From Bacteroidota bacterium (GTDB taxonomy: Bacteria > Bacteroidota > Bacteroidia > Chitinophagales > Chitinophagaceae), in assembly GCA_016868815.1 (NCBI GenBank), contig VGFQ01000002.1, forward strand, positions 124,001-188,000: a DNA stretch of 64,000 nt. The letters are read 5' to 3'. Below the pieces are notes generated by a model. The model was not told the DNA's origin and ran no database searches. It saw only the letters and a program-made list of their open reading frames with translations. Within the stretch, counting starts at the first letter, position 1; each line of letters opens with the position of its first letter. Positions 1 through 64,000 of the stretch are shown piece by piece. Made by a program: the position numbers and the translations under genes.

Positions 1-56
1 ATTTTAATGGGTTAAAATAGAATTGCACTATGAAATTAGACACACTTTTATATTCC

Positions 57-84
57 GCAAAATTTTTTTTAACAAAATTTTTGC
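57..84 (-). terminator. Possible terminator downstream of rpmA
   Basis: An imperfect AT-rich inverted repeat (GCAAAATTT on the left, AAATTTTTGC on the right) lies just beyond the rpmA stop codon in the direction of transcription. It could end the rplU-rpmA transcript. The stem is weak and contains few G-C pairs, so the call is tentative. Confidence 0.3.
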
Positions 85-87
85 CAC

Positions 88-354
88 TTACTCCGCTATC
101 TCGATCGGCTGGATGGAGACGATGGTTCGGTCACCTTTGGATTTACGGTATTGTACCAGTCCATTAGACAAAGCAAATAGCGTGAAATCTTTTCCAACAC
201 CCACATTCTTTCCTGGGTGGTATACGGTGCCACGTTGACGGAGGATGATGTTGCCGGCCAGGGCTGGCTGTCCGCCAAAGATTTTCACTCCGAGTCTTTT
301 GCTTTCGGAGTCTCTTCCGTTTTTAACACTGCCTTCACCCTTCTTATGTGCCAT
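88..354 (-). CDS. rpmA: 50S ribosomal protein L27
   Basis: This 88-residue basic protein is ribosomal protein L27, a component of the large subunit whose N-terminal tail reaches towards the peptidyl-transferase centre. The family signature is plain at the N-terminus: MAHKKG, then [13 protein letters not shown] at about residues 12-24, followed by the GG-Q and R-RGT segments. Length is normal for the family. It lies 37 bp downstream of rplU on the same strand, the usual rplU-rpmA order, so the two are almost certainly co-transcribed. The start is the ATG that gives the canonical MAHKK beginning, with no post-translational N-terminal extension of the kind seen in Firmicutes L27. Confidence 0.98.
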
Positions 355-391
355 AATTGTCGCTTTGAGTAATAATGGGTAGGTTCAATTA

Positions 392-694
392 TCAGGCGAT
401 GCTTCCGATGCGTATGTGCGTGTATAGTTTCCGATGACCGATTTTCTTCCGGAATCCCTTCCTACGTTTCATCTTGAAGGCGATGACTTTATCCCCTTTG
501 CGCTCTCCAAGGATCTCTGCATTGACTGATACGTTGCAGTCAGTTCCCACGGAGGTTTTTCCGTTGTTATCAAACAGCAAGACTTCGGTGAAGGTCACCT
601 TGTCGCCGGTACTGCCATCCAGATGCGGCACAAACAGATCTTGCCCAGTGCTTACGCGGAATTGTTGACCGGCGATTTTTACTATTGCGAACAT
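392..694 (-). CDS. rplU: 50S ribosomal protein L21
   Basis: Ribosomal protein L21, which binds 23S rRNA in the large subunit. The 100-residue product starts MFAIVKIAGQQFRV, the standard L21 opening, and ends with a basic KMKRRKGFRKKIGHR segment and the THIRI tail that fit the family's RNA-binding C-terminus. Length is typical. It is the first gene of the rplU-rpmA pair, and a Bacteroidota-type promoter box lies upstream at 721-728. Confidence 0.98.
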   Translation of the reverse strand: MFAIVKIAGQQFRVSTGQDLFVPHLDGSTGDKVTFTEVLLFDNNGKTSVGTDCNVSVNAEILGERKGDKVIAFKMKRRKGFRKKIGHRKLYTHIRIGSIA

Positions 695-720
695 GGTTAT
701 TATATTAGCATTTCGGATCG

Positions 721-728
721 CAAAGGTA
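721..728 (-). promoter_or_regulatory. Putative -7 promoter box for rplU-rpmA
   Basis: On the minus strand this reads TACCTTTG, an exact match to the Bacteroidota sigma-70 -7 consensus TAnnTTTG. It lies 26 bp before the rplU start codon. A clear TTTG -33 box at the normal spacing is not seen, so the call rests on the -7 box and its position. Confidence 0.45.
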
Positions 729-798
729 TGTTTTTCTGGGAAAATCTGATGGTTTTTTCAAAAAAAAGACCTGGCGGGGTTTTCATAGGTGATCAGGG

Positions 799-806
799 TA
801 TATTTG
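799..806 (+). promoter_or_regulatory. Putative -7 promoter box for the GH3-dxr-rseP genes
   Basis: TATATTTG matches the Bacteroidota -7 consensus TAnnTTTG and sits 22 bp before the ATG of the GH3-family gene, in the divergent intergenic region shared with rplU. A T-rich stretch upstream is only a poor match to a -33 box. Confidence 0.45.
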
Positions 807-828
807 CCAACCGCTGAAAAAGAAAGGC

Positions 829-2337
829 ATGAAGTTACGCTCCTTGCTAGCAAGGCCCTTTGCCAGCTTTATCCAGAAGCAGATCCGTAAGCAAATGCAA
901 TCAGCGGTCGAGGACCAGCGAAGGGTATTGCAATCCCTCCTAAAGGTGGGAGCGCATACGGAGTTTGGGGCAGCCCATCGTTTGTCGGCTGTGACGAACG
1001 AACAGGAGTTCCGCCAAGCATTACCTGTCCGCGATTATGAGCAGTTCAAGCCCTGGATCGAGCGGATCAAGGAGGGACGGCATAATGTCTTATGGAAAGG
1101 TCAGCCAATTTATTTTGCCAAGACCTCCGGGACGACCAGTGGGGTAAAATACATACCCATCACCCGAGAATCGATTCCCAATCACATCCAGACGGCGCGC
1201 AATGCGTTGTTGTGTTACATGGCGGAGAGCAGCAACCATACTTTTGCTAGTGGCCGTATGATCTTCCTATCCGGATCACCTGAGCTTGAACGCGTGGGGG
1301 GCATCCCAACGGGTAGGCTGAGTGGAATTGTCAACCATCACATACCCAGCTATCTCAGGCGCAACCAGCTGCCCAGTTATGAGACCAATTGCACCGAAGA
1401 TTGGGAGGAAAAGCTCGACAAGATCATCGCCGAGACCCTGGACCAGGATATGTCGCTCATCAGTGGAATCCCTCCATGGGTACAGATGTACTTCGACCGG
1501 CTGACCGCCCGGACGGGCCGTCCGGTGAAGGATATCTTTCCCCATTTCTCCATCCTGGTGCATGGGGGTGTGAATTTCAGACCCTACCGGGACAGCCTGA
1601 TGGCATCGATCGGGAAGGTGGTGGACACGTTGGAGACGTTTCCCGCTTCTGAAGGGTTTTTCGCTTTTCAGGATACAAGGAATCCGGAGGCAGGGTTGTT
1701 GCTGAACACGAACTCAGGTATTTATTTTGAATTCATCCCTGTGGCGAATGTCTTTGAGCCCAACCCGCGCCGACTTGCATTGCATGAGGTGGAGGCGGGC
1801 GTGCACTATGCGCTGGTAGTGTCCACCACTGCAGGACTCTGGGCATACAGCATAGGTGATACAGTCCGGTTCCTTTCCTTAGACCCTTATCGGATAGAAG
1901 TCACAGGTCGCATCAAACATTTCATCTCTGCCTTCGGAGAGCATGTGATAGCCGAAGAAGTCGAATATAGCATGATGCGTGCAGCCCAGGAGGTAGGGGC
2001 ATCTGTAGTGGAGTTTACTGTGGCTCCTCTGATTCTTGCTGGCGAGGGCCAGTCATGTCATGAGTGGTTCATCGAGTTTGACCGTCCGCCCGCCGACCTG
2101 CCTGCCTTTGCCGTCTGCGTAGATGGGTACTTACGTGAAAAAAACATATATTACGATGACCTGATCCGAGGTAAGATCCTCAAGCCGCTGGTCATTCACA
2201 GCTTACATCGCAATGCATTTATTCATTATATGAGAAGCATTGGGAAGCTGGGTGGCCAGCATAAAGTACCCCGCCTGAGCAACGACCGGGTGTTGGCAGA
2301 GGGATTACAGCCCTACCTGGAATCGATATCGCTGTAG
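829..2337 (+). CDS. GH3 (auxin-responsive promoter) family acyl-adenylating enzyme
   Basis: A 502-residue protein of the GH3 family, a branch of the adenylate-forming enzymes known from plants for conjugating amino acids to jasmonate or auxin and present in many Bacteroidota with no established substrate. The nucleotide-binding motif AKTSGTTSGVKYIP falls near residues 97-110, and the later YSIGDTVRF segment near residue 345 is the counterpart of the family's conserved ATP-contact region. Length fits single-domain bacterial GH3 proteins. It begins 22 bp after a promoter-like box, and dxr follows 11 bp after its stop, so it probably heads a GH3-dxr-rseP transcript. The substrate is unknown; the reaction (acyl-AMP formation, perhaps followed by conjugation to an amine) is inferred from the family. 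Confidence 0.85.
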   Translation: MKLRSLLARPFASFIQKQIRKQMQSAVEDQRRVLQSLLKVGAHTEFGAAHRLSAVTNEQEFRQALPVRDYEQFKPWIERIKEGRHNVLWKGQPIYFAKTSGTTSGVKYIPITRESIPNHIQTARNALLCYMAESSNHTFASGRMIFLSGSPELERVGGIPTGRLSGIVNHHIPSYLRRNQLPSYETNCTEDWEEKLDKIIAETLDQDMSLISGIPPWVQMYFDRLTARTGRPVKDIFPHFSILVHGGVNFRPYRDSLMASIGKVVDTLETFPASEGFFAFQDTRNPEAGLLLNTNSGIYFEFIPVANVFEPNPRRLALHEVEAGVHYALVVSTTAGLWAYSIGDTVRFLSLDPYRIEVTGRIKHFISAFGEHVIAEEVEYSMMRAAQEVGASVVEFTVAPLILAGEGQSCHEWFIEFDRPPADLPAFAVCVDGYLREKNIYYDDLIRGKILKPLVIHSLHRNAFIHYMRSIGKLGGQHKVPRLSNDRVLAEGLQPYLESISL

Positions 2338-2348
2338 ACTTAACGCTT

Positions 2349-3557
2349 ATGCAAACCGGCTCATCCACTCCTGCCTTTAGCGAAGCGCCAAAAGAGCCCC
2401 TCCAGCCCCGGCGCATCGCCGTCTTTGGATCCACAGGCTCCATCGGTACGCAGACGTTGGATGTCATTCGAGATAATCCCAACCTCTTCGTGGCCTCTAT
2501 CCTCACCGCCCATAGCAACGCCAAACTACTGATAGAACAAGCCATCCTGCACCGTCCGCACACAGTAGTGATCGTCGAAGAACAAGGATATGCCGACGTA
2601 CGAGAGGCCCTGCAACCCCTAGGCATTGCCGTGTTATCTGGTGCCGCAGCCCTTGAAGAGGCAGCCGGGCATCCAGGATATGATCTGATGCTGGCCGCCA
2701 TTGTCGGCTTCGCCGGACTCAAGCCTACCCTCCAGGCCATCACGACCCGCCGGCCGATCGCATTAGCAAACAAAGAGACCTTAGTGGTTGCCGGAGACAT
2801 CGTCATGCAGCGCGCCGTGGAAGGCCGTGTGCCGATCATCCCGGTTGACTCAGAACATTCCGCCATCTTCCAGTGCCTCGTGGGAGAGACCTACAATCGG
2901 ATTGAGAAAATCATCCTGACTGCCTCGGGTGGACCTTTCTTTGGCAAGAAGCCCAACTTCCTCGTCAACGTCCGGAAAGAGCATGCTTTGCAGCATCCTA
3001 ACTGGAATATGGGTGCCAAGATCACCATCGACTCTGCCACGCTGATGAATAAAGGGCTGGAGATGATTGAAGCCCGCTGGCTGTTTAACTTAGAACCCTC
3101 CCGCATACAGGTGGTCATTCATCCACAAAGTATCATCCACAGCATGGTGCAGTTTGAAGATGGCAGCATCAAGGCGCAGATGGGACTTCCAGACATGAAG
3201 CTGCCCATCCAATACGCACTGGCCTATCCCCAACGCATTCCCAACAGATTTCCCAGATTCGACTTCAAACGCTCTTCTACCCTTAATTTTGAGCCACCGG
3301 ACATCCGCACGTTCCAAAACCTCGCATTGGCTAGTGAGGCCATGTTCAAAGGGGGAAATGCTCCGGCCGTCCTCAACGCCGCTAATGAGATCGCCGTCTT
3401 CGGATTCCTCCGCAACCGCCTCGGATTTCTGGATATGACCGATATGATCGAACGTACAATGGCACATGTGCCATATATCGAACAGCCCACGCTCGATGAT
3501 TATTTTGAGAGCGATGGCGAGGCACGTAATTTTGCAGCGTCCCTCATGAATATGTAG
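2349..3557 (+). CDS. dxr: 1-deoxy-D-xylulose 5-phosphate reductoisomerase
   Basis: The second enzyme of the methylerythritol-phosphate isoprenoid pathway; it converts 1-deoxy-D-xylulose 5-phosphate to 2-C-methyl-D-erythritol 4-phosphate with NADPH and a divalent metal. The N-terminal NADPH-binding loop GSTGSIG lies at residues 27-33. The PVDSEHSAIFQ metal/substrate segment, the TASGGPFF loop and the HPNWNMG and DSATLMNKGLE motifs follow in the normal order. Length (402 residues) is only slightly above typical because of a short N-terminal extension before RRIAVFGS. It lies 11 bp after the GH3 gene and 40 bp before rseP; dxr and rseP are neighbours in many bacteria, which supports both calls. 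Confidence 0.97.
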   Translation: MQTGSSTPAFSEAPKEPLQPRRIAVFGSTGSIGTQTLDVIRDNPNLFVASILTAHSNAKLLIEQAILHRPHTVVIVEEQGYADVREALQPLGIAVLSGAAALEEAAGHPGYDLMLAAIVGFAGLKPTLQAITTRRPIALANKETLVVAGDIVMQRAVEGRVPIIPVDSEHSAIFQCLVGETYNRIEKIILTASGGPFFGKKPNFLVNVRKEHALQHPNWNMGAKITIDSATLMNKGLEMIEARWLFNLEPSRIQVVIHPQSIIHSMVQFEDGSIKAQMGLPDMKLPIQYALAYPQRIPNRFPRFDFKRSSTLNFEPPDIRTFQNLALASEAMFKGGNAPAVLNAANEIAVFGFLRNRLGFLDMTDMIERTMAHVPYIEQPTLDDYFESDGEARNFAASLMNM

Positions 3558-3597
3558 TCGAAAGTTCGTGCCCTTTCATCGTGTTTCAACCTTACAC

Positions 3598-4980
3598 ATG
3601 CTTACCCATCTACTCGATATCCAGTGGCAGTCTGTCGGCCTGCAGGCTGCACAGCTCGTCTTGTCGCTTTCCATCCTCGTCATTCTGCATGAGTTTGGAC
3701 ACTATCTGCCTGCCCGGATCTTCGGTTGCCGGGTGGAGAAGTTTTACCTCTTTTTTGACCCCTGGTTTTCTCTCTTCCGCCGGAAAGTAGGGGAGACGGA
3801 ATATGGTATTGGATGGCTGCCGCTGGGTGGGTATGTGAAGATTGCCGGGATGGTCGACGAGAGCATGGACCGGGAACAGCTGAAAAAGCCTGCGGAACCC
3901 AGGGAGTTTCGCAGCAAGCCGGCCTGGCAGCGCCTCATCATCATGCTCGGTGGCGTCAGCATGAACATACTGCTGGCCTTCTTCATCTATGCAATGATCT
4001 TGTGGGCTTGGGGGGAGAGAAAGCTACCCTTGTCCGGAATGAAAGACGGCGTCTGGTGTGTGGATTCTCTTGCGACCGAGCTGGGGTTGCAAAATGGAGA
4101 CCACCTCCTCGCTGTCAATGGCAAGCCGGTTGCATACTTCGATGACCTGAATGCTGATCTCCTGGTGGGGGAGACGGTCACCATTGTACGTGGAGGCCAG
4201 ACCCTAGAACGTAAACTTCCAGCCAACCTCATAGAAAAAATCGTAGAAGCAGGCCGAAGAGCTCCCATGCTGATGCCCCGCATCCCTGCCATCGTGGCCG
4301 AAGTCAGCGATACAAGCAATGCCAGACTCGCCGGCCTCCAGGCACAAGATCGGATCACTGGGATCGACAGCACCCCCATCCGGTATTTTGATGAGATCAA
4401 ACCTCTGCTCTCCGGCCGGCAGGGAGATACGATTGCTTTGCAGGTAGACCGCGCTGGCCAGTCGTTGACACTGACCACCGTACTCGGAAATCAGGGCACC
4501 ATTGGCTTTTTCCCGGAGATACCTTCTATAGCAGACCTGGAGCGCATGGGCATCTACCGCCTCGAAGTCAGGAACTATGGGTTCTTCGAATCCTTTCCAG
4601 CTGGCGTGGGAAAGGCTATGGACAAGCTCACATCTTATGTAGCGTCGTTCCGTAAGATCATCGACCCGTCCACTGGCGCTTATAAAGGGCTGGGAGGCTT
4701 CAAGTCCATGGGATCCATCTTCCCCAAAGATCTCTGGGACTGGGAGGTGTTTTGGAATATCACCGCCTTCTTTTCCATCATGCTGGCCTTTATGAACCTT
4801 TTGCCTATCCCGGCACTCGATGGAGGTCATGTCATGTTCACCATCTATGAAATCATCTCCGGACGTAGACCCAGCGACAAGTTCCTGGAGTATGCCCAGA
4901 TCGTCGGGATGGTAATCCTGCTGACACTGCTCATCTATGCGAATGCCAATGATATTATCGGATGGGGCCGTGGTCGCTGA
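3598..4980 (+). CDS. rseP: Site-2 (RseP/M50-family) intramembrane metalloprotease
   Basis: A membrane zinc protease of the RseP/S2P family, which cuts anti-sigma factors or other membrane proteins within the bilayer. The zinc-binding HEFGH motif is at residues 31-35 in the first transmembrane helix, and the third ligand motif ALDGGH lies near residue 408 in a C-terminal membrane segment. Between them is a periplasmic region with two PDZ-like stretches (about 150-215 and 225-300). I chose the ATG at 3598 (460 residues); an in-frame GTG at 3568 would add ten residues without a better start context. The last bases overlap the likely start of the downstream TPR gene. A cognate anti-sigma factor is not visible in the window. 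Confidence 0.93.
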   Translation: MLTHLLDIQWQSVGLQAAQLVLSLSILVILHEFGHYLPARIFGCRVEKFYLFFDPWFSLFRRKVGETEYGIGWLPLGGYVKIAGMVDESMDREQLKKPAEPREFRSKPAWQRLIIMLGGVSMNILLAFFIYAMILWAWGERKLPLSGMKDGVWCVDSLATELGLQNGDHLLAVNGKPVAYFDDLNADLLVGETVTIVRGGQTLERKLPANLIEKIVEAGRRAPMLMPRIPAIVAEVSDTSNARLAGLQAQDRITGIDSTPIRYFDEIKPLLSGRQGDTIALQVDRAGQSLTLTTVLGNQGTIGFFPEIPSIADLERMGIYRLEVRNYGFFESFPAGVGKAMDKLTSYVASFRKIIDPSTGAYKGLGGFKSMGSIFPKDLWDWEVFWNITAFFSIMLAFMNLLPIPALDGGHVMFTIYEIISGRRPSDKFLEYAQIVGMVILLTLLIYANANDIIGWGRGR

Positions 4981-5941
4981 GGGCCAATGGACCTGCAAAT
5001 ACCGCCACCTGCCTTGGCTTCTCTTGTTGGCGATCAACTTCCCAGCCATCCCAGTATTAGCCCAATCCCTGGTCTGTCCGCCCCGTGGTGCCTATCCCAT
5101 GCCCATGCTCTCTATCAGTGCCCGGCAAACGATGGAACAGCAACTCACCAATGTTCAACGGCAAGTCGCGTCAGACCCCACTAATCCCGAGCATCTGATC
5201 TGGCTGGGTAGACGCCTTGCCTATCTGGGTCGCTACCACGACGCTATAGAAGTATTTTCCATTGGGTATCAGTTGCATCCGCTGGATGCCCGCTTTCTAC
5301 GCCACCGTGGGCATCGATGGATCACGCTGCGCTGCCTGGACAGTGCCGTCAGCGATCTTAGAAAAGCTGCAGCCCTTGTGCGTCGACAAGCAGACATGAC
5401 GGAGCCGGACGGCATACCCAACGACCGCAACATCCCTACCAGCACACTGAAGTCCAACATCTGGTACCATCTCGGACTCGCCCTTTATTTGAAACGAGAT
5501 GACAAGGCTGCCCTGCAAGCATGGAAGCAATGTCTTCGGGTCTCCCGCAACAACGATATGTTTGTTGCCACGGCCAACTGGTACCATCTGACCCTGCTTC
5601 GGTTAGGCCGCCATCGTACGGCCAGCAGGTTTCTCGCAAAGGTCGACCCCGGCATGGATCTGATGGAGAATCATGACTACCTCGAGATTCTCCGGCTTTA
5701 TCAACTATCGACTTCCCAGGAGGATGTGATGAAGGCCTTTCGCAGCAGGGAAGGCCTATCCACAGCCTCCTTTGGGTACGGGCTGGGCTGCTACCTGCTG
5801 CACCGCGGTCAGAAGGAAGCGGCAAGAGAAGTCTTCAAATCCATCCTCGACACCAGCCCCTGGGGTTCCTTTGGATTTATGGCTGCTGAATATGAACTGA
5901 TACGATGGGATGAAGCCCCTCATCTGCGGCTAACCCGCTAA
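4970..5941 (+). CDS. Exported tetratricopeptide-repeat protein
   Basis: A protein of about 323 residues with a signal peptide (hydrophobic LPWLLLLAINF core, likely cleavage after VLAQS) and helical repeats resembling TPR units at roughly residues 55-250, e.g. the segment with HLIWLGRRLAYLGRYHDAIE and a later YHLGLALYLKRDDKAALQAW. TPRs usually mediate protein-protein contacts; no catalytic domain is seen. The start is uncertain: GTG at 4970 overlaps the 3' end of rseP by 11 bp and gives a sensible signal peptide, while an ATG at 4937 would add 11 residues. The overlap suggests translational coupling to rseP. Specific function unknown. Confidence 0.7.
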   Translation: MVAEGQWTCKYRHLPWLLLLAINFPAIPVLAQSLVCPPRGAYPMPMLSISARQTMEQQLTNVQRQVASDPTNPEHLIWLGRRLAYLGRYHDAIEVFSIGYQLHPLDARFLRHRGHRWITLRCLDSAVSDLRKAAALVRRQADMTEPDGIPNDRNIPTSTLKSNIWYHLGLALYLKRDDKAALQAWKQCLRVSRNNDMFVATANWYHLTLLRLGRHRTASRFLAKVDPGMDLMENHDYLEILRLYQLSTSQEDVMKAFRSREGLSTASFGYGLGCYLLHRGQKEAAREVFKSILDTSPWGSFGFMAAEYELIRWDEAPHLRLTR

Positions 5942-6038
5942 GCTTTGCAGCCAATGCGATCTGGCGGCATTCCGCTAAGACAGAGGGGTAGGTACAGGCC
6001 GTTCCCGCTGATTTATATTTACTGTAATCGCATAAGCC

Positions 6039-6617
6039 ATGGTAGTCAGTTATACGATCGGACTCTCGGTATCCGATGCAGATCTGGAGGGCATCCGACG
6101 CTTGCAGCAGGCCAACTTAAAAGATAGGATCTCCCCGGAAGAGGCCCTGCGGGAAGGCTTTACTACAGCGGTGTACTCGCTGGACTTCCTCCGGAAGATG
6201 CATGCGCAACATCCTGCCATCATGGCCACTGCGGCAGGTGAAGTCGTAGGCTATGCACTGGTGGCCATGCCCGCGGTGCGTCACGGGCATCCGTTGCTGG
6301 AGGATTTGTTTGGAAAGATGGATAAGATCGTGTTCCGGGGCAAGCAGCTCCGGGAGGCTGGTTATGTTGTCGTCGGACAACTCTGCGTGGACAAGCGCTA
6401 TCGGGGCATCGGGCTAGTGCCAGCGATGTACGACCACTTTCGCGAATGCCTGTCGGATCGGTTTGAATTCTGTGCTGCCGATGTCGACCGGGAGAATATA
6501 CGATCCCTGCGTTCGCATCTCAACATGGGTTTTGAAGTAGTTGACACCCTCAACTATGGGGGTGCTCTTTGGGATATGATCGTATGGGATTGGTGCCAAC
6601 CCCAAGGGCAGCAGTAA
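6039..6617 (+). CDS. GNAT-family N-acetyltransferase
   Basis: A 192-residue cytoplasmic protein with the GNAT fold. The acetyl-CoA pyrophosphate-binding motif is seen as VDKRYRGIGLVPAMYDHF near residues 115-135, preceded by the beta-strand AAGEVVGYALVAM and followed by CAADVDRENIRSLRSHLNMGFEVV, the usual motif B region of these enzymes. Such proteins acetylate small molecules or protein amino groups; nothing here points to a substrate. It stands alone on the plus strand, 97 bp after the TPR gene, and converges with the NTF2-like gene. Confidence 0.85.
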   Translation: MVVSYTIGLSVSDADLEGIRRLQQANLKDRISPEEALREGFTTAVYSLDFLRKMHAQHPAIMATAAGEVVGYALVAMPAVRHGHPLLEDLFGKMDKIVFRGKQLREAGYVVVGQLCVDKRYRGIGLVPAMYDHFRECLSDRFEFCAADVDRENIRSLRSHLNMGFEVVDTLNYGGALWDMIVWDWCQPQGQQ

Positions 6618-6631
6618 GAATACGGAGGTCC

Positions 6632-7066
6632 TTAAGGGATCTTCACGGCCTGACGGGCAAGGAGTTTCCAGCGGCGACCTTCTTGTTGCCATACCATGAG
6701 TACATGCAGCCGCGGCTGCCCAGGCTTGCCGCCATCCATGGTGTTGCCATCTAGCCGGCACCGGAAAAGGGCCGTGCGTCCGGAGAGGGTGACCTGCTTG
6801 TCCGTCAGTTCCATCGAGAGGAAGTCGCTTTCCCCGGAGACCAGCCTGCCGATGAACTCCTGCTTGTCTTCTATCCGCAGGTTGGAATGTCCGTAGCTGA
6901 GTTTGTCAGATGTCAACTCTTCCAGAGCCGTCTTGTTGCCATCGATCATGGCGATGCGCAGTGCTTCAACCCTGCGGAGCAGGGCATCGGCTGCGGAAGT
7001 CTGTGCAGACAGCGAGAGGGGCATCGCCAAAGCCCATATCGCCCATGCGATCCAAGATGTTCTCAT
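6632..7066 (-). CDS. Exported NTF2-like/DUF4440-type protein
   Basis: A small protein with a signal peptide (MRTSWIAWAIWALAMPLSLSAQ) and a single domain of the SnoaL/DUF4440 (NTF2-like) type: an alpha-helix with a conserved M-DGN-K--L--L---L-Y-HSN pattern, then a curved beta-sheet ending VWQQEGRRWKLLARQAVKIP. Proteins of this kind are often found in Bacteroidota periplasms with no assigned activity. I prefer the ATG at 7066, which puts basic Arg2 next to the hydrophobic core; an in-frame ATG at 7084 would add six residues. It faces the amidohydrolase gene across a short divergent intergenic region. Confidence 0.75.
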   Translation of the reverse strand: MRTSWIAWAIWALAMPLSLSAQTSAADALLRRVEALRIAMIDGNKTALEELTSDKLSYGHSNLRIEDKQEFIGRLVSGESDFLSMELTDKQVTLSGRTALFRCRLDGNTMDGGKPGQPRLHVLMVWQQEGRRWKLLARQAVKIP

Positions 7067-7092
7067 GGACGGAAGGTATGTCATTTGCCCAT

Positions 7093-7100
7093 TACTTTTG
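7093..7100 (+). promoter_or_regulatory. Putative -7 promoter box for the amidohydrolase gene
   Basis: TACTTTTG matches TAnnTTTG and lies 41 bp before the ATG at 7142, which leaves room for a short leader. No convincing -33 TTTG at the right spacing. Confidence 0.4.
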
Positions 7101-7141
7101 GGTGTCGTTCTTATGATTGAACCAGTAAGTTAGCCCTTGCC

Positions 7142-7984
7142 ATGATACCCATCACGGATGCCCACGCACATTTTTGGAGCCCTGAACGGTTCGACTACCC
7201 CTGGATTGCCGAAGACTCTCCCTTTGCCCGCGACTTCCTGTTGGATGCATACTGCCATACCACGGTGGGGATAGCCATCGAGCGGATGGTCTTCGTTGAA
7301 TGCGACTGCCATCCCCGGCACTCGGTGGCAGAGGCAGCATGGGTCCTCGAGCTAGCAGCATCAGACCGACGCATCCAGGGCATTGTCGCCCATGCCGAGC
7401 TTACCGAGCCAGCATCCCTCGACGTTGTCCTGGACGCCTTGGCCGCCAACCCGCTGGTCAGGGGTATCCGGCATAATATCCAGGGGCAGCCCCCTGGCTT
7501 TTGCCTGCAGGAATCGTTTGTCACCGGCGTCCGCAAAGCAGGGTTGCGCGGTTTTCATTTTGAGCTGTGTATTACCCACGAGCAGCTGCCTGATGCCCTG
7601 GCGTTGGTGCGCCTTTGCCCCGATGTCTCTTTCATGCTGGACCATTGTGGAAAGCCAGGAATACGGTCCGGCCAAATGGATCCATGGACAACCCACCTGC
7701 GGCTGCTGGCCCAAATGCCACAGGTGTCTTGTAAGATTTCAGGACTGCTGACAGAGGCCGATTGGAATAGCTGGATCCCTGCACAGATCTTACCCTATAT
7801 AGAGTATGCAGCAGAGGCTTTTGGGCCCGCGCGCATCATCTATGGCAGCGACTGGCCTGTCAACACGGTGGCAGGGGGGTATGCCTCCTGGCAGCAGGTA
7901 GTCGAGGAAGCTTGTTCTTCTTGGTCTCATGCCGACCAGCTGGCCTTCTTCCATGAAAATGCAGGGCGTTTTTATCGGTTATAG
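7142..7984 (+). CDS. Amidohydrolase family 2 (TIM-barrel) metal-dependent hydrolase
   Basis: A 280-residue cytoplasmic hydrolase of the amidohydrolase-2 family, which includes L-fuconolactonase-like lactonases and related sugar-lactone hydrolases. Metal-ligand motifs are present: DAHAHFW at residues 6-12, a middle HCGKPG segment (MLDHCGKPGIR) near residue 178, and the C-terminal GSDWPVN near residue 239. Bacteroidota commonly place members of this subgroup next to sugar-degradation genes. Here the neighbours are the cytochrome/DUF1549 trio downstream and a divergent NTF2-like gene, so the substrate remains open; lactone hydrolysis is inference from the family. Confidence 0.85.
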   Translation: MIPITDAHAHFWSPERFDYPWIAEDSPFARDFLLDAYCHTTVGIAIERMVFVECDCHPRHSVAEAAWVLELAASDRRIQGIVAHAELTEPASLDVVLDALAANPLVRGIRHNIQGQPPGFCLQESFVTGVRKAGLRGFHFELCITHEQLPDALALVRLCPDVSFMLDHCGKPGIRSGQMDPWTTHLRLLAQMPQVSCKISGLLTEADWNSWIPAQILPYIEYAAEAFGPARIIYGSDWPVNTVAGGYASWQQVVEEACSSWSHADQLAFFHENAGRFYRL

Positions 7985-8396
7985 CCAGCAGGCATCGGCT
8001 TTTAATACCAGTGGTTTGTACCCCGAGTCGGTCGTGAACGGGCAGGTTGAATGTCACGCAGCAAAATCCTATCGGATCATGGTTTCAGAAAAGCTGTGCT
8101 CCGAGCACTACCCGCCATGCCATTCCCAATGGACAAAGATGACGAAGCCTTTTTCTATCCTGAATGCCGGCGTCACCTCCATGTGTTCGACAGAGCTGAG
8201 GATTTTTACATCTCATGTTTTAGGTGGTTGATAGAGGTTAAAACAGTAGATTAATTCACGGTTTCCTCGGGTGGAATAGTTTTCCTCTATGTGTGAATGA
8301 CGTGATGCCCAACGTTCCGACACCCTCTATCGCTGGTCCAAGGTTCATTTTTCCTCGCCGCTTTTCTTTACTACTTTAGATCAACAAACGGCTGCC
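7985..8396. other. 412-bp stretch without a supportable gene
   Basis: Between the amidohydrolase gene and the cytochrome gene no open frame has a recognisable product or a convincing start. A plus-strand frame at 8051-8254 (67 codons) has no homology I recognise. A minus-strand frame from about 8213 down to 7987 reads suggestively at its end (SGYKPLVLKADACWL then stop) but is interrupted by three stops, about as many as chance predicts. The promoter of the downstream operon should lie here; near the end TACTTTAG (about 8380) is one mismatch from TAnnTTTG. Confidence 0.5.
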
Positions 8397-9782
8397 ATGC
8401 TTTCTTTTCTCTCCCGGCTTCATCCCTTGTTGGTTCATCTCCCCATAGGCCTGCTGTCGTTCTCACTGCTTTTGAGCCTGCTGCCGGCGAGCCGGAGGGT
8501 ACTTTACGGGCCAGCATGGCGGTTGTCGATCGCCTTATCGGCCGTGGCCTCGTTGTTTGCCTGTGCGACTGGTTACCTCCTGCGGCAATCGGATGCCTAT
8601 GATGGGTCCATTTCTTCCTGGCACCAATGGGCCGGCATCTCCACCTGTATAGGCGCATGGGCGGCCTGGGTTTGGGTTCCATGGCGCCGCTACCTCGTCT
8701 GGCTGGCATCCGCCTGTATGGTGGTGGCCGGGCATCTGGGAGGTACGCTCACACATGGAGAAGGCTATCTTTTCTCCTCTGAGACAAGCGCCCTTCAGCA
8801 TATAGATACGGGGGTTGTGGTTTCCTACACCGCTGCGGTGAAAGCCACCGACACGTTGTCGGTGTCGCATCCTTTCCGCGACGAAGTTTCGCCTATCCTT
8901 CGTCGTAGGTGTGCCTCCTGCCATTCCTCGCTGAAGCAAAAGGGAGGCCTCCGGCTAGATGGGGAGGCCTGGATCCAGAAAGGCGGTAAGAATGGCCCTG
9001 TCGTGCTAGATGGCGACCGGTTAGCCAGTCCTCTATATGTCCGGCTCCTGCTCCCGCTCTCCGACGAGAAGCACATGCCTCCCAAAGGCAAGCACCAACT
9101 GACCCGTGCAGAGCTTGCAGCCCTGTACAGTTGGGTGGCCTCCGGCGCTCCTTTCGGACCTGTCACTCGCCCCGTCGTCGATACCTTAGGGTCTGTCCCG
9201 CTCGCGGTAACGGATGCGCTGGAGGAAGGGGAGGGGCTTGCCGTCGAAGAGCCCCTATCCATGCCCGTGCTGCCCTCTATGCCTGCGCCCGATACGGCGG
9301 CTATTCTGTTCCTACAGCAGCGGGGCGTGATCATACAGGAGGTGATGACAGGCTCCCATGGACTTTATGTGAGCCTTCTACAGGCAGACAAGGTAGATGA
9401 AAGCCTCATGCAGGCATTTAATCGGCTGCGGGAGCAGGCCATCGAAGTAAGGGCCGGCGGCACCAGCCTGGCCGATGCCTTCCTGTTGGGGATGCCCGCC
9501 TTCCCGCAGCTTCGGCGGCTGGATCTATCCCGCACTCAGGTCACAGCGGCGGGCCTTCGTCAGATGGACCGGTTTCCCGCCCTGGAAGTGCTAAACCTCT
9601 ACGGTACGGCTGTGGGCGATGGCGTGGCCGATGCCCTCAGCCCTTGCCGAAAACTGAAAAAAGTATACCTCTGGCGGACCGCTGTCACCGAGGCGGGCTT
9701 CCGTCGCCTGCGGTCCAGCCTTCCGGCCTTGGACGCAGACGGTGGCAGCCCAATATCACTAGGGACAACACAAAGTAAATGA
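8397..9782 (+). CDS. Membrane-anchored c-type cytochrome with DUF2231-like membrane domain
   Basis: A 461-residue protein with three recognisable parts. Residues 1-125 form about four transmembrane helices starting LHPLLVHLPIGLL, the hallmark of DUF2231-like membrane domains. Residues 160-260 are a Planctomycete-type cytochrome c domain (PSCyt1) with one haem site, C172-A-S-C175-H176, a GGLRLDG turn, and HMPPKGKHQLT holding a probable Met ligand. Residues about 290-455 contain leucine-rich segments such as LRRLDLSRTQVTAAGLRQMDRFPALEVLNLYGTAVGD, resembling LRR repeats. One base separates it from the next gene, so the three genes 8397-14507 form one operon. It probably passes electrons at the outer face of the inner membrane; the partner is unknown. 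Confidence 0.82.
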   Translation: MLSFLSRLHPLLVHLPIGLLSFSLLLSLLPASRRVLYGPAWRLSIALSAVASLFACATGYLLRQSDAYDGSISSWHQWAGISTCIGAWAAWVWVPWRRYLVWLASACMVVAGHLGGTLTHGEGYLFSSETSALQHIDTGVVVSYTAAVKATDTLSVSHPFRDEVSPILRRRCASCHSSLKQKGGLRLDGEAWIQKGGKNGPVVLDGDRLASPLYVRLLLPLSDEKHMPPKGKHQLTRAELAALYSWVASGAPFGPVTRPVVDTLGSVPLAVTDALEEGEGLAVEEPLSMPVLPSMPAPDTAAILFLQQRGVIIQEVMTGSHGLYVSLLQADKVDESLMQAFNRLREQAIEVRAGGTSLADAFLLGMPAFPQLRRLDLSRTQVTAAGLRQMDRFPALEVLNLYGTAVGDGVADALSPCRKLKKVYLWRTAVTEAGFRRLRSSLPALDADGGSPISLGTTQSK

Positions 9783-9783
9783 C

Positions 9784-12700
9784 ATGGTCTTGATGCGTCA
9801 CATATGCTCCCTCGCCCTGGCGGTCGCCTTGGCGTTGGCCTTATCGTCGCTTCGGCCCGACCCCATCCTCCCGGCGGATGTCTTGAGTGCTTACCGTCAG
9901 TGGAAGGGTCCCGTTGACTACAACCGGGATGTGCGCCCGATCCTGGCCGATAAATGCTTTGCCTGCCATGGGCCCGATGCCGGTAAACGGAAGGCCGGGC
10001 TGCGGCTCGATCTGTCAGAAGCCGCCTATGGCCCGCTGCCGGAAAGCCCAGGGCGAGTAGCCATCCGGCCCGGCCAGATCGATCGCAGCGAACTGGTCCG
10101 ACGCATCCTCTCGACAGACCCGGACCTCCGCATGCCCATCCCAGCATCTCACCTCGAACTCAGCGCTGTAGAAAAGGCCGTCCTGGTCCGTTGGATAGAG
10201 CAAGGCGCAGCCTACAAGCCCCACTGGGCCTTTGTGAAGCCATGGAAGCAGGCAGTGCCTGTCCTGACCGGTGAGCCCGGCCCGTTGGGTGTCATCGACC
10301 GGTTCATCAGGGCGCGACTGCCAGCGCTAGGCCTTCAGCCCGCCCCCGAGGCAGACCGCGAGACGCTGCTGCGGCGCCTCAGCCTAGATCTGATCGGACT
10401 CCCACCCAGCCCTGCCGAGGTGGATGCATTCCTGTCCGACACCTCCCCAGATGCTTATGAGAAGCAGGTTGATCGCCTGCTAGCCTCCCCTCACTATGGG
10501 GAGCGCATGGCCACCGACTGGCTGGATGTTGCCCGCTTTGCCGACTCACACGGCTATACTGTGGACCGCCTCCGCGACCAGTCGCCCTGGCGCGACTGGG
10601 TCATTGCTGCGTTCAACCGCAACATGCCTTACGATCGGTTCATCCACGAACAGCTGGCGGGAGACCTCATGCCGACGCCAAGCCGCGACATGCTCATTGC
10701 CACGGCCTTCAACCGCAACCATCAGCAAAATATGGAAGGCGGCATTGTCGAAGAAGAATTCCAGACAGAGTACATCATGGACCGCACCAATACTTTCGGC
10801 GAGGCCTTCATGGCCATGTCGCTGGGTTGTGCCCGTTGCCATGACCACAAATACGATCCTGTTTCGCAGAAGGACTACTATCGCCTTTATGCCTTCTTCA
10901 ACAACATCCTCGAGGCCGGTCAGATATCTTGGAACGACGACATGCCCACCCCTACACTGCATCTCCCCACGCCGGTGCAGGAAGCGGCCATCACCGATTT
11001 GCAGACAAGGATCCGGTCGGCCGAGGCCGCGGTGGACTCGGTCCGCGCCGCAGCCCTCCAAAGGGCTGAGGACTGGGTCGGAGAAGGACAGTATCTGTCA
11101 ATACCCCTAGGGAAACGGCCGCAGGCAGGCCTCCAGGCATGGTTTCCGTTGGACGGTGACCTCTTCGATCGCATCGACACGGCGCGCAAGGGCGTCATGA
11201 AGCACGACGCAGGTGTGGCTGGGGATACAGCCAGGTTCCGCCAGGAGCAGGGCCGGCAGGTGCTGCAGCTGGACGGAGATACCTACCTAGACCTGTCGGG
11301 GGCTGGCGCGTTTCGTCGATCGGATGCCTTCACCGTTGGCCTCTGGGCCTGGATACCAAAAAGCCTCTCAGACGGCGTCATCATCCATAAGAGTAATGCT
11401 GAACGACTCTACAACTTCAAGGGCTTCCACATCGCTCTCCGAAACGGTCGCTTCGAGGCCTTGATGGCCCATACGGCCCCTTCCAATGCCATCATCCTGC
11501 AGTCGGGAAAACCTGCTACCCGGGAACGGTGGGTACACCTGACACTGGCATACGACGGCTCCTCGCGGGCTGCCGGCCTCCAACTTTGGGTGGATGGGGA
11601 GCCCCAGGAAATGCGCGTCGTCAAAGACCGACTGACCAAGGACATCATCTTCCATCAGAAGCCTGAGCCGGGTCTGCAGGTTGGTGGATGGTGGCGTGGC
11701 ACGGGGTTTCGCGGTGGCCTTGTGTCAGATGTGACGGCCTATGGCCGGATGCTCACCCCGCTGGAACTTCGGGCCCTAGCAGGGTTGGCTGACGCTGGCC
11801 GGCTGGCCAGGATTCCTCCCGCCAGCCTGACGAAATCGGAGCAGCAGAGCTTGGCTGCTTTTCGGGCGGAGACGGCCGACACCGACTTTCGGCAGGCGCT
11901 CGCCACCCTCCGTGCCTTGCGGACGGCCCTATCCGATACCATGCGCCAGGTGCGCGACCTGATGGTCATGGAGGAAATGCCCGCCGCCAAGCCGGCCTAC
12001 CTGTTGCGGAGGGGCCGATACGACATGCCCGGTGAGCGCGTCACCCCTGGTACGCCTGCCAGCATCTTCGGGTATTCGTCAGCGTTACCATCAAACCGGT
12101 TTGGCCTGGCGCAATGGCTTACGCACCAAGACCACCCCCTCACATCACGGGTGGCAGTGAACCGCCTCTGGCAGATGCTGTTTGGAACAGGTCTGGTGCG
12201 TACTTCAGAAGACTTCGGCAATCAGGGCGAGATGCCTAGTCACCCCGAGCTGCTCGACTGGCTGGCGATCGACCTCCACGAATCGGGATGGGACGTCAAG
12301 CGCATGGTCCGGCAAATAGCCTTATCCCGGGCGTATCGGCAAGACAGCCGGGTTTCTCCAGCCGCTCGCGAGGCAGACCCTGCCAACCGCTGGCTGTCGA
12401 GAGGGCCATCTGCACGCCTGACGGCAGAGATGCTGCGCGACAATGCACTGTCAGCAGCAGGAATGCTGCGGCCGGAGGTGGGAGGCCCCAGCTTCCGTCC
12501 CTACCAGCCCATCGGACTTTGGGATATCAAGGGTGATACCTATCGGGCCGACAGCACCGCACATCTGCATCGGCGCAGCCTCTATGCCCTGGTCAGGCGG
12601 ACAGTGCCCAACCCCACCCTCTCCACCTTCGACGCGCCAGACCGCAGCGTATGCCTCTCCCGCCGGCAACGCACCAACACCCCCTTGCAGGCATTGGTAA

Positions 12701-13020
12701 CCCTCAACGACCCTACCTACCTAGAAGCTTGCAAGGCCCTGGGGCAGCGGATGGCCATGCTGCCCGATATTGGACAGGGCATCCGGCTGGCCTTCCGCTC
12801 TCTGACGGGCCGGCACCCGACCGATGCAGAACAGGCACTGCTGGCAGACTTGCACAGCCAGCAGCAACAGAGATTCCGGTCCCATCCGGAGAAGACGGTC
12901 GGCTGGCTCGGGGCAGGCATCCTTCCAAGAATAGATCAACAGCCCCCGGAACTCGTCGCAGCCCATGCCGTCGTGGCCAGCACGATCCTGAATTCAGACG
13001 CCACCCTCACCAAGCGATAG
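9784..13020 (+). CDS. Exported PSCyt1-DUF1549-LamG-DUF1553 protein
   Basis: A 1078-residue exported protein. An N-terminal signal (MRHICSLALAVALALALSS) is followed by a PSCyt1 cytochrome domain with C58-F-A-C61-H62. DUF1549 spans roughly 165-375 and carries a second haem-type motif C349-A-R-C352-H353 in the context HDHKYDP. A LamG-like jellyroll (about 455-640) begins LQAWFPLDGDLFDR. DUF1553 (about 740-1010) ends with the NDPTYLEACKALGQRMA region. This domain set is best known from Planctomycetes but also occurs in Bacteroidota; no member has a firm biochemical role that I can cite. The gene is packed between the membrane cytochrome (1 bp) and the DUF1501 gene (2 bp). LamG suggests binding of a glycan or other polymer, which is inference. 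Confidence 0.87.
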   Translation: MVLMRHICSLALAVALALALSSLRPDPILPADVLSAYRQWKGPVDYNRDVRPILADKCFACHGPDAGKRKAGLRLDLSEAAYGPLPESPGRVAIRPGQIDRSELVRRILSTDPDLRMPIPASHLELSAVEKAVLVRWIEQGAAYKPHWAFVKPWKQAVPVLTGEPGPLGVIDRFIRARLPALGLQPAPEADRETLLRRLSLDLIGLPPSPAEVDAFLSDTSPDAYEKQVDRLLASPHYGERMATDWLDVARFADSHGYTVDRLRDQSPWRDWVIAAFNRNMPYDRFIHEQLAGDLMPTPSRDMLIATAFNRNHQQNMEGGIVEEEFQTEYIMDRTNTFGEAFMAMSLGCARCHDHKYDPVSQKDYYRLYAFFNNILEAGQISWNDDMPTPTLHLPTPVQEAAITDLQTRIRSAEAAVDSVRAAALQRAEDWVGEGQYLSIPLGKRPQAGLQAWFPLDGDLFDRIDTARKGVMKHDAGVAGDTARFRQEQGRQVLQLDGDTYLDLSGAGAFRRSDAFTVGLWAWIPKSLSDGVIIHKSNAERLYNFKGFHIALRNGRFEALMAHTAPSNAIILQSGKPATRERWVHLTLAYDGSSRAAGLQLWVDGEPQEMRVVKDRLTKDIIFHQKPEPGLQVGGWWRGTGFRGGLVSDVTAYGRMLTPLELRALAGLADAGRLARIPPASLTKSEQQSLAAFRAETADTDFRQALATLRALRTALSDTMRQVRDLMVMEEMPAAKPAYLLRRGRYDMPGERVTPGTPASIFGYSSALPSNRFGLAQWLTHQDHPLTSRVAVNRLWQMLFGTGLVRTSEDFGNQGEMPSHPELLDWLAIDLHESGWDVKRMVRQIALSRAYRQDSRVSPAAREADPANRWLSRGPSARLTAEMLRDNALSAAGMLRPEVGGPSFRPYQPIGLWDIKGDTYRADSTAHLHRRSLYALVRRTVPNPTLSTFDAPDRSVCLSRRQRTNTPLQALVTLNDPTYLEACKALGQRMAMLPDIGQGIRLAFRSLTGRHPTDAEQALLADLHSQQQQRFRSHPEKTVGWLGAGILPRIDQQPPELVAAHAVVASTILNSDATLTKR

Positions 13021-13022
13021 CC

Positions 13023-14507
13023 ATGGCAGATCCACACAAGCATGTAGGACCCATTCCGCCAGACCTTGAAGCGATGGCCCGCTCATGGGACCGAAGGGAT
13101 TTCCTCTCGCGTACCGCCATGGGGCTTGGCGCCTTCGCCTTAGAGCAGCTGATGGGTGGGAGCGCTGCTCAGGCAGCGCAGCCTTCGGAAGCTGCCTGGA
13201 TGCAGCAGCTCACTGCCATGGCCCCCAAAGCACGGAGGGTCGTATTCCTGTTCATGGCAGGCGGTCCATCGCAGTTTGAAACGTTCGACTACAAGCCCCG
13301 GCTGCAGTCGCGCTATGGGCAGCAGCTACCCGACTCGGTACGTAAAGGACAGCGACTCACCGGCATGAGCGCCAACCAGGCAGTTCTGCCTGTCGTCCCC
13401 TCGGCCTACGCGTTTCACCGCCATGGCCGCAGTGGCACCTGGGTGAGCGACCTCCTGCCGCATACCGCCAAGATGGTCGATGAACTCTGCATCGTGCGGT
13501 CTGTATTCACCGAACAGATCAACCACGACCCCGCCATCACATTCTTCCAGACGGGCCACCAGCTCTCTGGCCGGCCTTCTATGGGCGCCTGGGTCAGCTA
13601 TGGCCTTGGCTCTGAGAACCGCAACCTGCCGGCTTTCATCGTGATGGTCTCGAAGGATGCTCCCAAAGACCAGCCGCTCTATGCCCGCTTGTGGGGCAAT
13701 GGCTTCCTCCCCTCCGAGCACCAGGGGGTGCAGTTTCGGTCGGGTGCCGACCCTGTGCTTTTTCTGAAAGATCCGGAGGGCTATGGCAAGTCGGAGCGAA
13801 GGGAGATGCTGGACCACCTGCTACGCCTCAATGAGATGCAGAACCAGCAGTGGGCAGACCCCGAAGTAGAAGCGCGCATTTCCCAGTATGAGATGGCCTT
13901 CCGCATGCAGACTTCCGTACCCGATGTCATGGACACGTCGGATGAGCCGGAGGAAGTGTTTGAACTCTATGGCGCTGCCAGCCGCGACAAAGGCAGCTAT
14001 GCAGCCAACTGCCTGCTGGCCCGCCGGCTGTTGGAAAAGGATGTGCGCTTTGTCCAACTCTACCATCAGGGCTGGGACCACCACGACGGGCTGCCCAAGA
14101 ATATGGAACGCCAATGCCAGCAGATCGACCAGCCTACGGCCGCGCTGTTGGCCGACCTTCGACGAAGGGGACTACTGGAAGATACGCTGGTGGTATGGGG
14201 AGGGGAATTCGGCCGTACCGTCTACTCCCAAGGACGCCTGTCTAAAGAGGCCTATGGCCGCGACCATCACCCCCGCTGCTTCACCATGTGGATGGCTGGC
14301 GCCGGCGTGAAGAAAGGCAGTAGTTTCGGGCTTACTGACGACTTCAGCTATAACATCCTCCAGGACCCCGTCTCCGTACACGACATCCAGGCCACGATGC
14401 TGCACCTCATGGGCATCGACCATGAACAGCTCACCTACCGCTTTCAGGGAAGGCGCTTCCGGCTCACCGATGTGCATGGACAAGTGGTCCGGCAGCTGCT
14501 AGCATGA
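13023..14507 (+). CDS. DUF1501 exported protein
   Basis: A 494-residue DUF1501 protein, related in fold to alkaline-phosphatase/sulfatase-type enzymes and almost always encoded beside a DUF1549/DUF1553 gene. The N-terminus WDRRDFLSRTAMGLGAFALEQL carries an RR motif followed by a hydrophobic stretch, consistent with Tat export of a folded, metal-binding protein. Later motifs include MAGGPSQFETFDYKP, WDHHDGLPKNM and GGEFGRTVYSQG followed by DHHPRCFTMWMAGAGVKKG, matching the conserved Asp/His/Glu-Gly-Arg pattern of the family. The frame is open further upstream inside the previous gene, but the ATG at 13023, two bases after the upstream stop and giving the standard MADPHKH start, is clearly the real one. 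Confidence 0.88.
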   Translation: MADPHKHVGPIPPDLEAMARSWDRRDFLSRTAMGLGAFALEQLMGGSAAQAAQPSEAAWMQQLTAMAPKARRVVFLFMAGGPSQFETFDYKPRLQSRYGQQLPDSVRKGQRLTGMSANQAVLPVVPSAYAFHRHGRSGTWVSDLLPHTAKMVDELCIVRSVFTEQINHDPAITFFQTGHQLSGRPSMGAWVSYGLGSENRNLPAFIVMVSKDAPKDQPLYARLWGNGFLPSEHQGVQFRSGADPVLFLKDPEGYGKSERREMLDHLLRLNEMQNQQWADPEVEARISQYEMAFRMQTSVPDVMDTSDEPEEVFELYGAASRDKGSYAANCLLARRLLEKDVRFVQLYHQGWDHHDGLPKNMERQCQQIDQPTAALLADLRRRGLLEDTLVVWGGEFGRTVYSQGRLSKEAYGRDHHPRCFTMWMAGAGVKKGSSFGLTDDFSYNILQDPVSVHDIQATMLHLMGIDHEQLTYRFQGRRFRLTDVHGQVVRQLLA

Positions 14508-14528
14508 CTTCCCTGGCTGCCAGACCAA

Positions 14529-15887
14529 TCATTTCAGGCTCTGCTGCAGAGCCATAGTTGTGAGCCGATATTTTGCCAGCATGTTGGGCACTTCCCAGGC
14601 CGGCATTGCGCCCGTCTTCAGAAAGCTTAGGTACTTCTCGGTGACTTGTGCGAAGTGCGCCTCGTGCCCATTGTGGTAGACTGCAGGTATCGTCACTTCC
14701 CATCCTTTCAGATCTTCTGCCAGGGCAATGCCCGGGTATTTATGTTGCACTTCTGTGAAGGCCTTGCGCATGGCTACCTCGTCGAGCCCTGGCTTGCGTT
14801 CGATGTAGAGCCGGGGGATGAAGCCGCCTTCCTTTCCTTGTCGGATGATGAGGTCTGAGCGGCTGCCACGCATCACCGAGAAATGGGTGTCGCCACCGCC
14901 TGGCTCCGCGCGGTAATTCCAGATGACGGAGACGCGGGCGTGGATGCCGCGGATGGTATAGTCTATTTGTCCGTTCGATGCCACCTGCAGGATGCCTTCG
15001 GCGTCCACGTTCGGCGCCAAGTAGTCGGGTAGGGCCTGCAGGGAGGTGCTGGCGGTGAACTGCGGCAGGCTGACGGCCGTGTTCCATCGGCGGGCACTCA
15101 GTAGCCGGATGTCTCTGCTAAAGTCGATGACCTGCTCCGGAAAGGCCTCCCATTGGACGAGGTCCACCAGGTGTGTGGTCACGTCTACGACGCCGGCACC
15201 CTGCTGGGCGACGTCGTAGAACCAGGCGGGGCGCTGCAGCGGCGATCCGGAGACCTCCTTGTAGAAATGGTGTACGCTCTCTTTGGTGATGGCCGGTTGC
15301 TCGGCACTGCCGTTCTGCAGCTCGCCGAAGACTTCCGGCCGCTGCGAGAGTTCCCGCTGCAGGATGGTGGAGATCTCGTAGCGTTCTGTCATGATGTCGT
15401 ATAGCTGGAGGCCCTTCCGCCTGGCGAGGCGAAAGGCCTTCTCCAGGGTGCGGTAGCCTCTGGCGTCGATGGCCATGGGCTTGTCGGCGAACACATGATA
15501 GCCGGCTTGGATGCTTTTGATGATGTACTCTGCCTTTTTCTGGTTGTTGCCAGCGAGCATGACGACGTTGCCCTGGTGGCCGCGCAACATCTGAGAGAGG
15601 TAGTCATCGCCCGTATGGAGTACTTCGTGCCAGGCTGTCGGGTCTACGCTACGCTTATTGTAGCCTTCGATGCGGGTGAGGTGCAGGCGCAGGTCATCGC
15701 CAGCCGGCGCATACACATGGACTGTTGGATCTACCTCGGGGTACATGCGCTTCTGCACGAGGGCGGCATGGAAGTGCCCGGGGTCGAGGGTGATGAAGCG
15801 CCAAGGTGCCGTCGTATCTTTTCGGTTATGCATGGCTGTGGCATCCAGCAGGGTTGCGGTGAGCAGCAGCGAGGCAATCGTCTTCAT
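14529..15887 (-). CDS. Exported Gfo/Idh/MocA-type oxidoreductase
   Basis: A 452-residue protein with a signal peptide (MKTIASLLLTATLLDATA) followed by a Rossmann-like NAD(P) domain and a substrate domain. HVFADKPMAI near residue 132 matches the EKP/DKP motif that positions substrate and cofactor in Gfo/Idh/MocA proteins, and the LYDIMTERYEISTILQREL segment that follows fits the putative-oxidoreductase C-terminal family common in Bacteroidota. The start of the Rossmann fold lacks a standard GxGxxG. It lies 5 bp after the neighbouring oxidoreductase gene on the same strand and 22 bp from the convergent DUF1501 stop. An export signal on an NAD(P)-dependent fold suggests a tightly bound cofactor, as in glucose-fructose oxidoreductase. 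Confidence 0.85.
   Translation of the reverse strand: MKTIASLLLTATLLDATAMHNRKDTTAPWRFITLDPGHFHAALVQKRMYPEVDPTVHVYAPAGDDLRLHLTRIEGYNKRSVDPTAWHEVLHTGDDYLSQMLRGHQGNVVMLAGNNQKKAEYIIKSIQAGYHVFADKPMAIDARGYRTLEKAFRLARRKGLQLYDIMTERYEISTILQRELSQRPEVFGELQNGSAEQPAITKESVHHFYKEVSGSPLQRPAWFYDVAQQGAGVVDVTTHLVDLVQWEAFPEQVIDFSRDIRLLSARRWNTAVSLPQFTASTSLQALPDYLAPNVDAEGILQVASNGQIDYTIRGIHARVSVIWNYRAEPGGGDTHFSVMRGSRSDLIIRQGKEGGFIPRLYIERKPGLDEVAMRKAFTEVQHKYPGIALAEDLKGWEVTIPAVYHNGHEAHFAQVTEKYLSFLKTGAMPAWEVPNMLAKYRLTTMALQQSLK
14537..14553 (+). terminator. Perfect inverted repeat between convergent operons
   Basis: GGCTCTGC and GCAGAGCC form an 8-bp perfect stem around one base, 29 bp after the DUF1501 stop. It may end the cytochrome operon. 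It also lies within the last codons of the minus-strand oxidoreductase and lacks a T-rich tail, so coding coincidence is possible. Confidence 0.3.
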
Positions 15888-15892
15888 CTGTT

Positions 15893-17260
15893 TTAGAAGG
15901 TGTAAGGGTGGCGTTTGGGCCGGGAGAGCATGCTGTTGGCTTCGTCGTCGTTGCGGAAGCGCTCCTTGACGGGATCCCAGTACAACCTTCGTTTCAGCTT
16001 CATGGTGATATGGTGCAGCAGGCAGGCGGAGCAGGAGCGATGCCCTACTTCTACTGGGGCGATGGGCTGCCGGCGGGTCTGCATGCTCTCGAGCCAGTTG
16101 CCGTGGTGCTCGTCACTGACGGGCAGGTGTACCTCGTTGGGGCCTATCTGAGACGTGATGATCTTGGGGTCGCTGGCGATGAGGGCCTTGCTGGGCGTCT
16201 TGCTGACGGGGTCGGAGGCGGTGGCGGTGTAGTTTCCGCGGGTGACGAAGATCCATCCCTCGGTGCCTTCGAAGCGGATGCCGTTCGGGTTGGCGTCGCT
16301 CACCTCCATGGTGACGCCGTTGGCATAGAGGCCGTAGGTCTTGAAGGAGCCGTGTACATCCCAGAGTCCAGACTTGGGGAATTCGGCGCTGCCCCAGAGT
16401 TCTACGGGGCCGGTATATTCCGTATTCATGGCCCAGTGGGCGATGTCGAGGTGGTGAGACCCCCAGCCGGTAATCATGCCGGCGCCGAACTGTTCGCAGC
16501 GGAGCCATCCGGGGCGGTCATAGCCTTTCTGCGGGTGGACGCGTTTTTCAGTGTAGTAAACATAGGGTGTCATGCCCAGCCAGGCATCGAAGTGGAGGGC
16601 GGCAGGGATGGGCATCTCCTTCTCTTCATCGCCCGAGGGGTCGACGGGCAGGCCGATAACGATATTTTTGAGTTGTCCAATGCGGCCGTTGCGGACCAGC
16701 TCGCTGGCGTAGCGGAACTGTGTCCACGAGCGCTGCTGGCTGCCGATCTGGAGGATGCGGCCGGTGCGGTGGACGGCGTTGCTGAGGGCGCGGCCGTCTT
16801 CGATGGTAAGGGCGGTGGGCTTCTGCAGGTAGACATCCTTGCCCGCCTCCACGGCTTGGATGCCGATGATGGAGTGCTGATGGTCTGGGGTCGATATTAG
16901 TACGCCGTCAATATCTTTGTTGGCTAGCAGTTCGCGATAATCATCGTAGGGTGTCACGCCATTATCGGCATTGCCGGTCTGTTTGGCATAACGGCTGTTG
17001 ACGTAGTCGACGGCATCTTTCACCCGGTTTCTGTCGACGTCGCAGACGGCCATGATGCGCGCGTGGGCATATTTGATGGTCTCTGCCATGTCGTGGTCGC
17101 GAGAGATGCGGCCCGTGCCGATGGCTCCGATGTTGAGCCGGTTGCTGGGCGCGTATTTACCCAGGACGCTGGCAGGCACTATGGTTGGGAAGCCGAGAGA
17201 CGCTGCGGTGGAGGCGGCCCCGGTGCCGGCCGCCATGGCCATAAATTTTCTTCGGTTCAT
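15893..17260 (-). CDS. Tat-exported Gfo/Idh/MocA-family oxidoreductase
   Basis: A 455-residue oxidoreductase. The N-terminus MNRRKFMAMAAGTGAAS is a twin-arginine-type signal, followed by the Rossmann dinucleotide fold (LNIGAIGTGRISRDHDMAE near residue 43). YLQKPTALTIEDGRALS around residue 145 is the EKP-like motif, and HHLDIAHWAMNTEYTGPVE the conserved His-containing substrate segment. It precedes the other exported oxidoreductase and follows the ThuA-like gene by 25 bp. The three probably form one operon acting on a periplasmic sugar or polyol derivative; the substrate is not evident. Confidence 0.88.
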   Translation of the reverse strand: MNRRKFMAMAAGTGAASTAASLGFPTIVPASVLGKYAPSNRLNIGAIGTGRISRDHDMAETIKYAHARIMAVCDVDRNRVKDAVDYVNSRYAKQTGNADNGVTPYDDYRELLANKDIDGVLISTPDHQHSIIGIQAVEAGKDVYLQKPTALTIEDGRALSNAVHRTGRILQIGSQQRSWTQFRYASELVRNGRIGQLKNIVIGLPVDPSGDEEKEMPIPAALHFDAWLGMTPYVYYTEKRVHPQKGYDRPGWLRCEQFGAGMITGWGSHHLDIAHWAMNTEYTGPVELWGSAEFPKSGLWDVHGSFKTYGLYANGVTMEVSDANPNGIRFEGTEGWIFVTRGNYTATASDPVSKTPSKALIASDPKIITSQIGPNEVHLPVSDEHHGNWLESMQTRRQPIAPVEVGHRSCSACLLHHITMKLKRRLYWDPVKERFRNDDEANSMLSRPKRHPYTF

Positions 17261-17285
17261 ATGCTTGGTGGGTTGTGATGAATGT

Positions 17286-18119
17286 TTAATGGAATTTCAG
17301 CGGCGTGTCAGGCTGGGTGGCGTAGGCGTTGTGGGGGTCTCGCTGTGCGGACTTCCCAACGATATACCGGATGCCGTGGAGCACATGCTTAGTAAAAGTG
17401 GGGTCTGAATAGTTGAAGATGTCATGCCCCAGGGTGGTGACCCATACATGCCCGCCGCCGAAGGCATGATACCAGGCCGTGGGGTAATAATCTTTGTAAT
17501 GTCCTGCATGTTCCCTGACTTTTTCCTCCTGTTGTCCGTCGAGGGAGGAAAGCTCGTGTACCATGAGCACTTCTATGCCCGGGAACAGCTCTTTGGCGAA
17601 GTAGCATTCATCTTTCTTTTCCCAAACGGCAGGGACACCCTCCATGCTGGGATGGCTGGGCCGCATGTTGAGGATGCGGAACGACTGGTTACGAGCATGC
17701 CAGGAGAAGGTACCGCCCAGCATCTGCTTGAACCAGGTCCAGTTCCGTTCGGTACCCATCACGGAATGCAGTCCCACGAAGCCTCCGCCAGACTCGATAT
17801 ACCGGCGGAAGGCGATGCGCTGGGCATCGGTGTCGAAGACGTCGTTGTTGGTATTGGAGAAGATAAGGACATCGTATTGGGCGAGGTTGGCTTCGGTGAA
17901 CTGGCCGGGGTCGTCGGAAGCCGTCAGGGAGAAACCGACTTCACCGGCAAGGCGCTGCAGCATCTCGACGGAGGCTGCCCGGTTGTCGTGCACATACCCT
18001 TTCCCATTTCTTGTATACACCATCGCTTTCACCTTCTTCCATCGCACTTGTCCTTGTACGACGGAGAGGAGGGATGCTGTCAGGAAAAGGCAGAAGCCAG
18101 CAGATCGAAGGGCTATCAT
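17286..18119 (-). CDS. Exported ThuA-like domain protein
   Basis: A 277-residue protein with a signal peptide (MIALRSAGFCLFLTASLLSVVQG) and one ThuA-like domain, a class I glutamine-amidotransferase-like fold named after trehalose-utilisation protein ThuA. Visible family segments are YTRNGKGYVHDNRAASVEML, LAQYDVLIFSNTNNDVFD, the glycine-rich YIESGGGFVGLHSV turn and GGGHVWVTTLGHD. It is the first gene of a minus-strand group with two exported Gfo/Idh/MocA oxidoreductases, a pairing frequent in Bacteroidota. ThuA of Sinorhizobium is implicated in 3-ketotrehalose metabolism, which would fit a partnership with sugar oxidoreductases; that link is inferred here. Confidence 0.88.
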   Translation of the reverse strand: MIALRSAGFCLFLTASLLSVVQGQVRWKKVKAMVYTRNGKGYVHDNRAASVEMLQRLAGEVGFSLTASDDPGQFTEANLAQYDVLIFSNTNNDVFDTDAQRIAFRRYIESGGGFVGLHSVMGTERNWTWFKQMLGGTFSWHARNQSFRILNMRPSHPSMEGVPAVWEKKDECYFAKELFPGIEVLMVHELSSLDGQQEEKVREHAGHYKDYYPTAWYHAFGGGHVWVTTLGHDIFNYSDPTFTKHVLHGIRYIVGKSAQRDPHNAYATQPDTPLKFH

Positions 18120-18176
18120 GTTTGTACTTTGGTTGGAGAATTAAATATCGGTTCTTTTCTCATAGCAGCGTATTTC

Positions 18177-18184
18177 AACCGATT
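18177..18184. promoter_or_regulatory. LacI-type operator candidate (AACCGATT)
   Basis: AACCGATT fits the LacI-family half-palindrome AANCGNTT. It is part of a 10-bp inverted repeat, CAACCGATTT at 18176-18185, matched by AAATCGGTTG at 18240-18249. The pair brackets the start region of the SDR gene and faces the ThuA operon. No LacI-family regulator is encoded in the window. Confidence 0.4.
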
Positions 18185-18240
18185 TCTTTGTTGCACATGC
18201 CGCGCTCGATACACATTTTCCTATCTTGAACCTTGAATAA

Positions 18241-18248
18241 AATCGGTT
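18241..18248. promoter_or_regulatory. LacI-type operator candidate (AATCGGTT)
   Basis: AATCGGTT, the reverse complement of the site at 18177-18184, ends four bases before the SDR start codon at 18253. A repressor bound here would cover the ribosome-binding region of the transcript's template. Confidence 0.4.
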
Positions 18249-18252
18249 GATA

Positions 18253-19062
18253 ATGCAGGTCAGGCTGGATGAAAAGGTAGTCGTGGTTACTGGAGCGACG
18301 GGCGTTTTGGGGGAGGCATTTGTCCGTGGCATCTCCCAGGCCGGGGCCCGCGTGGTGCTGCTGGGCAGGAATCGGGCAGTGGCAGCGGAGAGGGCCAGCG
18401 CCCTGCAGTCGGCGGGCGGCGAGGCGCTGGTAGCCGAGGCGGACGTACTCGACATGGCACAGCTGGAGGCGGCGCTGGCGCAGACGCTCGATAGGTTTGG
18501 CCGTGTGGATGGCCTGGTGAATGCCGCCGGCGGAAACATCAAGGAAGCGGTCATCATGCCGGACGCAGACCCTTTCACGGCCGACCTCGATGCCTTGCGC
18601 CGCGTCTTCGACCTCAACCTTTTTGGGAGCATCCTGCCGGTCAATGTGTTTGGCCCGGCCATCCTCTCCAGCGGCGGCGGCAGCATCGTCAACATCTCCT
18701 CAATGGCCTCTGCACAGGCCATCACCCGCGTGCTGGGCTATTCCCTCGCCAAGGCCTCGATCGACAATTACACCCGCTGGATGAGCACGGAGCTGGCCAT
18801 CCGACACAAGGGACGGGTGCGGATGAACGCCATCGCCCCCGGCTTTTTCATCACCCACCAGAACCGTGCCTTGCTGACCAATCCCGATGGCAGCCATACC
18901 CCCCGGGGCGAGGCGGTGATTCGCAACACGCCCTATGGCCGCTTCGGAGAACCTGACGAGCTCATTGGCGCCTTAGTTTACCTGCTAAGCGATTCGTCCG
19001 CCTTTGTCAACGGGCAGGTGCTGGGTGTCGACGGCGGCTTCAGCGTGTTTTCCGGCGTTTAG
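18253..19062 (+). CDS. SDR oxidoreductase, probable D-mannonate (fructuronate) oxidoreductase
   Basis: A 269-residue short-chain dehydrogenase/reductase. The cofactor loop TGATGVLGEAF is at about residues 14-24, NAAGG near 92, and the catalytic tyrosine and lysine appear in YSLAKAS near residue 163. The C-terminal DGGFSVFSGV is typical. Because mannonate dehydratase (uxuA) follows 93 bp later, the likely reaction is NAD(P)-linked interconversion of D-fructuronate and D-mannonate, the step before UxuA; in many Bacteroidota an SDR does this instead of the UxuB type. I start at ATG 18253 rather than the in-frame TTG two codons earlier. Confidence 0.85.
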   Translation: MQVRLDEKVVVVTGATGVLGEAFVRGISQAGARVVLLGRNRAVAAERASALQSAGGEALVAEADVLDMAQLEAALAQTLDRFGRVDGLVNAAGGNIKEAVIMPDADPFTADLDALRRVFDLNLFGSILPVNVFGPAILSSGGGSIVNISSMASAQAITRVLGYSLAKASIDNYTRWMSTELAIRHKGRVRMNAIAPGFFITHQNRALLTNPDGSHTPRGEAVIRNTPYGRFGEPDELIGALVYLLSDSSAFVNGQVLGVDGGFSVFSGV

Positions 19063-19155
19063 CCCATCCAAGGAGCACCATCTGGACGGTGAAGCATACA
19101 TTCGTCTCATTACAGCAAAGTCCATTCTTTACATTCACCACGAAAGCAATGCTAT

Positions 19156-20328
19156 ATGAAACTCAGACAGACGTGGAGATGGTTTGGTCCCGATGACCCC
19201 GTGACGTTACAGGATGTCTTGCAGACCGGTGCCCAGGGGATTGTGACAGCCTTACACCATGTGCCTCACGGCGAGGTCTGGACCATCGAGGAGATCCAGC
19301 GTCGCAAAGAGATCATTGAGGCCAAAGGGCTCACCTGGGATGTGGTGGAAAGCGTGACGATCCATGAAGATATCAAGACGAGAAGTGGACGCTATCTCCA
19401 CTGGATCGATTGCTACAAACAGACCCTCAGCCATCTGGCAGCCTGCGGCATCCGCATCGTCACGTACAACTTCATGCCGGTGAACGACTGGACGCGCACC
19501 AGCCTCGACCACCCCATGCGCGACGGCTCGCTGGCCCTTTACTTCAACTGGGCGGACATGGCGATGTTCGACATCCACCTGCTGCAGCGGCGAGGTGCAG
19601 TAGGCGATTACCCCGCCTCAGTTGTTGCCGAGGCCAGCCGCCGCTTTGAGGCCTCCACCCCCACCCGGAGAGAACACCTGGCCAATGTCGTGATGTTCGG
19701 CATCCCGGGAGAGCGGAAGTCGACCATACCCGAGATGCGCGAAAAGTTGGCCGCCTACCGCGACATCGACCGGAAGGCCCTGCGCGAAAACCTGGCGTAT
19801 TTTCTGTCTGCCATCGCACCCGTGGCGGATGAGCTCGGCATCCGGCTGGCCATACATCCCGACGACCCTCCTTACGACATCCTCGGCCTGCCCCGCATCG
19901 TTCGCAATATGGACGACTACCAATTTATCCTCGACGCCGTGCCGGCGCGCAGCAACGGAGCCTGCTTCTGCACGGGCTCGCTGGGGGCCTCGTTCGACAA
20001 CGACCTGCCGGAGATGGCCCGCCGCATCGGCGATAAAGTGCATTTTGTCCACCTTCGTAATGTCCGGAAGGATCCAGAAGGTAATTTCTACGAAGACGAC
20101 CACCTCGGTGGCGACGTGGACATGTACGCCGTCCTGCAGGAGCTCCTAGAGATCCAGCAGCGTAAGGGTGAGTCCATCCCCTTTCGCCCCGACCATGGCC
20201 ATCAGATGATTGATGACCTCAAAAAGACCACCAACCCTGGCTATTCCTGCATCGGAAGGCTCCGGGGGCTGGCAGAACTGAGGGGGCTAGAGATGGGGAT
20301 TGTCCGTTCACGAGGTTGGGAGGGGTAA
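19156..20328 (+). CDS. uxuA: D-mannonate dehydratase
   Basis: UxuA dehydrates D-mannonate to 2-keto-3-deoxy-D-gluconate in hexuronate breakdown. The 390-residue protein starts MKLRQTWRWFGPDDPV, a typical UxuA opening, and holds the expected TIM-barrel segments: ALHHVPHGEVW near residue 32, RLAIHPDDPPYDILGLPRI near 232, CTGSLGA near 273, VHFVHLRNV near 295, and the C-terminal FRPDHGHQM. His, Cys and Asp residues in these motifs bind the metal in characterised homologues. Length is normal. It sits between the SDR gene and the SusC/SusD pair, together suggesting a unit for uptake and use of a glucuronate- or mannonate-yielding glycan; no kdgK/kdgA genes are in view. Confidence 0.95.
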   Translation: MKLRQTWRWFGPDDPVTLQDVLQTGAQGIVTALHHVPHGEVWTIEEIQRRKEIIEAKGLTWDVVESVTIHEDIKTRSGRYLHWIDCYKQTLSHLAACGIRIVTYNFMPVNDWTRTSLDHPMRDGSLALYFNWADMAMFDIHLLQRRGAVGDYPASVVAEASRRFEASTPTRREHLANVVMFGIPGERKSTIPEMREKLAAYRDIDRKALRENLAYFLSAIAPVADELGIRLAIHPDDPPYDILGLPRIVRNMDDYQFILDAVPARSNGACFCTGSLGASFDNDLPEMARRIGDKVHFVHLRNVRKDPEGNFYEDDHLGGDVDMYAVLQELLEIQQRKGESIPFRPDHGHQMIDDLKKTTNPGYSCIGRLRGLAELRGLEMGIVRSRGWEG

Positions 20329-20345
20329 GCCTCTATATGCGTTTT

Positions 20346-20353
20346 AATCGATT
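20346..20353. promoter_or_regulatory. LacI-type operator candidate (AATCGATT)
   Basis: AATCGATT is a perfect palindrome matching AANCGNTT, set in the context TTTTAATCGATTTTC in the 126-bp gap between uxuA and the susC-like gene. It suggests that the transporter genes share a regulator with the SDR-uxuA pair. Confidence 0.4.
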
Positions 20354-20454
20354 TTCAATAGGTTCTTTGTTTATTTGATTATATTCGACTTTTCCAAGAC
20401 CTGGTAGCACATACATCACCATTGCGTTTTTTGCAAACTAAAACACTGATTGTC

Positions 20455-23400
20455 ATGCCATCTAACCCCTTCAGGGCATTTCTCTTGAAATGCATGCCTC
20501 TTTGGGTCCTGACCGCCTCGTTCTGCCTGATCGCGGCCACGCAGGCCCGATCGTCCGAGCCAACGTTAGCGTTTCGGGCAGTCTTGCCAAAAGACATCAT
20601 TGGGCATGTGACGGATGCCAAGGGAGACCCCCTCGCCGGTGCCACTGTCACGGTAAAAGGCACCAAGCGTATCGTGCTCACCGATGCCAACGGCGACTTC
20701 AACCTCAAAGGAGTCGATGATGCGTCCACCCTCGTAGTGACCTTCGCCGGCTATACTCCTCAGGAGGTCAGCGTAAAGGGCATCTCAGGCCCCCTCACGG
20801 TCCAATTCGCCGACCAGCAAAACCAGCTCGGTGAAGTGGTCGTGGTGGGTTATGGAACCCGACAAAAGAAAGACCTGACAGGCGCCGTGGCGCAGGTGAA
20901 GGCTACTCAGTTCGAGAACGAGAACCCCCGGTCGGTACAGGATATGTTGCGGGGCAACGCCCCTGGCCTCGATGTAAGCCTGAATGCTGGCCCCAAGGGC
21001 GGAGGCTCACTGCTGGTGCGAGGCCGCGGTTCACTAATCGCATCTTCGTCTCCCCTTTTGGTGGTGGACGGGGTGATCTACCAGGGTTCCCTGGATGATG
21101 TTAACCCCAACGACATCGCCACCATCGACATCCTCAAGGACGCCAGCTCGGCGGCTGTCTTCGGCGCCCGCTCTGCCAACGGAGTCATCCTCATCACCAC
21201 CAAGCGCGGCAAGAGCGGCAAGCCTCAGATTTCGGTCAACGCCAACTACAACCTGAACAAGATTGCCCAATATCCGCGGCTGCTCTCTCCGGATGAGTTC
21301 ATCAACTGGCGCACAGACGTACTCTGGAGCATGCGCGGCTTCGACTCCACCTCTCGCCCGAACATCAAATACCAGTTTACAAACCCCAGTAAGCTGCCGG
21401 CGGGCCTGAGCGTGGACCAGTGGAAAGCGCTCACAGGGGCCACCGGCGATGCTGTTGACATCTGGCTGAACCGCCTGCGCCTGACGACGGTTGAAGTGAA
21501 AAACTACAAGGATGGCAAGGTAGTCGACTGGGAAGATATTATGTACAACCGCCAGTCCAAAGGACAAGACTATACCGTCGCTATCAGCGGCAAGAAGAAC
21601 GAGCTCTCCTACTACACCTCGTTGGGATACCTTGAGAATGAGGGCTTGTCGGTAGGCGAGAAATACAAAACCTTTCGCGCCCGTGTGAATGTGGAGGCAG
21701 AAGTTGCAAAATTTCTAACCTTCGGCATGAACATGCAGTTCGCCGACCGGGATGAGAGTCCATGGAATGTCACCCTAGGTGATATGATACGTACGACGCC
21801 GTATGGTCAGCTCTACAATGACGATGGGGTAACGCTTCGAACGAGCACCAACGACGACCCGGGTAACAACCAAAACCCTTTCCTCAACATCACCTATCGT
21901 AAACGCCTGCAGAAGACGATGAACCTCTTCGGCTCGTTTTATGTTAAGGGTAAGCTCCCGTTCGGATTTTTCTACCAGACAAACTTCACCCCGCGCCTCG
22001 ACTGGTATAAAAACTACAATCATATTTCGTCCGCCCACCCGTTAGTGGGGGTCCGCGGAGGCGTCACGGTGCGCGAAGACAACAATCAGTACCAGTGGCA
22101 GCTCGACAACATCATCGGCTGGGCGAAGAACTTTGGCAAGCACAGCTTTGAAGTCACCTCCCTGATCAACGCCGAGAAATATCAGAGCTGGTACCAGCGC
22201 GTCAATGCGGAGAGCTTCTCACCCAATGACAACCTTGGATACAACAATATCGCCGCCGCCCGTACAGTCGTAATCACCAACGATGACCAGTACGCGACGG
22301 CCGACGCCCTCATGGGTCGCCTCAACTACAACTACTCCGGAAAATATCTGCTGACCGTGACGGGACGCCGCGACGGCTACTCCGCCTTCGGTCTCGAGAA
22401 CCGCCGCGCCTTCTTCCCCTCGGCCGCCCTTGGCTGGGTGTTCACGGACGAAAAGTTTTTGACTGGCATCACACGATTCATTGAGTATGGTAAGCTGCGC
22501 GTCTCCTATGGCGAGAACGGCAACCGTGAGATAGGTCGTTATGCTGCCCTGGCCAATCTGGATGCTGGCAGCTATGAGTACATCACTCCCGGGGGTACAC
22601 GTTACAGTGTAGGACGTGTCCAGGCCGCCAACATGGCCAACCCCAAACTCCGCTGGGAGCGCAACCGCTCGATGAACATCGGAGTCGACTTCACCATCCT
22701 CAAGGGTAACCTCAGCGGCTCGATCGACTGGTACGACCGTTCCACCAACGACCTGCTGGTCAACCGTACCTTGCCCGTCATGACCGGTTTTGCCAGCGTA
22801 ATCGCCAATCTAGGCCAAGTCGACAACCGCGGTTTCGAGGTAATGCTGAACAGCATCAACATGAAGCGGAATAACCTCAGCTGGCGCTCCAATGTGACCT
22901 TCTGGACCAACCAGAACAAGATCGTGCGGCTCTATGGTCCCGTGCCCGTCATCGACGCCACCGGTAAGATCACCGGCTATGTCGAGAAGAACGACGAAGC
23001 CAATCGCTGGTTCATCGGCAGGCAGATCAGCGATATCTACGATTACAAGGTGGCCGGCGTATGGCAGATTGCCGATGATGCCAAAGCCAGATCCTACGGA
23101 TTCACGCCCGGCGACTTCCGCCTCGAAGACCTGAATAATGATGGCAAGTACACGGCTATCGACGATAGGACCTTCGTCGGACAGACGACCCCAAAGTTCT
23201 CCTTCAACGTCCGCAACGAATTCACCCTCTTCCGCCACTGGGATGTCTCCTTCTCCCTCTACGGACGTGTGGGCCTGGTGAGCATCTTTAACGAGGCCAG
23301 AAACGTAGACCTGTTCTACGACCGTTCGCAATTCTACCGCAGGCCCTACTGGACACCCACTAATCCAATCAACGACTACGCCAAGATGATGTCGGCCGCC

Positions 23401-23634
23401 GGCGGCACCGTCGCCTTCAACGTTTACCGAAATTCCTCGTTTGTCCGACTCAATAATATCAGTGTAGCCTATACCGTGCCGAAAGAAGTTCTGGACAAAT
23501 ACAAGTTCCAAAGCATCAAGCTTTATATAAACGTCCAGAATGGGATTGTCTTCTCCCCATGGAATTACTTCGATCCGGAGAACAAAGGTCTCACCCCTAC
23601 CATTGTCAACTTTGGCCTTAACACAAGCCTTTAA
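20455..23634 (+). CDS. SusC/RagA-family TonB-linked outer-membrane protein
   Basis: The TonB-dependent outer-membrane channel of a SusC/SusD glycan importer. After a signal peptide comes a carboxypeptidase-regulatory-like domain (IIGHVTDAKGDPLAGATVTV), then the plug with the family signature VVVGYGTRQKKDLTGAV and DILKDASSAAVFGARSANGV, then a long beta-barrel; the ending NFGLNTSL is a standard barrel C-terminus. Product of about 1059 residues when started at ATG 20455; an in-frame TTG at 20422 would add 11 residues before the signal and looks spurious. The susD-like gene follows 29 bp later. Its location after uxuA points to oligosaccharides containing uronic acid, an inference from context. 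Confidence 0.95.
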   Translation: MPSNPFRAFLLKCMPLWVLTASFCLIAATQARSSEPTLAFRAVLPKDIIGHVTDAKGDPLAGATVTVKGTKRIVLTDANGDFNLKGVDDASTLVVTFAGYTPQEVSVKGISGPLTVQFADQQNQLGEVVVVGYGTRQKKDLTGAVAQVKATQFENENPRSVQDMLRGNAPGLDVSLNAGPKGGGSLLVRGRGSLIASSSPLLVVDGVIYQGSLDDVNPNDIATIDILKDASSAAVFGARSANGVILITTKRGKSGKPQISVNANYNLNKIAQYPRLLSPDEFINWRTDVLWSMRGFDSTSRPNIKYQFTNPSKLPAGLSVDQWKALTGATGDAVDIWLNRLRLTTVEVKNYKDGKVVDWEDIMYNRQSKGQDYTVAISGKKNELSYYTSLGYLENEGLSVGEKYKTFRARVNVEAEVAKFLTFGMNMQFADRDESPWNVTLGDMIRTTPYGQLYNDDGVTLRTSTNDDPGNNQNPFLNITYRKRLQKTMNLFGSFYVKGKLPFGFFYQTNFTPRLDWYKNYNHISSAHPLVGVRGGVTVREDNNQYQWQLDNIIGWAKNFGKHSFEVTSLINAEKYQSWYQRVNAESFSPNDNLGYNNIAAARTVVITNDDQYATADALMGRLNYNYSGKYLLTVTGRRDGYSAFGLENRRAFFPSAALGWVFTDEKFLTGITRFIEYGKLRVSYGENGNREIGRYAALANLDAGSYEYITPGGTRYSVGRVQAANMANPKLRWERNRSMNIGVDFTILKGNLSGSIDWYDRSTNDLLVNRTLPVMTGFASVIANLGQVDNRGFEVMLNSINMKRNNLSWRSNVTFWTNQNKIVRLYGPVPVIDATGKITGYVEKNDEANRWFIGRQISDIYDYKVAGVWQIADDAKARSYGFTPGDFRLEDLNNDGKYTAIDDRTFVGQTTPKFSFNVRNEFTLFRHWDVSFSLYGRVGLVSIFNEARNVDLFYDRSQFYRRPYWTPTNPINDYAKMMSAAGGTVAFNVYRNSSFVRLNNISVAYTVPKEVLDKYKFQSIKLYINVQNGIVFSPWNYFDPENKGLTPTIVNFGLNTSL

Positions 23635-23663
23635 CCGAAACCAGTCCTACAAATCGAAAGCAT

Positions 23664-25508
23664 ATGAAAATGACACCCCATACACTTCGCATAAATCGGG
23701 TGCTGGCATTGACCTTGGCCGCAGCCTTGGCCTTGCCCGCTTGCAAGGAGTCCTGGCTGACGCCAAGACCCCTCTCTATCTTCAGCCCGGAGAACACCCT
23801 CACGACCCAAGTGGGCTTCGAGGCAGCCCTGGCCTCCTGTGCCAACAACATGCGCCAGGAGTTTTATGGAGACGGTGCCCCCATGATCACGGAAAACATC
23901 TTCTCGGAGGTGGCTGTCGAGGGCACGACCGACAAGTTCGGACCTGCCGTCAACATGAACATCCTGATCACGCCAGACGCGAACCTCAACAGCGGAGACT
24001 TCAACCGCATAGGCTGGTATTGGGAGCGTGGCTGGCTCGGCATCCGACTCGCCAACACCATCATCTCTCGTCTGCCCAAGGCCACCTTCTCCCAGGCCAC
24101 CAAGGACGTGATCAAAGGCAAGGCCTATTTTTATCGCGCCTACCAATACTACCGTCTGATACACCAGTTCGGCGACATCCCCACCACCTTTAAAGAGATC
24201 TCCGAGCCCAAACTTGACTTCAAGACCGTGAAGCGCGATGCCATCCTCCAGCGCATCAAACTGGAACTCGACACAGCTGCTACATTCGTGCCTTGGGTGC
24301 AGAACAAGGGAGACGTGAACAAAGGCGCTGTATATCACCTACTCGCCAAAGTATGCCTCTCCATGGGGCTTTTTGATGAGGCCATCAACGCCACTTCTGC
24401 CGTGATCAATAACGGGGCTTACCGATTGGTCACCAGCCGCTTTGGCTCCGAGCTGAGTGATGCCCGGAAGAATGTGATCTGGGATCTGCACCGTCCACCG
24501 AACAAGGCCGCTTCTGCCAATACAGAGACGCTCTTCCTGGTGACAGATCGTTATGGTGATCAGAATGCCACCACCAGCGGTATCAATACCATGCGCCAGG
24601 CAGTCCCCTTCTTCTCTGTTAATACCATCCTGACCCCCGACGGTCGTGTCGGCATGACCCCCAACTTCGGGGTCGAATTAGACATGTGCTCCTTATATGG
24701 ACGCGGCATCGGCCGCTGCCGCGCCACCGGATATTCTACGCGCGACATCTGGGATGACACCAAAGACCTTCGTCGCGACACCGCCTCCGGCAACTGGATC
24801 ATGATGAATATGCTGGTGTACAACAACCCTGCCATCAAAGGCGTCTCTCCCTGGTACGGGCGCCGGCTGCAGCTATTCACCAACAGTGGAGCCCTTTCCG
24901 TTTCTACCGGAGACACCATCCGTACCTGGTACGATTGGCCACACTATAAACTCTTTATCCCAGACCAGATCCGTACGCCCTATCAGGGTGGCAACACCGA
25001 CTGGTATGTCTTCCGCCTGGCGGAGACCTACCTGCTGCGGGCAGAAGCCTACTGGTGGAAGAACGACATCGTCAAAGCTACGGCCGACGTGAATGCTGTC
25101 CGGACGCGGGCCCGCTGCTCGCCCTATTTGGCCGGTGTGGTCGATATCGGCACCATCCTCGACGAGCGCGCTCGGGAACTCTATTATGAAGAGCCACGGA
25201 AGACCGAGCTCACCCGGGTAGCCTTCACCTTTGCCAAAACGGGCAAAACGTATCTTGGCAAGACGTACAATGCAGCCAACTTCCACACGTCTAACTTCTG
25301 GTACGACCGGGTGATGGACAAGAACGTCTTCTACAAACGCAACGTGAAGAACGTACGGGGCGATGCCTATACCATCAGCCCCTACCACTCCCTCTGGCCC
25401 ATCCCACGCACAGCCATCCTGGCCAACCCCAACGGTTGGATCAATCAGAACCTTGGATATTCCGGCAGTGAGACCAACCAGCCTGCGTCGGACAAGATCT
25501 TCGAATAA
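23664..25508 (+). CDS. SusD/RagB-family surface lipoprotein
   Basis: The substrate-binding lid lipoprotein that pairs with the SusC channel just upstream. The N-terminal signal ends in the lipobox LPAC (Cys at residue 27), so the protein is lipidated and probably surface-exposed. The body shows the SusD helical-repeat architecture: YYRLIHQFGDIPTTFKE near residue 165, KGAVYHLLAKVCLSMGLFDEAIN near 220, and near the C-terminus the RLAETYLLRAEAYWWKND and LYYEEPRKTELTR segments common to RagB/SusD proteins. At 614 residues it is a long member of the family. Confidence 0.94.
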   Translation: MKMTPHTLRINRVLALTLAAALALPACKESWLTPRPLSIFSPENTLTTQVGFEAALASCANNMRQEFYGDGAPMITENIFSEVAVEGTTDKFGPAVNMNILITPDANLNSGDFNRIGWYWERGWLGIRLANTIISRLPKATFSQATKDVIKGKAYFYRAYQYYRLIHQFGDIPTTFKEISEPKLDFKTVKRDAILQRIKLELDTAATFVPWVQNKGDVNKGAVYHLLAKVCLSMGLFDEAINATSAVINNGAYRLVTSRFGSELSDARKNVIWDLHRPPNKAASANTETLFLVTDRYGDQNATTSGINTMRQAVPFFSVNTILTPDGRVGMTPNFGVELDMCSLYGRGIGRCRATGYSTRDIWDDTKDLRRDTASGNWIMMNMLVYNNPAIKGVSPWYGRRLQLFTNSGALSVSTGDTIRTWYDWPHYKLFIPDQIRTPYQGGNTDWYVFRLAETYLLRAEAYWWKNDIVKATADVNAVRTRARCSPYLAGVVDIGTILDERARELYYEEPRKTELTRVAFTFAKTGKTYLGKTYNAANFHTSNFWYDRVMDKNVFYKRNVKNVRGDAYTISPYHSLWPIPRTAILANPNGWINQNLGYSGSETNQPASDKIFE

Positions 25509-25886
25509 TTTGCTGCATCCCATGCAGCTATCTCAAACAAGCACCCTGGCGATGAGCTGGGGTGCTTGCTTTCAGGGCCTGCAACATCGAGATGCTCATG
25601 CGCTGCTTTGGCTACCAGACCTCGGCATCCCTATCAATATTTCATACACCCATGGACAGTAGGACTATACTGCCGCCTTAACCCGGGAAGAAATCACCTA
25701 GTTTGCCAACAACTAAAACGCTGCAGCAACAGTTGCTCCTGTTACTGCCAACCTCCCTCCCCAGCCCCTCCACTAAAATAAAAATGGGCTGGAAACCCCC
25801 GCCTTACCAGTATATTCCAACCGGTGGTCGTCCTTTCAGAAATCCTTTCTGCTGGCCTGAATTACATGTACAAAAGTAGCTACCTC
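25509..25886. other. 378-bp convergent intergenic region
   Basis: This gap between the susD-like gene and the convergent fusion gene holds one clear hairpin (25538-25568). No open frame in it has a recognisable product; the longest short frames are uncharacterised and lack a plausible ribosome-binding context. Confidence 0.6.
25538..25568 (+). terminator. Hairpin terminator after the uxuA-SusC/D operon
   Basis: CAAGCACCC at 25538-25546 and GGGTGCTTG at 25560-25568 are exact reverse complements around a 13-base loop, 29 bp after the susD-like stop. The tail is pyrimidine-rich (CTTTC) but not a long T run. Confidence 0.6.
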
Positions 25887-27977
25887 TTAACCCTCGCCTT
25901 TTCTCACGTGCAGCCCTTTTGTTTTTGTGAAGGCCCGCAGGCCCTGGTGGGAAAGTGTGGCACCAAAGCCTGAGTGCTTACGGCCTGACCATGGAAGCGC
26001 TGCACTCACACGGTCGCAACAGTTAATGTAGCCCGTGCCAGTATCAAGCTCTGTGAGGATGCGTTCGCCACGGGAGTTGTCAGATGTATAGACAGCAGCG
26101 GTGAGGCCATAGTCAGTGTCCTGCATCAATCGTACCGCCTGTTCGTCGTCTGTCACTTTTTGGATGCCGATGATTGGGCCAAACGACTCTTCGCGCATCA
26201 TCCACATGGAGTTGTCTGCATCTGCGATGACCGTCGGTTCAAAATAATAACCTTTGCCTCCAGCCCGCTTTCCTCCGCATAACAAGCGGCCGCCCTTGGA
26301 CAGTGCGTCTGCAACCTGTGCTTCGAGCACTTGAAGATTGTCTTTCCGTGCCAGCGGCCCGAGGTAGATGCCTTCTTCCAACGGGTCTCCCATACGCCAG
26401 GTACGCACCTCCTTCACGAAGGCCTCCAGGTAGGCCTCATAGACCTTCTCATGAACATAAATGCGTTCCACCGCGCAGCAGCTTTGCCCGTTGTTATAGA
26501 AAGCGCCATCGGCCGTGGCAGCCGCGACAGCCGATATATCCGCCACGTCATCGGCCACATACAACGGATCCTTGCCACCAAGCTCGCACTGGCAGACGGC
26601 CATCTGTGAGGCCACCGATGCATAGACATGTTTCCCGGTGCGGTAGGAGCCTGTAAAAAACCAGCCGTCAAACGACAGGTGCAGCAAGGCCTCGCCTATC
26701 TCGCCGGCGCCAACAGCCGTCTGGAAGACATCCTCCGGAATGCCAGAGGCCTTTAGCAGACGGTCGATCTGCAGTCCCGTCAGCGAGGCATGCTCTGACG
26801 GCTTGTACAATACGGCATTACCTGCCAATAGCGCGGGGATGAATACATTCACGCCGACCAAATAGGGATAGTTCCAGGCCGAGATGTTGCAGACCAGGCC
26901 CAGGGGTTCGTAGCGGATGCGTTCTTCCATTGTTTCATTGGTCGACATTACTTCGTCCGACAGATATCTCTGTGCATGATTAAGCATCCAGGCAATGCGC
27001 GTTCGCGCGCCTTCAATCTCATTGCGTGACTGCTGGAGGGGTTTCCCAACCTCGGCCGTGAGGTCGGCGGCCAAGGCTTCCTTCTCCTCCGTCAGTAGAT
27101 CCCGAAAGCGGGAGAGGATGTTCCTCCGTTCTTCCAGGCTCTTCGACGCCCAGTGAGGCTGTGCTTTTCGCAGCCTCATAGCCTTCTGTTCTAGGGTCTG
27201 TGGCGTGTCGGTCACCAGGCTGGCGATGACTTCTTCTGTGGCGGGATTGACAATCTCCATGCGGCGGTGGCTTTGTTGGATGACGGATTCCAGAAATCGT
27301 TGTCTGACGCGATAAGAGAGAGGGTTTTCCTGCTTGTCGGCCATCCGCTCTGGATGCCATTGCACACAGAGCAGGAAAGGCTTTTGACTGCCGTCTTCGG
27401 CTTCCAGTGCTTCGGGAATGCCGTCTTCCGACCAGGCAGTGACTCGCAGCCCATGTCCGACCCTCACGGGGTCGATGGCCTGGTGGTGGGCGCTGTTGAC
27501 GACCCCCTCTATACACCCACAGGCTTCTTGCAGCAGGCTGCCGGGCAGGAGCTGCACGAGGTGTCGCTTGTCGGTCTCGGATGCTTTCCGATGGAGGGCG
27601 TTGCCGGCGGGCCCCAGGTCGGGCAGCATGCTCCCCCCTTCGAGGATATTGACGAGCTGCATTCCGCGGCATATGCCCAGCACCGGTAAGCTGCGGGATT
27701 TCGCATATGCATATGCCTGTGCTTCGAAGGCGTCGCGCTCCGGCTCGAAGGCTTCCGGCATGTTCGGGTAGCGCTCCAGCCCTCCATAGCAGGCGGGTTG
27801 CATATCGACCCCGCCAGATAGCACTAGCGCGTCGCAGCGGTGCAGCAGGTGTATGTTGGGCTGCAGGAAGGACAGCTCGACCACCTCGAAGTCTTCTTCC
27901 AGGCTTTTCTCGTTGAACCAGGCGGGATAGTAGGCGTAGTTGGTGCGGGAAAATGTAATGCCTATGCGTTTTTTCAT
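25887..27977 (-). CDS. Fused gamma-glutamyl amide hydrolase (PuuD-like) and aldehyde dehydrogenase
   Basis: A 696-residue bifunctional protein. Residues 1-238 are a class I glutamine-amidotransferase-like hydrolase of the PuuD/peptidase C26 type: LSGGVD at 53-58, nucleophile Cys103 in GICRGMQ, and His208 and Glu210 in QWHPE. From Met240 an aldehyde dehydrogenase begins as a stand-alone one would (MEIVNPATEEVIASL). It has the cofactor-binding ISAWNYPYLVG, general base Glu465 in CELGGKD and catalytic Cys500 in NNGQSCC. The join is a short linker with no internal ribosome-binding site visible before the Met240 codon at 27260. It is last in the operon and would oxidise a gamma-glutamyl aldehyde and then release glutamate from the resulting gamma-glutamyl amino acid. 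PuuC- and PuuD-like activities are normally separate proteins. Confidence 0.9.
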   Translation of the reverse strand: MKKRIGITFSRTNYAYYPAWFNEKSLEEDFEVVELSFLQPNIHLLHRCDALVLSGGVDMQPACYGGLERYPNMPEAFEPERDAFEAQAYAYAKSRSLPVLGICRGMQLVNILEGGSMLPDLGPAGNALHRKASETDKRHLVQLLPGSLLQEACGCIEGVVNSAHHQAIDPVRVGHGLRVTAWSEDGIPEALEAEDGSQKPFLLCVQWHPERMADKQENPLSYRVRQRFLESVIQQSHRRMEIVNPATEEVIASLVTDTPQTLEQKAMRLRKAQPHWASKSLEERRNILSRFRDLLTEEKEALAADLTAEVGKPLQQSRNEIEGARTRIAWMLNHAQRYLSDEVMSTNETMEERIRYEPLGLVCNISAWNYPYLVGVNVFIPALLAGNAVLYKPSEHASLTGLQIDRLLKASGIPEDVFQTAVGAGEIGEALLHLSFDGWFFTGSYRTGKHVYASVASQMAVCQCELGGKDPLYVADDVADISAVAAATADGAFYNNGQSCCAVERIYVHEKVYEAYLEAFVKEVRTWRMGDPLEEGIYLGPLARKDNLQVLEAQVADALSKGGRLLCGGKRAGGKGYYFEPTVIADADNSMWMMREESFGPIIGIQKVTDDEQAVRLMQDTDYGLTAAVYTSDNSRGERILTELDTGTGYINCCDRVSAALPWSGRKHSGFGATLSHQGLRAFTKTKGLHVRKGEG

Positions 27978-27996
27978 CGAGGTGGCGGAGATTTAC

Positions 27997-29133
27997 CTAG
28001 AGGGCTTCTGCGTAGAGGCGGCGGAAGTCGTTGCGGTTGACGGGCCTGGGGTTGTTGGGATGTGCGAAGTCGGCCTCTGCCAGTCCGGCCAGCGTGTCGA
28101 GGTATTCTTCCCGGACGCCTATGTCTTGCAGCCGGGTGGGGATGCCGATGCGCTGGTTGAGTTCGAAGAGGTACTGCACCACTCCCTCACCGTCTTCTTT
28201 GGTGAGGTCGAGGCGTCGGGCGATCTGCCGAAACTTCTCTTCGCAGCTGGGGATGTTGAAGCGCATACCGTAGGGCAGGTTGACGGCATTGGCAAGCCCG
28301 TGGTGGGTGTCGAGCAGGGAGGAGAGGGGATGGGCGAGTGAGTGTACGACGCCCAGCCCTTTCTGGAAGGCGACGGCCCCCATCAGCGATGCCATCAGCA
28401 TCTGGCTGCGTGATTCGAGGTCGGGCGCTGCGACGGCCTTTTCGATGGACTGTGCGATGCGCGCGATGCCTTCGAGGGCGATGCCTTCGCAGAGCGGGTG
28501 CGACATCTTCGCCAGGTAGGCTTCTATGTTATGGGTGAAAGCGTCCATGCCAGTCGCGGCCGTGACGGCAGGTGGCAGGTCCATCGTGAGGAGCGGGTCG
28601 GCGAAGACGATGCGCGCCAGCAGCTTTGGGGAGAAGAGGATCTTCTTCTGGTGGGTGGCATCGTCGGCAATGATGGCACTACGGCCCACCTCGCTGCCTG
28701 TACCGGCCGTGGTGGGGATGGTGATGAAGGGTGGGACTTCATTGGTGACATATACGTCGCCGCCTATGAGGTCATCGTATGCGAATAGGTCTTCGCGGTG
28801 GTGGGCACGCAGTGCAATGGCGCGGGCCACATCCATCGCCGCACCGCCGCCGATGCCGATGATGGCATTGCAGCGCCCTTCGTCGTATGCGTCTGTCCCG
28901 CGGTAGACGTCTGACTTGACGGGGTTCTTATGGATGTCATGAAAGGCGATCGGTTGTATGCCTCTGGCATCGAGGGCTGCCAGCATCTTCCGGAAGAAGG
29001 GGAGGGTAGCGACTGTCGGGTCGGTGGCCACCAGCGGCCTTTGCAGGCCATACTTCGAGAGGTAGCCACCGAGTTCTTCACTCGCGCCGGCCCCAAAACG
29101 AATGGTCGTAGGGAAGTTATATTGCAGGATCAT
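27997..29133 (-). CDS. Iron-type (group III) alcohol dehydrogenase
   Basis: A 378-residue NAD(P)-dependent alcohol dehydrogenase of the iron-containing family. Cofactor-binding features are the GAGASEELG segment near residue 14 and GIGGGAAMDVAR near 93; the metal site is formed by the DAFTHNIEAYLAKMSHP helix around residue 195 and by His residues in GVVHSLAHPLSSLLDTHHG near 255-275. TIPTTAGTGSEVGRSAII is the usual family block. It begins 33 bp after the glutamine-synthetase-like gene and ends 19 bp before the fusion gene. In this setting the likely substrate is the hydroxyl end of a gamma-glutamylated amino alcohol, yielding the aldehyde for the next enzyme; that is inferred. Confidence 0.92.
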   Translation of the reverse strand: MILQYNFPTTIRFGAGASEELGGYLSKYGLQRPLVATDPTVATLPFFRKMLAALDARGIQPIAFHDIHKNPVKSDVYRGTDAYDEGRCNAIIGIGGGAAMDVARAIALRAHHREDLFAYDDLIGGDVYVTNEVPPFITIPTTAGTGSEVGRSAIIADDATHQKKILFSPKLLARIVFADPLLTMDLPPAVTAATGMDAFTHNIEAYLAKMSHPLCEGIALEGIARIAQSIEKAVAAPDLESRSQMLMASLMGAVAFQKGLGVVHSLAHPLSSLLDTHHGLANAVNLPYGMRFNIPSCEEKFRQIARRLDLTKEDGEGVVQYLFELNQRIGIPTRLQDIGVREEYLDTLAGLAEADFAHPNNPRPVNRNDFRRLYAEAL

Positions 29134-29166
29134 AGAAGGAGGTGCAGGTCGTGGTGGGGGAAGTTG

Positions 29167-30537
29167 TCAGATGATCTCAAAATAACGTTTGTATTCCCAG
29201 TCTGTGACAGATTTTAGGTGCTGCCGCCATTCCCAGTCGCGTGTAATGGTGAAGTGATCGGTGAAGGCGTCGCCGAACAGCTCGCAGGCGACGGCAGAAG
29301 TACGCATCTGTGTGGTGGCCTCTGCCAGCGTATGCGGGAGGGTGCCATGGTCATATACGCGGTAGCCGTTGCCTTCTACGGGTGGCTGCAGGCGAAGCTG
29401 GTGGCGGATGCCATAGAGGCCAGATGCTAGGGCCGCGGCCATCGCGAGGTAGGGGTTGGCGTCGGCGCCGACGACCCTGGTCTCGAGGCGGCACGACTGG
29501 CTTCCGCTGTTTAGTACACGCAGGGCCACGGTCCGGTTGTCGACCCCCCACGTCAGGGTCGTAGGCGCCCAGGCGCCCTCCACCAGACGTTTGTAGCTGT
29601 TGATGGTCGGGGCGTACATCGGCAGGATATGTGGCAGGCAGTGCAGCTGGCCGGCTATGTATTGCCTCGCCAGGGTGCTGAGCCGTTGGGGATCCTGCGA
29701 TTCAAAGAAAAGGTTGTGGTTCTGGCCTGCATCCCAAAGGCTTTGGTGCACATGTCCTCCACAGCCTGGGAGTTGCTCATGGATCTTCGCCATGAAGGTT
29801 GCCATGATGCCATGGCGATATGCGATCTCTTTGACACCCGTCTTGAAAAGCACGGCCCTGTCGGCCGCCTCCAACACTTCTGCATGGGCAATGGCTGCCT
29901 CATAGGTTCCAGGGCCTGTCTCGGTATGCAGTCCTTCAATGGGTACGCCAAAGGCAGTGAGTTGGTCGAAGAGGTCCCGCATGAAGGGATTCTTCAGCGT
30001 GCTGCGTAGGATGGAGTACCCGAACATGCCGGGGCTGAGCGGGGTCAGGTTCTGGTAATGCTTTTCCCTGGCTGTGGCGGGTGTCTCTTGGAAGTTGAAC
30101 CATTCGAATTCCTGTGCGAAGACGGCCCGGAAGCCTGCTTCAAGGGCCTGGTCGCGGATACGCTTCAGCAGCTGTCGCGGGCAGACAGCGGCGGGGCTGC
30201 CATCTGCTGCCATCAGCTCCCCCAGCAGGAAGGGAAGGTCGTCTTCCCAGGGGATGGCGCGCAAGGTGGCCGCGTCGAGTCGCGCGGGGCTGTCAGGGAA
30301 GCCGCTATGCCAGCCGGTATAGTGTCCCCGGTCGTAGAGGGCATCTGCGGCATCCCATCCGAAGATGACATCGCAGAAAGAGCTTCCTTTCTCCGCCATG
30401 GAGCGCAGCTTCTCCAGCGAGACGTATTTCCCACGGAGAATGCCGTCGATGTCGGCGTAGGCAATCTTTGCCTTCCGGGAGGGATGGGCTGACGCTCTTT
30501 CTAGGGCGGTGTCGAAGGGATGTCCGTCGGTATGCAT
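29167..30537 (-). CDS. Glutamine-synthetase-like gamma-glutamyl-amine ligase
   Basis: A 456-residue enzyme of the glutamine synthetase superfamily, closer in layout to PuuA/GlnA4/IpuC-type gamma-glutamyl-amide synthetases than to nitrogen-assimilating GlnA. Active-site blocks are FAQEFEWF near residue 142, ETGPGTYEAAIAHAE near 205 (metal-binding glutamates), GCGGHVHQSL near 263 (ATP/glutamate-binding His), NSYKRLVEGAWAP near 325 and ETRVVGADANPYLA near 364. The adenylylation-site tyrosine region of classical GlnA is not recognisable. It lies 21 bp after an ethanolamine-type permease gene and 33 bp before an alcohol dehydrogenase gene, which argues for ATP-driven gamma-glutamylation of an amino alcohol such as ethanolamine. 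Substrate choice cannot be read from sequence. Confidence 0.9.
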   Translation of the reverse strand: MHTDGHPFDTALERASAHPSRKAKIAYADIDGILRGKYVSLEKLRSMAEKGSSFCDVIFGWDAADALYDRGHYTGWHSGFPDSPARLDAATLRAIPWEDDLPFLLGELMAADGSPAAVCPRQLLKRIRDQALEAGFRAVFAQEFEWFNFQETPATAREKHYQNLTPLSPGMFGYSILRSTLKNPFMRDLFDQLTAFGVPIEGLHTETGPGTYEAAIAHAEVLEAADRAVLFKTGVKEIAYRHGIMATFMAKIHEQLPGCGGHVHQSLWDAGQNHNLFFESQDPQRLSTLARQYIAGQLHCLPHILPMYAPTINSYKRLVEGAWAPTTLTWGVDNRTVALRVLNSGSQSCRLETRVVGADANPYLAMAAALASGLYGIRHQLRLQPPVEGNGYRVYDHGTLPHTLAEATTQMRTSAVACELFGDAFTDHFTITRDWEWRQHLKSVTDWEYKRYFEII

Positions 30538-30558
30538 AAGTGGGTTTGGGATGGTGGG

Positions 30559-31884
30559 TCAAAGGGATATGCGCCCCCTGCGGGTCCACAGGAAGGCTAG
30601 GAAAGATACCGCGAGGATGGTGAGATAGGCGAGGGTGGGCCCTTGTGCCGACAGGCAGACCGCGACGAGTGATATCATCGCGATCAGGAACGCAGTGGCA
30701 GGTGCGATCGGGAACAGGGGTGCCCGGAAGGGTCTTGCGAGGGCTGGCGCGTAGAGCCTGAGCCGAATCATGCAGACCATGGCGATCGCGTAGAGCGTGA
30801 GTGCGCCCAGGACGGATATGGTGATGATTTCTCCTGTCCGGCCCGTCAGCAGCGCAGCGATGCCGATGCACATGTTGATCAGCAAGGCCTTGGAGGGGGT
30901 ACGGAAGCGAGGGTGTATATATCCCAGCACGCGTGGGCCGAACCCTGCCCGGCCGAATTCATAGGTCGACCGGCCAGCTGCCAGGATGAGGCCATGGAAG
31001 GAAGCCACCAGTCCGAAAATTCCAACGGTGACCAGCAAGTGAAATAGCGGGTGTCCCGCCCCCACCACCTTTCCCAGGGCCAGAGGCAGGGGTGAGTCGG
31101 AGGTCGAGCCGTCGGCCTTATATACGATGGCCTCCCATCCTGCCACGCCCGTAGCTGCGGTGAAGGTTAGTAGGCAGAGCACCACCAGGGTGAGGATGGC
31201 CGAGCCGAAGCCGATGCGGATGGTCCGTTGTGGCTCGATGGCTTCTTCTGCCACGTTGGCGACTCCTTCGATGCCCAGAAAGAACCAGATGGCAAAGGGG
31301 AGTGCGGCAAAGACGCCAGCCACCCCATTGGGGAAGGCATTCTGCTGCAGGTGCTCCCATCTGGCTGCGGGTAAGACGATGCCGGCGAATAGCAGCAGCT
31401 CCGCCACTGCCAGGATGGTGATGAGGAGTTCGAAGACTGCCGCCGTCCGTACACCGATGATGTTGAGGCCTGTGAAGACAAGGTAGGCTGCTAAGGCGAT
31501 CGCAGCCACCGGTATCTGTGGCAGGAAGAGGTTGAAGTAGGCACCGATGGAGAGGGCGATGGCAGGCGGGGCAAAAATGAATTCTATATGCTGTGCCATG
31601 CCGGCGATGAAAGCCCATCGGGGCCCCAGGGCCTGGTGGGCGTAGTCGAAGACGCCGCCCGCCTGTGGGATCGCACAGGCTAGCTCGGCATAGCTGAAGG
31701 TGAAGGCCAGGTACATAAGGATGATGATACCCGTGGCGATGGCCAGCCCCAGTGTGCCGCCTTTTTCCAGCCCGAGGTTCCATCCGAAGTACATGCCGGA
31801 AATCACATATCCGGTGCCCAGCCCCCAAAGCATCAATGGCGTCAAGGTGCGCTTCAGTCCGGCGGATGTTGATTGTTTCAGCAT
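30559..31884 (-). CDS. APC-family amine permease, ethanolamine-permease type
   Basis: A 441-residue integral membrane transporter with about twelve hydrophobic segments, of the amino acid-polyamine-organocation superfamily. The first helix GLGTGYVISGMYFGWNLGLEKGG holds the glycine-rich unwound substrate-binding region. GMAQHIEFIFAPPAIALSIGAY around residue 95 closely resembles the segment I know from ethanolamine permeases (Eat/EutP-like) and differs from arginine or putrescine transporters. LGIEGVANVAEEAIEPQRT is the APC block following helix six. It is co-directional with the catabolic genes at 21-bp spacing, so it most likely imports their substrate. Confidence 0.87.
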   Translation of the reverse strand: MLKQSTSAGLKRTLTPLMLWGLGTGYVISGMYFGWNLGLEKGGTLGLAIATGIIILMYLAFTFSYAELACAIPQAGGVFDYAHQALGPRWAFIAGMAQHIEFIFAPPAIALSIGAYFNLFLPQIPVAAIALAAYLVFTGLNIIGVRTAAVFELLITILAVAELLLFAGIVLPAARWEHLQQNAFPNGVAGVFAALPFAIWFFLGIEGVANVAEEAIEPQRTIRIGFGSAILTLVVLCLLTFTAATGVAGWEAIVYKADGSTSDSPLPLALGKVVGAGHPLFHLLVTVGIFGLVASFHGLILAAGRSTYEFGRAGFGPRVLGYIHPRFRTPSKALLINMCIGIAALLTGRTGEIITISVLGALTLYAIAMVCMIRLRLYAPALARPFRAPLFPIAPATAFLIAMISLVAVCLSAQGPTLAYLTILAVSFLAFLWTRRGRISL

Positions 31885-31906
31885 ATGGGTCGTTTGATTT
31901 TGCCTG

Positions 31907-32446
31907 CTATAATTCTTCTGCTGCCCTGCCGTCGAGTTTTGCTTTCAGCAGCCGCGTATGGTGCTCGGCATGCAACCAGGAGAAGATGATCATCTCCCGT
32001 AGGGTCGACTTGCCCATTGCCGGATGCGGCAGCAGATAGCTGTCCAGGGTCCGCTCAGAGAGGCATGCCATCTGCTTGCAGAGCGCTTCTGCGATGCGGG
32101 CGTGTTTTTTCACGAGGGCGTCGCGCTCCTCCACCTTCACCTTGCCGGGGTGGTACAGGCGGGGTGCTTTAAAACCCTTGCTGAGGGCCTTGCGGTATTT
32201 CTCTTTGAGTTCTGCCTCTGAGCGCCCTTTCCGGTTGGGTTTGCCAAAGAGCAGCCGCAGTAGCGGCAGCGGTAGCAACAACGCCAGCTGCACTGCGCGC
32301 AGTGTTTTGGTAAGATGCTTCAAGTCTTGCCCTGCAGACCATTTGGAGCCATGTGGCCGCTCGAAATCCGCATCTGAAAGCCCCGCTACCAGTCGGTTGA
32401 ATGCATCTACGGCCCGTCGAATGTTCTCTTGAACTATCTGATGCAT
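31907..32446 (-). CDS. DinB-like (four-helix) protein
   Basis: A 179-residue soluble protein with the DinB/YfiT four-helix pattern: an N-terminal helix ENIRRAVDAFNRLVAGLSDADFERP, then WSAGQDLKHLTK with a His that in relatives binds metal, and a C-terminal LREMIIFSWLHAEHHTRLLKAKL with two further His residues. Members include thiol-dependent transferases and many uncharacterised proteins. It lies 22 bp before the permease gene and may be the first gene of the amino-alcohol operon; a direct role there is not evident. Confidence 0.72.
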   Translation of the reverse strand: MHQIVQENIRRAVDAFNRLVAGLSDADFERPHGSKWSAGQDLKHLTKTLRAVQLALLLPLPLLRLLFGKPNRKGRSEAELKEKYRKALSKGFKAPRLYHPGKVKVEERDALVKKHARIAEALCKQMACLSERTLDSYLLPHPAMGKSTLREMIIFSWLHAEHHTRLLKAKLDGRAAEEL

Positions 32447-32517
32447 ATCCGATGTGCTTTGTATTTATTTAAAGAGATTCGTAGGTGTGGGGCAATTCAT
32501 GCAGATGATGGTGCTGT

Positions 32518-34158
32518 TCAGGGCCCTTCCCATATCACCGTGCTGATCCGGTTGAACCAGGTCGGGTACATGGCTGTGTGCAGTGCTTCGACTTCATTGC
32601 GCCGAATCTTCAGCGTGGGGGTCATCATTCCGTTGGCAATGGACCAGTCGTGCTGGGTGACCACGATCTTCTGCACGCGCTCGTAACTGTCGAGTGTGGT
32701 GTTGATTGTTGCCAGCATCTGTGAGAGGCGCTGGATCAACCTGTCTTTGTCGCCCGCCTTGGCGGCCTCTGAGAGATTCACCAGTGCGATAGGCTGTGGG
32801 ATGCCCATGCCGACGACGCAGACCTGTTCGATGTCGGGACTGGCCATCAGCTTCAGTTCTATAGGCCCCGGGGAGATGTACTTGCCTTTGTCTGTCTTGA
32901 ACTGGTCTTTGATGCGTCCCGTGATGAATAGGTAGCCCTCTGCGTCGTATTGTCCTTTGTCGCCAGTGCGGAGAAACCCGTCCGTATCGAAGGCTTCTTG
33001 CGTCAATGCGGGCTCTTTGTAATATCCGGTGAAGTTGCCCGGACTTCTGACGCAGATTTCACCTTCGTCGGTAATCTTCACTTCCAGTCCCGGCAAGGGT
33101 TTTCCGACGGAGCCGATGCGGTTGGCTTCGGCGGTGTTGAAGTGTGCGTAGACGCTGTCTTCCGACATGCCATAGGCTTGTAGGATCTGGATGCCCAGCC
33201 GCTGGTACCAACATAGCAGATCGGGGGCTATGGGGGCGGCGGCGCTGAGGATCACGCGCGCGCGCGACAGTCCGAGTTTACGTTTGATGGCCATTCTCAG
33301 CAGATGGCTAAGCAAGGGGATGGACAGCAGCGTGTCGAGGCGCTGCTGGGGGAATTTCTTGAGGATTGTCTCTTGGAACTTGGACCATATGCGGGGCACG
33401 GCAAAAAAAGCATGTGGCTGGACGGAGGCTAGGTCTTCAGCGAATGTCTGCAGGGTCTCCGAGAAGGAGGCGGTGCCGCCTGTGAAAAGAATATTCATCT
33501 CGACGGCCATCCTTTCTGCCACATGGCTCAGCGGCAGGTAGGAGAACATCGACGGTTGGCGGGGTGCATCCAGTATCGGGGCGACCTTTTCAAAGACTTT
33601 TGCGAAGGTACAGGCTGTGTGCATGACGCCTTTGGGTCGGCCTGTGGTGCCGGAGGTGTATACGATGGTAAGCGTCTGGTCGCACTGCCAGTCATGCGGT
33701 CGGGCGATGGGTTCATGGGTCTCCAGTATCCTCTCCCAGCTGTTTTCTGCGGAGATGCCATACATGGAAAAGGCAATGCGGACGAGGGAGAGGGGGATGC
33801 CTTGTTCCTGATCGGGGTAGTCGTCGAGCTTTCCGACGAAGATGGCCTTTGCATCACTGTGTTCTAGAATGGTTCGGATGGTGCCTGAGGTCAGCGTGGG
33901 GTAGAGGGGTACCGAGACGCAGCCTGCCATCATGATGGCGATATCGGCCATGATCCAGTGTGCGCAATTTTTTGACAGGATGGCGACATGGTCGCCGGGC
34001 TCCAGGTTGCCGGCGCGGATTGCGGCCGCCACGCGGCGGCACTCATCTCCTGCCTGCGCCCATGTCCAGGTCACCCATCGCCTTCCAATGGGCTGTCGGA
34101 GGAAGATGCGGTCAGGCTGTTGGCGTTCCCAGCGGAGGAAGTATTCGAGTGGAGTCAT
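32518..34158 (-). CDS. AMP-dependent long-chain acyl-CoA synthetase
   Basis: A 546-residue adenylate-forming ligase of the FadD/long-chain fatty-acid CoA ligase type. The P-loop-like motif YTSGTTGRPKGVMHT is near residue 170, the aromatic YLPLSHVAERM block near 208, YGMSEDSV near 337, the hinge FLRTGDKGQYDAEGYLFITGRIKDQFKT near 395-420 and the C-terminal lysine region shortly after. Such enzymes activate fatty acids with ATP and CoA. It lies 71 bp upstream of the DinB-like gene and 56 bp after the exported protein gene on the same strand, so co-transcription is possible but not required. Length is normal and no signal peptide is seen. Confidence 0.92.
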   Translation of the reverse strand: MTPLEYFLRWERQQPDRIFLRQPIGRRWVTWTWAQAGDECRRVAAAIRAGNLEPGDHVAILSKNCAHWIMADIAIMMAGCVSVPLYPTLTSGTIRTILEHSDAKAIFVGKLDDYPDQEQGIPLSLVRIAFSMYGISAENSWERILETHEPIARPHDWQCDQTLTIVYTSGTTGRPKGVMHTACTFAKVFEKVAPILDAPRQPSMFSYLPLSHVAERMAVEMNILFTGGTASFSETLQTFAEDLASVQPHAFFAVPRIWSKFQETILKKFPQQRLDTLLSIPLLSHLLRMAIKRKLGLSRARVILSAAAPIAPDLLCWYQRLGIQILQAYGMSEDSVYAHFNTAEANRIGSVGKPLPGLEVKITDEGEICVRSPGNFTGYYKEPALTQEAFDTDGFLRTGDKGQYDAEGYLFITGRIKDQFKTDKGKYISPGPIELKLMASPDIEQVCVVGMGIPQPIALVNLSEAAKAGDKDRLIQRLSQMLATINTTLDSYERVQKIVVTQHDWSIANGMMTPTLKIRRNEVEALHTAMYPTWFNRISTVIWEGP

Positions 34159-34214
34159 CGGCGGTAGTTATGTGTTCACCTTACGCGGGCTTAGATGGCA
34201 GGACTTGTTGGTCG

Positions 34215-35441
34215 TTAGAGGTGGATGGCCTCTAGTCCCACCCCCAGCAGCTGACGGGCGATTCGGTCAATCGATGCTTTGGGTCCTTTGACGTGCAGGG
34301 TCCGGTGCTTGTGTACGAGCGTCTGCCCAGGGGCCAGTGCCGCAGCGGGGGAGGAGCTTTCGAGTTCATAGAATTTGCCCATCTGTTTTCCATCGATGGG
34401 GCCGTCGTTATAGGCATTGACGGCATCTCCGCGGAACGGGTCGTCCTGTTGTTTCCATTGAGAGTTGACATAGTCGCGGGCACCTGTGGGCAGGGTAAAC
34501 TGCGCAATGGTTAGCACGCCGCTGGCGCTGTCGTAGCTGGCGGCTCGGGGGAGTGCCCTTCCAGGCGGGATGCCTATTTTACCCCGATGGTTGCCGTCGG
34601 CGGCCATGAAGATATGTGCATCGGTGACGCGCAGCCTGTCGCTCGGTACTTTCCCGAAGTAGTCGTCTGTGAGGGTTGGGCCGCTGCCATGGGCACCGCC
34701 CTTCCATGGGATGAGGATGGTCGTCGAAGGGCTGGCACGCAGCATGCTGAGGATCCAGATGGAGAGCATGCCCGACTGCTTCTCCCAGGTGTTGCTACCG
34801 GTGTTGGTGATCTGGTTATCGGTCTCAAAGCCGACAGCTTCTATGTCTTCGGCGGTACTGCTGAGGTGCGATAGCACCTGGTCGCGGGGCAGCAGGGTCA
34901 CCGTGCGATGCACTGTCAGCTGGAAGGAAGTGCCTGACTGGTTTGTCAGCTGCATGTCTTTCTCAAACGATGCGGATCCTTTGTCTTTGCGCACGAGTTT
35001 GAAAGGGATGGTGTCGATGTAGGCCGGTACCTGCCAGTGTTCGAAGCTGAAGTCGGCTCCCGGCGGAAAGTAGATGGAAAACTGGCCGCCCTCTGGTCCC
35101 AGCCAGAAGCGCTCTTCTCCGCCGAAGGCATTCATGTGGGGTGTGAACGTTCCGGAAGCGATGAGTGCATGGTTGATCCAGCCGAAGGAGGTGCCTGTAT
35201 CACCGGTGGCGGTACTGGTCATCACCCGTCCCTGGTATGCAGGCAAGACGATGAGCTTGGCCTTGCCGGCTTCATCTTCGAGGGTGATGGCATCGGGGTG
35301 GTATTGGTTTAGGAAGCGGGCGTCGTATCCAAAACTGCCAGGCAGGGTATCTTGGTTGGGCCTGCCCGTATTTCCCTGCCCACAGGCCAAGGCTGCCAGG
35401 GCTCCTAGTGCTGCCATGCCCATATCCATCCTTCTTCGCAT
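34215..35441 (-). CDS. Exported lipoprotein-like protein, DUF6786/DUF4380-type
   Basis: A 408-residue protein with a short hydrophobic leader ending LAALACGQG, which looks like a lipobox with Cys at residue 20, so it may be lipid-anchored. The body is rich in beta-strands and contains VLPAYQGRVMTSTATGDTG, FGWINHALI and FWLGPEGGQFSIYFPPG. These segments recall the Bacteroidota families DUF6786 and DUF4380, whose fold is like aldose-1-epimerase/galactose mutarotase. I recognise the type from memory and cannot confirm which family. It diverges from the SDR-ROK-SIS operon, so it may belong functionally to that sugar cluster rather than to the ligase downstream. Confidence 0.65.
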   Translation of the reverse strand: MRRRMDMGMAALGALAALACGQGNTGRPNQDTLPGSFGYDARFLNQYHPDAITLEDEAGKAKLIVLPAYQGRVMTSTATGDTGTSFGWINHALIASGTFTPHMNAFGGEERFWLGPEGGQFSIYFPPGADFSFEHWQVPAYIDTIPFKLVRKDKGSASFEKDMQLTNQSGTSFQLTVHRTVTLLPRDQVLSHLSSTAEDIEAVGFETDNQITNTGSNTWEKQSGMLSIWILSMLRASPSTTILIPWKGGAHGSGPTLTDDYFGKVPSDRLRVTDAHIFMAADGNHRGKIGIPPGRALPRAASYDSASGVLTIAQFTLPTGARDYVNSQWKQQDDPFRGDAVNAYNDGPIDGKQMGKFYELESSSPAAALAPGQTLVHKHRTLHVKGPKASIDRIARQLLGVGLEAIHL

Positions 35442-35583
35442 TTTTTTCCTTCAAAGTTTTTTCGATCCTGTCTAGGGCTTTCCTATCAGTGAGATGGGGC
35501 TTTAATAGGAGGTATAAGATACGATAAAATCAGAAACAGCCCTTTGCCTGCCAGCTCTCCCTTTGATCTGCTATCTTAGGGGA

Positions 35584-36372
35584 ATGATCTTGCAGGGTAA
35601 GCGCATCGTCGTGATCGGCGGCACGTCTGGCATTGGGCTGTCGGCAGCAGAGGCTTTTGTGCGTGCAGGGGCTTCTGTCGTCGTTACGGGTCGCCATCCG
35701 CAGAAGGTGTCGGCGGCGGCTGCCCGGCTGGGCCCTTCGGCTTGCGCCCTTGCATCTGATGCCTGTACAGAAGGCAGTGCCGAGCAGGCCATAGAGGCGT
35801 GCATGCATACTTTTTCTGGCTTCGATGGATTGTATCACGTGGCGGGCGGCAGCGGGCGGCGGCATGGCGATGGTCCCTTGCATGAGCTGAGCCTGGAAGG
35901 ATGGCAGCGGACCTTCGATATAAATCTTACGGCTTTGATGCTATCTAACCGGGCAGCGGTGCGTGCTTTTCGGCAACAAGGTCATGGCGGCTCCATCCTC
36001 AACATGGGATCTGTACTGGGCTTCTCACCCTCGCCGCGCTATTTCTCGACGCATGCCTATGCAGCGGCCAAGGCTTCTGCCGTGGGATTCACCAGGGCCA
36101 TTGCCGCACACTATGCGGCCGATGGCATCCGTGTGAATCTGATCGCACCGGCCTTGGTGGAGACGCCCATGTCGGTGCGCGCCCAGGAGGATGCTGCTAT
36201 CATGGACTTCATTCGTACCAAGCAGCCACTTGAGGGTGGCCGCATCGGCATTCCTTCTGACCTCGACGGGGCAGCAGTATTCTTTCTTTCAGACGCCTCC
36301 CGGTATGCCACGGGGCAGGTGCTGAGGGTTGATGGTGGTTGGGAGCTCTCGGAGGGGCAGTACCATGATTGA
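35584..36372 (+). CDS. SDR-family oxidoreductase
   Basis: A 262-residue short-chain dehydrogenase/reductase. The dinucleotide loop GGTSGIGLSAAEAF starts near residue 12, the N-A-G equivalent reads HVAGGSG near 90, and the active-site pair is in YAAAKAS near residue 159. The C-terminal GQVLRVDGGWELS is standard. I begin at ATG 35584, five bases after a purine-rich stretch; the TTG at 35563 gives an odd MICYLRG extension. Its stop overlaps the start of the ROK gene by 8 bp, which implies translational coupling. The substrate is presumably a sugar or polyol of the operon. Confidence 0.87.
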   Translation: MILQGKRIVVIGGTSGIGLSAAEAFVRAGASVVVTGRHPQKVSAAAARLGPSACALASDACTEGSAEQAIEACMHTFSGFDGLYHVAGGSGRRHGDGPLHELSLEGWQRTFDINLTALMLSNRAAVRAFRQQGHGGSILNMGSVLGFSPSPRYFSTHAYAAAKASAVGFTRAIAAHYAADGIRVNLIAPALVETPMSVRAQEDAAIMDFIRTKQPLEGGRIGIPSDLDGAAVFFLSDASRYATGQVLRVDGGWELSEGQYHD

Positions 36373-37288
36373 CCAGTGGCACCCTGTGGCGATGGGCATC
36401 GATGTCGGGGGAACCCATATCAAAGGTGTGGTGCTTTCAGCCGAAGGCCAGGTATTGCAAAGCCATCACATTCCGACGTTGGACGATCCGGCGGGGCATT
36501 GGCGCGACCGGGTGCGAGAGATGGCGGAGGCCCTACGAGACCTGCATGGGTCCGCTATCCCTGCGGCGGGGATTTCTGCCCCCGGGCTTGCCAATAGTGA
36601 CAATACAGCCATCGTCCAGATGCCGGGCCGGCTTTCGGGGCTTGTCGGCTTGGTCTGGTCCGACTGGCTGGGCCTGCCTTGTTCTGTGCTGAACGACGCC
36701 CATGCGGCGCTATTGGCAGAGGCTGCCTATGGCGCGATGAGTGGTTTCCGTCATGGCGTATTACTCACCCTGGGTACGGGCGTAGGGGGTGCCATCATGA
36801 TCGATGGGACATTATACCAGGGTCAAAGCCAGATGGCGGGTCATTTCGGGCATGCCGTCCTCAACGCATACGACGACGAGCAGAGTCTTCTCGGTATGCC
36901 GGGCAGCCTCGAATATGCTCTGGGTAACTATTCGGTCGCAAGGCGTTCGCGGGGTCGTTTTCTAGACACGCACGCGCTGCTGGATGCGTTTGTGCGGGGA
37001 GACGTCTTTGCACAATGGCTATGGCTTGACATGATGCGCAAGCTCGCCATCTTTATTAGCACCCTCTCCAATGGGCTGTCCCCCGAAGTCGTCTGCCTAG
37101 CAGGTGGGATGACGCAGGCGAGCGACCACCTTCTGCAGCCATTGGAAAGTTTCCTTGATATTTATGAATTCCGTCCCGACGGAGTGCGTACCCAGCTACG
37201 GATTGCGAAGTTTGCCGACATGGCAGGCGCCATCGGAGCCGCGAGGATGGCCATGAAGATCTCTTCCACGATTAATCATGACCGTTAG
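36365..37288 (+). CDS. ROK-family sugar kinase-like protein without the zinc motif
   Basis: A 307-residue ROK (repressor/ORF/kinase) protein. The phosphate-binding MGIDVGGTHIKGVVLS is near the N-terminus, NDAHAALLAEAAYGA near residue 114 supplies the expected catalytic Asp, and LTLGTGVGGAIMIDG near 137 is the second phosphate loop. There is no N-terminal helix-turn-helix, so a kinase is more likely than a repressor. The region normally holding the CxCGxxGCxE zinc signature reads AVLNAYDDEQSLLGMPGSLE instead, without cysteines. The gene overlaps the SDR gene and is followed by the SIS gene 34 bp later. It probably phosphorylates a hexose or amino sugar. Confidence 0.85.
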   Translation: MIDQWHPVAMGIDVGGTHIKGVVLSAEGQVLQSHHIPTLDDPAGHWRDRVREMAEALRDLHGSAIPAAGISAPGLANSDNTAIVQMPGRLSGLVGLVWSDWLGLPCSVLNDAHAALLAEAAYGAMSGFRHGVLLTLGTGVGGAIMIDGTLYQGQSQMAGHFGHAVLNAYDDEQSLLGMPGSLEYALGNYSVARRSRGRFLDTHALLDAFVRGDVFAQWLWLDMMRKLAIFISTLSNGLSPEVVCLAGGMTQASDHLLQPLESFLDIYEFRPDGVRTQLRIAKFADMAGAIGAARMAMKISSTINHDR

Positions 37289-37322
37289 TGAAATTTTAAA
37301 TATCACTTAAATCCTACATAGT

Positions 37323-38108
37323 ATGTCTGCATACACCCATACATACCTCTCGCACTGTAAAGTCATCACGGATGCGATAGCCCTTCAGGAGGCTGCCATT
37401 TGTGAGGCGGCAAGCCTTTTCCATCGTACCATCCTTGCAGGCAGAATGGTGCATCTGTTCGGCAGTGGCCACAGTCGCATCATGGTGGAGGAGATGTGGC
37501 CGCGGTATGGGTCCTTTCCCGGCTTCAACCCGATTGTGGAGCTGGCGGTGAGTTTTCACAACCTGGTGGTGGGTGCCAATGGCCAACGGCAGGCCATGTT
37601 CCTGGAGAATGTGTCGGGATATGCCGCGCAGATCCTGCGGAATTTTGACATTGCGGCCATCGACAGCGCCCTACTCATCTCCTCTTCGGGTACCAGTACA
37701 GTGGCTGTAGAGATGGCAGAAATTTTTTGTGCTCAGGGGGTGAAAGTCGTCGGCATCGTCTCGAAGCGGCATTCCGATACCAGTGCCAGCAAGCGTGCCG
37801 ATGGTCGGAGGCTGGGTGATTTCTGCCACATTCTACTCGACTCCGGCGCACCTGTGGGGGATGCGATGGTTCAGGTGGAAGGCCTCGACACGCCCGTAGC
37901 CCCCGGCTCTACCATCGGTTCCTGCATGTTGGTCAATTGTATTAAGGCAGAGCTGGCGGCGATGCTAACAGCAGCTGGCCAGCCGCCCACCGTGCTGACG
38001 GCTGCCAATGTGGTGAGCGCCGAGCGATCGCAGCAGCTCTTTCAGTCGGCCTATGATGAGCATGCACATCGCTTGGCAAGGCTCTATGAGCGGGTCGGCC
38101 AGTCTTGA
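37323..38108 (+). CDS. SIS-domain sugar-phosphate binding protein (UPF0309-like)
   Basis: A 261-residue protein with one SIS (sugar isomerase) domain. The phosphosugar-binding features are [15 protein letters not shown] near residue 43 and [19 protein letters not shown] near 119, both with the serine-rich loops that bind sugar phosphate; [17 protein letters not shown] follows near 199. The layout resembles the UPF0309 family (phosphoheptose-isomerase-like, non-catalytically assigned). It lies between the ROK kinase and a Gfo/Idh/MocA oxidoreductase, so it may bind or isomerise the phosphorylated sugar made by the kinase. The precise activity is unknown. Confidence 0.85.
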
Positions 38109-38160
38109 TGCCCCTGTCGGTCAGCAACTTTTCTTAGCTTGTCAGAAAATATCCTTCGAT

Positions 38161-39348
38161 ATGAAAATCGCCATACTCGGTTCTGGCTTCATTGCCCGTT
38201 TTTATGCGGACTCGCTGCACGGCCAGCGTCGCAAGGATTTGATCCACACTGTCTATTCCCGCAATGCGGAGAACGCTGCTCGTTTCGCCAGCGACTACTC
38301 CTGCGTGCACCATACCTCGAATATGGAGGAGGCCATTGCTCATCCTGACACGGAGGTGGTGGTGATTTCATTGTCCAACGACATGCACGAGCCTGCCGTA
38401 GCGCTTTGTGCCAAGTACCGAAAGCATGTGCTCTGCACCAAGCCGCTGGGGCGGACTGCCGAGGAGGCTTTGCGGATGATGCGTTTGGTGGAGGAGGCCG
38501 GTATCTTTGGAGGATACCTGGAAGATCTATGCTATACGCCTAAGTTTTTAAAGTCACTGGCCAGCGTGCGGCAGGGGGACATTGGAAGGGTTTTGTGGAC
38601 GCGGTCGAGGGAGGCGCATTCGGGCCCGCACAGCGATTGGTTCTGGGATAAGTCGAAGTCTGGCGGTGGCGCCATCGTCGACCTTGGCTGCCATTGCGTC
38701 GAGATCGGCCGCAACTTCATCGGAAAAGATGTGCGGCCTGTCGAGGTGATGTGCTGGGCTGACACGCAGGTGCATCCTATCGATGCGGAGGACCATGCCG
38801 TGGGGTTGGTGCGCTATGCCAGCGGCGCCATCGGGCAGTTTGAGGTGAGCTGGTGCTTCCGTGGTGGCATGGATCTACGCGACGAGGTCACCGGCACGGA
38901 AGGGACCATATGGATGAACAACTTCCTGCGTACAGGCTTCGAGATATTCAGTAAGGGTAAAGGTGGCGGGTATATTGCCGAGAAGGCGGAGTCCAATACG
39001 GGCTGGCTGTTCCCGGTGGGTGACGAAGTGCATGAGCTGGGCTATTCCCATATGTTCACTGACATGTTCGAGAGCATCGAGCTGGGGCGGCGGCCACAGG
39101 AAACCTTTTATGACGGGTATGTGGTCAACGCAATCCTCGACGCGGCCTACCGGTCTGCCGCATCGAAGGGCTGGGAGGCGGTAGAGCTCCCTGAATGGCG
39201 GGGAGCGGAATATTCTGAACCCATCAAAGGTCATCGGTCTTTTGATGAAAATTACTATCTCATCAAAGAGGAAGTACTTCCTAATGGGACGGGCAAACGC
39301 ATCCTGAAAGATAAAGTCACGGGCGTTGTCATCTCCCGTGACTTATAA
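38161..39348 (+). CDS. Gfo/Idh/MocA-family oxidoreductase (cytoplasmic)
   Basis: A 395-residue NAD(P)-dependent oxidoreductase without export signal. The Rossmann loop [15 protein letters not shown] begins at residue 4, [15 protein letters not shown] near 91 holds the EKP-type lysine, and the active-site His segment [19 protein letters not shown] lies near 168. The open frame runs upstream to 38053 into the SIS gene, but MKIAILGSG is clearly the family start. It is the last gene of the SDR-ROK-SIS operon and would oxidise or reduce a cyclic sugar, inositol or related compound. It converges with another exported member of the same family 8 bp away. Confidence 0.9.
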
Positions 39349-39355
39349 TGGTTGT

Positions 39356-40645
39356 TCAGAGCTTCCAGTCTCCCTGGTAGTGGGGGAGTAGCAAGCTGTT
39401 GGCTTCTTTGTCGTGCTTGAAGCGTTCTTTCTTTGGGTTCCAGGTGAGCGGGCGGCGCAGCTGGTAGGCGATGTTGGCCAGGGCGCAGACCGAGTTGGAG
39501 CGGTGTCCTACTTCCGCATGGCAGATGGGTTTTGAACCATTCTTACATGCGTTCAGCCAGTCGGCATAATGGTCGTCGGAGGTGTACAGCTTCGTCTCGC
39601 CGGGCTGTAGGGTGGCGGTGGCGATGTTGGCCGGGTCGCTGTCGAAATAATCTCGTGCGATGTCGATGCGTCCTTTGGTGCCGATGAAGCGGACGCCGAA
39701 GCCTTTGCCAAATTCTGCGTGCCGCATGACGACACCGTTGGCGTAGGTCATTTGCAGTCCTCGCAGAGTTTTCGGATCGGCAGGTGGGTTGAACTGTACG
39801 GGTCCGGAGTCGTCCATGCCGAGTCCCCACTGGGCGATGTCGAACATATGTGCGCCCCAGTCGGACAGGATGCCGCCGGCATATTCGCGGTATTTACGCC
39901 AGTTGGGGAAGATGTCCTTTTCGACGGGAGGGGAGAGTTCGGAGTGGAAGGGATGGAAGGCGGCAGGCCCCACCCAGCCTTCCCAGTTGAGCGTGGTGGG
40001 CCTTGTCTCTTCGCCGAGGTCGCAGGCGATGGCCGGGTCGCCGACATGCACCAGGACTTCTTTGACATCTCCGATATAACCGTTGCGGACGAGTTCGCAA
40101 GCCGTTTGGAAGTTCTTCGAGGAGCGTTGCATGCTGCCTGTCTGCAGTACCACCTTGTGCTTGTCGACGGCCTTTACGACGGCCCGACCTTCGGCGACGG
40201 TGCGGGTCAGTGGCTTCTCCAGGTAGATATGTTTGCCCGCCTCGGCGGCGCGTACAGCGGCCCAGGCATGCCAGTGGTCGGGCATGGCGATGACGACGCC
40301 GTCCACGGAGGGGTCAGCGAGGATTTCGCGGAAGTCCGCTCTAGCCTGAAAGCCACCGCTGGTGGGCTGGGTGCTGGATGTTTCCCGATAGGCCTTTTCG
40401 GCGAGCGATTGGAAGAGGGCGAGCTTTCGGCTGTCGACGTCGGAGCCGGTGAGGATGCGGACGGGTTGTTTTTTGAATTGACTCAGCAGTCCACGGCCCT
40501 GCTTGCCGGTGCCGATGAAGCCAAGTCCGAAGAGGTCGCTGGGGGCGGTGAACCCGCGTCCGATAACATGGCGCGGTACGATAAAAAAGGAGGCGGCGGC
40601 GAGGGCCGACTGGCGGAGGAATTTTCTGCGATGCGTCTGTTTCAT
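39356..40645 (-). CDS. Tat-exported Gfo/Idh/MocA-family oxidoreductase
   Basis: A 429-residue oxidoreductase with a twin-arginine-like leader (THRRKFLRQSALAAASFFIV). The Rossmann segment GLGFIGTGKQGRGLLSQF is near residue 36, HIYLEKPLTRTVAEG near 133 holds the EKP motif, and DWGAHMFDIAQWGLGMDDSG near 245 the conserved catalytic His. The C-terminus LTWNPKKERFKHDKEANSLL matches closely the tail of the exported homologue at 15893-17260 (YWDPVKERFRNDDEANSML), so these two are paralogues of the same subtype. It is monocistronic or leads nothing obvious; the class V aminotransferase lies upstream on the same strand, 72 bp away. Confidence 0.9.
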   Translation of the reverse strand: MKQTHRRKFLRQSALAAASFFIVPRHVIGRGFTAPSDLFGLGFIGTGKQGRGLLSQFKKQPVRILTGSDVDSRKLALFQSLAEKAYRETSSTQPTSGGFQARADFREILADPSVDGVVIAMPDHWHAWAAVRAAEAGKHIYLEKPLTRTVAEGRAVVKAVDKHKVVLQTGSMQRSSKNFQTACELVRNGYIGDVKEVLVHVGDPAIACDLGEETRPTTLNWEGWVGPAAFHPFHSELSPPVEKDIFPNWRKYREYAGGILSDWGAHMFDIAQWGLGMDDSGPVQFNPPADPKTLRGLQMTYANGVVMRHAEFGKGFGVRFIGTKGRIDIARDYFDSDPANIATATLQPGETKLYTSDDHYADWLNACKNGSKPICHAEVGHRSNSVCALANIAYQLRRPLTWNPKKERFKHDKEANSLLLPHYQGDWKL

Positions 40646-40717
40646 ATTTTATGCAATTAGCTAATGGATAGCAATATAATGTATTTGGAGAGTACTCGAT
40701 GGGCAATTGCCGCCTGT

Positions 40718-41875
40718 TCAGAAAGAGGTTTTATTTTTTTGAATTCCCTCATAAAGGCAGTCGAGGTCTTCCTGTGTGTTAAAGGCCTGGATGGAGTAGC
40801 GGAGGTAGACATCTGATGCTTGGCGCATGATTGGCACTTCTATGTGGTGCTCGGTGAAGAGTCTGCGTTGCAGTCCCTCTGGGTCGGTCGTGCGGATCGG
40901 GATGCTCAGCATCTGTCCGACCCATTCTTCTGTCAGCGGGCTAAGGGGTTCTGCTTCGAGCAGGTCCATGAACCGTCCTGCGTTCTTCAGCAGCAGCGTC
41001 CGGCACTCCCTGGCGACGGCGGGCCAGTCGTACGCCCGCATAAAGTCGATGCAGGCAGGGACGGTGAGGAAGGCAGAGAAATCTCTGGTTCCTATCATCT
41101 GGTAGTGATCGAGAAACTTTGAGTGGGAGGGCTTAGCGGCCTGGTAGCCCCAGCTGACGACCAGTGGCTCCATCTGCTCCTGCCAGTTCTTGTGTACATA
41201 CAGAAACGAGCAGCCTTTGGGCGCCATCATCCATTTGTGGCAGGCGCCGGTGTAGTAATCTGCCTGCAGGGTGTCGATATCCAAGGGCACATGGCCTGGG
41301 GCATGTGCGCCGTCGACCATAATGGGAATGCCTTTGGCACGTGCGTATGCGCACACTTCTGATATCGGGAAGATAAGGCCGGTGGTACTCGTGATATGGC
41401 TGATGAAGATCAACCGCGTGCGGGGGTTGAGTCCTGCGAAGAAGTCTTCCAGGAAGGCTTCTTTGGTGGTGACGGGCAGCCGTATATGCTGACGGTGGTA
41501 GTGGGCGCCTTTACGGCTGCAATGGAAATCCCAGGCCCTGTCGCAGGCGCCGTATTCAATATCGGTTGCTAGTATTTCGTCGCCTGGAAGCAGCTCCAGG
41601 TTCATGGCAACTGCATTCACGGCGAAGGAGGGGTTTGTGACGTACACCAGGTCATCCGGGTCGCTGCAGTTCAGGTAGCCTGCCAACGCCTTTCTTGACT
41701 CTGCTAAGTAGGCAGGTCCGTCGAAGGCGATGAACTGCACGGGTTCAGCCTCCAGCAGACGCTGCCATTCCAGGTAACGTTCAAAGACGGGGCTGGGCGT
41801 GGCACCGAAAGATCCGAAATTGAGGTAGCGGATGTCTGGACGGAGGAGAAAGCATTCTTTGAGCAATGAATGCAT
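40718..41875 (-). CDS. Class V aminotransferase (isopenicillin-N-epimerase-like)
   Basis: A PLP-dependent enzyme of the class V aminotransferase/cysteine-desulfurase family, about 385 residues from the ATG at 41875. The frame begins at 41944, but the 23 extra N-terminal residues are unlike the family, while MHSLLKECFLLRPDIRYLNFGSFGATP is typical. FISHITSTTGLIFPI, MVDGAHAPGHVPLDI (PLP-contacting Asp) and the Schiff-base lysine in TGACHKWMMAPKG near residue 213 (short form) are in order. Close relatives are labelled isopenicillin N epimerase-like, but most have unknown amino-acid substrates. It diverges from the second SusC gene across about 270 bp. Confidence 0.88.
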   Translation of the reverse strand: MHSLLKECFLLRPDIRYLNFGSFGATPSPVFERYLEWQRLLEAEPVQFIAFDGPAYLAESRKALAGYLNCSDPDDLVYVTNPSFAVNAVAMNLELLPGDEILATDIEYGACDRAWDFHCSRKGAHYHRQHIRLPVTTKEAFLEDFFAGLNPRTRLIFISHITSTTGLIFPISEVCAYARAKGIPIMVDGAHAPGHVPLDIDTLQADYYTGACHKWMMAPKGCSFLYVHKNWQEQMEPLVVSWGYQAAKPSHSKFLDHYQMIGTRDFSAFLTVPACIDFMRAYDWPAVARECRTLLLKNAGRFMDLLEAEPLSPLTEEWVGQMLSIPIRTTDPEGLQRRLFTEHHIEVPIMRQASDVYLRYSIQAFNTQEDLDCLYEGIQKNKTSF

Positions 41876-42143
41876 GTCTATCAGTATTGGGTGGTTACCA
41901 TCGGTATTTTTGCAAGGCACGTCATTGGAAGACATGTGATCCACCTATGAAATATCTGCATTAATGCTCACTTCAGTTATCAATGACATGCACTACGTTC
42001 ATTGAAAGTGAGTTATGCAGATTTATATAATGTAATTTACGCTTCTTTAGCTTAGTCTCCCACCGACGGGCTCGTGTAAGAAAAATCAATATACCTAATT
42101 TAGCAGCGAATTGTTAAATTTTGACCAATCAAAACTCTTGACC

Positions 42144-45100
42144 ATGATTAGAATTGTATTCCTCAGCATGGCTGCTTTGTCGATGTGTATCCTGCAGGCT
42201 TTCTCGCAGGATCGCCGCATCAGCGGTTCCGTGACGGACGAGTCGGGCGTTCCCCTCGCCAATGTCACTGTACTGGCCCGGGGTGGAACCCAAGGGGTGT
42301 CCACCGATGCTGCCGGGAAGTTCATCCTGTCTGTCTCTTCCAACGTGAAGGCCATCCAGTTTTCGGCGGTGGGCTTTGCGTCGACCGAGGTGACCATAGG
42401 CACACAATCCAACCTCAAGGTCAAGATGATTAGCGAGGCCAAGGCCTTGGATGACGTTGTAGTGGTGGCCTATGGGACTGCCCGCAGGGAGACCTTCACC
42501 GGCTCTGCTGCCAAGATATCGGCGAAGGATATACAAAATCGACCACTCACCAATATCGGCACGGCCCTCATCGGTTCTGCGCCGGGCGTTGCCGCTGTCA
42601 CGGCCAATGGACAGCCTGGCTCGGCGCCTTCCATCCGCATCCGCGGCTTTGGCTCCGTCGGCGCTTCCAACGATCCCCTCTACGTGGTCGATGGAGTGCC
42701 CTTTACGGCTGCCCTCAACAACATCAACATGGACGATGTCGAGAGCATCTCGATCTTGAAAGATGCAGCCACCACCTCGCTCTATGGATCCCGCGCTGCC
42801 AATGGCGTGGTGATGATCACGACTAAGAAAGGACGCAAGGGCAAGGGCACCGTCAATGCTAAGGTCAACACCTCCCTGACATCCCGTGCCATACCTGACT
42901 ACGATCGGGTCAACGCATTCGAATATTATCCCCTGATGTGGGAAGCTTACCGGAATAGCCTGGCCTATCGGGCTACCTCCCCCCTACCTTTGGCACAGGC
43001 CAGCAGAATCGCCTCCGGCCAGGTAGCCGGCCAGAACAGCATTGTAGACCTCCTCGCCTACAATCCTTTCAATGTGGCACGCAACCAGGTGATGAACGTA
43101 GATGGAACTCTGAATCCGTCCGCAGCGCTGATCTACAATACGGCCGACCTGAATTGGTTCAGTCCGGTATCCCGGACGGGCATCCGCAACGAATACAGCA
43201 TCAGCTTCAGTGGTGGCAGCGACCGGACAGACCATTTCGTGTCTTTCAGCTACCTAAAAGAAGACGGCTACATTACCCGCTCTGACCTCGAGCGTTTTAA
43301 TGCCCGCGTCAATATCAACTCACAGGTGACCGACTGGATGAAGATCGGCATGAACCTAGGATTCATCAAGAGCGGAGGGAACTTTGCCTCCACTGGCGGG
43401 AGCAACTCCATTGTCAACCCCTTCTTCTTCGCCGCCCGCATGGGACCTATCTTCCCCTACTACGCCTATGATCCTGCCAATCCCGGGAAGTACCTGCTGG
43501 ATGCCAATGGCAACAAGCAATGGGATTTCGGGAACTCCACGATTGCAGGACTGCCAGCCAGGCCTGCCGGGGCGTATGGCGGACGGCATACCATTGCTGA
43601 GAATCAGCTCAGCAGCGAGTTCTTCAACCGCAACGTCTTCAACGGAAGGGGCTATGCAGAATTTCGTCTCATGGAGGGGTTGAAGGTCACGTCAAACATC
43701 GCTACAGACTTCACCAACCGCTACGACCTTACATATCAGAATAACATCATTGGCGATGGTGCGCCTTCCGGCCGTTCCTCCAAGGACTATCAGACACTCC
43801 TGGGACTCACCTTCAACCAGCTGGTGAACTATAATAAATCTTTCAAGAACCATCGCTTCGAAGCCTTGGCAGGCCATGAGAACTACTTCCTCACAGAGGA
43901 CTACCTCAGCGGCCAGCGCCAAAACCAGGTGGCAGAAGGGAACTATGAGCTGGCGAATTTTACCACCACCACAAATGTCTCCTCGCAGGCAGACAATATC
44001 CGCATCGAGAGCTATTTTGCAAAACTCAACTACGACCTCCTGGGTAAGTATTTTGTCTCATTGAGTGCCCGGACGGATGGAAATAGCCGATTTGACGATA
44101 AAGTCCGTTGGGGTCGCTTCTGGAGCGCCAGCGCCGCCTGGGTGCTGTCCAAAGAGAATTTCCTCTCGGATGTAAAATTCATTAACTTCCTCAAGCTCCG
44201 CAGTTCTTATGGCACGACGGGCAATGACGCTGGCATCGGCTACTATCCTTACCAGACTTTGTATACCATCGGCCGCAACAACGCCCTCAACCCCGGCGTG
44301 CTGCAGAATACCTCTCCCGGCAACGACTCACTCACCTGGGAGTCCAACGAGCAGTTCGACATCGGCATCGACTTCACCATCTGGGATAACCGGATCAGCG
44401 GTTCCGTAGAAGCCTTCAACCGTGTGTCCGACAACCTGCTCTTCAGTGTTCCCCTGCCTGTCTCCAGCGGCTTTGCCTCGGTGACCCGCAACGTAGGCAG
44501 CATGTTCAACCGCGGCATCGAAATCCAGATGAATGCAGACGTCGTACGCACCAAGAACTTCACCTGGAACATCGGCATCATGGCGACCAAGTTCCGCAAT
44601 GAGATCACCAAGCTTCCGCAGAAGGAGATCATTTCCGGTACAAAGAAGCTCATGGTGGGCCAGTCGATACAAGACTACTGGCTGCGCACCTGGTATGGTG
44701 TCGGCGCTACCGACGGCGCTGCCCTCTATAAGGCCATCCCAGGCTCCAGTGGTGCCGTGGTGAATGCCAAAGGTGATACGGTCACCACCAATCCGAACAA
44801 CGCCCAGTATGAATACAATGGTTCTGCGATTCCCGACTGGTATGGCGCATTCAACACTTCACTGCGATATAAAGGATTCACCCTCTCAGCGCTGGCCAAC
44901 TGGGGCCTGGGAGGCTTGACATACGATGAAACGTATGCCGCCTATATGCATTCAGGTACCTACGGTGCTTCCTTGCACAAGGACATGCTCAACCGCTGGC
45001 GTAATCCGGGTGATATCACCAACATCCCAAGGATGGACAATGCGCAGACCTCCTTTTTTGGGTCGACCAGCTCCCGGTGGCTGACCGAAGCGACCTACCT

Positions 45101-45314
45101 CAACCTCCAGAACGTGACCTTATCGTACGACTATCGTCCCGGAAACAGGAACCGCCTACCTTTCAGCTCCGGCCGCATCTTCTTTTCTATGGAGAATGTG
45201 CAGATGCTCACCACGCGCAGTGGCATGAACCCCATGCAGTCGTTTGCCGGCGTGACGTCCATCGGCTATATCCCCGCCCGAGTGACGAACATCGGGATCA
45301 GCGTAAACTTCTAA
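42144..45314 (+). CDS. SusC/RagA-family TonB-linked outer-membrane protein
   Basis: A second SusC-type outer-membrane channel, about 1056 residues from ATG 42144 (an in-frame TTG at 42111 precedes the signal peptide and is ignored). Signal MIRIVFLSMAALSMCILQAFSQ; carboxypeptidase-regulatory-like domain RISGSVTDESGVPLANVTV; plug with VVVAYGTARRETFTGSA and SILKDAATTSLYGSRAANGV; then the barrel, ending TNIGISVNF. It is a distant paralogue of the channel at 20455-23634. The susD-like partner starts 19 bp later. No glycoside hydrolase, sulfatase or lyase is encoded nearby, so the imported substrate is unknown and may be a small compound or a short oligosaccharide made elsewhere. Confidence 0.95.
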   Translation: MIRIVFLSMAALSMCILQAFSQDRRISGSVTDESGVPLANVTVLARGGTQGVSTDAAGKFILSVSSNVKAIQFSAVGFASTEVTIGTQSNLKVKMISEAKALDDVVVVAYGTARRETFTGSAAKISAKDIQNRPLTNIGTALIGSAPGVAAVTANGQPGSAPSIRIRGFGSVGASNDPLYVVDGVPFTAALNNINMDDVESISILKDAATTSLYGSRAANGVVMITTKKGRKGKGTVNAKVNTSLTSRAIPDYDRVNAFEYYPLMWEAYRNSLAYRATSPLPLAQASRIASGQVAGQNSIVDLLAYNPFNVARNQVMNVDGTLNPSAALIYNTADLNWFSPVSRTGIRNEYSISFSGGSDRTDHFVSFSYLKEDGYITRSDLERFNARVNINSQVTDWMKIGMNLGFIKSGGNFASTGGSNSIVNPFFFAARMGPIFPYYAYDPANPGKYLLDANGNKQWDFGNSTIAGLPARPAGAYGGRHTIAENQLSSEFFNRNVFNGRGYAEFRLMEGLKVTSNIATDFTNRYDLTYQNNIIGDGAPSGRSSKDYQTLLGLTFNQLVNYNKSFKNHRFEALAGHENYFLTEDYLSGQRQNQVAEGNYELANFTTTTNVSSQADNIRIESYFAKLNYDLLGKYFVSLSARTDGNSRFDDKVRWGRFWSASAAWVLSKENFLSDVKFINFLKLRSSYGTTGNDAGIGYYPYQTLYTIGRNNALNPGVLQNTSPGNDSLTWESNEQFDIGIDFTIWDNRISGSVEAFNRVSDNLLFSVPLPVSSGFASVTRNVGSMFNRGIEIQMNADVVRTKNFTWNIGIMATKFRNEITKLPQKEIISGTKKLMVGQSIQDYWLRTWYGVGATDGAALYKAIPGSSGAVVNAKGDTVTTNPNNAQYEYNGSAIPDWYGAFNTSLRYKGFTLSALANWGLGGLTYDETYAAYMHSGTYGASLHKDMLNRWRNPGDITNIPRMDNAQTSFFGSTSSRWLTEATYLNLQNVTLSYDYRPGNRNRLPFSSGRIFFSMENVQMLTTRSGMNPMQSFAGVTSIGYIPARVTNIGISVNF

Positions 45315-45333
45315 TCGATAAACAATCTTCACC

Positions 45334-46806
45334 ATGAATACCAAGATATACGTCAAGGTACTGGGACTGACCGCAGTTCTCGTGATGGGCTCTTGTAAAA
45401 AAGACTACCTCGAGACCCGTCCCACCACCGCCATCGACGCCAGCTCGGTGCTCACCAGCGTCGCCAACGCCACCGCCGCCATGAACGGCATCCACCGCTC
45501 TATGTACATGCGCTGGAACGACCAAGGCACTTTTGGAATGGGGACTGTCATGCTGTATAATGAGGTGCTGGGCGAGGACTATGTTATGTCTGGCCAGTCC
45601 AACGGCTGGTTCATCAGCTTCTACCGCTGGCTGGACCATCGTAATGCCAACGGCAACGCCTATTTTCCCTACCAGTTCTTTTACCGTATCATCGCCAATG
45701 CCAACGTGCTCATCGAGGGCATCGATAAGACGCCGGGCCTCCAGGCGGAAAAAGATGCCATTAAAGGACAGGCACTTGCCTACCGCGCATTTTCCTATTT
45801 CAACCTGGTCCAACTTTATGGTAAGCGCTTTGAACGCGGTGCCCCGAACGCAGACCTTGGTGTGCCACTGGTGCTAAAGCCCACGACGGAACCCCAGCCG
45901 CGCGCCACCGTGGCTGCCGTCTATAAGCAGGTTAATGACGACCTGGCCTTGGCAGAGACGCTGCTGGATGCTGCCCGCCCTAGGGTCGACAAGTCAAATT
46001 TCAATGTCAACGTAGTCCGGGGCTTGCAGGCAAGGGTTGCCCTGACGCAACAGGAATGGGCCACCGCCGCCACCAAGGCGTCCAAGGCTAGGGCAGGCTT
46101 CGCCCTCATGACGGGTGCCCAACAACGAGAGGGCTTCAGCAGCTGGAGTAACCCCGAGTGGATGTGGGGCAGCCAGCAGATTGATGACCAGACGGAGTTC
46201 TTTACTGCCTACCTCGCCTACATCAGCTTCAACTACAATTCTACCAACATCCGCACCAACCCCAAATGCATCAGCCAGTCGTTGTACAACACAATGGCGG
46301 CCAATGACGTGCGCCGCGCCCTTTGGGTGCCTGTACCCACGGCGGCCAACACCGTCGTCCCCCCCGGTGGCAACCGAGTAGCCTTCATGAATCAGAAGTT
46401 CCGCGCCAAAGACTTTGCCAATTCCGTTGGGGATATACCTTACATGCGTTCGGCCGAGATGTTCCTCATCGAGGCTGAGGCACTGGCCCGTGCCGGCCGC
46501 GCCGCCGAAGCTCAGACGGTCTATACTACCTTTATGGCCAGTCGCGTGCCAGGCTTCGTCAGGCCCACTGCCAGTGGGGATGTACTGGTTAATTTGATCA
46601 TGAACAGTCGCCGCGTAGAGCTCTGGGGTGAGGGCTTTCGCTTCCTCGACCTCAAGCGACTGAACCTTCCGCTCAATCGGATTGGTAGTAACCACAATCA
46701 GGCGCTTGCCGTCATGATGACACTGGCCGCCGGCTCCAACGACTGGCAGTATGTCATTCCGCAGAGTGAAATCAACGCCAATCCTCTGGTGACTCAAAAC
46801 CCTTGA
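45334..46806 (+). CDS. SusD/RagB-family surface lipoprotein
   Basis: A 490-residue SusD-type lipoprotein, partner of the SusC channel 19 bp upstream. The leader MNTKIYVKVLGLTAVLVMGSC ends in a lipobox with Cys at residue 21, followed by KKDYLETRPTTAIDAS, a classic SusD start. Helical repeat segments are seen at AIKGQALAYRAFSYFNLVQLYG near residue 145, and the C-terminal half has MRSAEMFLIEAEALARAGR and MNSRRVELWGEGFRFLDLKR, both conserved in RagB/SusD proteins. It ends just before a strong terminator. Confidence 0.95.
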   Translation: MNTKIYVKVLGLTAVLVMGSCKKDYLETRPTTAIDASSVLTSVANATAAMNGIHRSMYMRWNDQGTFGMGTVMLYNEVLGEDYVMSGQSNGWFISFYRWLDHRNANGNAYFPYQFFYRIIANANVLIEGIDKTPGLQAEKDAIKGQALAYRAFSYFNLVQLYGKRFERGAPNADLGVPLVLKPTTEPQPRATVAAVYKQVNDDLALAETLLDAARPRVDKSNFNVNVVRGLQARVALTQQEWATAATKASKARAGFALMTGAQQREGFSSWSNPEWMWGSQQIDDQTEFFTAYLAYISFNYNSTNIRTNPKCISQSLYNTMAANDVRRALWVPVPTAANTVVPPGGNRVAFMNQKFRAKDFANSVGDIPYMRSAEMFLIEAEALARAGRAAEAQTVYTTFMASRVPGFVRPTASGDVLVNLIMNSRRVELWGEGFRFLDLKRLNLPLNRIGSNHNQALAVMMTLAAGSNDWQYVIPQSEINANPLVTQNP

Positions 46807-46829
46807 GGAATATCCGCGGAACGTTATAT

Positions 46830-46864
46830 GAAGGGCGCACATCAGTTGCGCCCTTCTTCTTTTC
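46830..46864 (+). terminator. Rho-independent terminator after the second SusC/D pair
   Basis: GAAGGGCGCA at 46830-46839 pairs perfectly with TGCGCCCTTC at 46847-46856 around a 7-base loop and is followed by a T-rich tail (TTCTTTT). It lies 24 bp after the susD-like stop and just before the GT39 gene. Confidence 0.88.
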
Positions 46865-46880
46865 GTAAGTTTAGGTCTTC

Positions 46881-48518
46881 ATGTACAACAGGACGGCATA
46901 CATCATAGCGATCATTGCAGCAGGACTTTTCCTGCATTCCCTAGGGAAGGTGCATCTCTTCGACTGGGATGAGATCAACTTCGCGGAAAGTTCCAGGGAG
47001 ATGATTGTATCAGGCGACTATAGCCGGGTGCAGATCAACTATGAGCCTTTTTGGGAGAAGCCCCCTATCTTCTTCTGGTTCCAGGTCCTCTCCATGAAGG
47101 TCTTCGGATTCACCGAGTTCGCGGCGAGGCTTCCCAACGCTGCCTGCGGCATCCTTACACTGATATCCCTCTACCTCTTTGGTCGCAGGATCCATGGAGA
47201 GTCATTCGGGCGCTGGTGGGCCTTCCTCTATGCGGCCACCGTGATGCCGCACACCTATTTCAAAAGCGGGATCATCGACCCCTGGTTCAACTTCTTCACC
47301 TTTCTGGGCATTGGCTTTTTGGCGCTTTTTGTCATCGGCCAGCGGGATGAACGCCCGCCCCTACGCTTTCTGGTATTCTCGGCGGCATTCACAGGCTGTG
47401 CGGTGCTCACCAAGGGCCCGGTGGCCTTCCTGATCGTACTGCTCGCATATGCCGCATCGCTGGCCTTCGGCCGTCGGCGCGGATGGTCCCGGCCGGCCCA
47501 TTACCTCCTATGGGCTGGCATTTTCACCGCCGTCACGCTCGCTTGGTTCGGACTGGAGGTTATGAACCACGGGTGGTGGTTTATTGATGAGTTCATTAAG
47601 TATCAGATCCGCCTAGCGAAGACGCAGGATGCCGGCTTTGCTGGCTTCCCGGGCTATACCTTCTTGGTCTTACTGACCGGTTGTTTTCCCGCTTCAGTTC
47701 TAATCTTTCGTATGGGTGACCGCTCTGTCGAGGACGTGGCTGCGAAAGTCTTCAGGCGGCTGATGATCTCGTCACTTCTTGTGACCTATGTGATTTTTTC
47801 GCTGGTACGCACCAAGGTCCTTCACTACTCCTCCTTCGCGTATTTTCCTATTGGCTACCTCGGTGCTACTACCATACATGGTATCCTGAACGGAACCTGC
47901 CGATTTCCTACCTGGCAGCGGTGGCTGCTTACGGGTCTTGGCATGCTCTGGGGAATCGTATTCACCGGCCTGCCGTTGCTGGGGACGCATCTAGAATGGC
48001 TACGGCCCTTTCTGGCGCATGACCGTTTTGCGTTGGCGAATCTTGAGGCCGATGTGACCTGGGACCATCTGCTGATGGTGCCGGGCATCCTGTACCTGGC
48101 TGCCGTCGGCTTCTCGGGGCGATGGATGTATACAGGACGATTACGCCCCGGATTTCTGTTGTTACTGCTGGCCAACATTGGCATACTGCAGTTCGCCCTT
48201 ACCACATTCCCCACTCGCATAGAGGGTTATTCGCAGCGTGCGGCCATTGAGTACTTCAAATCGCTTAGCGGACGGCGCGTTTACGCTGAGACAATTGGAT
48301 ATAAGAGCTATGCCCCTTACTATTACTTCGCCGTGCAGCCAGGAAACCCTAGGGAGACAAAAGATGAGCAGTGGCTTTTGCGGACTGACAGTCTGGACAG
48401 GCCTGCCTATTTTGTTGTTCGGGTGGATAAACGGGACAAGGTTTTGCAGGAGTTTGGCCAGCGGCTGGAAGTCCTTTCCGAGAAAAACGGATATGTGCTG
48501 ATGGTTCGCCGAAAGTGA
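46881..48518 (+). CDS. Glycosyltransferase family 39 (ArnT/PMT-like) membrane protein
   Basis: A 545-residue polytopic membrane protein of the GT39 superfamily, which transfers a sugar from a polyprenyl-phosphate donor to lipid A, protein or another acceptor on the periplasmic side. The first periplasmic loop has the acidic motif FDWDEINFAESSREM near residue 28-42, the catalytic DE signature of ArnT/PMT enzymes, and WEKPPIFFWFQ near 57 is also conserved. About ten to twelve hydrophobic segments follow and a soluble C-terminal domain of roughly 110 residues. The convergent GT2 gene next door could make its polyprenyl-phosphate sugar, by analogy with ArnC-ArnT. Confidence 0.88.
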   Translation: MYNRTAYIIAIIAAGLFLHSLGKVHLFDWDEINFAESSREMIVSGDYSRVQINYEPFWEKPPIFFWFQVLSMKVFGFTEFAARLPNAACGILTLISLYLFGRRIHGESFGRWWAFLYAATVMPHTYFKSGIIDPWFNFFTFLGIGFLALFVIGQRDERPPLRFLVFSAAFTGCAVLTKGPVAFLIVLLAYAASLAFGRRRGWSRPAHYLLWAGIFTAVTLAWFGLEVMNHGWWFIDEFIKYQIRLAKTQDAGFAGFPGYTFLVLLTGCFPASVLIFRMGDRSVEDVAAKVFRRLMISSLLVTYVIFSLVRTKVLHYSSFAYFPIGYLGATTIHGILNGTCRFPTWQRWLLTGLGMLWGIVFTGLPLLGTHLEWLRPFLAHDRFALANLEADVTWDHLLMVPGILYLAAVGFSGRWMYTGRLRPGFLLLLLANIGILQFALTTFPTRIEGYSQRAAIEYFKSLSGRRVYAETIGYKSYAPYYYFAVQPGNPRETKDEQWLLRTDSLDRPAYFVVRVDKRDKVLQEFGQRLEVLSEKNGYVLMVRRK

Positions 48519-48531
48519 GCGATGGGGTAGA

Positions 48532-49272
48532 TTATGTGTATAGCTTGCTGCGCATCAAACCCCAGAGGCATAAGCGGTGAACAATGGAAACCCGCAAACA
48601 CCCGATGCCGTATTTAAGGCTTCTTGTCAGGTTTATGCTACTGGCCTCCTCAAAATACTTGGTGGGGCAAGTAATTTCTCCGATCTGATAACCCTTGTAG
48701 AAGATTTGAGAGACAATTTCATTGTCAAAGATGAAGTCATCGTCACATGCTTCCAGGTTCACGGCCTCCAATACTTCCCGAGAAAAGGCACGGTAACCGG
48801 TGTGGTACTCAGAAAGCTTTTGTCCTAACAGCAGGTTTTGAGTGAAGGTAAGTGCCCTGTTAGAGATGTATTTATACATAGGCATCCCGCCATCCAAAGC
48901 TCTGCCGCCGAGAATTCGGCTCGCAAATACGACGGGATAGATGTCATTGGCAATGATGCCAACAATTGAGTGAATCAATTTTGGGGTATACTGGTAGTCC
49001 GGATGCAGCATAACGACGATGTCTGCACCCAGTTCAAGGGCTTTTCTGTAGCAAGTTTTTTGATTCCCACCATACCCTTTGTTTAGGTCGTGCCGGATGG
49101 AATGACGAATACCCAGTGTCTTCGCTATCGTCAACGTATTGTCTTTACTTGCATCATCCACAAGCACTAACTCGTCTACGATGTCGAAAGGGATTTCTCT
49201 GTAAGTTTTTTCGAGCGTTTTTGCGGCATTATAGGCAGGTAATACTACTACAACTTTCTTCCCATTGAACAT
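48532..49272 (-). CDS. Family 2 glycosyltransferase (dolichol-phosphate-mannose-synthase-like)
   Basis: A 246-residue GT2 enzyme of the DPM1-like group. It starts MFNGKKVVVVLPAYNAAKTLEK, has the nucleotide-sugar-binding ELVLVDDASKDNT at residues 34-46, the DPD-like metal motif as HPDYQ at 90-94 and a C-terminal EYHTGYRAFSREVLEAV segment at 155-171. There is no C-terminal pair of transmembrane helices as in ArnC/GtrB, so it is the short soluble type. It would make a polyprenyl-phosphate sugar or add a sugar to a glycan. Base composition is visibly more AT-rich than in neighbouring genes, hinting at acquisition from elsewhere. A broken copy lies directly upstream (49412-49852). Confidence 0.9.
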   Translation of the reverse strand: MFNGKKVVVVLPAYNAAKTLEKTYREIPFDIVDELVLVDDASKDNTLTIAKTLGIRHSIRHDLNKGYGGNQKTCYRKALELGADIVVMLHPDYQYTPKLIHSIVGIIANDIYPVVFASRILGGRALDGGMPMYKYISNRALTFTQNLLLGQKLSEYHTGYRAFSREVLEAVNLEACDDDFIFDNEIVSQIFYKGYQIGEITCPTKYFEEASSINLTRSLKYGIGCLRVSIVHRLCLWGLMRSKLYT

Positions 49273-49411
49273 AGAAATGATATTATTGCCAAGATATCAT
49301 TTTTTTACTATTGAGGTCGTGTATCACCATGGCCGGTAGAGATGAAGAGCTGGAAATACGTACAGCAAACATTAAGAAGCTTTGAGTGTGGCAGCAAGCT
49401 GCCCAGATAGC

Positions 49412-49852
49412 TCAAAAACACTTCGTATTGGGTTTTTTGAATAGTCGGCAATTGATCAATCTCCATTTGCAGAACCGATAGATGAAAGCGTTACGAAGGC
49501 ATCCGTAACCATATTTTAGAGTATCGGTGATCTTGACGATGCTCATTTTATGGAAGTACATGGTGGATCAGTTTACTTCTCTGATTTCAAATCTCTGCCA
49601 AAAGATTTGTGATATCTCTTGGTTGTGGAAAACCCAGGAGTTGTCATTTTCTTCGAAGTTTATTTGCTCAAGAATTTCACAACTAGTTGCGCAGTAGGCT
49701 GTATGATACACTGAAAGCCACCTGTTCATCAAAAAATTCAGGAAAAAGGTATCGCTAACTATATCTATTGGAATCAGATGAAATTCTTTTGCGACTGTGC
49801 CAGCGGTATTGTAGATAGAAATGTTGACGATGACCTTCTTCCCATAAAATAC
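49412..49852 (-). pseudogene. Decayed paralogue of the adjacent GT2 glycosyltransferase
   Basis: Reading the minus strand from about 49852 gives VFYGKKVIVNISIYNTAGTV, aligned with MFNGKKVVVVLPAYNAAKTL of the neighbouring GT2 gene. It then continues as LIPIDIVSDTFF and jumps straight to NRWLSVYHTAYCATSCEILE, which matches GQKLSEYHTGYRAFSREVLE. About 105 codons (GT2 residues 38-144), including the VDDAS and HPDYQ catalytic motifs, are missing in frame. A TGA at 49568-49570 follows the segment NQEISQIFWQRFEIREVN (parent NEIVSQIFYKGYQIGEIT). Beyond it the similarity continues in the same frame with TLKYGYGCLRNAFIYRFC (parent SLKYGIGCLRVSIVHRLC) to a stop at 49412. No start codon remains. This is a dead tandem duplicate. 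Confidence 0.85.
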
Positions 49853-50007
49853 GACCAGTAATTTTGCGACAGAATATGTAACTTACTATTCATGTCAATG
49901 AATGTGCTGAGGAATGCCAGCCCTTTGAATGCACCCATCTGATAAAATTCTAATAAGACTGGATGGTCCAGACGGGTAGAATTTCTTCTCTGGCTTAAGC
50001 AAAGATT
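49853..50007. other. AT-rich spacer before the flavin monooxygenase gene
   Basis: This AT-rich stretch lies upstream of the GT2 remnant. A minus-strand frame of about 50 codons (containing LLEFYQMGAFKGLAFLSTF) is open but unrecognised and may be another decayed fragment. On the plus strand CTGGATGGTCCAG forms a small hairpin ahead of the downstream gene. No TAnnTTTG box is evident. Confidence 0.35.
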
Positions 50008-51123
50008 ATGATAGATGTCCGGACTCCAGACAGGTTCTGCGAGGTTGCCTGGTTCGACGACCTCTGCGGAGGAGATACCTGCTTTCTTGGCGAGGTCGAT
50101 CCTGATCGGCGGAGCAGCTTTTCACACTGTAAAGACATCCTCCAGCATGTTGAAGCAATGGGGTATGATAACATCCTCCTCCCCACTTCCTATATGGATG
50201 GGCAGGAGACCATCCCTTTTGCGGCAGCCGCTGCCATGCTGACTCATCATATCAATCTGCTAGTAGCGGTCCGTACGGGTGAGATTCATCCTCCCATGCT
50301 GGCCCGTCATCTGGCCACGCTTGACCACTTGCTTAACGGAAGGCTGACTGTAAACATCATCAACTCCGACCTACCCGGTCTCAGAGAGGATCCCAACCTC
50401 CGCTACCAACGCTGCGAGGAAGTCATTCGCATCCTTCGACAAGCGTGGACGGATGCCCGCATTGAACACAAGGGACAGGTTTATCCTGATTTTTCCCTAG
50501 ATGCAACCCCTGTCCGCCCCCTGCAGGTCAATGGTGGCCCTCTTCTATATTTTGGTGGGATATCTGATGGGTCTCGGGAGGTTGCTGCTCGGCATTGTGA
50601 TGTTTTCCTCATGTGGCCAGAGCCTGAACAGCAGATAGAGGATACCATGAGAGATATGTCTGCGAGGGCTGCCCGGTTTAACCGCAGGATCGACTTCGGA
50701 CTGCGTATACACGTGATTGTCCGGGAGACAGAGGCGGAGGCAAGGGCCTATGCACGACATATCATGAGCCGGTTTAATCCCTATGGATTCAACCTCAAGC
50801 ATCTAGCCCAGGACGCCCAGTCGGCCGGCGTCCTCCGCCAGGACCGACTTCGGGAGCAGCTTTCTGATGCGGAGGGCTTCATCGAGCCGCATCTTTGGAT
50901 GGGCATTGGCCGAGCGCGCAGCGGCTGTGGGGGTGCCATTGTAGGCGACCCCGGGCAGGTGCTTGCCAAGATCGAACGATATATAGAGATGGGGGTACGA
51001 GCATTTATATTTTCCGGCTATCCGCTCATAGAGGAAGCTGCCTGTTTCGCACGACATGTACTTCCCGCACTCCCTCGTTGCAGGCTGAATGTCGTGCAAG
51101 GAAGGTTGCCCGCCATCGGCTAG
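50008..51123 (+). CDS. LLM-class flavin-dependent monooxygenase (alkanesulfonate-monooxygenase-like)
   Basis: A 371-residue flavin-dependent enzyme of the luciferase-like family with the (beta/alpha)8 fold. Segments typical of SsuD-type alkanesulfonate monooxygenases are HVEAMGYDNILLPTSY near residue 48, LLVAVRTGEIHPPMLARHLATLDHLLNGRL near 85-114, RYQRCEEVIRILRQAW near 132 and LLYFGGISDGSREVAARHCDVF near 179-200. SsuD uses FMNH2 and oxygen to release sulfite from alkanesulfonates; no flavin reductase gene is adjacent, so it would need a separate supply. The sodium:solute symporter starts 21 bp after its stop and may import its substrate. Confidence 0.88.
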   Translation: MIDVRTPDRFCEVAWFDDLCGGDTCFLGEVDPDRRSSFSHCKDILQHVEAMGYDNILLPTSYMDGQETIPFAAAAAMLTHHINLLVAVRTGEIHPPMLARHLATLDHLLNGRLTVNIINSDLPGLREDPNLRYQRCEEVIRILRQAWTDARIEHKGQVYPDFSLDATPVRPLQVNGGPLLYFGGISDGSREVAARHCDVFLMWPEPEQQIEDTMRDMSARAARFNRRIDFGLRIHVIVRETEAEARAYARHIMSRFNPYGFNLKHLAQDAQSAGVLRQDRLREQLSDAEGFIEPHLWMGIGRARSGCGGAIVGDPGQVLAKIERYIEMGVRAFIFSGYPLIEEAACFARHVLPALPRCRLNVVQGRLPAIG

Positions 51124-51144
51124 CAGCGAACAAACAGAACCCTC

Positions 51145-52914
51145 ATGATCCGCTTGCTAGACAGCTTCGACATCTTTGTTTATCTGGCCTGTCTGCTATT
51201 GCTTGTCTTTTCTTCTTTTGTTTCCGTTCGAAGGGGTAGGTCGGCTGCGGGTTATTTTATGGCTGACAGGGCGCTTCGTTGGTGGTCGGTGGCGGGATCA
51301 ATTTATGGTACCAATGTCAGTTTGTCTCAAATCATCGGTATGCTGGGCATCGGATACTCCATTGGGTTTGCCCAGAGCCATTACGAACTGCTGGCGATCC
51401 CTGCCATCCTGGCGCTGGTATATTTGTTCATCCCAGTCTATCGGCAGGCAAATTTCTTTACCCTTTCTGAATACCTCGCAGAACGGTACGACGACAGGGC
51501 CCGACTTCTCTACACATTGGCCATCATGGCCATCATCCTCATCTTGTTGGTGGGAGGATTGTACATTGGAAGCCGCCAGCTGGGCCTATTGTTCCGCGAC
51601 ACACCCCTGCAACCTACCTACCTGCAGGGTATCCTGCTGATTGCAGCGGCCTCCTGTCTTCTTACATTTTTTGGCGGGATGGAGGCGGTCGTGAAGGCGG
51701 AGAACATCATCACGGTGCTAATGGTGCTGGCGGTCCTCACGGTAGGGTGGTGTACCTTACGTCAGCCCTCCATAGGTGGACTTTTTGGCCTGTTGGAATT
51801 GGATGCATCGTCTGACAGGGGCCTTCATAAGATGCGGCTCTACCTCCCTAGCAACCATCCCGACCTGCCCTGGACAGGAGTGTTCAGCGGGTTGCTTGTC
51901 TTGCATGGCTTCTTCTGGACCACCAACCAGTTCGAAGTACAGCGGGTACTCGCAGCCAGAACGGATCGCGACGCTCAACTCGGCGCCATCGGTGCAGGGT
52001 TCCTGAAACTCACGATTCCCTTCTTCTCCATTGCAGCAGGGGTAGCCGCTGCCTATCTCTTTCGTTACGAATATGACCTAGCAGATGTGAAGCCCGATGA
52101 CGCCTTCGTGATGCTTCTTTCCAAAGTTGTCCCTTCCGGTTATGGACTGATGGGGCTCATCCTGGCTGGCTTTACGGGGGCCGTCTTCTCCAGTATGTAC
52201 TCCATGCTCAACTCGGCAGCCACCATCTCATCCGTCGACCTCTACCGGAGGTATGTTCATCCACTGGCAGCAGACGCCCGGTTGGTGTGGATAGGGCGGA
52301 TAAGCGTATTGGGGATCACGCTGTTGGCGTCCATACTTGCCTGGCTGAGCTTTGATCCGAACGCTGATGGGAATTTTTTCCTCACCCTTTCCCGCAACAG
52401 CTCCTATCTGAAGCCAGGCATTGTCTCGGCTTTCTTCCTGGGGGTTGTCTGGAAAAGAACTCATCCCGCTTCGGCCGCACCGGTGATGCTCGCAGCGCCT
52501 TTCCTCGGTCTGGGGATCGAATGGTTCTATGCAGAAGTACTGGCCAATGATCCCTTCTGGATAGATCTGTTCGGGCCGAGATTGAATTTCCTGCATCGTG
52601 TCTTTGCCGTTTTTGTTTTGTGTTTGGGATTGCAGGTATTTCTCAGCCTTCGTATGCCAGCACCTGAAAAGTTTTCAGAGACGCTCCAGCTAGCTTTACC
52701 CTGGATGCATATCTTCATGTTCATTCTCATGCAGGTCATCATCCTCTGGCTCATCAGAAAGGGCGTCTACACTGCCGCCAGCATGGCCATGCCGGCAGCA
52801 GTGGCTAGTCTGTTGCTGTGGCAGGCAGGTCGCCGTCAACGATGGAATGCCGTAAATTTTTGGGGGGCTTTGCTCGCGGCCTTTACCCTGTGGGCATTAT
52901 ATCGTTTTGTATAA
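51145..52914 (+). CDS. Sodium:solute symporter (SSS) family transporter
   Basis: A 589-residue membrane protein of the solute:sodium symporter family with about fourteen hydrophobic segments. The start FDIFVYLACLLLLVFSSFVSVRRGRSAAGYFMADRAL region carries the usual YFMAxRxLxWW pattern, and VAGSIYGTNVSLSQIIGMLGIGYSIG the unwound first core helix. QYxVQR-type segment appears as TNQFEVQRVLAARTDRDAQLGA, and FTGAVFSSMYSMLNSAATISSVDLYRRY is the Na+-binding helix eight. Members move sugars, amino acids, pantothenate, urea or other solutes. Here it is co-transcribed with a flavin monooxygenase, so a sulfonate or another oxidisable compound is possible. Confidence 0.92.
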   Translation: MIRLLDSFDIFVYLACLLLLVFSSFVSVRRGRSAAGYFMADRALRWWSVAGSIYGTNVSLSQIIGMLGIGYSIGFAQSHYELLAIPAILALVYLFIPVYRQANFFTLSEYLAERYDDRARLLYTLAIMAIILILLVGGLYIGSRQLGLLFRDTPLQPTYLQGILLIAAASCLLTFFGGMEAVVKAENIITVLMVLAVLTVGWCTLRQPSIGGLFGLLELDASSDRGLHKMRLYLPSNHPDLPWTGVFSGLLVLHGFFWTTNQFEVQRVLAARTDRDAQLGAIGAGFLKLTIPFFSIAAGVAAAYLFRYEYDLADVKPDDAFVMLLSKVVPSGYGLMGLILAGFTGAVFSSMYSMLNSAATISSVDLYRRYVHPLAADARLVWIGRISVLGITLLASILAWLSFDPNADGNFFLTLSRNSSYLKPGIVSAFFLGVVWKRTHPASAAPVMLAAPFLGLGIEWFYAEVLANDPFWIDLFGPRLNFLHRVFAVFVLCLGLQVFLSLRMPAPEKFSETLQLALPWMHIFMFILMQVIILWLIRKGVYTAASMAMPAAVASLLLWQAGRRQRWNAVNFWGALLAAFTLWALYRFV

Positions 52915-52939
52915 GACAGAACTTTAAAAATGTGTTATC

Positions 52940-53338
52940 ATGACGTTGCTCCAATCTTTGATTCTCCTGTTGGCATGTTCAGTGGCCTCAGTGGCCTCCG
53001 CCCAACGTTTGATGGATGGAAGTCGGCGCACGGTCGGCTATATTGAAGACGGCCGTATCATGGATGCATCCCGCCGTACCATTGGATATTTCGATGATCA
53101 GCGGGTGATGGACGGTCGTCGTCGTACGGTTGGATACATCGAGGATGGACGTTTCATGGAAGCCTCTCGGCGTACCTGCGGGTATATGGATGGTGACCGC
53201 GTGATGGACGGTAGCCGCCGTACGATCGGCTACCTCGATGGAGATCGCATCTTGGATGCTTCCCGAAAGACAATCGGGTACATGGAAGGGGTGCGACGAA
53301 GGGAGGCCGCCGCTTTTTTCTTTTTCTACTTCTACTGA
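52940..53338 (+). CDS. Small exported protein of six 16-residue repeats
   Basis: A 132-residue protein. Residues 1-21 form a signal peptide (LLQSLILLLACSVASVASA). Residues 23-118 are six back-to-back 16-residue repeats with consensus R-hyd-M-D-G/A-S-R-R-T-hyd-G-Y-hyd-E/D-D/G-G/D. The fifth repeat position alternates Gly and Ala, giving a 32-residue super-period. The C-terminus is an unusual aromatic run (AAAFFFFYFY). Alternating short strands with a conserved GY turn suggest a closed beta-structure, perhaps similar to '4-fold beta-flower' proteins; I am not certain of that link. The gene follows the symporter by 25 bp. Function unknown. Confidence 0.82.
   Translation: MTLLQSLILLLACSVASVASAQRLMDGSRRTVGYIEDGRIMDASRRTIGYFDDQRVMDGRRRTVGYIEDGRFMEASRRTCGYMDGDRVMDGSRRTIGYLDGDRILDASRKTIGYMEGVRRREAAAFFFFYFY
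53006..53293 (+). repeat. Six in-frame 48-bp tandem repeats
   Basis: Each 48-bp unit encodes one 16-residue repeat of the exported protein. Units differ at many third positions while the protein is conserved, so the array is old and under selection rather than a fresh slippage product. Confidence 0.85.
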
Positions 53339-53344
53339 TACGGA

Positions 53345-56311
53345 TTATCCCTGCGATGCAGGCTTATTGAGGAAGGCTTCCCAGAGTATTTCGATCGGAT
53401 GCAGCGCTATCTTCCCGGTTCCATCTTTAACCTGGTGCCGGCAGCTAGTGCCAGGCGCACAGATTAGGGTATCGGCAGATGCCTTACGGACTGCTGGGAA
53501 GAGGACTAGCTCTCCGATGCGGTTGGAGAGGCCAAAGTGCTCTACTTCATAGCCAAAGGATCCAGCCATCCCACAGCATCCGGAAGGGATGGTGGAGACC
53601 GAATAGCCTTCCGGCAGTGAAAGCATTTTCACGGTGGAGGAAAGGTCGCCTACGGCTTTCTGCTGGCAGTGGCCATGTAGGAGGATGTGCCTACGGTCAG
53701 CAGAAAAAGCATTGGTCTGTATATGGCCTTTCTCAGCTTCCCGGGAGATGAACTCATCAAAGAGTAGGGAATGGCCTGCCAGTTGTCTGGATGCTTCAAG
53801 ATACTCATCTGTGGCGAGATCTGGGTATTCGTCTCTGAAGGCTAGTATCGCCGAAGGTTCTATGCCAATGAGAGGTTCCTGGTTGGTGACGATGCGGGAA
53901 AGGATCTTTATGTTCTCGTTTGCGATTTCTTGTGCCTTTCGGAGAAGGCCTTTTGAGAGCCAAGTTCTTCCACTTTCATGGTGACTTGGTATCGACACTT
54001 CATATCCAAGGGATTCCAGCAGAAGGATGGCTTTGATGCCGATGTGTGTATCTGTATAGTTAGTAAATTCGTCGCAGAAGAGGTGCACCTTGCCATGGGG
54101 GTATACTCGACCGGGCGTTTTTCGTTTTAGATACCGCCGATGCCAGCTGCGGAGGGTTTGTCTCGGTAGCGTTGGGAGGGAGCGCTCCTGGGCGAAGCCC
54201 GAGAGTTTCTTTACAAGGGAGCTCAGTACGGGGGCTGTCATCGTGAAATTGTATAGCCATGGCGCCAGCATTCCGATCCGCGAGAGCAGGGAGAATCGGG
54301 CAATCAGCTGCGACCTGATAGGAACGCCATGCGCGTCGTACCAGTGTTGCAGGAATTCTGCCTTCAGCTTGGAGACGTCGACATTCGAGGGGCACTCAGA
54401 TTTGCAGCCTTTGCAGCTGAGGCACAAGTCCATTACCTCGTAAATCTCATGGTGGTCGTAGCGGTTGGCCTGCTCAGATCTTGTCAGGAATTCCCGGAGG
54501 ATGTTGGCACGCGCGCGGGTTGTGTCTTTTTCATCACGAGTGGCCATGTAAGAGGGGCACATGGTGCCTCCAGATAGATGGGTCTTCCGACAGTCGCCAG
54601 ACCCGTTGCATTGTTCGGCATGTTGGAGGATGTCCTGGCCCGCGAACCGAAAGATGGTATTAAAGGCCGGGGTTTTCTGGCCGGCCGTATAGCGAAGATG
54701 CTGGTCCATGGGCGGTGTATCCGTGATCTTCCCGGGGTTGAAGATGTTGGCAGGGTCCCATGTTTTCTTAATCTCCTTCAGCAGCCGGTAGTTCTGAACA
54801 CCGATCATCTGGGGGATGAACTCACCCCGCAGCCTTCCATCGCCATGTTCGCCGCTGAGTGAGCCGCCATATTGTTTGACGAGGACAGCGATCTCTTCTG
54901 CGATTGTGCGGAACTTCTGTTGTCCTTCCTCTGTCTTCAGGTTCAGGATGGGTCGGAGGTGCAGCTCGCCCGAGCCTGCATGGGCATAATGTACGCTGTA
55001 GAGGCCGTGCCGTTGGAGTATTAAGTTGAATGCCTCAATATAGGAGGGCAGATCGTTGACATCTACGGCGGTGTCTTCAATGACTGCAACTGCCTTTTCA
55101 TCTCCCGGCAGGTTGCTGAGCAGTCCCAGACCTGCCTTGCGAAGATTCCATATCCGCTTGGTGTCTTCGCCGAATAGCAGCGGGAAGTGATATCCCAGCC
55201 CGGCTTCTCGCATCCGCTCTTCTGCCTGGGCAGCCACCGAGAGGACCTCCTCGCGTGAACTCCTGCGAAACTCTACGATCAGGATCGCGCCTGGGTCTCC
55301 CTCCACAAAGAAACGGTTTCGGCGCTGCTCTGGATTATCCTTAGTGCATTCCAATACATAGTGATCGATCAGTTCGCAGGCAGAGGGGCGGTATGCAAGG
55401 GCGATGAGATTGGCCCTCAAGGCTTCATCGATGCTGTGGAAGTGTACACAGAGCAGCCCAGTCTCGGCAGGCGGGAGTTCCACCAGCGATAATGTGATCT
55501 CCGTCAGGAATGCCAGCGTTCCTTCAGATCCAGCAATCAGCGTGCAGAAGTTGAAGTCGGGCCCGCCGACCGTGAACGGTGCTGTCTCGAGGAGTAAGTC
55601 CACGGCATAGCCAGTATTCCTCCTTTCCACTGATTTTTTCGGGAATTCCTTTCGGATGGCGACTTGGTTGTTATAGTCGGACAGGGAGGAACGAATCTGA
55701 CGATAGATAGACCCTTCGAGGGTCTGCTGTTCACAGATGTCATGGAAGCGTTCCAGATCGAGGCTAGAGAATGCTGCCTCGCTGCCGTCGCTCAGGATGG
55801 CTTTCACAGCGCGCAGATATTCCCGGGTGCTGCGGTAAACGATAGAGTTGGAGCCGCAGGAGTTATTACCTACCATGCCGCCGATCATCGCGCGGTTGGC
55901 AGTAGAGGTCTCGGGGCCGAAGAATAGCCCATATGGCCGGAGGAAGAGATTGAGTTCGTCTCGCACCACCCCCGGTTCAACCCTCACCCATCGTTCAGCT
56001 ACATTCAGCTCGAGGATGCGGTTAAAGGACTTTGACACATCTACCACGATGCCGTTGCCGACCACTTGACCGGCCAATGAAGTGCCTGCCGTGCGTGGGA
56101 TGAGCGATGTTCGCTCTTCCCGGGCAAAGGCAATTAGCCGCTTTATATCAGCCGCACGCTTGGGGATCGCCACCGCCAGTGGAAGCTCGCGGTAAGCGGA
56201 GGCATCGGTGGCATATAAGATGCGCATCTTCTGGTCGAAATGCAGTTCTCCCTCCAGCTTGCTGGATAGGAGTTGCAGCTTCATCCTCATCGTGTCTTGC
56301 AACAATTCCAT
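53345..56311 (-). CDS. FAD-linked oxidase/Fe-S D-lactate-dehydrogenase-like protein
   Basis: A 988-residue membrane-associated or cytoplasmic flavoprotein that fuses an FAD-dependent 2-hydroxyacid dehydrogenase to an iron-sulfur subunit. Residues about 45-275 are FAD_binding_4 (IPRTAGTSLAGQVVGNGIVVDVSK and GGMVGNNSCGSNSI), followed by the FAD-linked oxidase C-terminal domain with HAGSGELHLRPIL near 440 and SLSGEHGDGRLRGEF near 480. A cysteine-rich 4Fe-4S segment, CLSCKGCKSECPSNVDV, lies near 638. The C-terminal part has a CCG-type motif GCCGMAGSFGYE near 930. The layout matches the YdiJ/Dld-type D-lactate or D-2-hydroxyglutarate dehydrogenases. It is 22 bp downstream of icd, which hints at a link with 2-hydroxyglutarate or lactate metabolism. 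Confidence 0.92.
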   Translation of the reverse strand: MELLQDTMRMKLQLLSSKLEGELHFDQKMRILYATDASAYRELPLAVAIPKRAADIKRLIAFAREERTSLIPRTAGTSLAGQVVGNGIVVDVSKSFNRILELNVAERWVRVEPGVVRDELNLFLRPYGLFFGPETSTANRAMIGGMVGNNSCGSNSIVYRSTREYLRAVKAILSDGSEAAFSSLDLERFHDICEQQTLEGSIYRQIRSSLSDYNNQVAIRKEFPKKSVERRNTGYAVDLLLETAPFTVGGPDFNFCTLIAGSEGTLAFLTEITLSLVELPPAETGLLCVHFHSIDEALRANLIALAYRPSACELIDHYVLECTKDNPEQRRNRFFVEGDPGAILIVEFRRSSREEVLSVAAQAEERMREAGLGYHFPLLFGEDTKRIWNLRKAGLGLLSNLPGDEKAVAVIEDTAVDVNDLPSYIEAFNLILQRHGLYSVHYAHAGSGELHLRPILNLKTEEGQQKFRTIAEEIAVLVKQYGGSLSGEHGDGRLRGEFIPQMIGVQNYRLLKEIKKTWDPANIFNPGKITDTPPMDQHLRYTAGQKTPAFNTIFRFAGQDILQHAEQCNGSGDCRKTHLSGGTMCPSYMATRDEKDTTRARANILREFLTRSEQANRYDHHEIYEVMDLCLSCKGCKSECPSNVDVSKLKAEFLQHWYDAHGVPIRSQLIARFSLLSRIGMLAPWLYNFTMTAPVLSSLVKKLSGFAQERSLPTLPRQTLRSWHRRYLKRKTPGRVYPHGKVHLFCDEFTNYTDTHIGIKAILLLESLGYEVSIPSHHESGRTWLSKGLLRKAQEIANENIKILSRIVTNQEPLIGIEPSAILAFRDEYPDLATDEYLEASRQLAGHSLLFDEFISREAEKGHIQTNAFSADRRHILLHGHCQQKAVGDLSSTVKMLSLPEGYSVSTIPSGCCGMAGSFGYEVEHFGLSNRIGELVLFPAVRKASADTLICAPGTSCRHQVKDGTGKIALHPIEILWEAFLNKPASQG

Positions 56312-56333
56312 CAGTTGAATGGCTTCTGCAGGA

Positions 56334-57563
56334 TTATCTCAGCCGTTGTATGAGATTCTGATTGATGGCGTCCAGAAACTCTTCCGTATATAGGTAATGC
56401 TCTCCATGCAGGACTTTGTTGCCATGGATGCAGATGGCCAAATCTTTCGTCATGTTACCACTTTCTACCGTCTCGATACAAACGGCCTCAAGTGCATCGG
56501 CAAAGTCAATCAATGCCTGGTTGCCGTCGAGTTTTCCACGGAAGGCAAGTCCTCTGGTCCAAGCAAATATGGAAGCGATCGGGTTGGTGCTTGTAGGCCT
56601 TCCTTTCTGGTGTTCGCGGTAGTGGCGTGTCACAGTGCCGTGGGCTGCTTCTGCCTCCATTACCTGACCGTCTGGCGTGACGAGTACGGAGGTCATGAGT
56701 CCCAGCGAGCCATAGCCCTGGGCAACCGAATCGCTCTGTACATCTCCATCATAATTCTTGCATGCCCAAATAAAGCCGCCATTCCATTTCATCGCGCTGG
56801 CAACCATGTCATCTATCAGCCGGTGTTCATAGGTGATTCCTGCCGCGTCGAATGAAGCTTTAAATTCTGTGTCGAAAACTTCTTGGAAGATGTCTTTGAA
56901 GCGACCGTCGTATTTTTTCAGGATGGTATTCTTGGTACTCAGATACAGCGGCCAGCTTTTCTGAAGAGCCATATTCATGCAGCTCCGTGCAAAACCGCTG
57001 ATGCTCTCATCTGTATTGTACATAGAAAGAGCCACACCTCCGCCTTTGAAAGCGAAGACTTCGTGTTCTATCACCTTCCCATCCTCGCCTTCATACTTCA
57101 CCGTCAGCTTTCCCTTTCCCGGTACGACGAAGTCTGTCGCTCGGTATTGGTCGCCAAAGGCATGCCTGCCCACGATGATGGGCCTGTTCCAGGTCGTCAC
57201 CAGTCTTGGGATGTTCTGGATGACGATGGGCTCGCGGAAGACCGTACCATCGAGAATATTCCGGATGGTACCATTGGGGCTCTTCCACATCTGTTTGAGG
57301 TTGAACTCTTTGACGCGCTCTTCGTCGGGGGTGATCGTCGCGCATTTGATGCCTACTTTATGAGTACGGATCGCGTGGGCAGCGTCTACGGTGACTTGAT
57401 CATTGGTCTCGTCGCGGTGCTCCAGGCCTAGGTCGTAATAGCGGATGTCGATATCCAGATAGGGGAGGATCAGTTTGTCTTTAATGAATCTCCAGATGAT
57501 ACGGGTCATCTCATCTCCGTCGAGTTCCACGACGGGACAAGCCACTTTGATTTTCTCCTCCAT
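56334..57563 (-). CDS. icd: NADP-dependent isocitrate dehydrogenase
   Basis: The eukaryotic-like (type II, IDH1-like) NADP-dependent isocitrate dehydrogenase of the citric acid cycle, converting isocitrate to 2-oxoglutarate with CO2 and NADPH. About 409 residues from ATG 57563, starting [21 protein letters not shown], the standard family start. [19 protein letters not shown] near residue 94, [13 protein letters not shown] near 132 and [23 protein letters not shown] near 270 contain the substrate and metal residues; [16 protein letters not shown] near 308 is the NADP-binding block. The frame opens at 57590 with a TTG that overlaps the promoter box, so I reject it as start. Confidence 0.96.
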
Positions 57564-57587
57564 GTTGTTATTTATCCTTTGGAAGGA

Positions 57588-57595
57588 CAAATGTA
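57588..57595 (-). promoter_or_regulatory. Putative -7 promoter box for icd
   Basis: On the minus strand the sequence reads TACATTTG, a match to TAnnTTTG, 24 bp before the icd ATG at 57563. A purine-rich Shine-Dalgarno-like stretch (GGATAA) lies between them. No good -33 match at standard spacing. Confidence 0.45.
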
Positions 57596-57635
57596 AAACA
57601 TGCCGGGCAATTGACTTCCATCTGCCTTGCTGTCA

Positions 57636-57978
57636 TTATGCCTTTTTTCCTTTTCTTCGGTTATTGATGCGTATCGTGATGTTGAGCCAGAATACTTCAG
57701 TCACCCCCTGTCCAGGGGAGTCGGTAACTGATTCCGCCACGCACCAGATGTGGGGATATGTTTGGCTGTCCTTTTTGGTGTCGGGTGGAGAAGTCGAGCC
57801 TAGCACCCAGTGACTGTCTACCTAACCACATCATGTTTATATGGATCCACTCCTGCTGTTGGTGGTGCATATCAGGTTGTGCCATGCCTTTCGAGGAAAA
57901 GCAAAAGGCGGGAATCGCCAGCCAACAACACATGCACAAGCAGCAGGAGTACACCAGTCGTCTCAGTCTGGGCGGCTT
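57636..57978 (-). pseudogene. Frameshifted small exported protein, beta-barrel-like
   Basis: Minus-strand reading from 57978 gives KPPRLRRLVYSCCLCMCCWL, a basic-then-hydrophobic leader with likely cleavage after SKGMAQ. HHQQQEWIHINMMWLGRQSL, GARLDFSTRHQKG and HLVRGGISYRLPWTG follow, resembling the strand-turn-strand pattern of DUF2490-type outer-membrane proteins. At a run of five G residues (57704-57708) the frame ends in TGA at 57697. If one G is removed it continues VTEVFWLNITIRINNRRKGK to a TAA at 57636, a plausible barrel-like end. Upstream, a TAG stands where an ATG would be expected (57979-57981); a GTG at 57954 is the first usable start. Either a recent pseudogene, a slippage-controlled gene or a sequencing error in the G run. 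Confidence 0.55.
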
Positions 57979-58032
57979 CTACCAGCCCAAGCCTAGGTAA
58001 ATATTGAAAAAAAACCAATCGCCGTTGGAATC

Positions 58033-58051
58033 GGCTTACCTTGCGTAAGCC
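58033..58051 (+). other. Small hairpin ahead of the lipoprotein gene
   Basis: GGCTTAC and GTAAGCC form a 7-bp stem around CTTGC, ending 13 bp before the ATG at 58065. It could act on translation of that gene or end the divergent transcript; neither can be shown. Confidence 0.3.
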
Positions 58052-58064
58052 AATTAATTCTGTG

Positions 58065-59015
58065 ATGGCCTGGAATCGCTTTCCTGTACTCCTCTTTTTC
58101 TGGACGCTCTTATCATGCGTTGAAAAGAGAGCCAATCTAGCCATCGACCAGGATCTGGCGCCTCGCCAGTTTGTGGGGTCTTTCCCGGAGATCCCCCTGC
58201 CATGGACTTTGACGGAGGCAATGCTCTCATCAAAGCCGGGCGATAGCCTGCTGATCAACCAAGCGCTGGTGAAAAGGTACATTCCCGATAGTGTATACAA
58301 AAAACACTTCCGGAGGGCAGAGCATCCCAGATTCCATATCATTGGCCGCATCTCCGTGAAGGAAGGGGAGACCTATATCTTGGTAAGGGCCTCGTACCGA
58401 TCCACAGTGTTGGCTTATCTCTTGTGTTTTGATCTTACAGACAGCTTTCGGGTCTCGAAACCTGTCTTACAGCTTCCTGTAGATGCGCGTTATAAGAATG
58501 AATTTTCTGTTGATCGGCGGCATGTGATGTCAAAGATCAGATCTCGGACGGGCCGCGACGGTCAGCTGACATACCGAAAAGATGCATGGGTGTACAATAC
58601 GGCAGGCGTCTTCACATTGGTCCTCACCGAAAGCAATGAGCCGATCGATGAAGAGGTCTATAACCCTATTGATACATTTCCGGCAACCCGACCACTCAGT
58701 GGAGATTATCGCCTATCGGCACGAGACTTCTTGTCTATTCGCGACGGCCATTCTGACAAGCGACTGACATTTTTCCTGCACATGGAGCGAAAGGAATGGG
58801 CTTGTACCGGGGAGCTTCGCGGAGAATTGAATCTGGTAACCCCCACTTTAGCCCATTACGACCGCGCAGACGATCACTGTATCCTTGAGTTTAGCTTCCG
58901 GCGCAATGCCGTCACGGTCCGAGAACTTTCGGCCTGTGGCAACCGGAGAAGTGTACGCTGCACATTCAGCGGGACCTACCGCCGGAAGGCAGTCCCCGTC
59001 AAGAAGAAAAAATAG
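58065..59015 (+). CDS. Putative lipoprotein of unknown function
   Basis: A 316-residue exported protein starting at ATG 58065 (MAWNRFPVLLFFWTLLSC), with a lipobox-like LLSC and Cys at residue 18, so probably lipid-anchored. I do not recognise a domain. The body has mixed beta-strand segments (HIIGRISVKEGETYILVRA, TGELRGELNLVTPTLAHYD) and a basic C-terminal tail ending KKKK. An in-frame TTG at 58041 lies inside a hairpin and is rejected as start. It diverges from the broken small exported gene and stands 78 bp before the phosphorylase gene. Confidence 0.7.
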   Translation: MAWNRFPVLLFFWTLLSCVEKRANLAIDQDLAPRQFVGSFPEIPLPWTLTEAMLSSKPGDSLLINQALVKRYIPDSVYKKHFRRAEHPRFHIIGRISVKEGETYILVRASYRSTVLAYLLCFDLTDSFRVSKPVLQLPVDARYKNEFSVDRRHVMSKIRSRTGRDGQLTYRKDAWVYNTAGVFTLVLTESNEPIDEEVYNPIDTFPATRPLSGDYRLSARDFLSIRDGHSDKRLTFFLHMERKEWACTGELRGELNLVTPTLAHYDRADDHCILEFSFRRNAVTVRELSACGNRRSVRCTFSGTYRRKAVPVKKKK

Positions 59016-59093
59016 AGCCAACACATCGTTGCATCGTGCCGGGCCAGCTTTAGTCTCTGAATTCTGCCGATCATGCATTAACTTGCGGCTCGC

Positions 59094-60758
59094 ATGACAG
59101 ACTTTAGAGATTTTTGTGTTCCCTACCAAACGGACTCCCGGTATGCCCGAAAGGTGGCCTATTTCTCGATGGAGTATGCTGTTCACCAACCCCTCAAAAT
59201 TTATAGTGGTGGGCTTGGCTTTTTGTCCGGCTCCCACCTCCGCAGCGCCTTTGAACTCCGGCAAAACCTGATTGCCATCGGCATCTTATGGAAATACGGG
59301 TATTATGATCAAGCCCGCAATCAGGATCAGACCCTACAGGTGCAGTGGAATGAGAAGATCTATAATTTCCTGCAGGACACCGGAATTAAATATCAGGTAA
59401 TCATTCATGATGCACCTGTATGGGTAAAAGTCTTCTACCTGGCGCCATACAGGTTCCAGACAGCCCCGTTGTTCTTGCTCAGCACCGACCTGCCCGAGAA
59501 CGACTACGTATCACAGACCATCACACACCGGCTCTACGATGCCAACGTCGCAACCAAGGTTGCCCAGTTCATCCTGCTGGGGGTTGGTGGCGCCCGACTG
59601 GTCGATGAGCTGGGCTTCGAGCCAGATGTCTACCACCTCAACGAGGCACATGCCGTCTCCTCCGTTTTTTACCTGTACCAGAAATACGGCCGCAACATAT
59701 CCGAGGTCAAACGTCGGCTCGTCTTCACCACGCATACTCCGGAAGAGGCTGGCAATGAGAAGCACGATATGCATCTCTGCCATAAGATGTCTTATTTCAA
59801 TGGCCTCCCTCTCGAGGAGGTTCGAACGATCACTGGGATACACGACGACCACTTCAACCACTCCCTTGTCGCCCTCCGTTTTGCCCGAATGGCTAATGGG
59901 GTGTCTGAGCTCCATGGACACGTAAGCCGAAAGATGTGGGGCGGAACAGACGGGGTCTGTCCCATAATTCATATCACCAACGCGCAGAACTGGAAATATT
60001 GGGCAGATAAGCAACTGTATTTCTCTATGGACGGCAGCGACACAGAGCGTTTCGACGACCGTAAGCGCTACCTCAAGAAGAGGGCTTTTGATCTGGTAGC
60101 GGACCAGACAGGGAAGCTGTTGGATCCTGACGTCTTCACCATCGTTTGGGCCCGTCGATTTGCAGGATACAAGCGGGCCGACTTACTGACCCGCGATAAA
60201 GAACGCTTCAAGGCCCTGCTGGCCAACAAGCGGCATCCCGTGCAAATCGTGTGGGCCGGGAAGCCCTATCCGGTAGACTACCCGGCCATCACAGAGTTCA
60301 ATCATCTAGTACATATCAGCCGAGACTATCCGAATATGGCCGTCTGCACGGGCTATGAACTCGGATTGAGTAAACGACTCAAGCAGGCAGCAGACGCCTG
60401 GCTCAACAACCCCCGCGTGCCCCGAGAGGCCTCCGGCACCAGTGGTATGACCGCCGCTATGAACGGAGCTGTTAACCTGTCCACCAACGATGGCTGGATT
60501 GTGGAGTTCATAGAGCACGGAAAGAATGGATTTGTGGTGCCGTCTGTCGACTATGAGCGCATGCATGTGTATGAGCAGGATGAGTACGACCTCGATGCTA
60601 TCTATGAGATACTCGAGCAGCAAGTTCTACCCACTTACTATGAGAATCCCGAAGGCTGGCGCGCTGTTGTCCAGCAAGGCATGCGGGATGTCCGTTTCCG
60701 ATTCGATTCAAACCGGATGGCAGCAGAGTACTACCAGCTCATGTACATACCTGGCTAG
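59094..60758 (+). CDS. glgP: Alpha-glucan (glycogen/maltodextrin) phosphorylase, short type
   Basis: A 554-residue PLP-dependent phosphorylase that releases glucose 1-phosphate from alpha-1,4-glucans. The N-terminus has VAYFSMEYAVHQPLKIYSGGLGFLSGSHLRSA, the usual start of the short bacterial/archaeal type (about 550-600 residues rather than the 800 of GlgP/MalP). NEAHAVSSVFYLYQKYG near residue 180, RRFAGYKRADLL near 354 and VPREASGTSGMTAAMNGAVNLSTNDGW near 442-468 carry the phosphate- and PLP-binding blocks; the lysine for PLP in longer enzymes lies in the EASGTSNMK motif, here SGTSGMT, which lacks that lysine. This is characteristic of the short family too, so the catalytic details need care. 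It probably acts in glycogen turnover. Confidence 0.85.
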   Translation: MTDFRDFCVPYQTDSRYARKVAYFSMEYAVHQPLKIYSGGLGFLSGSHLRSAFELRQNLIAIGILWKYGYYDQARNQDQTLQVQWNEKIYNFLQDTGIKYQVIIHDAPVWVKVFYLAPYRFQTAPLFLLSTDLPENDYVSQTITHRLYDANVATKVAQFILLGVGGARLVDELGFEPDVYHLNEAHAVSSVFYLYQKYGRNISEVKRRLVFTTHTPEEAGNEKHDMHLCHKMSYFNGLPLEEVRTITGIHDDHFNHSLVALRFARMANGVSELHGHVSRKMWGGTDGVCPIIHITNAQNWKYWADKQLYFSMDGSDTERFDDRKRYLKKRAFDLVADQTGKLLDPDVFTIVWARRFAGYKRADLLTRDKERFKALLANKRHPVQIVWAGKPYPVDYPAITEFNHLVHISRDYPNMAVCTGYELGLSKRLKQAADAWLNNPRVPREASGTSGMTAAMNGAVNLSTNDGWIVEFIEHGKNGFVVPSVDYERMHVYEQDEYDLDAIYEILEQQVLPTYYENPEGWRAVVQQGMRDVRFRFDSNRMAAEYYQLMYIPG

Positions 60759-60765
60759 CGGAGTT

Positions 60766-61467
60766 CTAGTTTTGAAGGGATACCCATTTCTCCAGCGCTT
60801 CGCTGGTCATGACACCCTGTAGGCGTTTCTCTTCCACACCGTTCCGATATAGGATGAAGGTCGGTAGGGCTTGTACGCCAAGCGATTTCATGAGTCCCAC
60901 CTCAAGGCCTCCGTCCATCTTCACCAGCCGGATGCGTTTGTCTGACTTTCCTCGCATGTAGGATGCGAGGATGGGCTCCATTTGACGGCAGGGTGGACAC
61001 CATTCTGCCCCAAAATCAACGAGAATGACCTGGGCTGAGGATATAACATCATTGTATTGCTGCCAGGTTGTCTGTGGCAGTTGTGTATTTCCAGGCTCCA
61101 CAGGAAGCCCTGCTATTTTCCATGCGCTCATGCCACCGCTGAGGTTTGTGACCTGCAGGAAGCCTTGGGCGCGCAAGTATTGGGCCGCCGCATGGCTGCG
61201 GCCACCACTCAGGCAGTAGACAAAAACGGGTCTGTTCTTGTCCAAGTACTGTGTACGGTCAAAGAACTGCTGACGGTCCGTCCAATCTGCTTGCAGCGAC
61301 CCTTTCAGATGTCCATCCTGGTATTCACGGGCCGTCCTGACATCCAACAGCTGGATATCTTTCAATGTCGCTGCCTTGGCGAACGCTTCGGGTAGTAACT
61401 CTCCGGCCGGCTGTGCTTGATTGCTGCAGGAGATCAGCAAGGTCAGTAGAGGCATCCAATATTTCAT
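60766..61467 (-). CDS. Rhodanese-thioredoxin fusion lipoprotein
   Basis: A 233-residue exported protein joining a rhodanese domain to a thioredoxin domain. The leader MKYWMPLLTLLISCSNQAQP contains a lipobox with Cys at residue 14. Rhodanese (about 25-120): DVRTAREYQDGHLKGSLQ and the active-site loop VYCLSGGRSHAA with nucleophilic Cys near residue 86. Thioredoxin (about 130-230): FGAEWCPPCRQMEPIL with a WCPPC pair, and the cis-Pro in ALPTFILY. It would couple sulfur transfer with disulfide exchange outside the cytoplasm. The start at 61467 is preferred; the open frame extends into the upstream ATPase gene, 14 bp away, with which it is probably co-transcribed. Confidence 0.88.
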   Translation of the reverse strand: MKYWMPLLTLLISCSNQAQPAGELLPEAFAKAATLKDIQLLDVRTAREYQDGHLKGSLQADWTDRQQFFDRTQYLDKNRPVFVYCLSGGRSHAAAQYLRAQGFLQVTNLSGGMSAWKIAGLPVEPGNTQLPQTTWQQYNDVISSAQVILVDFGAEWCPPCRQMEPILASYMRGKSDKRIRLVKMDGGLEVGLMKSLGVQALPTFILYRNGVEEKRLQGVMTSEALEKWVSLQN

Positions 61468-61481
61468 GGTTGGCTGGTTGA

Positions 61482-64000
61482 TTATTTTGTTGTGCAAGGT
61501 ATTCTGTGTATTTCGGTTGATGCCGAGTCCTTCCCTTTTTTGTCTCGCTGACGTTTCATCCATTTGACTCCTTCGAACCAAAGCACGGATACCATTCCGA
61601 CGGCCACCGCATGCCCCAGCATCTGCCAGCCTGGCCATTGGAAGCCAAAGAATACCCGGATCGGGGGGATAGCGAGCAGGCCTACCATCAGAATCAGGGT
61701 GAGCAGAACGATTCCCTTTAAGAGGTTGTTTTTATACGCAAACGTATCAAAGAGGGAAAAGAAGAAGGAGCGGTTGACGAATGTCAGGAAGATATTGGCA
61801 GTGATCAGACAAACAAAGACAAGCGTGCGTGTAGAAGCCTCTTCCATGCCATGTGCGATCGCGTTTTGGTAGGTACTCAACGTGCCCAAGGTGATCGCGA
61901 TACCCTGCCAAAGGCTAAGGGATAGCTCATTCCAGGATAGGAAGGTGTCCGTCATTCGTCTGGGGGGGAGTTCCATGCTGCGAGCTTCTAGTGGCTCATT
62001 CTCGTAGATGATAGAACAGGTAGGGCCCATAATGAGTTCCAGAAATATGATATGGACGGGAGTGAAGATGTTAGGGTATGCCCATCCCAGCACCAGCGGA
62101 AGGAATACGGTCAGGATGATCGGGATGTGAATGGATATAATGTATTGAATGGCTTTCTTGAGGTTTCCATAGATGCGCCTACCCATGGCAACGGCCTCTG
62201 TCATTTTTGAGAAATCATCGTCTGTGAGGATGAGGGATGCGCTGCTTCGGGCCAGTTCAGATCCTCTCTTCCCCATGGCAATTCCAATATGCGCTGCCTT
62301 CAGTGCAGGGGCGTCATTGACGCCATCTCCGGTCATGGCTACTATCTGTCCTTTACGCTTTAGGGCTTCGATGATTCTCAGTTTCGCCTCCGGAAACATA
62401 CGGGTGAATAGTTCATGCTGCGTGACCGCTTCATCTAGCTCCGGATCGGTCATTTGCATCAGCGCATCTCCATTGATACCATCGTTTTTTGCTGTGAGGC
62501 CCGACTGCCGAGCAATGGCGGATGTGGTGACGGGGCCGTCTCCGGTGATGATCTTAATCCTGATCCCGGCTTCTTTGAAGATATGGAATACTTCCCGGAT
62601 GCCGAACTTGGGAGGGTCGAGGAATGCCAGCAGTCCCAGGAATCTGAAGGGGATATCTTGTTGCATTGCTGGGTATCCTTTGACAGGTTGTACTGCGGGA
62701 TCTCCTTCGGGTGTTTGCCCTACTGCCAGGACGCGATAGCCTTGATGTGACAATACCTCTATGGCTTTTCGAATGTGTCTGGTTGTCTCATCCTGTAGGC
62801 TACAGCATGCCATAATGGCCTCAGGGGCTCCTTTGGTCGCGATGATGCGCGTCTTAGGGTCTTCCGACTCAAAGATATGGGTCATCATCGGCGGCTTTCC
62901 TTCCAGCGGGTATTCGTGTACCATCCGGAATGCGCTGCGCTCATCTTGCACGCAATGTTCGGCATAGGCAGCATGGATGGCTTTTTCCATCGGATCGAAG
63001 GGGATCGACTCACTGGCAAACATGGCCGCACGGATCAACGTTCGGGCATCTGGGCTGAGGGTGCCTGTAAGGGATGATAGTTCGCAGTATGTGCCAACCG
63101 ACAGGCATGCCAGATCCATACGGTTCTCTGTAATGGTGCCTGTTTTATCTGTACAGATGACGGTGGCTGCCCCGAGTGTCTCCACAGTCCTAGTGTTTTT
63201 GGCGATGATGCCCAGCTTCATGAGGCGGTATGCACCCAGCGCCATAAAGGTGCTGAAGGCGACTGGGATTTCCTCCGGCAGGATCGACATCGCCAGAGTA
63301 AGCCCTTTCAGCAGGCTATCGAGCAGGTCTCCGGAACGTGTCCAGTGTATGGCCCAGACCAGCAGGAATATCAGAATGCCGATGGCGGCCATGCGGCGTA
63401 CGAACCTTTCAATCTGGCGCTGTAGAGGGGTTGCTTCCTCTTCAATGCTTAGCAAGGAGCCTCCGATGCGCCCCAATCGTGTTTGATTGCCTACTGCTGT
63501 CACTTCCAGGATGGCTTGACCGCTGACCACTTGTGTGCCCTGGTAGGCAAAGGGCTCTTCATCTTTTGCGTTTCGGATGATGCTGAAGGATTCGCCGGTG
63601 AGCATCGACTCATTCAGGGAGAAGTCTGCTGACTGCAAGATGCGTCCATCCGCTGGGACCATGTGGCCTTCCTCTGCTATGATCAGGTCTCCTATGACAA
63701 TGTCGCTAGATTCCACCTCTAGGATCTCTCCTGCCCGGATGACCTTTGCCTTTGGAGCCGTCAGGTGCTGAAGCGCTTGCAGGGCGGTGCGACTTCGTTT
63801 GTCCTGAAAGAAAGAGATGGCGGAGACCAGCAGGATGGCTGCGGTCATAAATATGCCTTCCGATGTCTCCTGTAAGACAAAATAAATGACTGCTGCGGCG
63901 AGCAACAGGAGGAACATAGGCTCTATGACAATCCCCCGGAGGCTTGCCAGCCATGCCTTCTCTTCGTGATGGTTGCGGATGTTGGGGCCATGTTGCTGCC
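61482..64000 (-). CDS. Cation-transporting P-type ATPase (N-terminus beyond the window)
   Basis: At least 837 residues of a P-type ATPase; the 5' end is off the window (the frame is open to 64000, reading HGPNIRNHHEEKAWLASLRG). It resembles P2-type Ca2+/Mn2+ pumps. It has the actuator TGES motif in SMLTGESFSI, the PEEIP membrane motif in MSILPEEIPVAFSTF, and the phosphorylation site DKTGT encoded at 63135-63149. The hinge motif TGDGVNDAPALKAAHIGIAMG and four to five C-terminal membrane helices follow. It couples ATP hydrolysis to export of a divalent cation; the ion cannot be told from the motifs. The stop is 14 bp before the rhodanese-thioredoxin gene. Confidence 0.92.
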   Translation of the reverse strand, partial: QQHGPNIRNHHEEKAWLASLRGIVIEPMFLLLLAAAVIYFVLQETSEGIFMTAAILLVSAISFFQDKRSRTALQALQHLTAPKAKVIRAGEILEVESSDIVIGDLIIAEEGHMVPADGRILQSADFSLNESMLTGESFSIIRNAKDEEPFAYQGTQVVSGQAILEVTAVGNQTRLGRIGGSLLSIEEEATPLQRQIERFVRRMAAIGILIFLLVWAIHWTRSGDLLDSLLKGLTLAMSILPEEIPVAFSTFMALGAYRLMKLGIIAKNTRTVETLGAATVICTDKTGTITENRMDLACLSVGTYCELSSLTGTLSPDARTLIRAAMFASESIPFDPMEKAIHAAYAEHCVQDERSAFRMVHEYPLEGKPPMMTHIFESEDPKTRIIATKGAPEAIMACCSLQDETTRHIRKAIEVLSHQGYRVLAVGQTPEGDPAVQPVKGYPAMQQDIPFRFLGLLAFLDPPKFGIREVFHIFKEAGIRIKIITGDGPVTTSAIARQSGLTAKNDGINGDALMQMTDPELDEAVTQHELFTRMFPEAKLRIIEALKRKGQIVAMTGDGVNDAPALKAAHIGIAMGKRGSELARSSASLILTDDDFSKMTEAVAMGRRIYGNLKKAIQYIISIHIPIILTVFLPLVLGWAYPNIFTPVHIIFLELIMGPTCSIIYENEPLEARSMELPPRRMTDTFLSWNELSLSLWQGIAITLGTLSTYQNAIAHGMEEASTRTLVFVCLITANIFLTFVNRSFFFSLFDTFAYKNNLLKGIVLLTLILMVGLLAIPPIRVFFGFQWPGWQMLGHAVAVGMVSVLWFEGVKWMKRQRDKKGKDSASTEIHRIPCTTK

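Follow-up and report, generated by a model that had tools for sequence, protein, structure and literature searches.

A predicted cobalamin-independent, microcompartment-free ethanolamine-utilisation operon in a Bacteroidota genome

Ethanolamine forms a headgroup of one common phospholipid in bacterial membranes, and searches for its recycling usually target eutBC. A group of four tandem minus-strand genes in a Bacteroidota genome (Table 1) raises the question of whether the amine could be degraded there by another route. The genes lie in the window, the whole stretch of 64,000 nucleotides that was analysed. A first-pass annotation had described four genes on the minus strand with gaps of 19-33 bp, and the open reading frames confirm their positions and order, with gaps of 21, 33 and 19 bp from the permease through the ligase and the iron-containing alcohol dehydrogenase (Fe-ADH) to the fused protein. 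Pfam and NCBIfam profile matches likewise agree with its naming of a permease, a glutamine synthetase (GS)-like ligase, an iron-type alcohol dehydrogenase and a hydrolase-aldehyde dehydrogenase (ALDH) protein. The group is probably an operon for cobalamin-independent ethanolamine utilisation that needs no microcompartment, a reading made from sequence.

Table 1. Predicted operon genes, their domains and upstream neighbours (positions in the window).
Feature	Positions	Strand	Profile match
Fused C26 hydrolase (N-terminal) and aldehyde dehydrogenase (C-terminal), 696 aa	25887..27977	-	PF07722 138.2 bits, PF00171 425.7 bits
Aldehyde dehydrogenase domain, about residues 236-696, predicted gamma-glutamyl-aminoacetaldehyde dehydrogenase	25890..27272	-	PF00171 at 235-687
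Hydrolase domain, about residues 1-235, predicted gamma-glutamylglycine hydrolase	27273..27977	-	PF07722 at 43-210
Iron-containing alcohol dehydrogenase, 378 aa, predicted gamma-glutamylethanolamide dehydrogenase	27997..29133	-	PF00465/PF25137
Glutamine-synthetase-like ligase, 456 aa, predicted gamma-glutamylethanolamide synthetase	29167..30537	-	PF00120 328.6 bits
Ethanolamine-permease-type APC transporter (Eat family), 441 aa	30559..31884	-	TIGR00908
DinB-like protein, 179 aa, 22 bp upstream of permease	31907..32446	-	PF12867
AMP-binding acyl-CoA-ligase-like protein, 546 aa, 71 bp upstream of DinB-like gene	32518..34158	-	PF00501
DUF6786 gene, 56 bp upstream of acyl-CoA-ligase-like gene		-	

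Because three extra minus-strand genes lie close upstream of the permease, the transcript of the operon may start further upstream than the first-pass annotation assumed. In L033 and L050, both close relatives, the DinB-like gene likewise lies before the permease and the acyl-CoA-ligase-like gene keeps its place; both genes are perhaps co-transcribed with the operon and probably stand outside the pathway. Between positions 25500 and 36000, the consensus of a Bacteroidota-type promoter motif has a single match, at 25870-25878, downstream of the operon, and none between the operon genes.

In the proposed pathway, the Eat-type permease would take up ethanolamine, which the ligase would join, using ATP, to the gamma-carboxyl of glutamate to give gamma-glutamylethanolamide. 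The Fe-ADH would oxidise the alcohol of this compound to a glutamylated aldehyde, the ALDH domain would convert the aldehyde to gamma-glutamylglycine, and the fused C26 domain would split the latter into glutamate and glycine. Glutamate would thus be returned, and the cell would gain glycine as nitrogen and carbon. Here we infer every reaction and substrate, the order of the steps and the co-transcription of the genes. The cluster combines a GS-like ligase without the ammonium-site glutamate, linked alcohol and aldehyde dehydrogenase genes, a predicted hydrolase and a predicted, linked ethanolamine transporter; a Photobacterium locus (L142) covers all five functions as well, its permease being of the Eat type. 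Ethanolamine is preferred as the substrate because of the permease family, the swapping of the permease with EutBC and a second module, the residues of the ligase and the conserved order of the five modules.

The first-pass annotation had proposed searching for the same gene order in other Bacteroidota, and all five modules recur in 44 of the 60 judgeable named loci, drawn from the best 80 of 582 confirmed relatives and biased to close ones. A locus was judgeable with at least 1.5 kb upstream and at least 3.8 kb downstream of the ligase (20 of the 80 are too short), and a module was scored present on a tblastn match of the window's protein, by which a very distant replacement would be missed. 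Given this recurrence, the five-module order is not due to chance. In 101 sequences, the gene family next to the five modules occurs far less often than they do; these are not 101 genomes: L061, L062, L064, L072 and L087 look like the same contigs as G003, G017, G008, G036 and G009.

Aligned with GlnA and PuuA, the ligase keeps the metal, glutamate and ATP residues of GS, although the D50 column is ambiguous. The ammonium-site E327 of GS is replaced by W323, and Y179 by F172. A predicted structure has the GS fold (pLDDT 83). Identity as a type I glutamine synthetase (GlnA) is rejected, since the ligase scores 224.1 bits against TIGR00653 (cut-off 429.15) and has tryptophan in place of E327. 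Against the gamma-glutamylputrescine synthetase model NF045547 it reaches 215.6 bits (cut-off 650), and no NCBIfam equivalog exceeds its cut-off for this protein. The genome itself contains a second PF00120 match, which is partial and lies within a 742-aa frame.

The ligase trees are quick, with SH-aLRT support only and long outgroup branches. They place a Bacteroidota clade beside a proteobacterial clade, and the window's ligase is not close to GlnA, to PuuA (outside its clade, on a long branch) or to the Chromohalobacter/Paracoccus-type ethanolamine ligase. Support is 99 for the 54 rows that include the window's ligase and 97 for five etoX-type ligases; L143 (best PDB match 5dm3) and L147 stand in for 5dm3, and the L052 row is a broken open frame, used as found. 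Membership of the Csal_0679/etoX-type subfamily is rejected, the two lying in separate clades. The earlier description of PuuA/GlnA4-type blocks in the ligase is corrected as to kinship: the protein is no close kin of PuuA or GlnA in a tree from which GlnA4 is absent. Some loci of the proteobacterial sister clade (L055 and L058) have aminotransferases and transporters of the polyamine type. The window's ligase is 40% identical to Paenarthrobacter IpuC (L057), and both have tryptophan at the place of E327.

The residues expected to be catalytic in each fold are present in alignments of the remaining enzymes: D197, H201, H264 and H278 in the Fe-ADH, E465 and C500 in the ALDH, and C103, H208 and E210 in the C26 hydrolase. 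The best NCBIfam model for the Fe-ADH is 4-hydroxybutyrate dehydrogenase (341 bits, below the cut-off of 500); no equivalog exceeds its cut-off for the Fe-ADH, nor for the ALDH among the best 25 of 50. Plasmid searches covered the best 30 of 96, 25 of 99, 30 of 64 and 40 of 191 records. Among the matches listed, all 12 plasmid records with an Fe-ADH match of at least 253 bits (including L142, L143 and L147) have a GS-like gene match within about 6 kb, and the Fe-ADH of Paracoccus L147 is among the best plasmid matches listed for the window's enzyme (best 40 of 191). The Fe-ADH tree does not unite the Bacteroidota and GS-linked proteobacterial Fe-ADHs in one exclusive clade. The Fe-ADH of Roseateles L145, with no GS annotated in its stretch, falls on a long branch among the GS-linked proteobacterial ones.

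The fused protein is modelled at pLDDT 88 and pTM 0.72. Fusion of hydrolase and ALDH, found in the window and some relatives, fits consecutive steps. The hydrolase is a separate gene in 40 of the 47 judgeable named loci with Fe-ADH and ALDH, and gave no tblastn match in two (best 80 of 582 relatives). Six loci in which the ADH and ALDH genes adjoin (L034, L036, L047, L085, L098 and L133) gave no hydrolase match by tblastn; another enzyme must therefore perform the hydrolysis there.

The permease scores 397.4 bits against TIGR00908, 'ethanolamine permease' (cut-off 381.75), which is a family name and, for the window's protein, a predicted function. Five more Bacteroidota permeases pass this model (L041, 457 bits; L084, 439; L136, 435; L043, 426; L040, 401), as does that of Photobacterium L142. 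Ethanolamine as the predicted substrate is strengthened by the permease and is well supported. Permeases of the TIGR00908 type occur in 10 of 198 sampled Bacteroidota genomes, the window's own included. Six of the ten lie at a contiguous Fe-ADH operon (the own genome and L149-L153, the latter scored for the presence of modules), two at a variant operon of ligase, short-chain dehydrogenase (SDR), ALDH, GATase and permease (L169 and L170), and one directly before EutB and EutC (L172); around the last (L171), the scanned neighbours include no ethanolamine gene. In a quick tree (SH-aLRT only, long outgroup branches), the SDR-operon permeases nest within the Bacteroidota permease clade, and the window's permease is far from PuuP. 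The SDR-operon ligases are only 35% like the window's ligase and 65-69% like that of L041, whose best PDB matches are 11zs and 5dm3. The latter is Csal_0679, adjacent in locus number to the ethanolamine-binding protein Csal_0678, as a passage of PMC10132767 has it. One predicted transporter lineage is thus associated with two different putative glutamylation modules. Taken together, these modules are at least as common in the phylum sample as EutB (8 versus 5 of 198 genomes). Evenly balanced is the wider proposal that, in Bacteroidota, one ethanolamine permease family is the constant point of entry, while entire degradation modules are exchanged around it (Fe-ADH glutamylation, SDR glutamylation with a different ligase, and EutBC). 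The glutamylation modules would then offer membrane ethanolamine a sink that needs no cobalamin and escapes eutBC-based surveys; in the window's line, the two final steps would be fused in one enzyme and gamma-glutamylglycine possibly passed on directly.

The same chemistry might instead act on another short amino alcohol (L-alaninol, 1-amino-2-propanol, 3-aminopropanol or serinol), yielding glutamate together with the corresponding amino acid or ketone. An Fe-ADH and an ALDH suit any primary amino alcohol, and the tryptophan and 40% identity common with IpuC point the same way. However, the permease family also precedes EutBC in L172 and stands beside a module with a ligase of the 11zs/5dm3 kind, and no P450 occurs among the seven minus-strand genes scanned; such a substrate appears unlikely, and ethanolamine is preferred.

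The ligase also has another genomic context. It is found at E <= 1e-100 in 26 of the 198 sampled genomes, and in the 21 of these that were examined (the own genome and 20 others) the operon is present in six, while in 15 the ligase instead neighbours an uncharacterised 347-aa family and a HAD phosphatase. The ligase alone is consequently rejected as a pathway marker, and by context its clade is not ethanolamine-specific. Among the judgeable named loci (best 80 of 582), it stands with none of its partners in 10 of 60 and with the permease alone in 3 of 60. Three scanned members of the 347-aa family have no Pfam or NCBIfam match, and a profile search found no PDB match (best E 0.78); a resemblance to kinase loops is an impression only. 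Like these relatives, perhaps, the window's ligase could mainly make a gamma-glutamyl compound for some other purpose, its neighbours being a loosely linked oxidation set. The greater frequency of the 347-aa/HAD context (15 versus 6 of 21 examined) speaks for this, but in the window's branch the five-module set is kept in several Bacteroidota families, and a separate clade takes in 17 of 18 ligases from the other context (SH-aLRT 81 in a quick tree; L154 falls outside), making it highly improbable. Gamma-glutamylation of a putrescine-type diamine, as in Puu, is scarcely credible: the ligase, ALDH and C26 hydrolase belong to the fold families of PuuA, PuuC and PuuD, but an alcohol dehydrogenase takes the place of the oxidase, no PuuB-like oxidase family occurs among the seven minus-strand genes scanned, the permease is far from PuuP and the ligase falls well short of the gamma-glutamylputrescine synthetase model.

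The first-pass reading of glutamylated amino-alcohol breakdown, probably of ethanolamine, thus gains from the permease, the ligase residues and the gene order, and is amended in the kinship of the ligase, the ipu parallel and the groups named. It had placed the route in Streptomyces, but the route is known in more groups (Phaeobacter, Chromohalobacter and Agrobacterium, according to passages of PMC10132767, which cites the last two for ethanolamine). Earlier descriptions of the route come from Streptomyces and Proteobacteria, and the Bacteroidota operon would be a variant of it. As the first-pass annotation had supposed, no description for Bacteroidota was found among the titles and abstracts listed from the open literature, nor do the main texts of PMC10132767, PMC6529630 or PMC9397018 contain any word beginning with 'bacteroid'. 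Flavobacterium is listed among the genera with reported ethanolamine use, in a passage that does not give the route (PMC9397018). If the proposed reading is true, many environmental Bacteroidota (by record title Chitinophagaceae, Pedobacter and relatives, and Cytophagales) have a route that needs no cobalamin and is missed by eutBC surveys. With the phylum sample and the permease swapping in hand, the substrate can be tested directly in named Pedobacter, Chitinophaga and Niabella strains with the operon, and the fusion of hydrolase and ALDH lends itself to testing whether the two final steps are coupled.

Among known systems, Eut shares the presumed substrate and, in one Bacteroidota genome (L172), the permease family. 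It is rejected here, since the window's own genome (92% complete) has no match to EutB or to a BMC shell protein, in keeping with the earlier remark that neither ethanolamine ammonia-lyase nor microcompartment genes were seen. Puu of E. coli (L139) is alike in the fold families of ligase, ALDH and hydrolase; unlike the window, it has the oxidase PuuB and no alcohol dehydrogenase. It is rejected on the NF045547 score and because no FAD oxidase family occurs among the seven minus-strand genes scanned. The ipu genes, which the first-pass annotation considered similar, do share the GS-like ligase with its tryptophan and 40% identity. The parallel is looser than that annotation made it: in the Ipu route, as passages of PMC6776027 describe it, a P450 makes the alcohol, glutamate is removed before alcohol oxidation and the cluster includes an alanine dehydrogenase. 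The isopropylamine pathway is rejected, no P450 system occurring among the seven minus-strand genes scanned.

The Streptomyces coelicolor GlnA4 cluster, in the passages cited, likewise combines a GS-like ligase without the ammonium-site glutamate, an ALDH, an amidotransferase-type gene and, in some species, a permease (PMC6529630). It has a short-chain dehydrogenase, so that its content is nearer to the SDR-type Bacteroidota operons (L169 and L170) than to the window, GlnA4 being likened here by gene content. Phaeobacter sp. MED193 and Chromohalobacter salexigens have an operon for ethanolamine gamma-glutamylation that comprises an EtoX TRAP transporter, ligase, ALDH, ADH and amidohydrolase; a figure legend gives the Phaeobacter order as RpiR, amidohydrolase, three TRAP genes, GS, ALDH and alcohol dehydrogenase (PMC10132767). 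Paracoccus L147 has this gene order. The window differs in having an Eat permease rather than TRAP, a ligase of a separate clade and no RpiR regulator among the seven minus-strand genes scanned, and in carrying a C26 hydrolase fused to ALDH where Paracoccus has an N-formylglutamate-amidohydrolase gene. As far as the cited passages go, it is alike in its ligase, alcohol dehydrogenase (an Fe-ADH in Paracoccus L147), aldehyde dehydrogenase and predicted gamma-glutamylglycine hydrolase.

The four minus-strand genes that the first-pass annotation had read as an operon for breakdown of a gamma-glutamylated amino alcohol, probably ethanolamine, lie where it placed them, with intergenic gaps of 21, 33 and 19 bp, and profile searches bear out their identities. 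The permease is an APC transporter of the ethanolamine-permease type (TIGR00908, NCBIfam, 397.4 bits against a cut-off of 381.75), the ligase has the glutamine synthetase (GS) fold (Pfam PF00120), the third gene encodes an iron-containing alcohol dehydrogenase (Fe-ADH; Pfam/NCBIfam), and a single 696-aa protein joins an N-terminal Peptidase_C26 domain to a C-terminal aldehyde dehydrogenase (ALDH). No NCBIfam equivalog scores above its cut-off for the ligase or the Fe-ADH, the top model for the latter being 4-hydroxybutyrate dehydrogenase (341 bits, cut-off 500), nor for the ALDH among the best 25 of 50 models. Aligned to E. coli GlnA, PuuA, PuuD, PuuC and FucO, the proteins show the catalytic residues expected of each fold. 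No EutB or BMC match occurs across the genome, an assembly of 2.85 Mb in 33 contigs that is 92% complete and that has one additional, partial PF00120 match inside a 742-aa frame. Co-directional genes lie just upstream of the permease, where the DinB-like and AMP-binding genes are kept in loci L033 and L050; a SusC-like outer-membrane gene, named from its translation, and a SusD-family gene end opposite the operon's 3' end.

Positions of the operon genes, their neighbours and compared loci
Feature	Sequence	Positions	Strand
Permease	window	30559-31884	minus
GS-like ligase	window	29167-30537	minus
Fe-ADH	window	27997-29133	minus
Fused hydrolase-ALDH	window	25887-27977	minus
DinB-like, AMP-binding (FadD-like), DUF6786 genes	window	31907-35441	minus
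SusC-like, SusD-family (PF07980) genes	window	20422-25508	plus
Second ligase context	L126	7728-12168	
Second ligase context	L138	7956-12035	
Permease-EutB-EutC	L172	7851-11604	
SDR-type glutamylation operon	L169	3300-8901	
SDR-type glutamylation operon	L170	3473-8991	
SDR-type glutamylation operon	L041	1338-7979	

The gene order recurs in other Bacteroidota. A ligase match at E <= 1e-30 is present in 28 of 60 genomes searched (own included), and the Fe-ADH adjoins the ligase in 16 of 20 neighbourhoods inspected from these 28; elsewhere the contig ends within the ligase (L050), the ligase stands alone (L037) or with the permease (L039), or a short-chain dehydrogenase (SDR) variant occurs (L041). 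In a scan of named genomes, the best 80 of 582 confirmed relatives almost all carry Bacteroidota labels, including Chitinophagaceae, Sphingobacteriaceae, Cytophagales and Emticicia. Sixty of these 80 loci have enough flank to be judged, the other 20 being too short, and 44 of the 60 hold all five modules; two lack the hydrolase, one lacks the permease, three have permease and ligase only, and ten the ligase alone. Among gene calls clustered from 101 sequences (some duplicates), the ligase occurs in 101, permease and Fe-ADH in 78 each and hydrolase/ALDH in 72; because the next family occurs in only nine, the core is sharply bounded. In L078 the operon, whose ligase is 70% identical, sits on a contig whose label names the alphaproteobacterial family Beijerinckiaceae; this reflects either mis-binning of the contig or transfer.

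A single frame encodes both hydrolase and ALDH in the window as well as in L044, L045, L048, L052, L069, L075, L077 and L080 (L087 and L072 seem to duplicate L045 and L048). Of the named loci with enough flank, five are fused, 40 have both modules outside one long frame (L074 and L081 with irregular frames, L104 with the pair ~5 kb away), and in two the hydrolase was not found. No hydrolase match was found in L034, L036, L047, L085, L098 and L133, where ADH and ALDH genes adjoin. Unfused loci keep the hydrolase-ALDH order of the fused protein, for which the structure prediction has good confidence inside each part (pLDDT 88, pTM 0.72). Fusion to the ALDH fits hydrolysis as the final step.

In the ligase the GS residues for metal, glutamate and nucleotide are conserved, and its predicted fold matches GS structures, including 11zs and 5dm3 (Csal_0679). 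The ammonium-site E327 of GS is replaced by W323, and Y179 by F172, as in all 46 other aligned Bacteroidota rows of the clade. PMC6529630 reports that E327 is likewise lost in GlnA4 (to F) and in PauA7 (to W), and takes the altered pocket as suiting a larger amine. A tree of 62 rows groups the Bacteroidota ligases in one clade (SH-aLRT 96), which is joined at 99 to a proteobacterial clade that includes Photobacterium and Burkholderia. A separate clade (97) holds the etoX-type ligases of Paracoccus together with Allomeiothermus and the ligase of the Bacteroidota SDR operon L041.

Among 198 sampled Bacteroidota genomes (completeness >= 90%), 26 have the ligase at E <= 1e-100, and only six of 21 inspected ligase-positive genomes have the operon. 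The other 15 have a member of a 347-aa family and a HAD-IIA-type phosphatase (a label derived from two members) in the same stretch as the ligase. At least two contexts therefore exist for the ligase clade, so the operon has to be read from its gene set rather than from the ligase. This second context (L154-L168, L126, L137, L138) includes the ~347-aa family in 18 and the phosphatase in 17 of 30 loci compared, and is possibly an undescribed pathway. Three family members scanned against Pfam and NCBIfam matched nothing there, nor did a profile search of the PDB give a match; the stretches FVDWNIGNF and SRWDYDWF resemble aminoglycoside/choline-kinase loops by eye. In L095, L105 and L120 (Emticicia, Cytophagaceae MAG) the ligase, without the operon, is flanked by a gene with weak likeness to ATP-grasp proteins and by a GntP-family permease gene (both named from L095), unlike Emticicia sp. 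CRIBPO (L096), which has the full operon. Related alphaproteobacterial ligases (L055, L058, L148) lie beside aminotransferases and N,N-dimethylformamidase-like genes, and also beside spermidine/putrescine-type ABC transporters in L055 and L058, an APC permease in L148, and N-formylglutamate amidohydrolases in L055 and L148; they probably glutamylate some other amine.

The TIGR00908 permease occurs in ten of the 198 genomes. Six have the Fe-ADH operon and are exactly the sampled genomes with the Fe-ADH at E <= 1e-100; two (L169, L170) have the order ligase-SDR-ALDH-GATase-permease, and one has permease-EutB-EutC. In the tenth the modules have no match, and the six neighbours that were scanned include no ethanolamine gene. 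SDR-operon permeases nest inside those of Fe-ADH operons, and the EutBC-linked permease (42% identical to the window's) falls outside them. The EutBC genome has its ligase in the second context (L155); EutB occurs in five of the 198 genomes, and two of these five have the ligase as well. The ligase of the L169 and L170 SDR operons is of the kind in L041, whose best PDB matches are 11zs and 5dm3. The SDR-type operons of L041, L169 and L170 come from Bacteroidota of the same order. The permease leads the L041 operon, and genes for an Xre/MbcA/ParS-type antitoxin and a RES-domain protein separate its ligase from the SDR.

In the FucO-rooted Fe-ADH tree, EutG falls outside (100/98). The tree does not unite the Bacteroidota clade and the GS-linked proteobacterial one in a group exclusive of other Fe-ADHs; the latter clade also takes in an Fe-ADH from Roseateles whose examined stretch has no annotated GS. 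All 12 plasmid records listed with an Fe-ADH of at least 253 bits against the window's (from 25 of 99 and 40 of 191 listed) have a GS-like gene match within ~6 kb.

Three lines of sequence evidence, namely the permease model, the permease's neighbours and the likeness to described operons, point to ethanolamine as the substrate; another short amino alcohol is less probable but may be the substrate instead. The EutB-bearing genomes, the second context of the ligase and the Fe-ADH tree count against the ethanolamine reading. The ligase would join ethanolamine to glutamate with ATP, giving gamma-glutamylethanolamide, which the Fe-ADH and then the ALDH would oxidise to gamma-glutamylglycine, and the C26 domain would release glutamate and glycine.

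The operon is real, widespread and testable, and the kind of pathway is not surprising. No description of the route in Bacteroidota turned up among the papers listed by searches of the open literature; the glutamylation route itself is already known in Streptomyces and Proteobacteria. The Eat permease, distinct ligase clade, PuuD-like hydrolase and hydrolase-ALDH fusion make the operon a variant of it. In their gene content, L169 and L170 come near the GlnA4 cluster of Streptomyces. Photobacterium L142 resembles the window's operon in its Eat permease, ligase, ALDH, Fe-ADH and GATase-type gene, and Paracoccus denitrificans L147 has the gene order of the Phaeobacter ethanolamine operon as set out in PMC10132767. 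Unlike the hydrolysis-last order proposed here, the ipu route, as PMC6776027 describes it, removes glutamate prior to alcohol oxidation.
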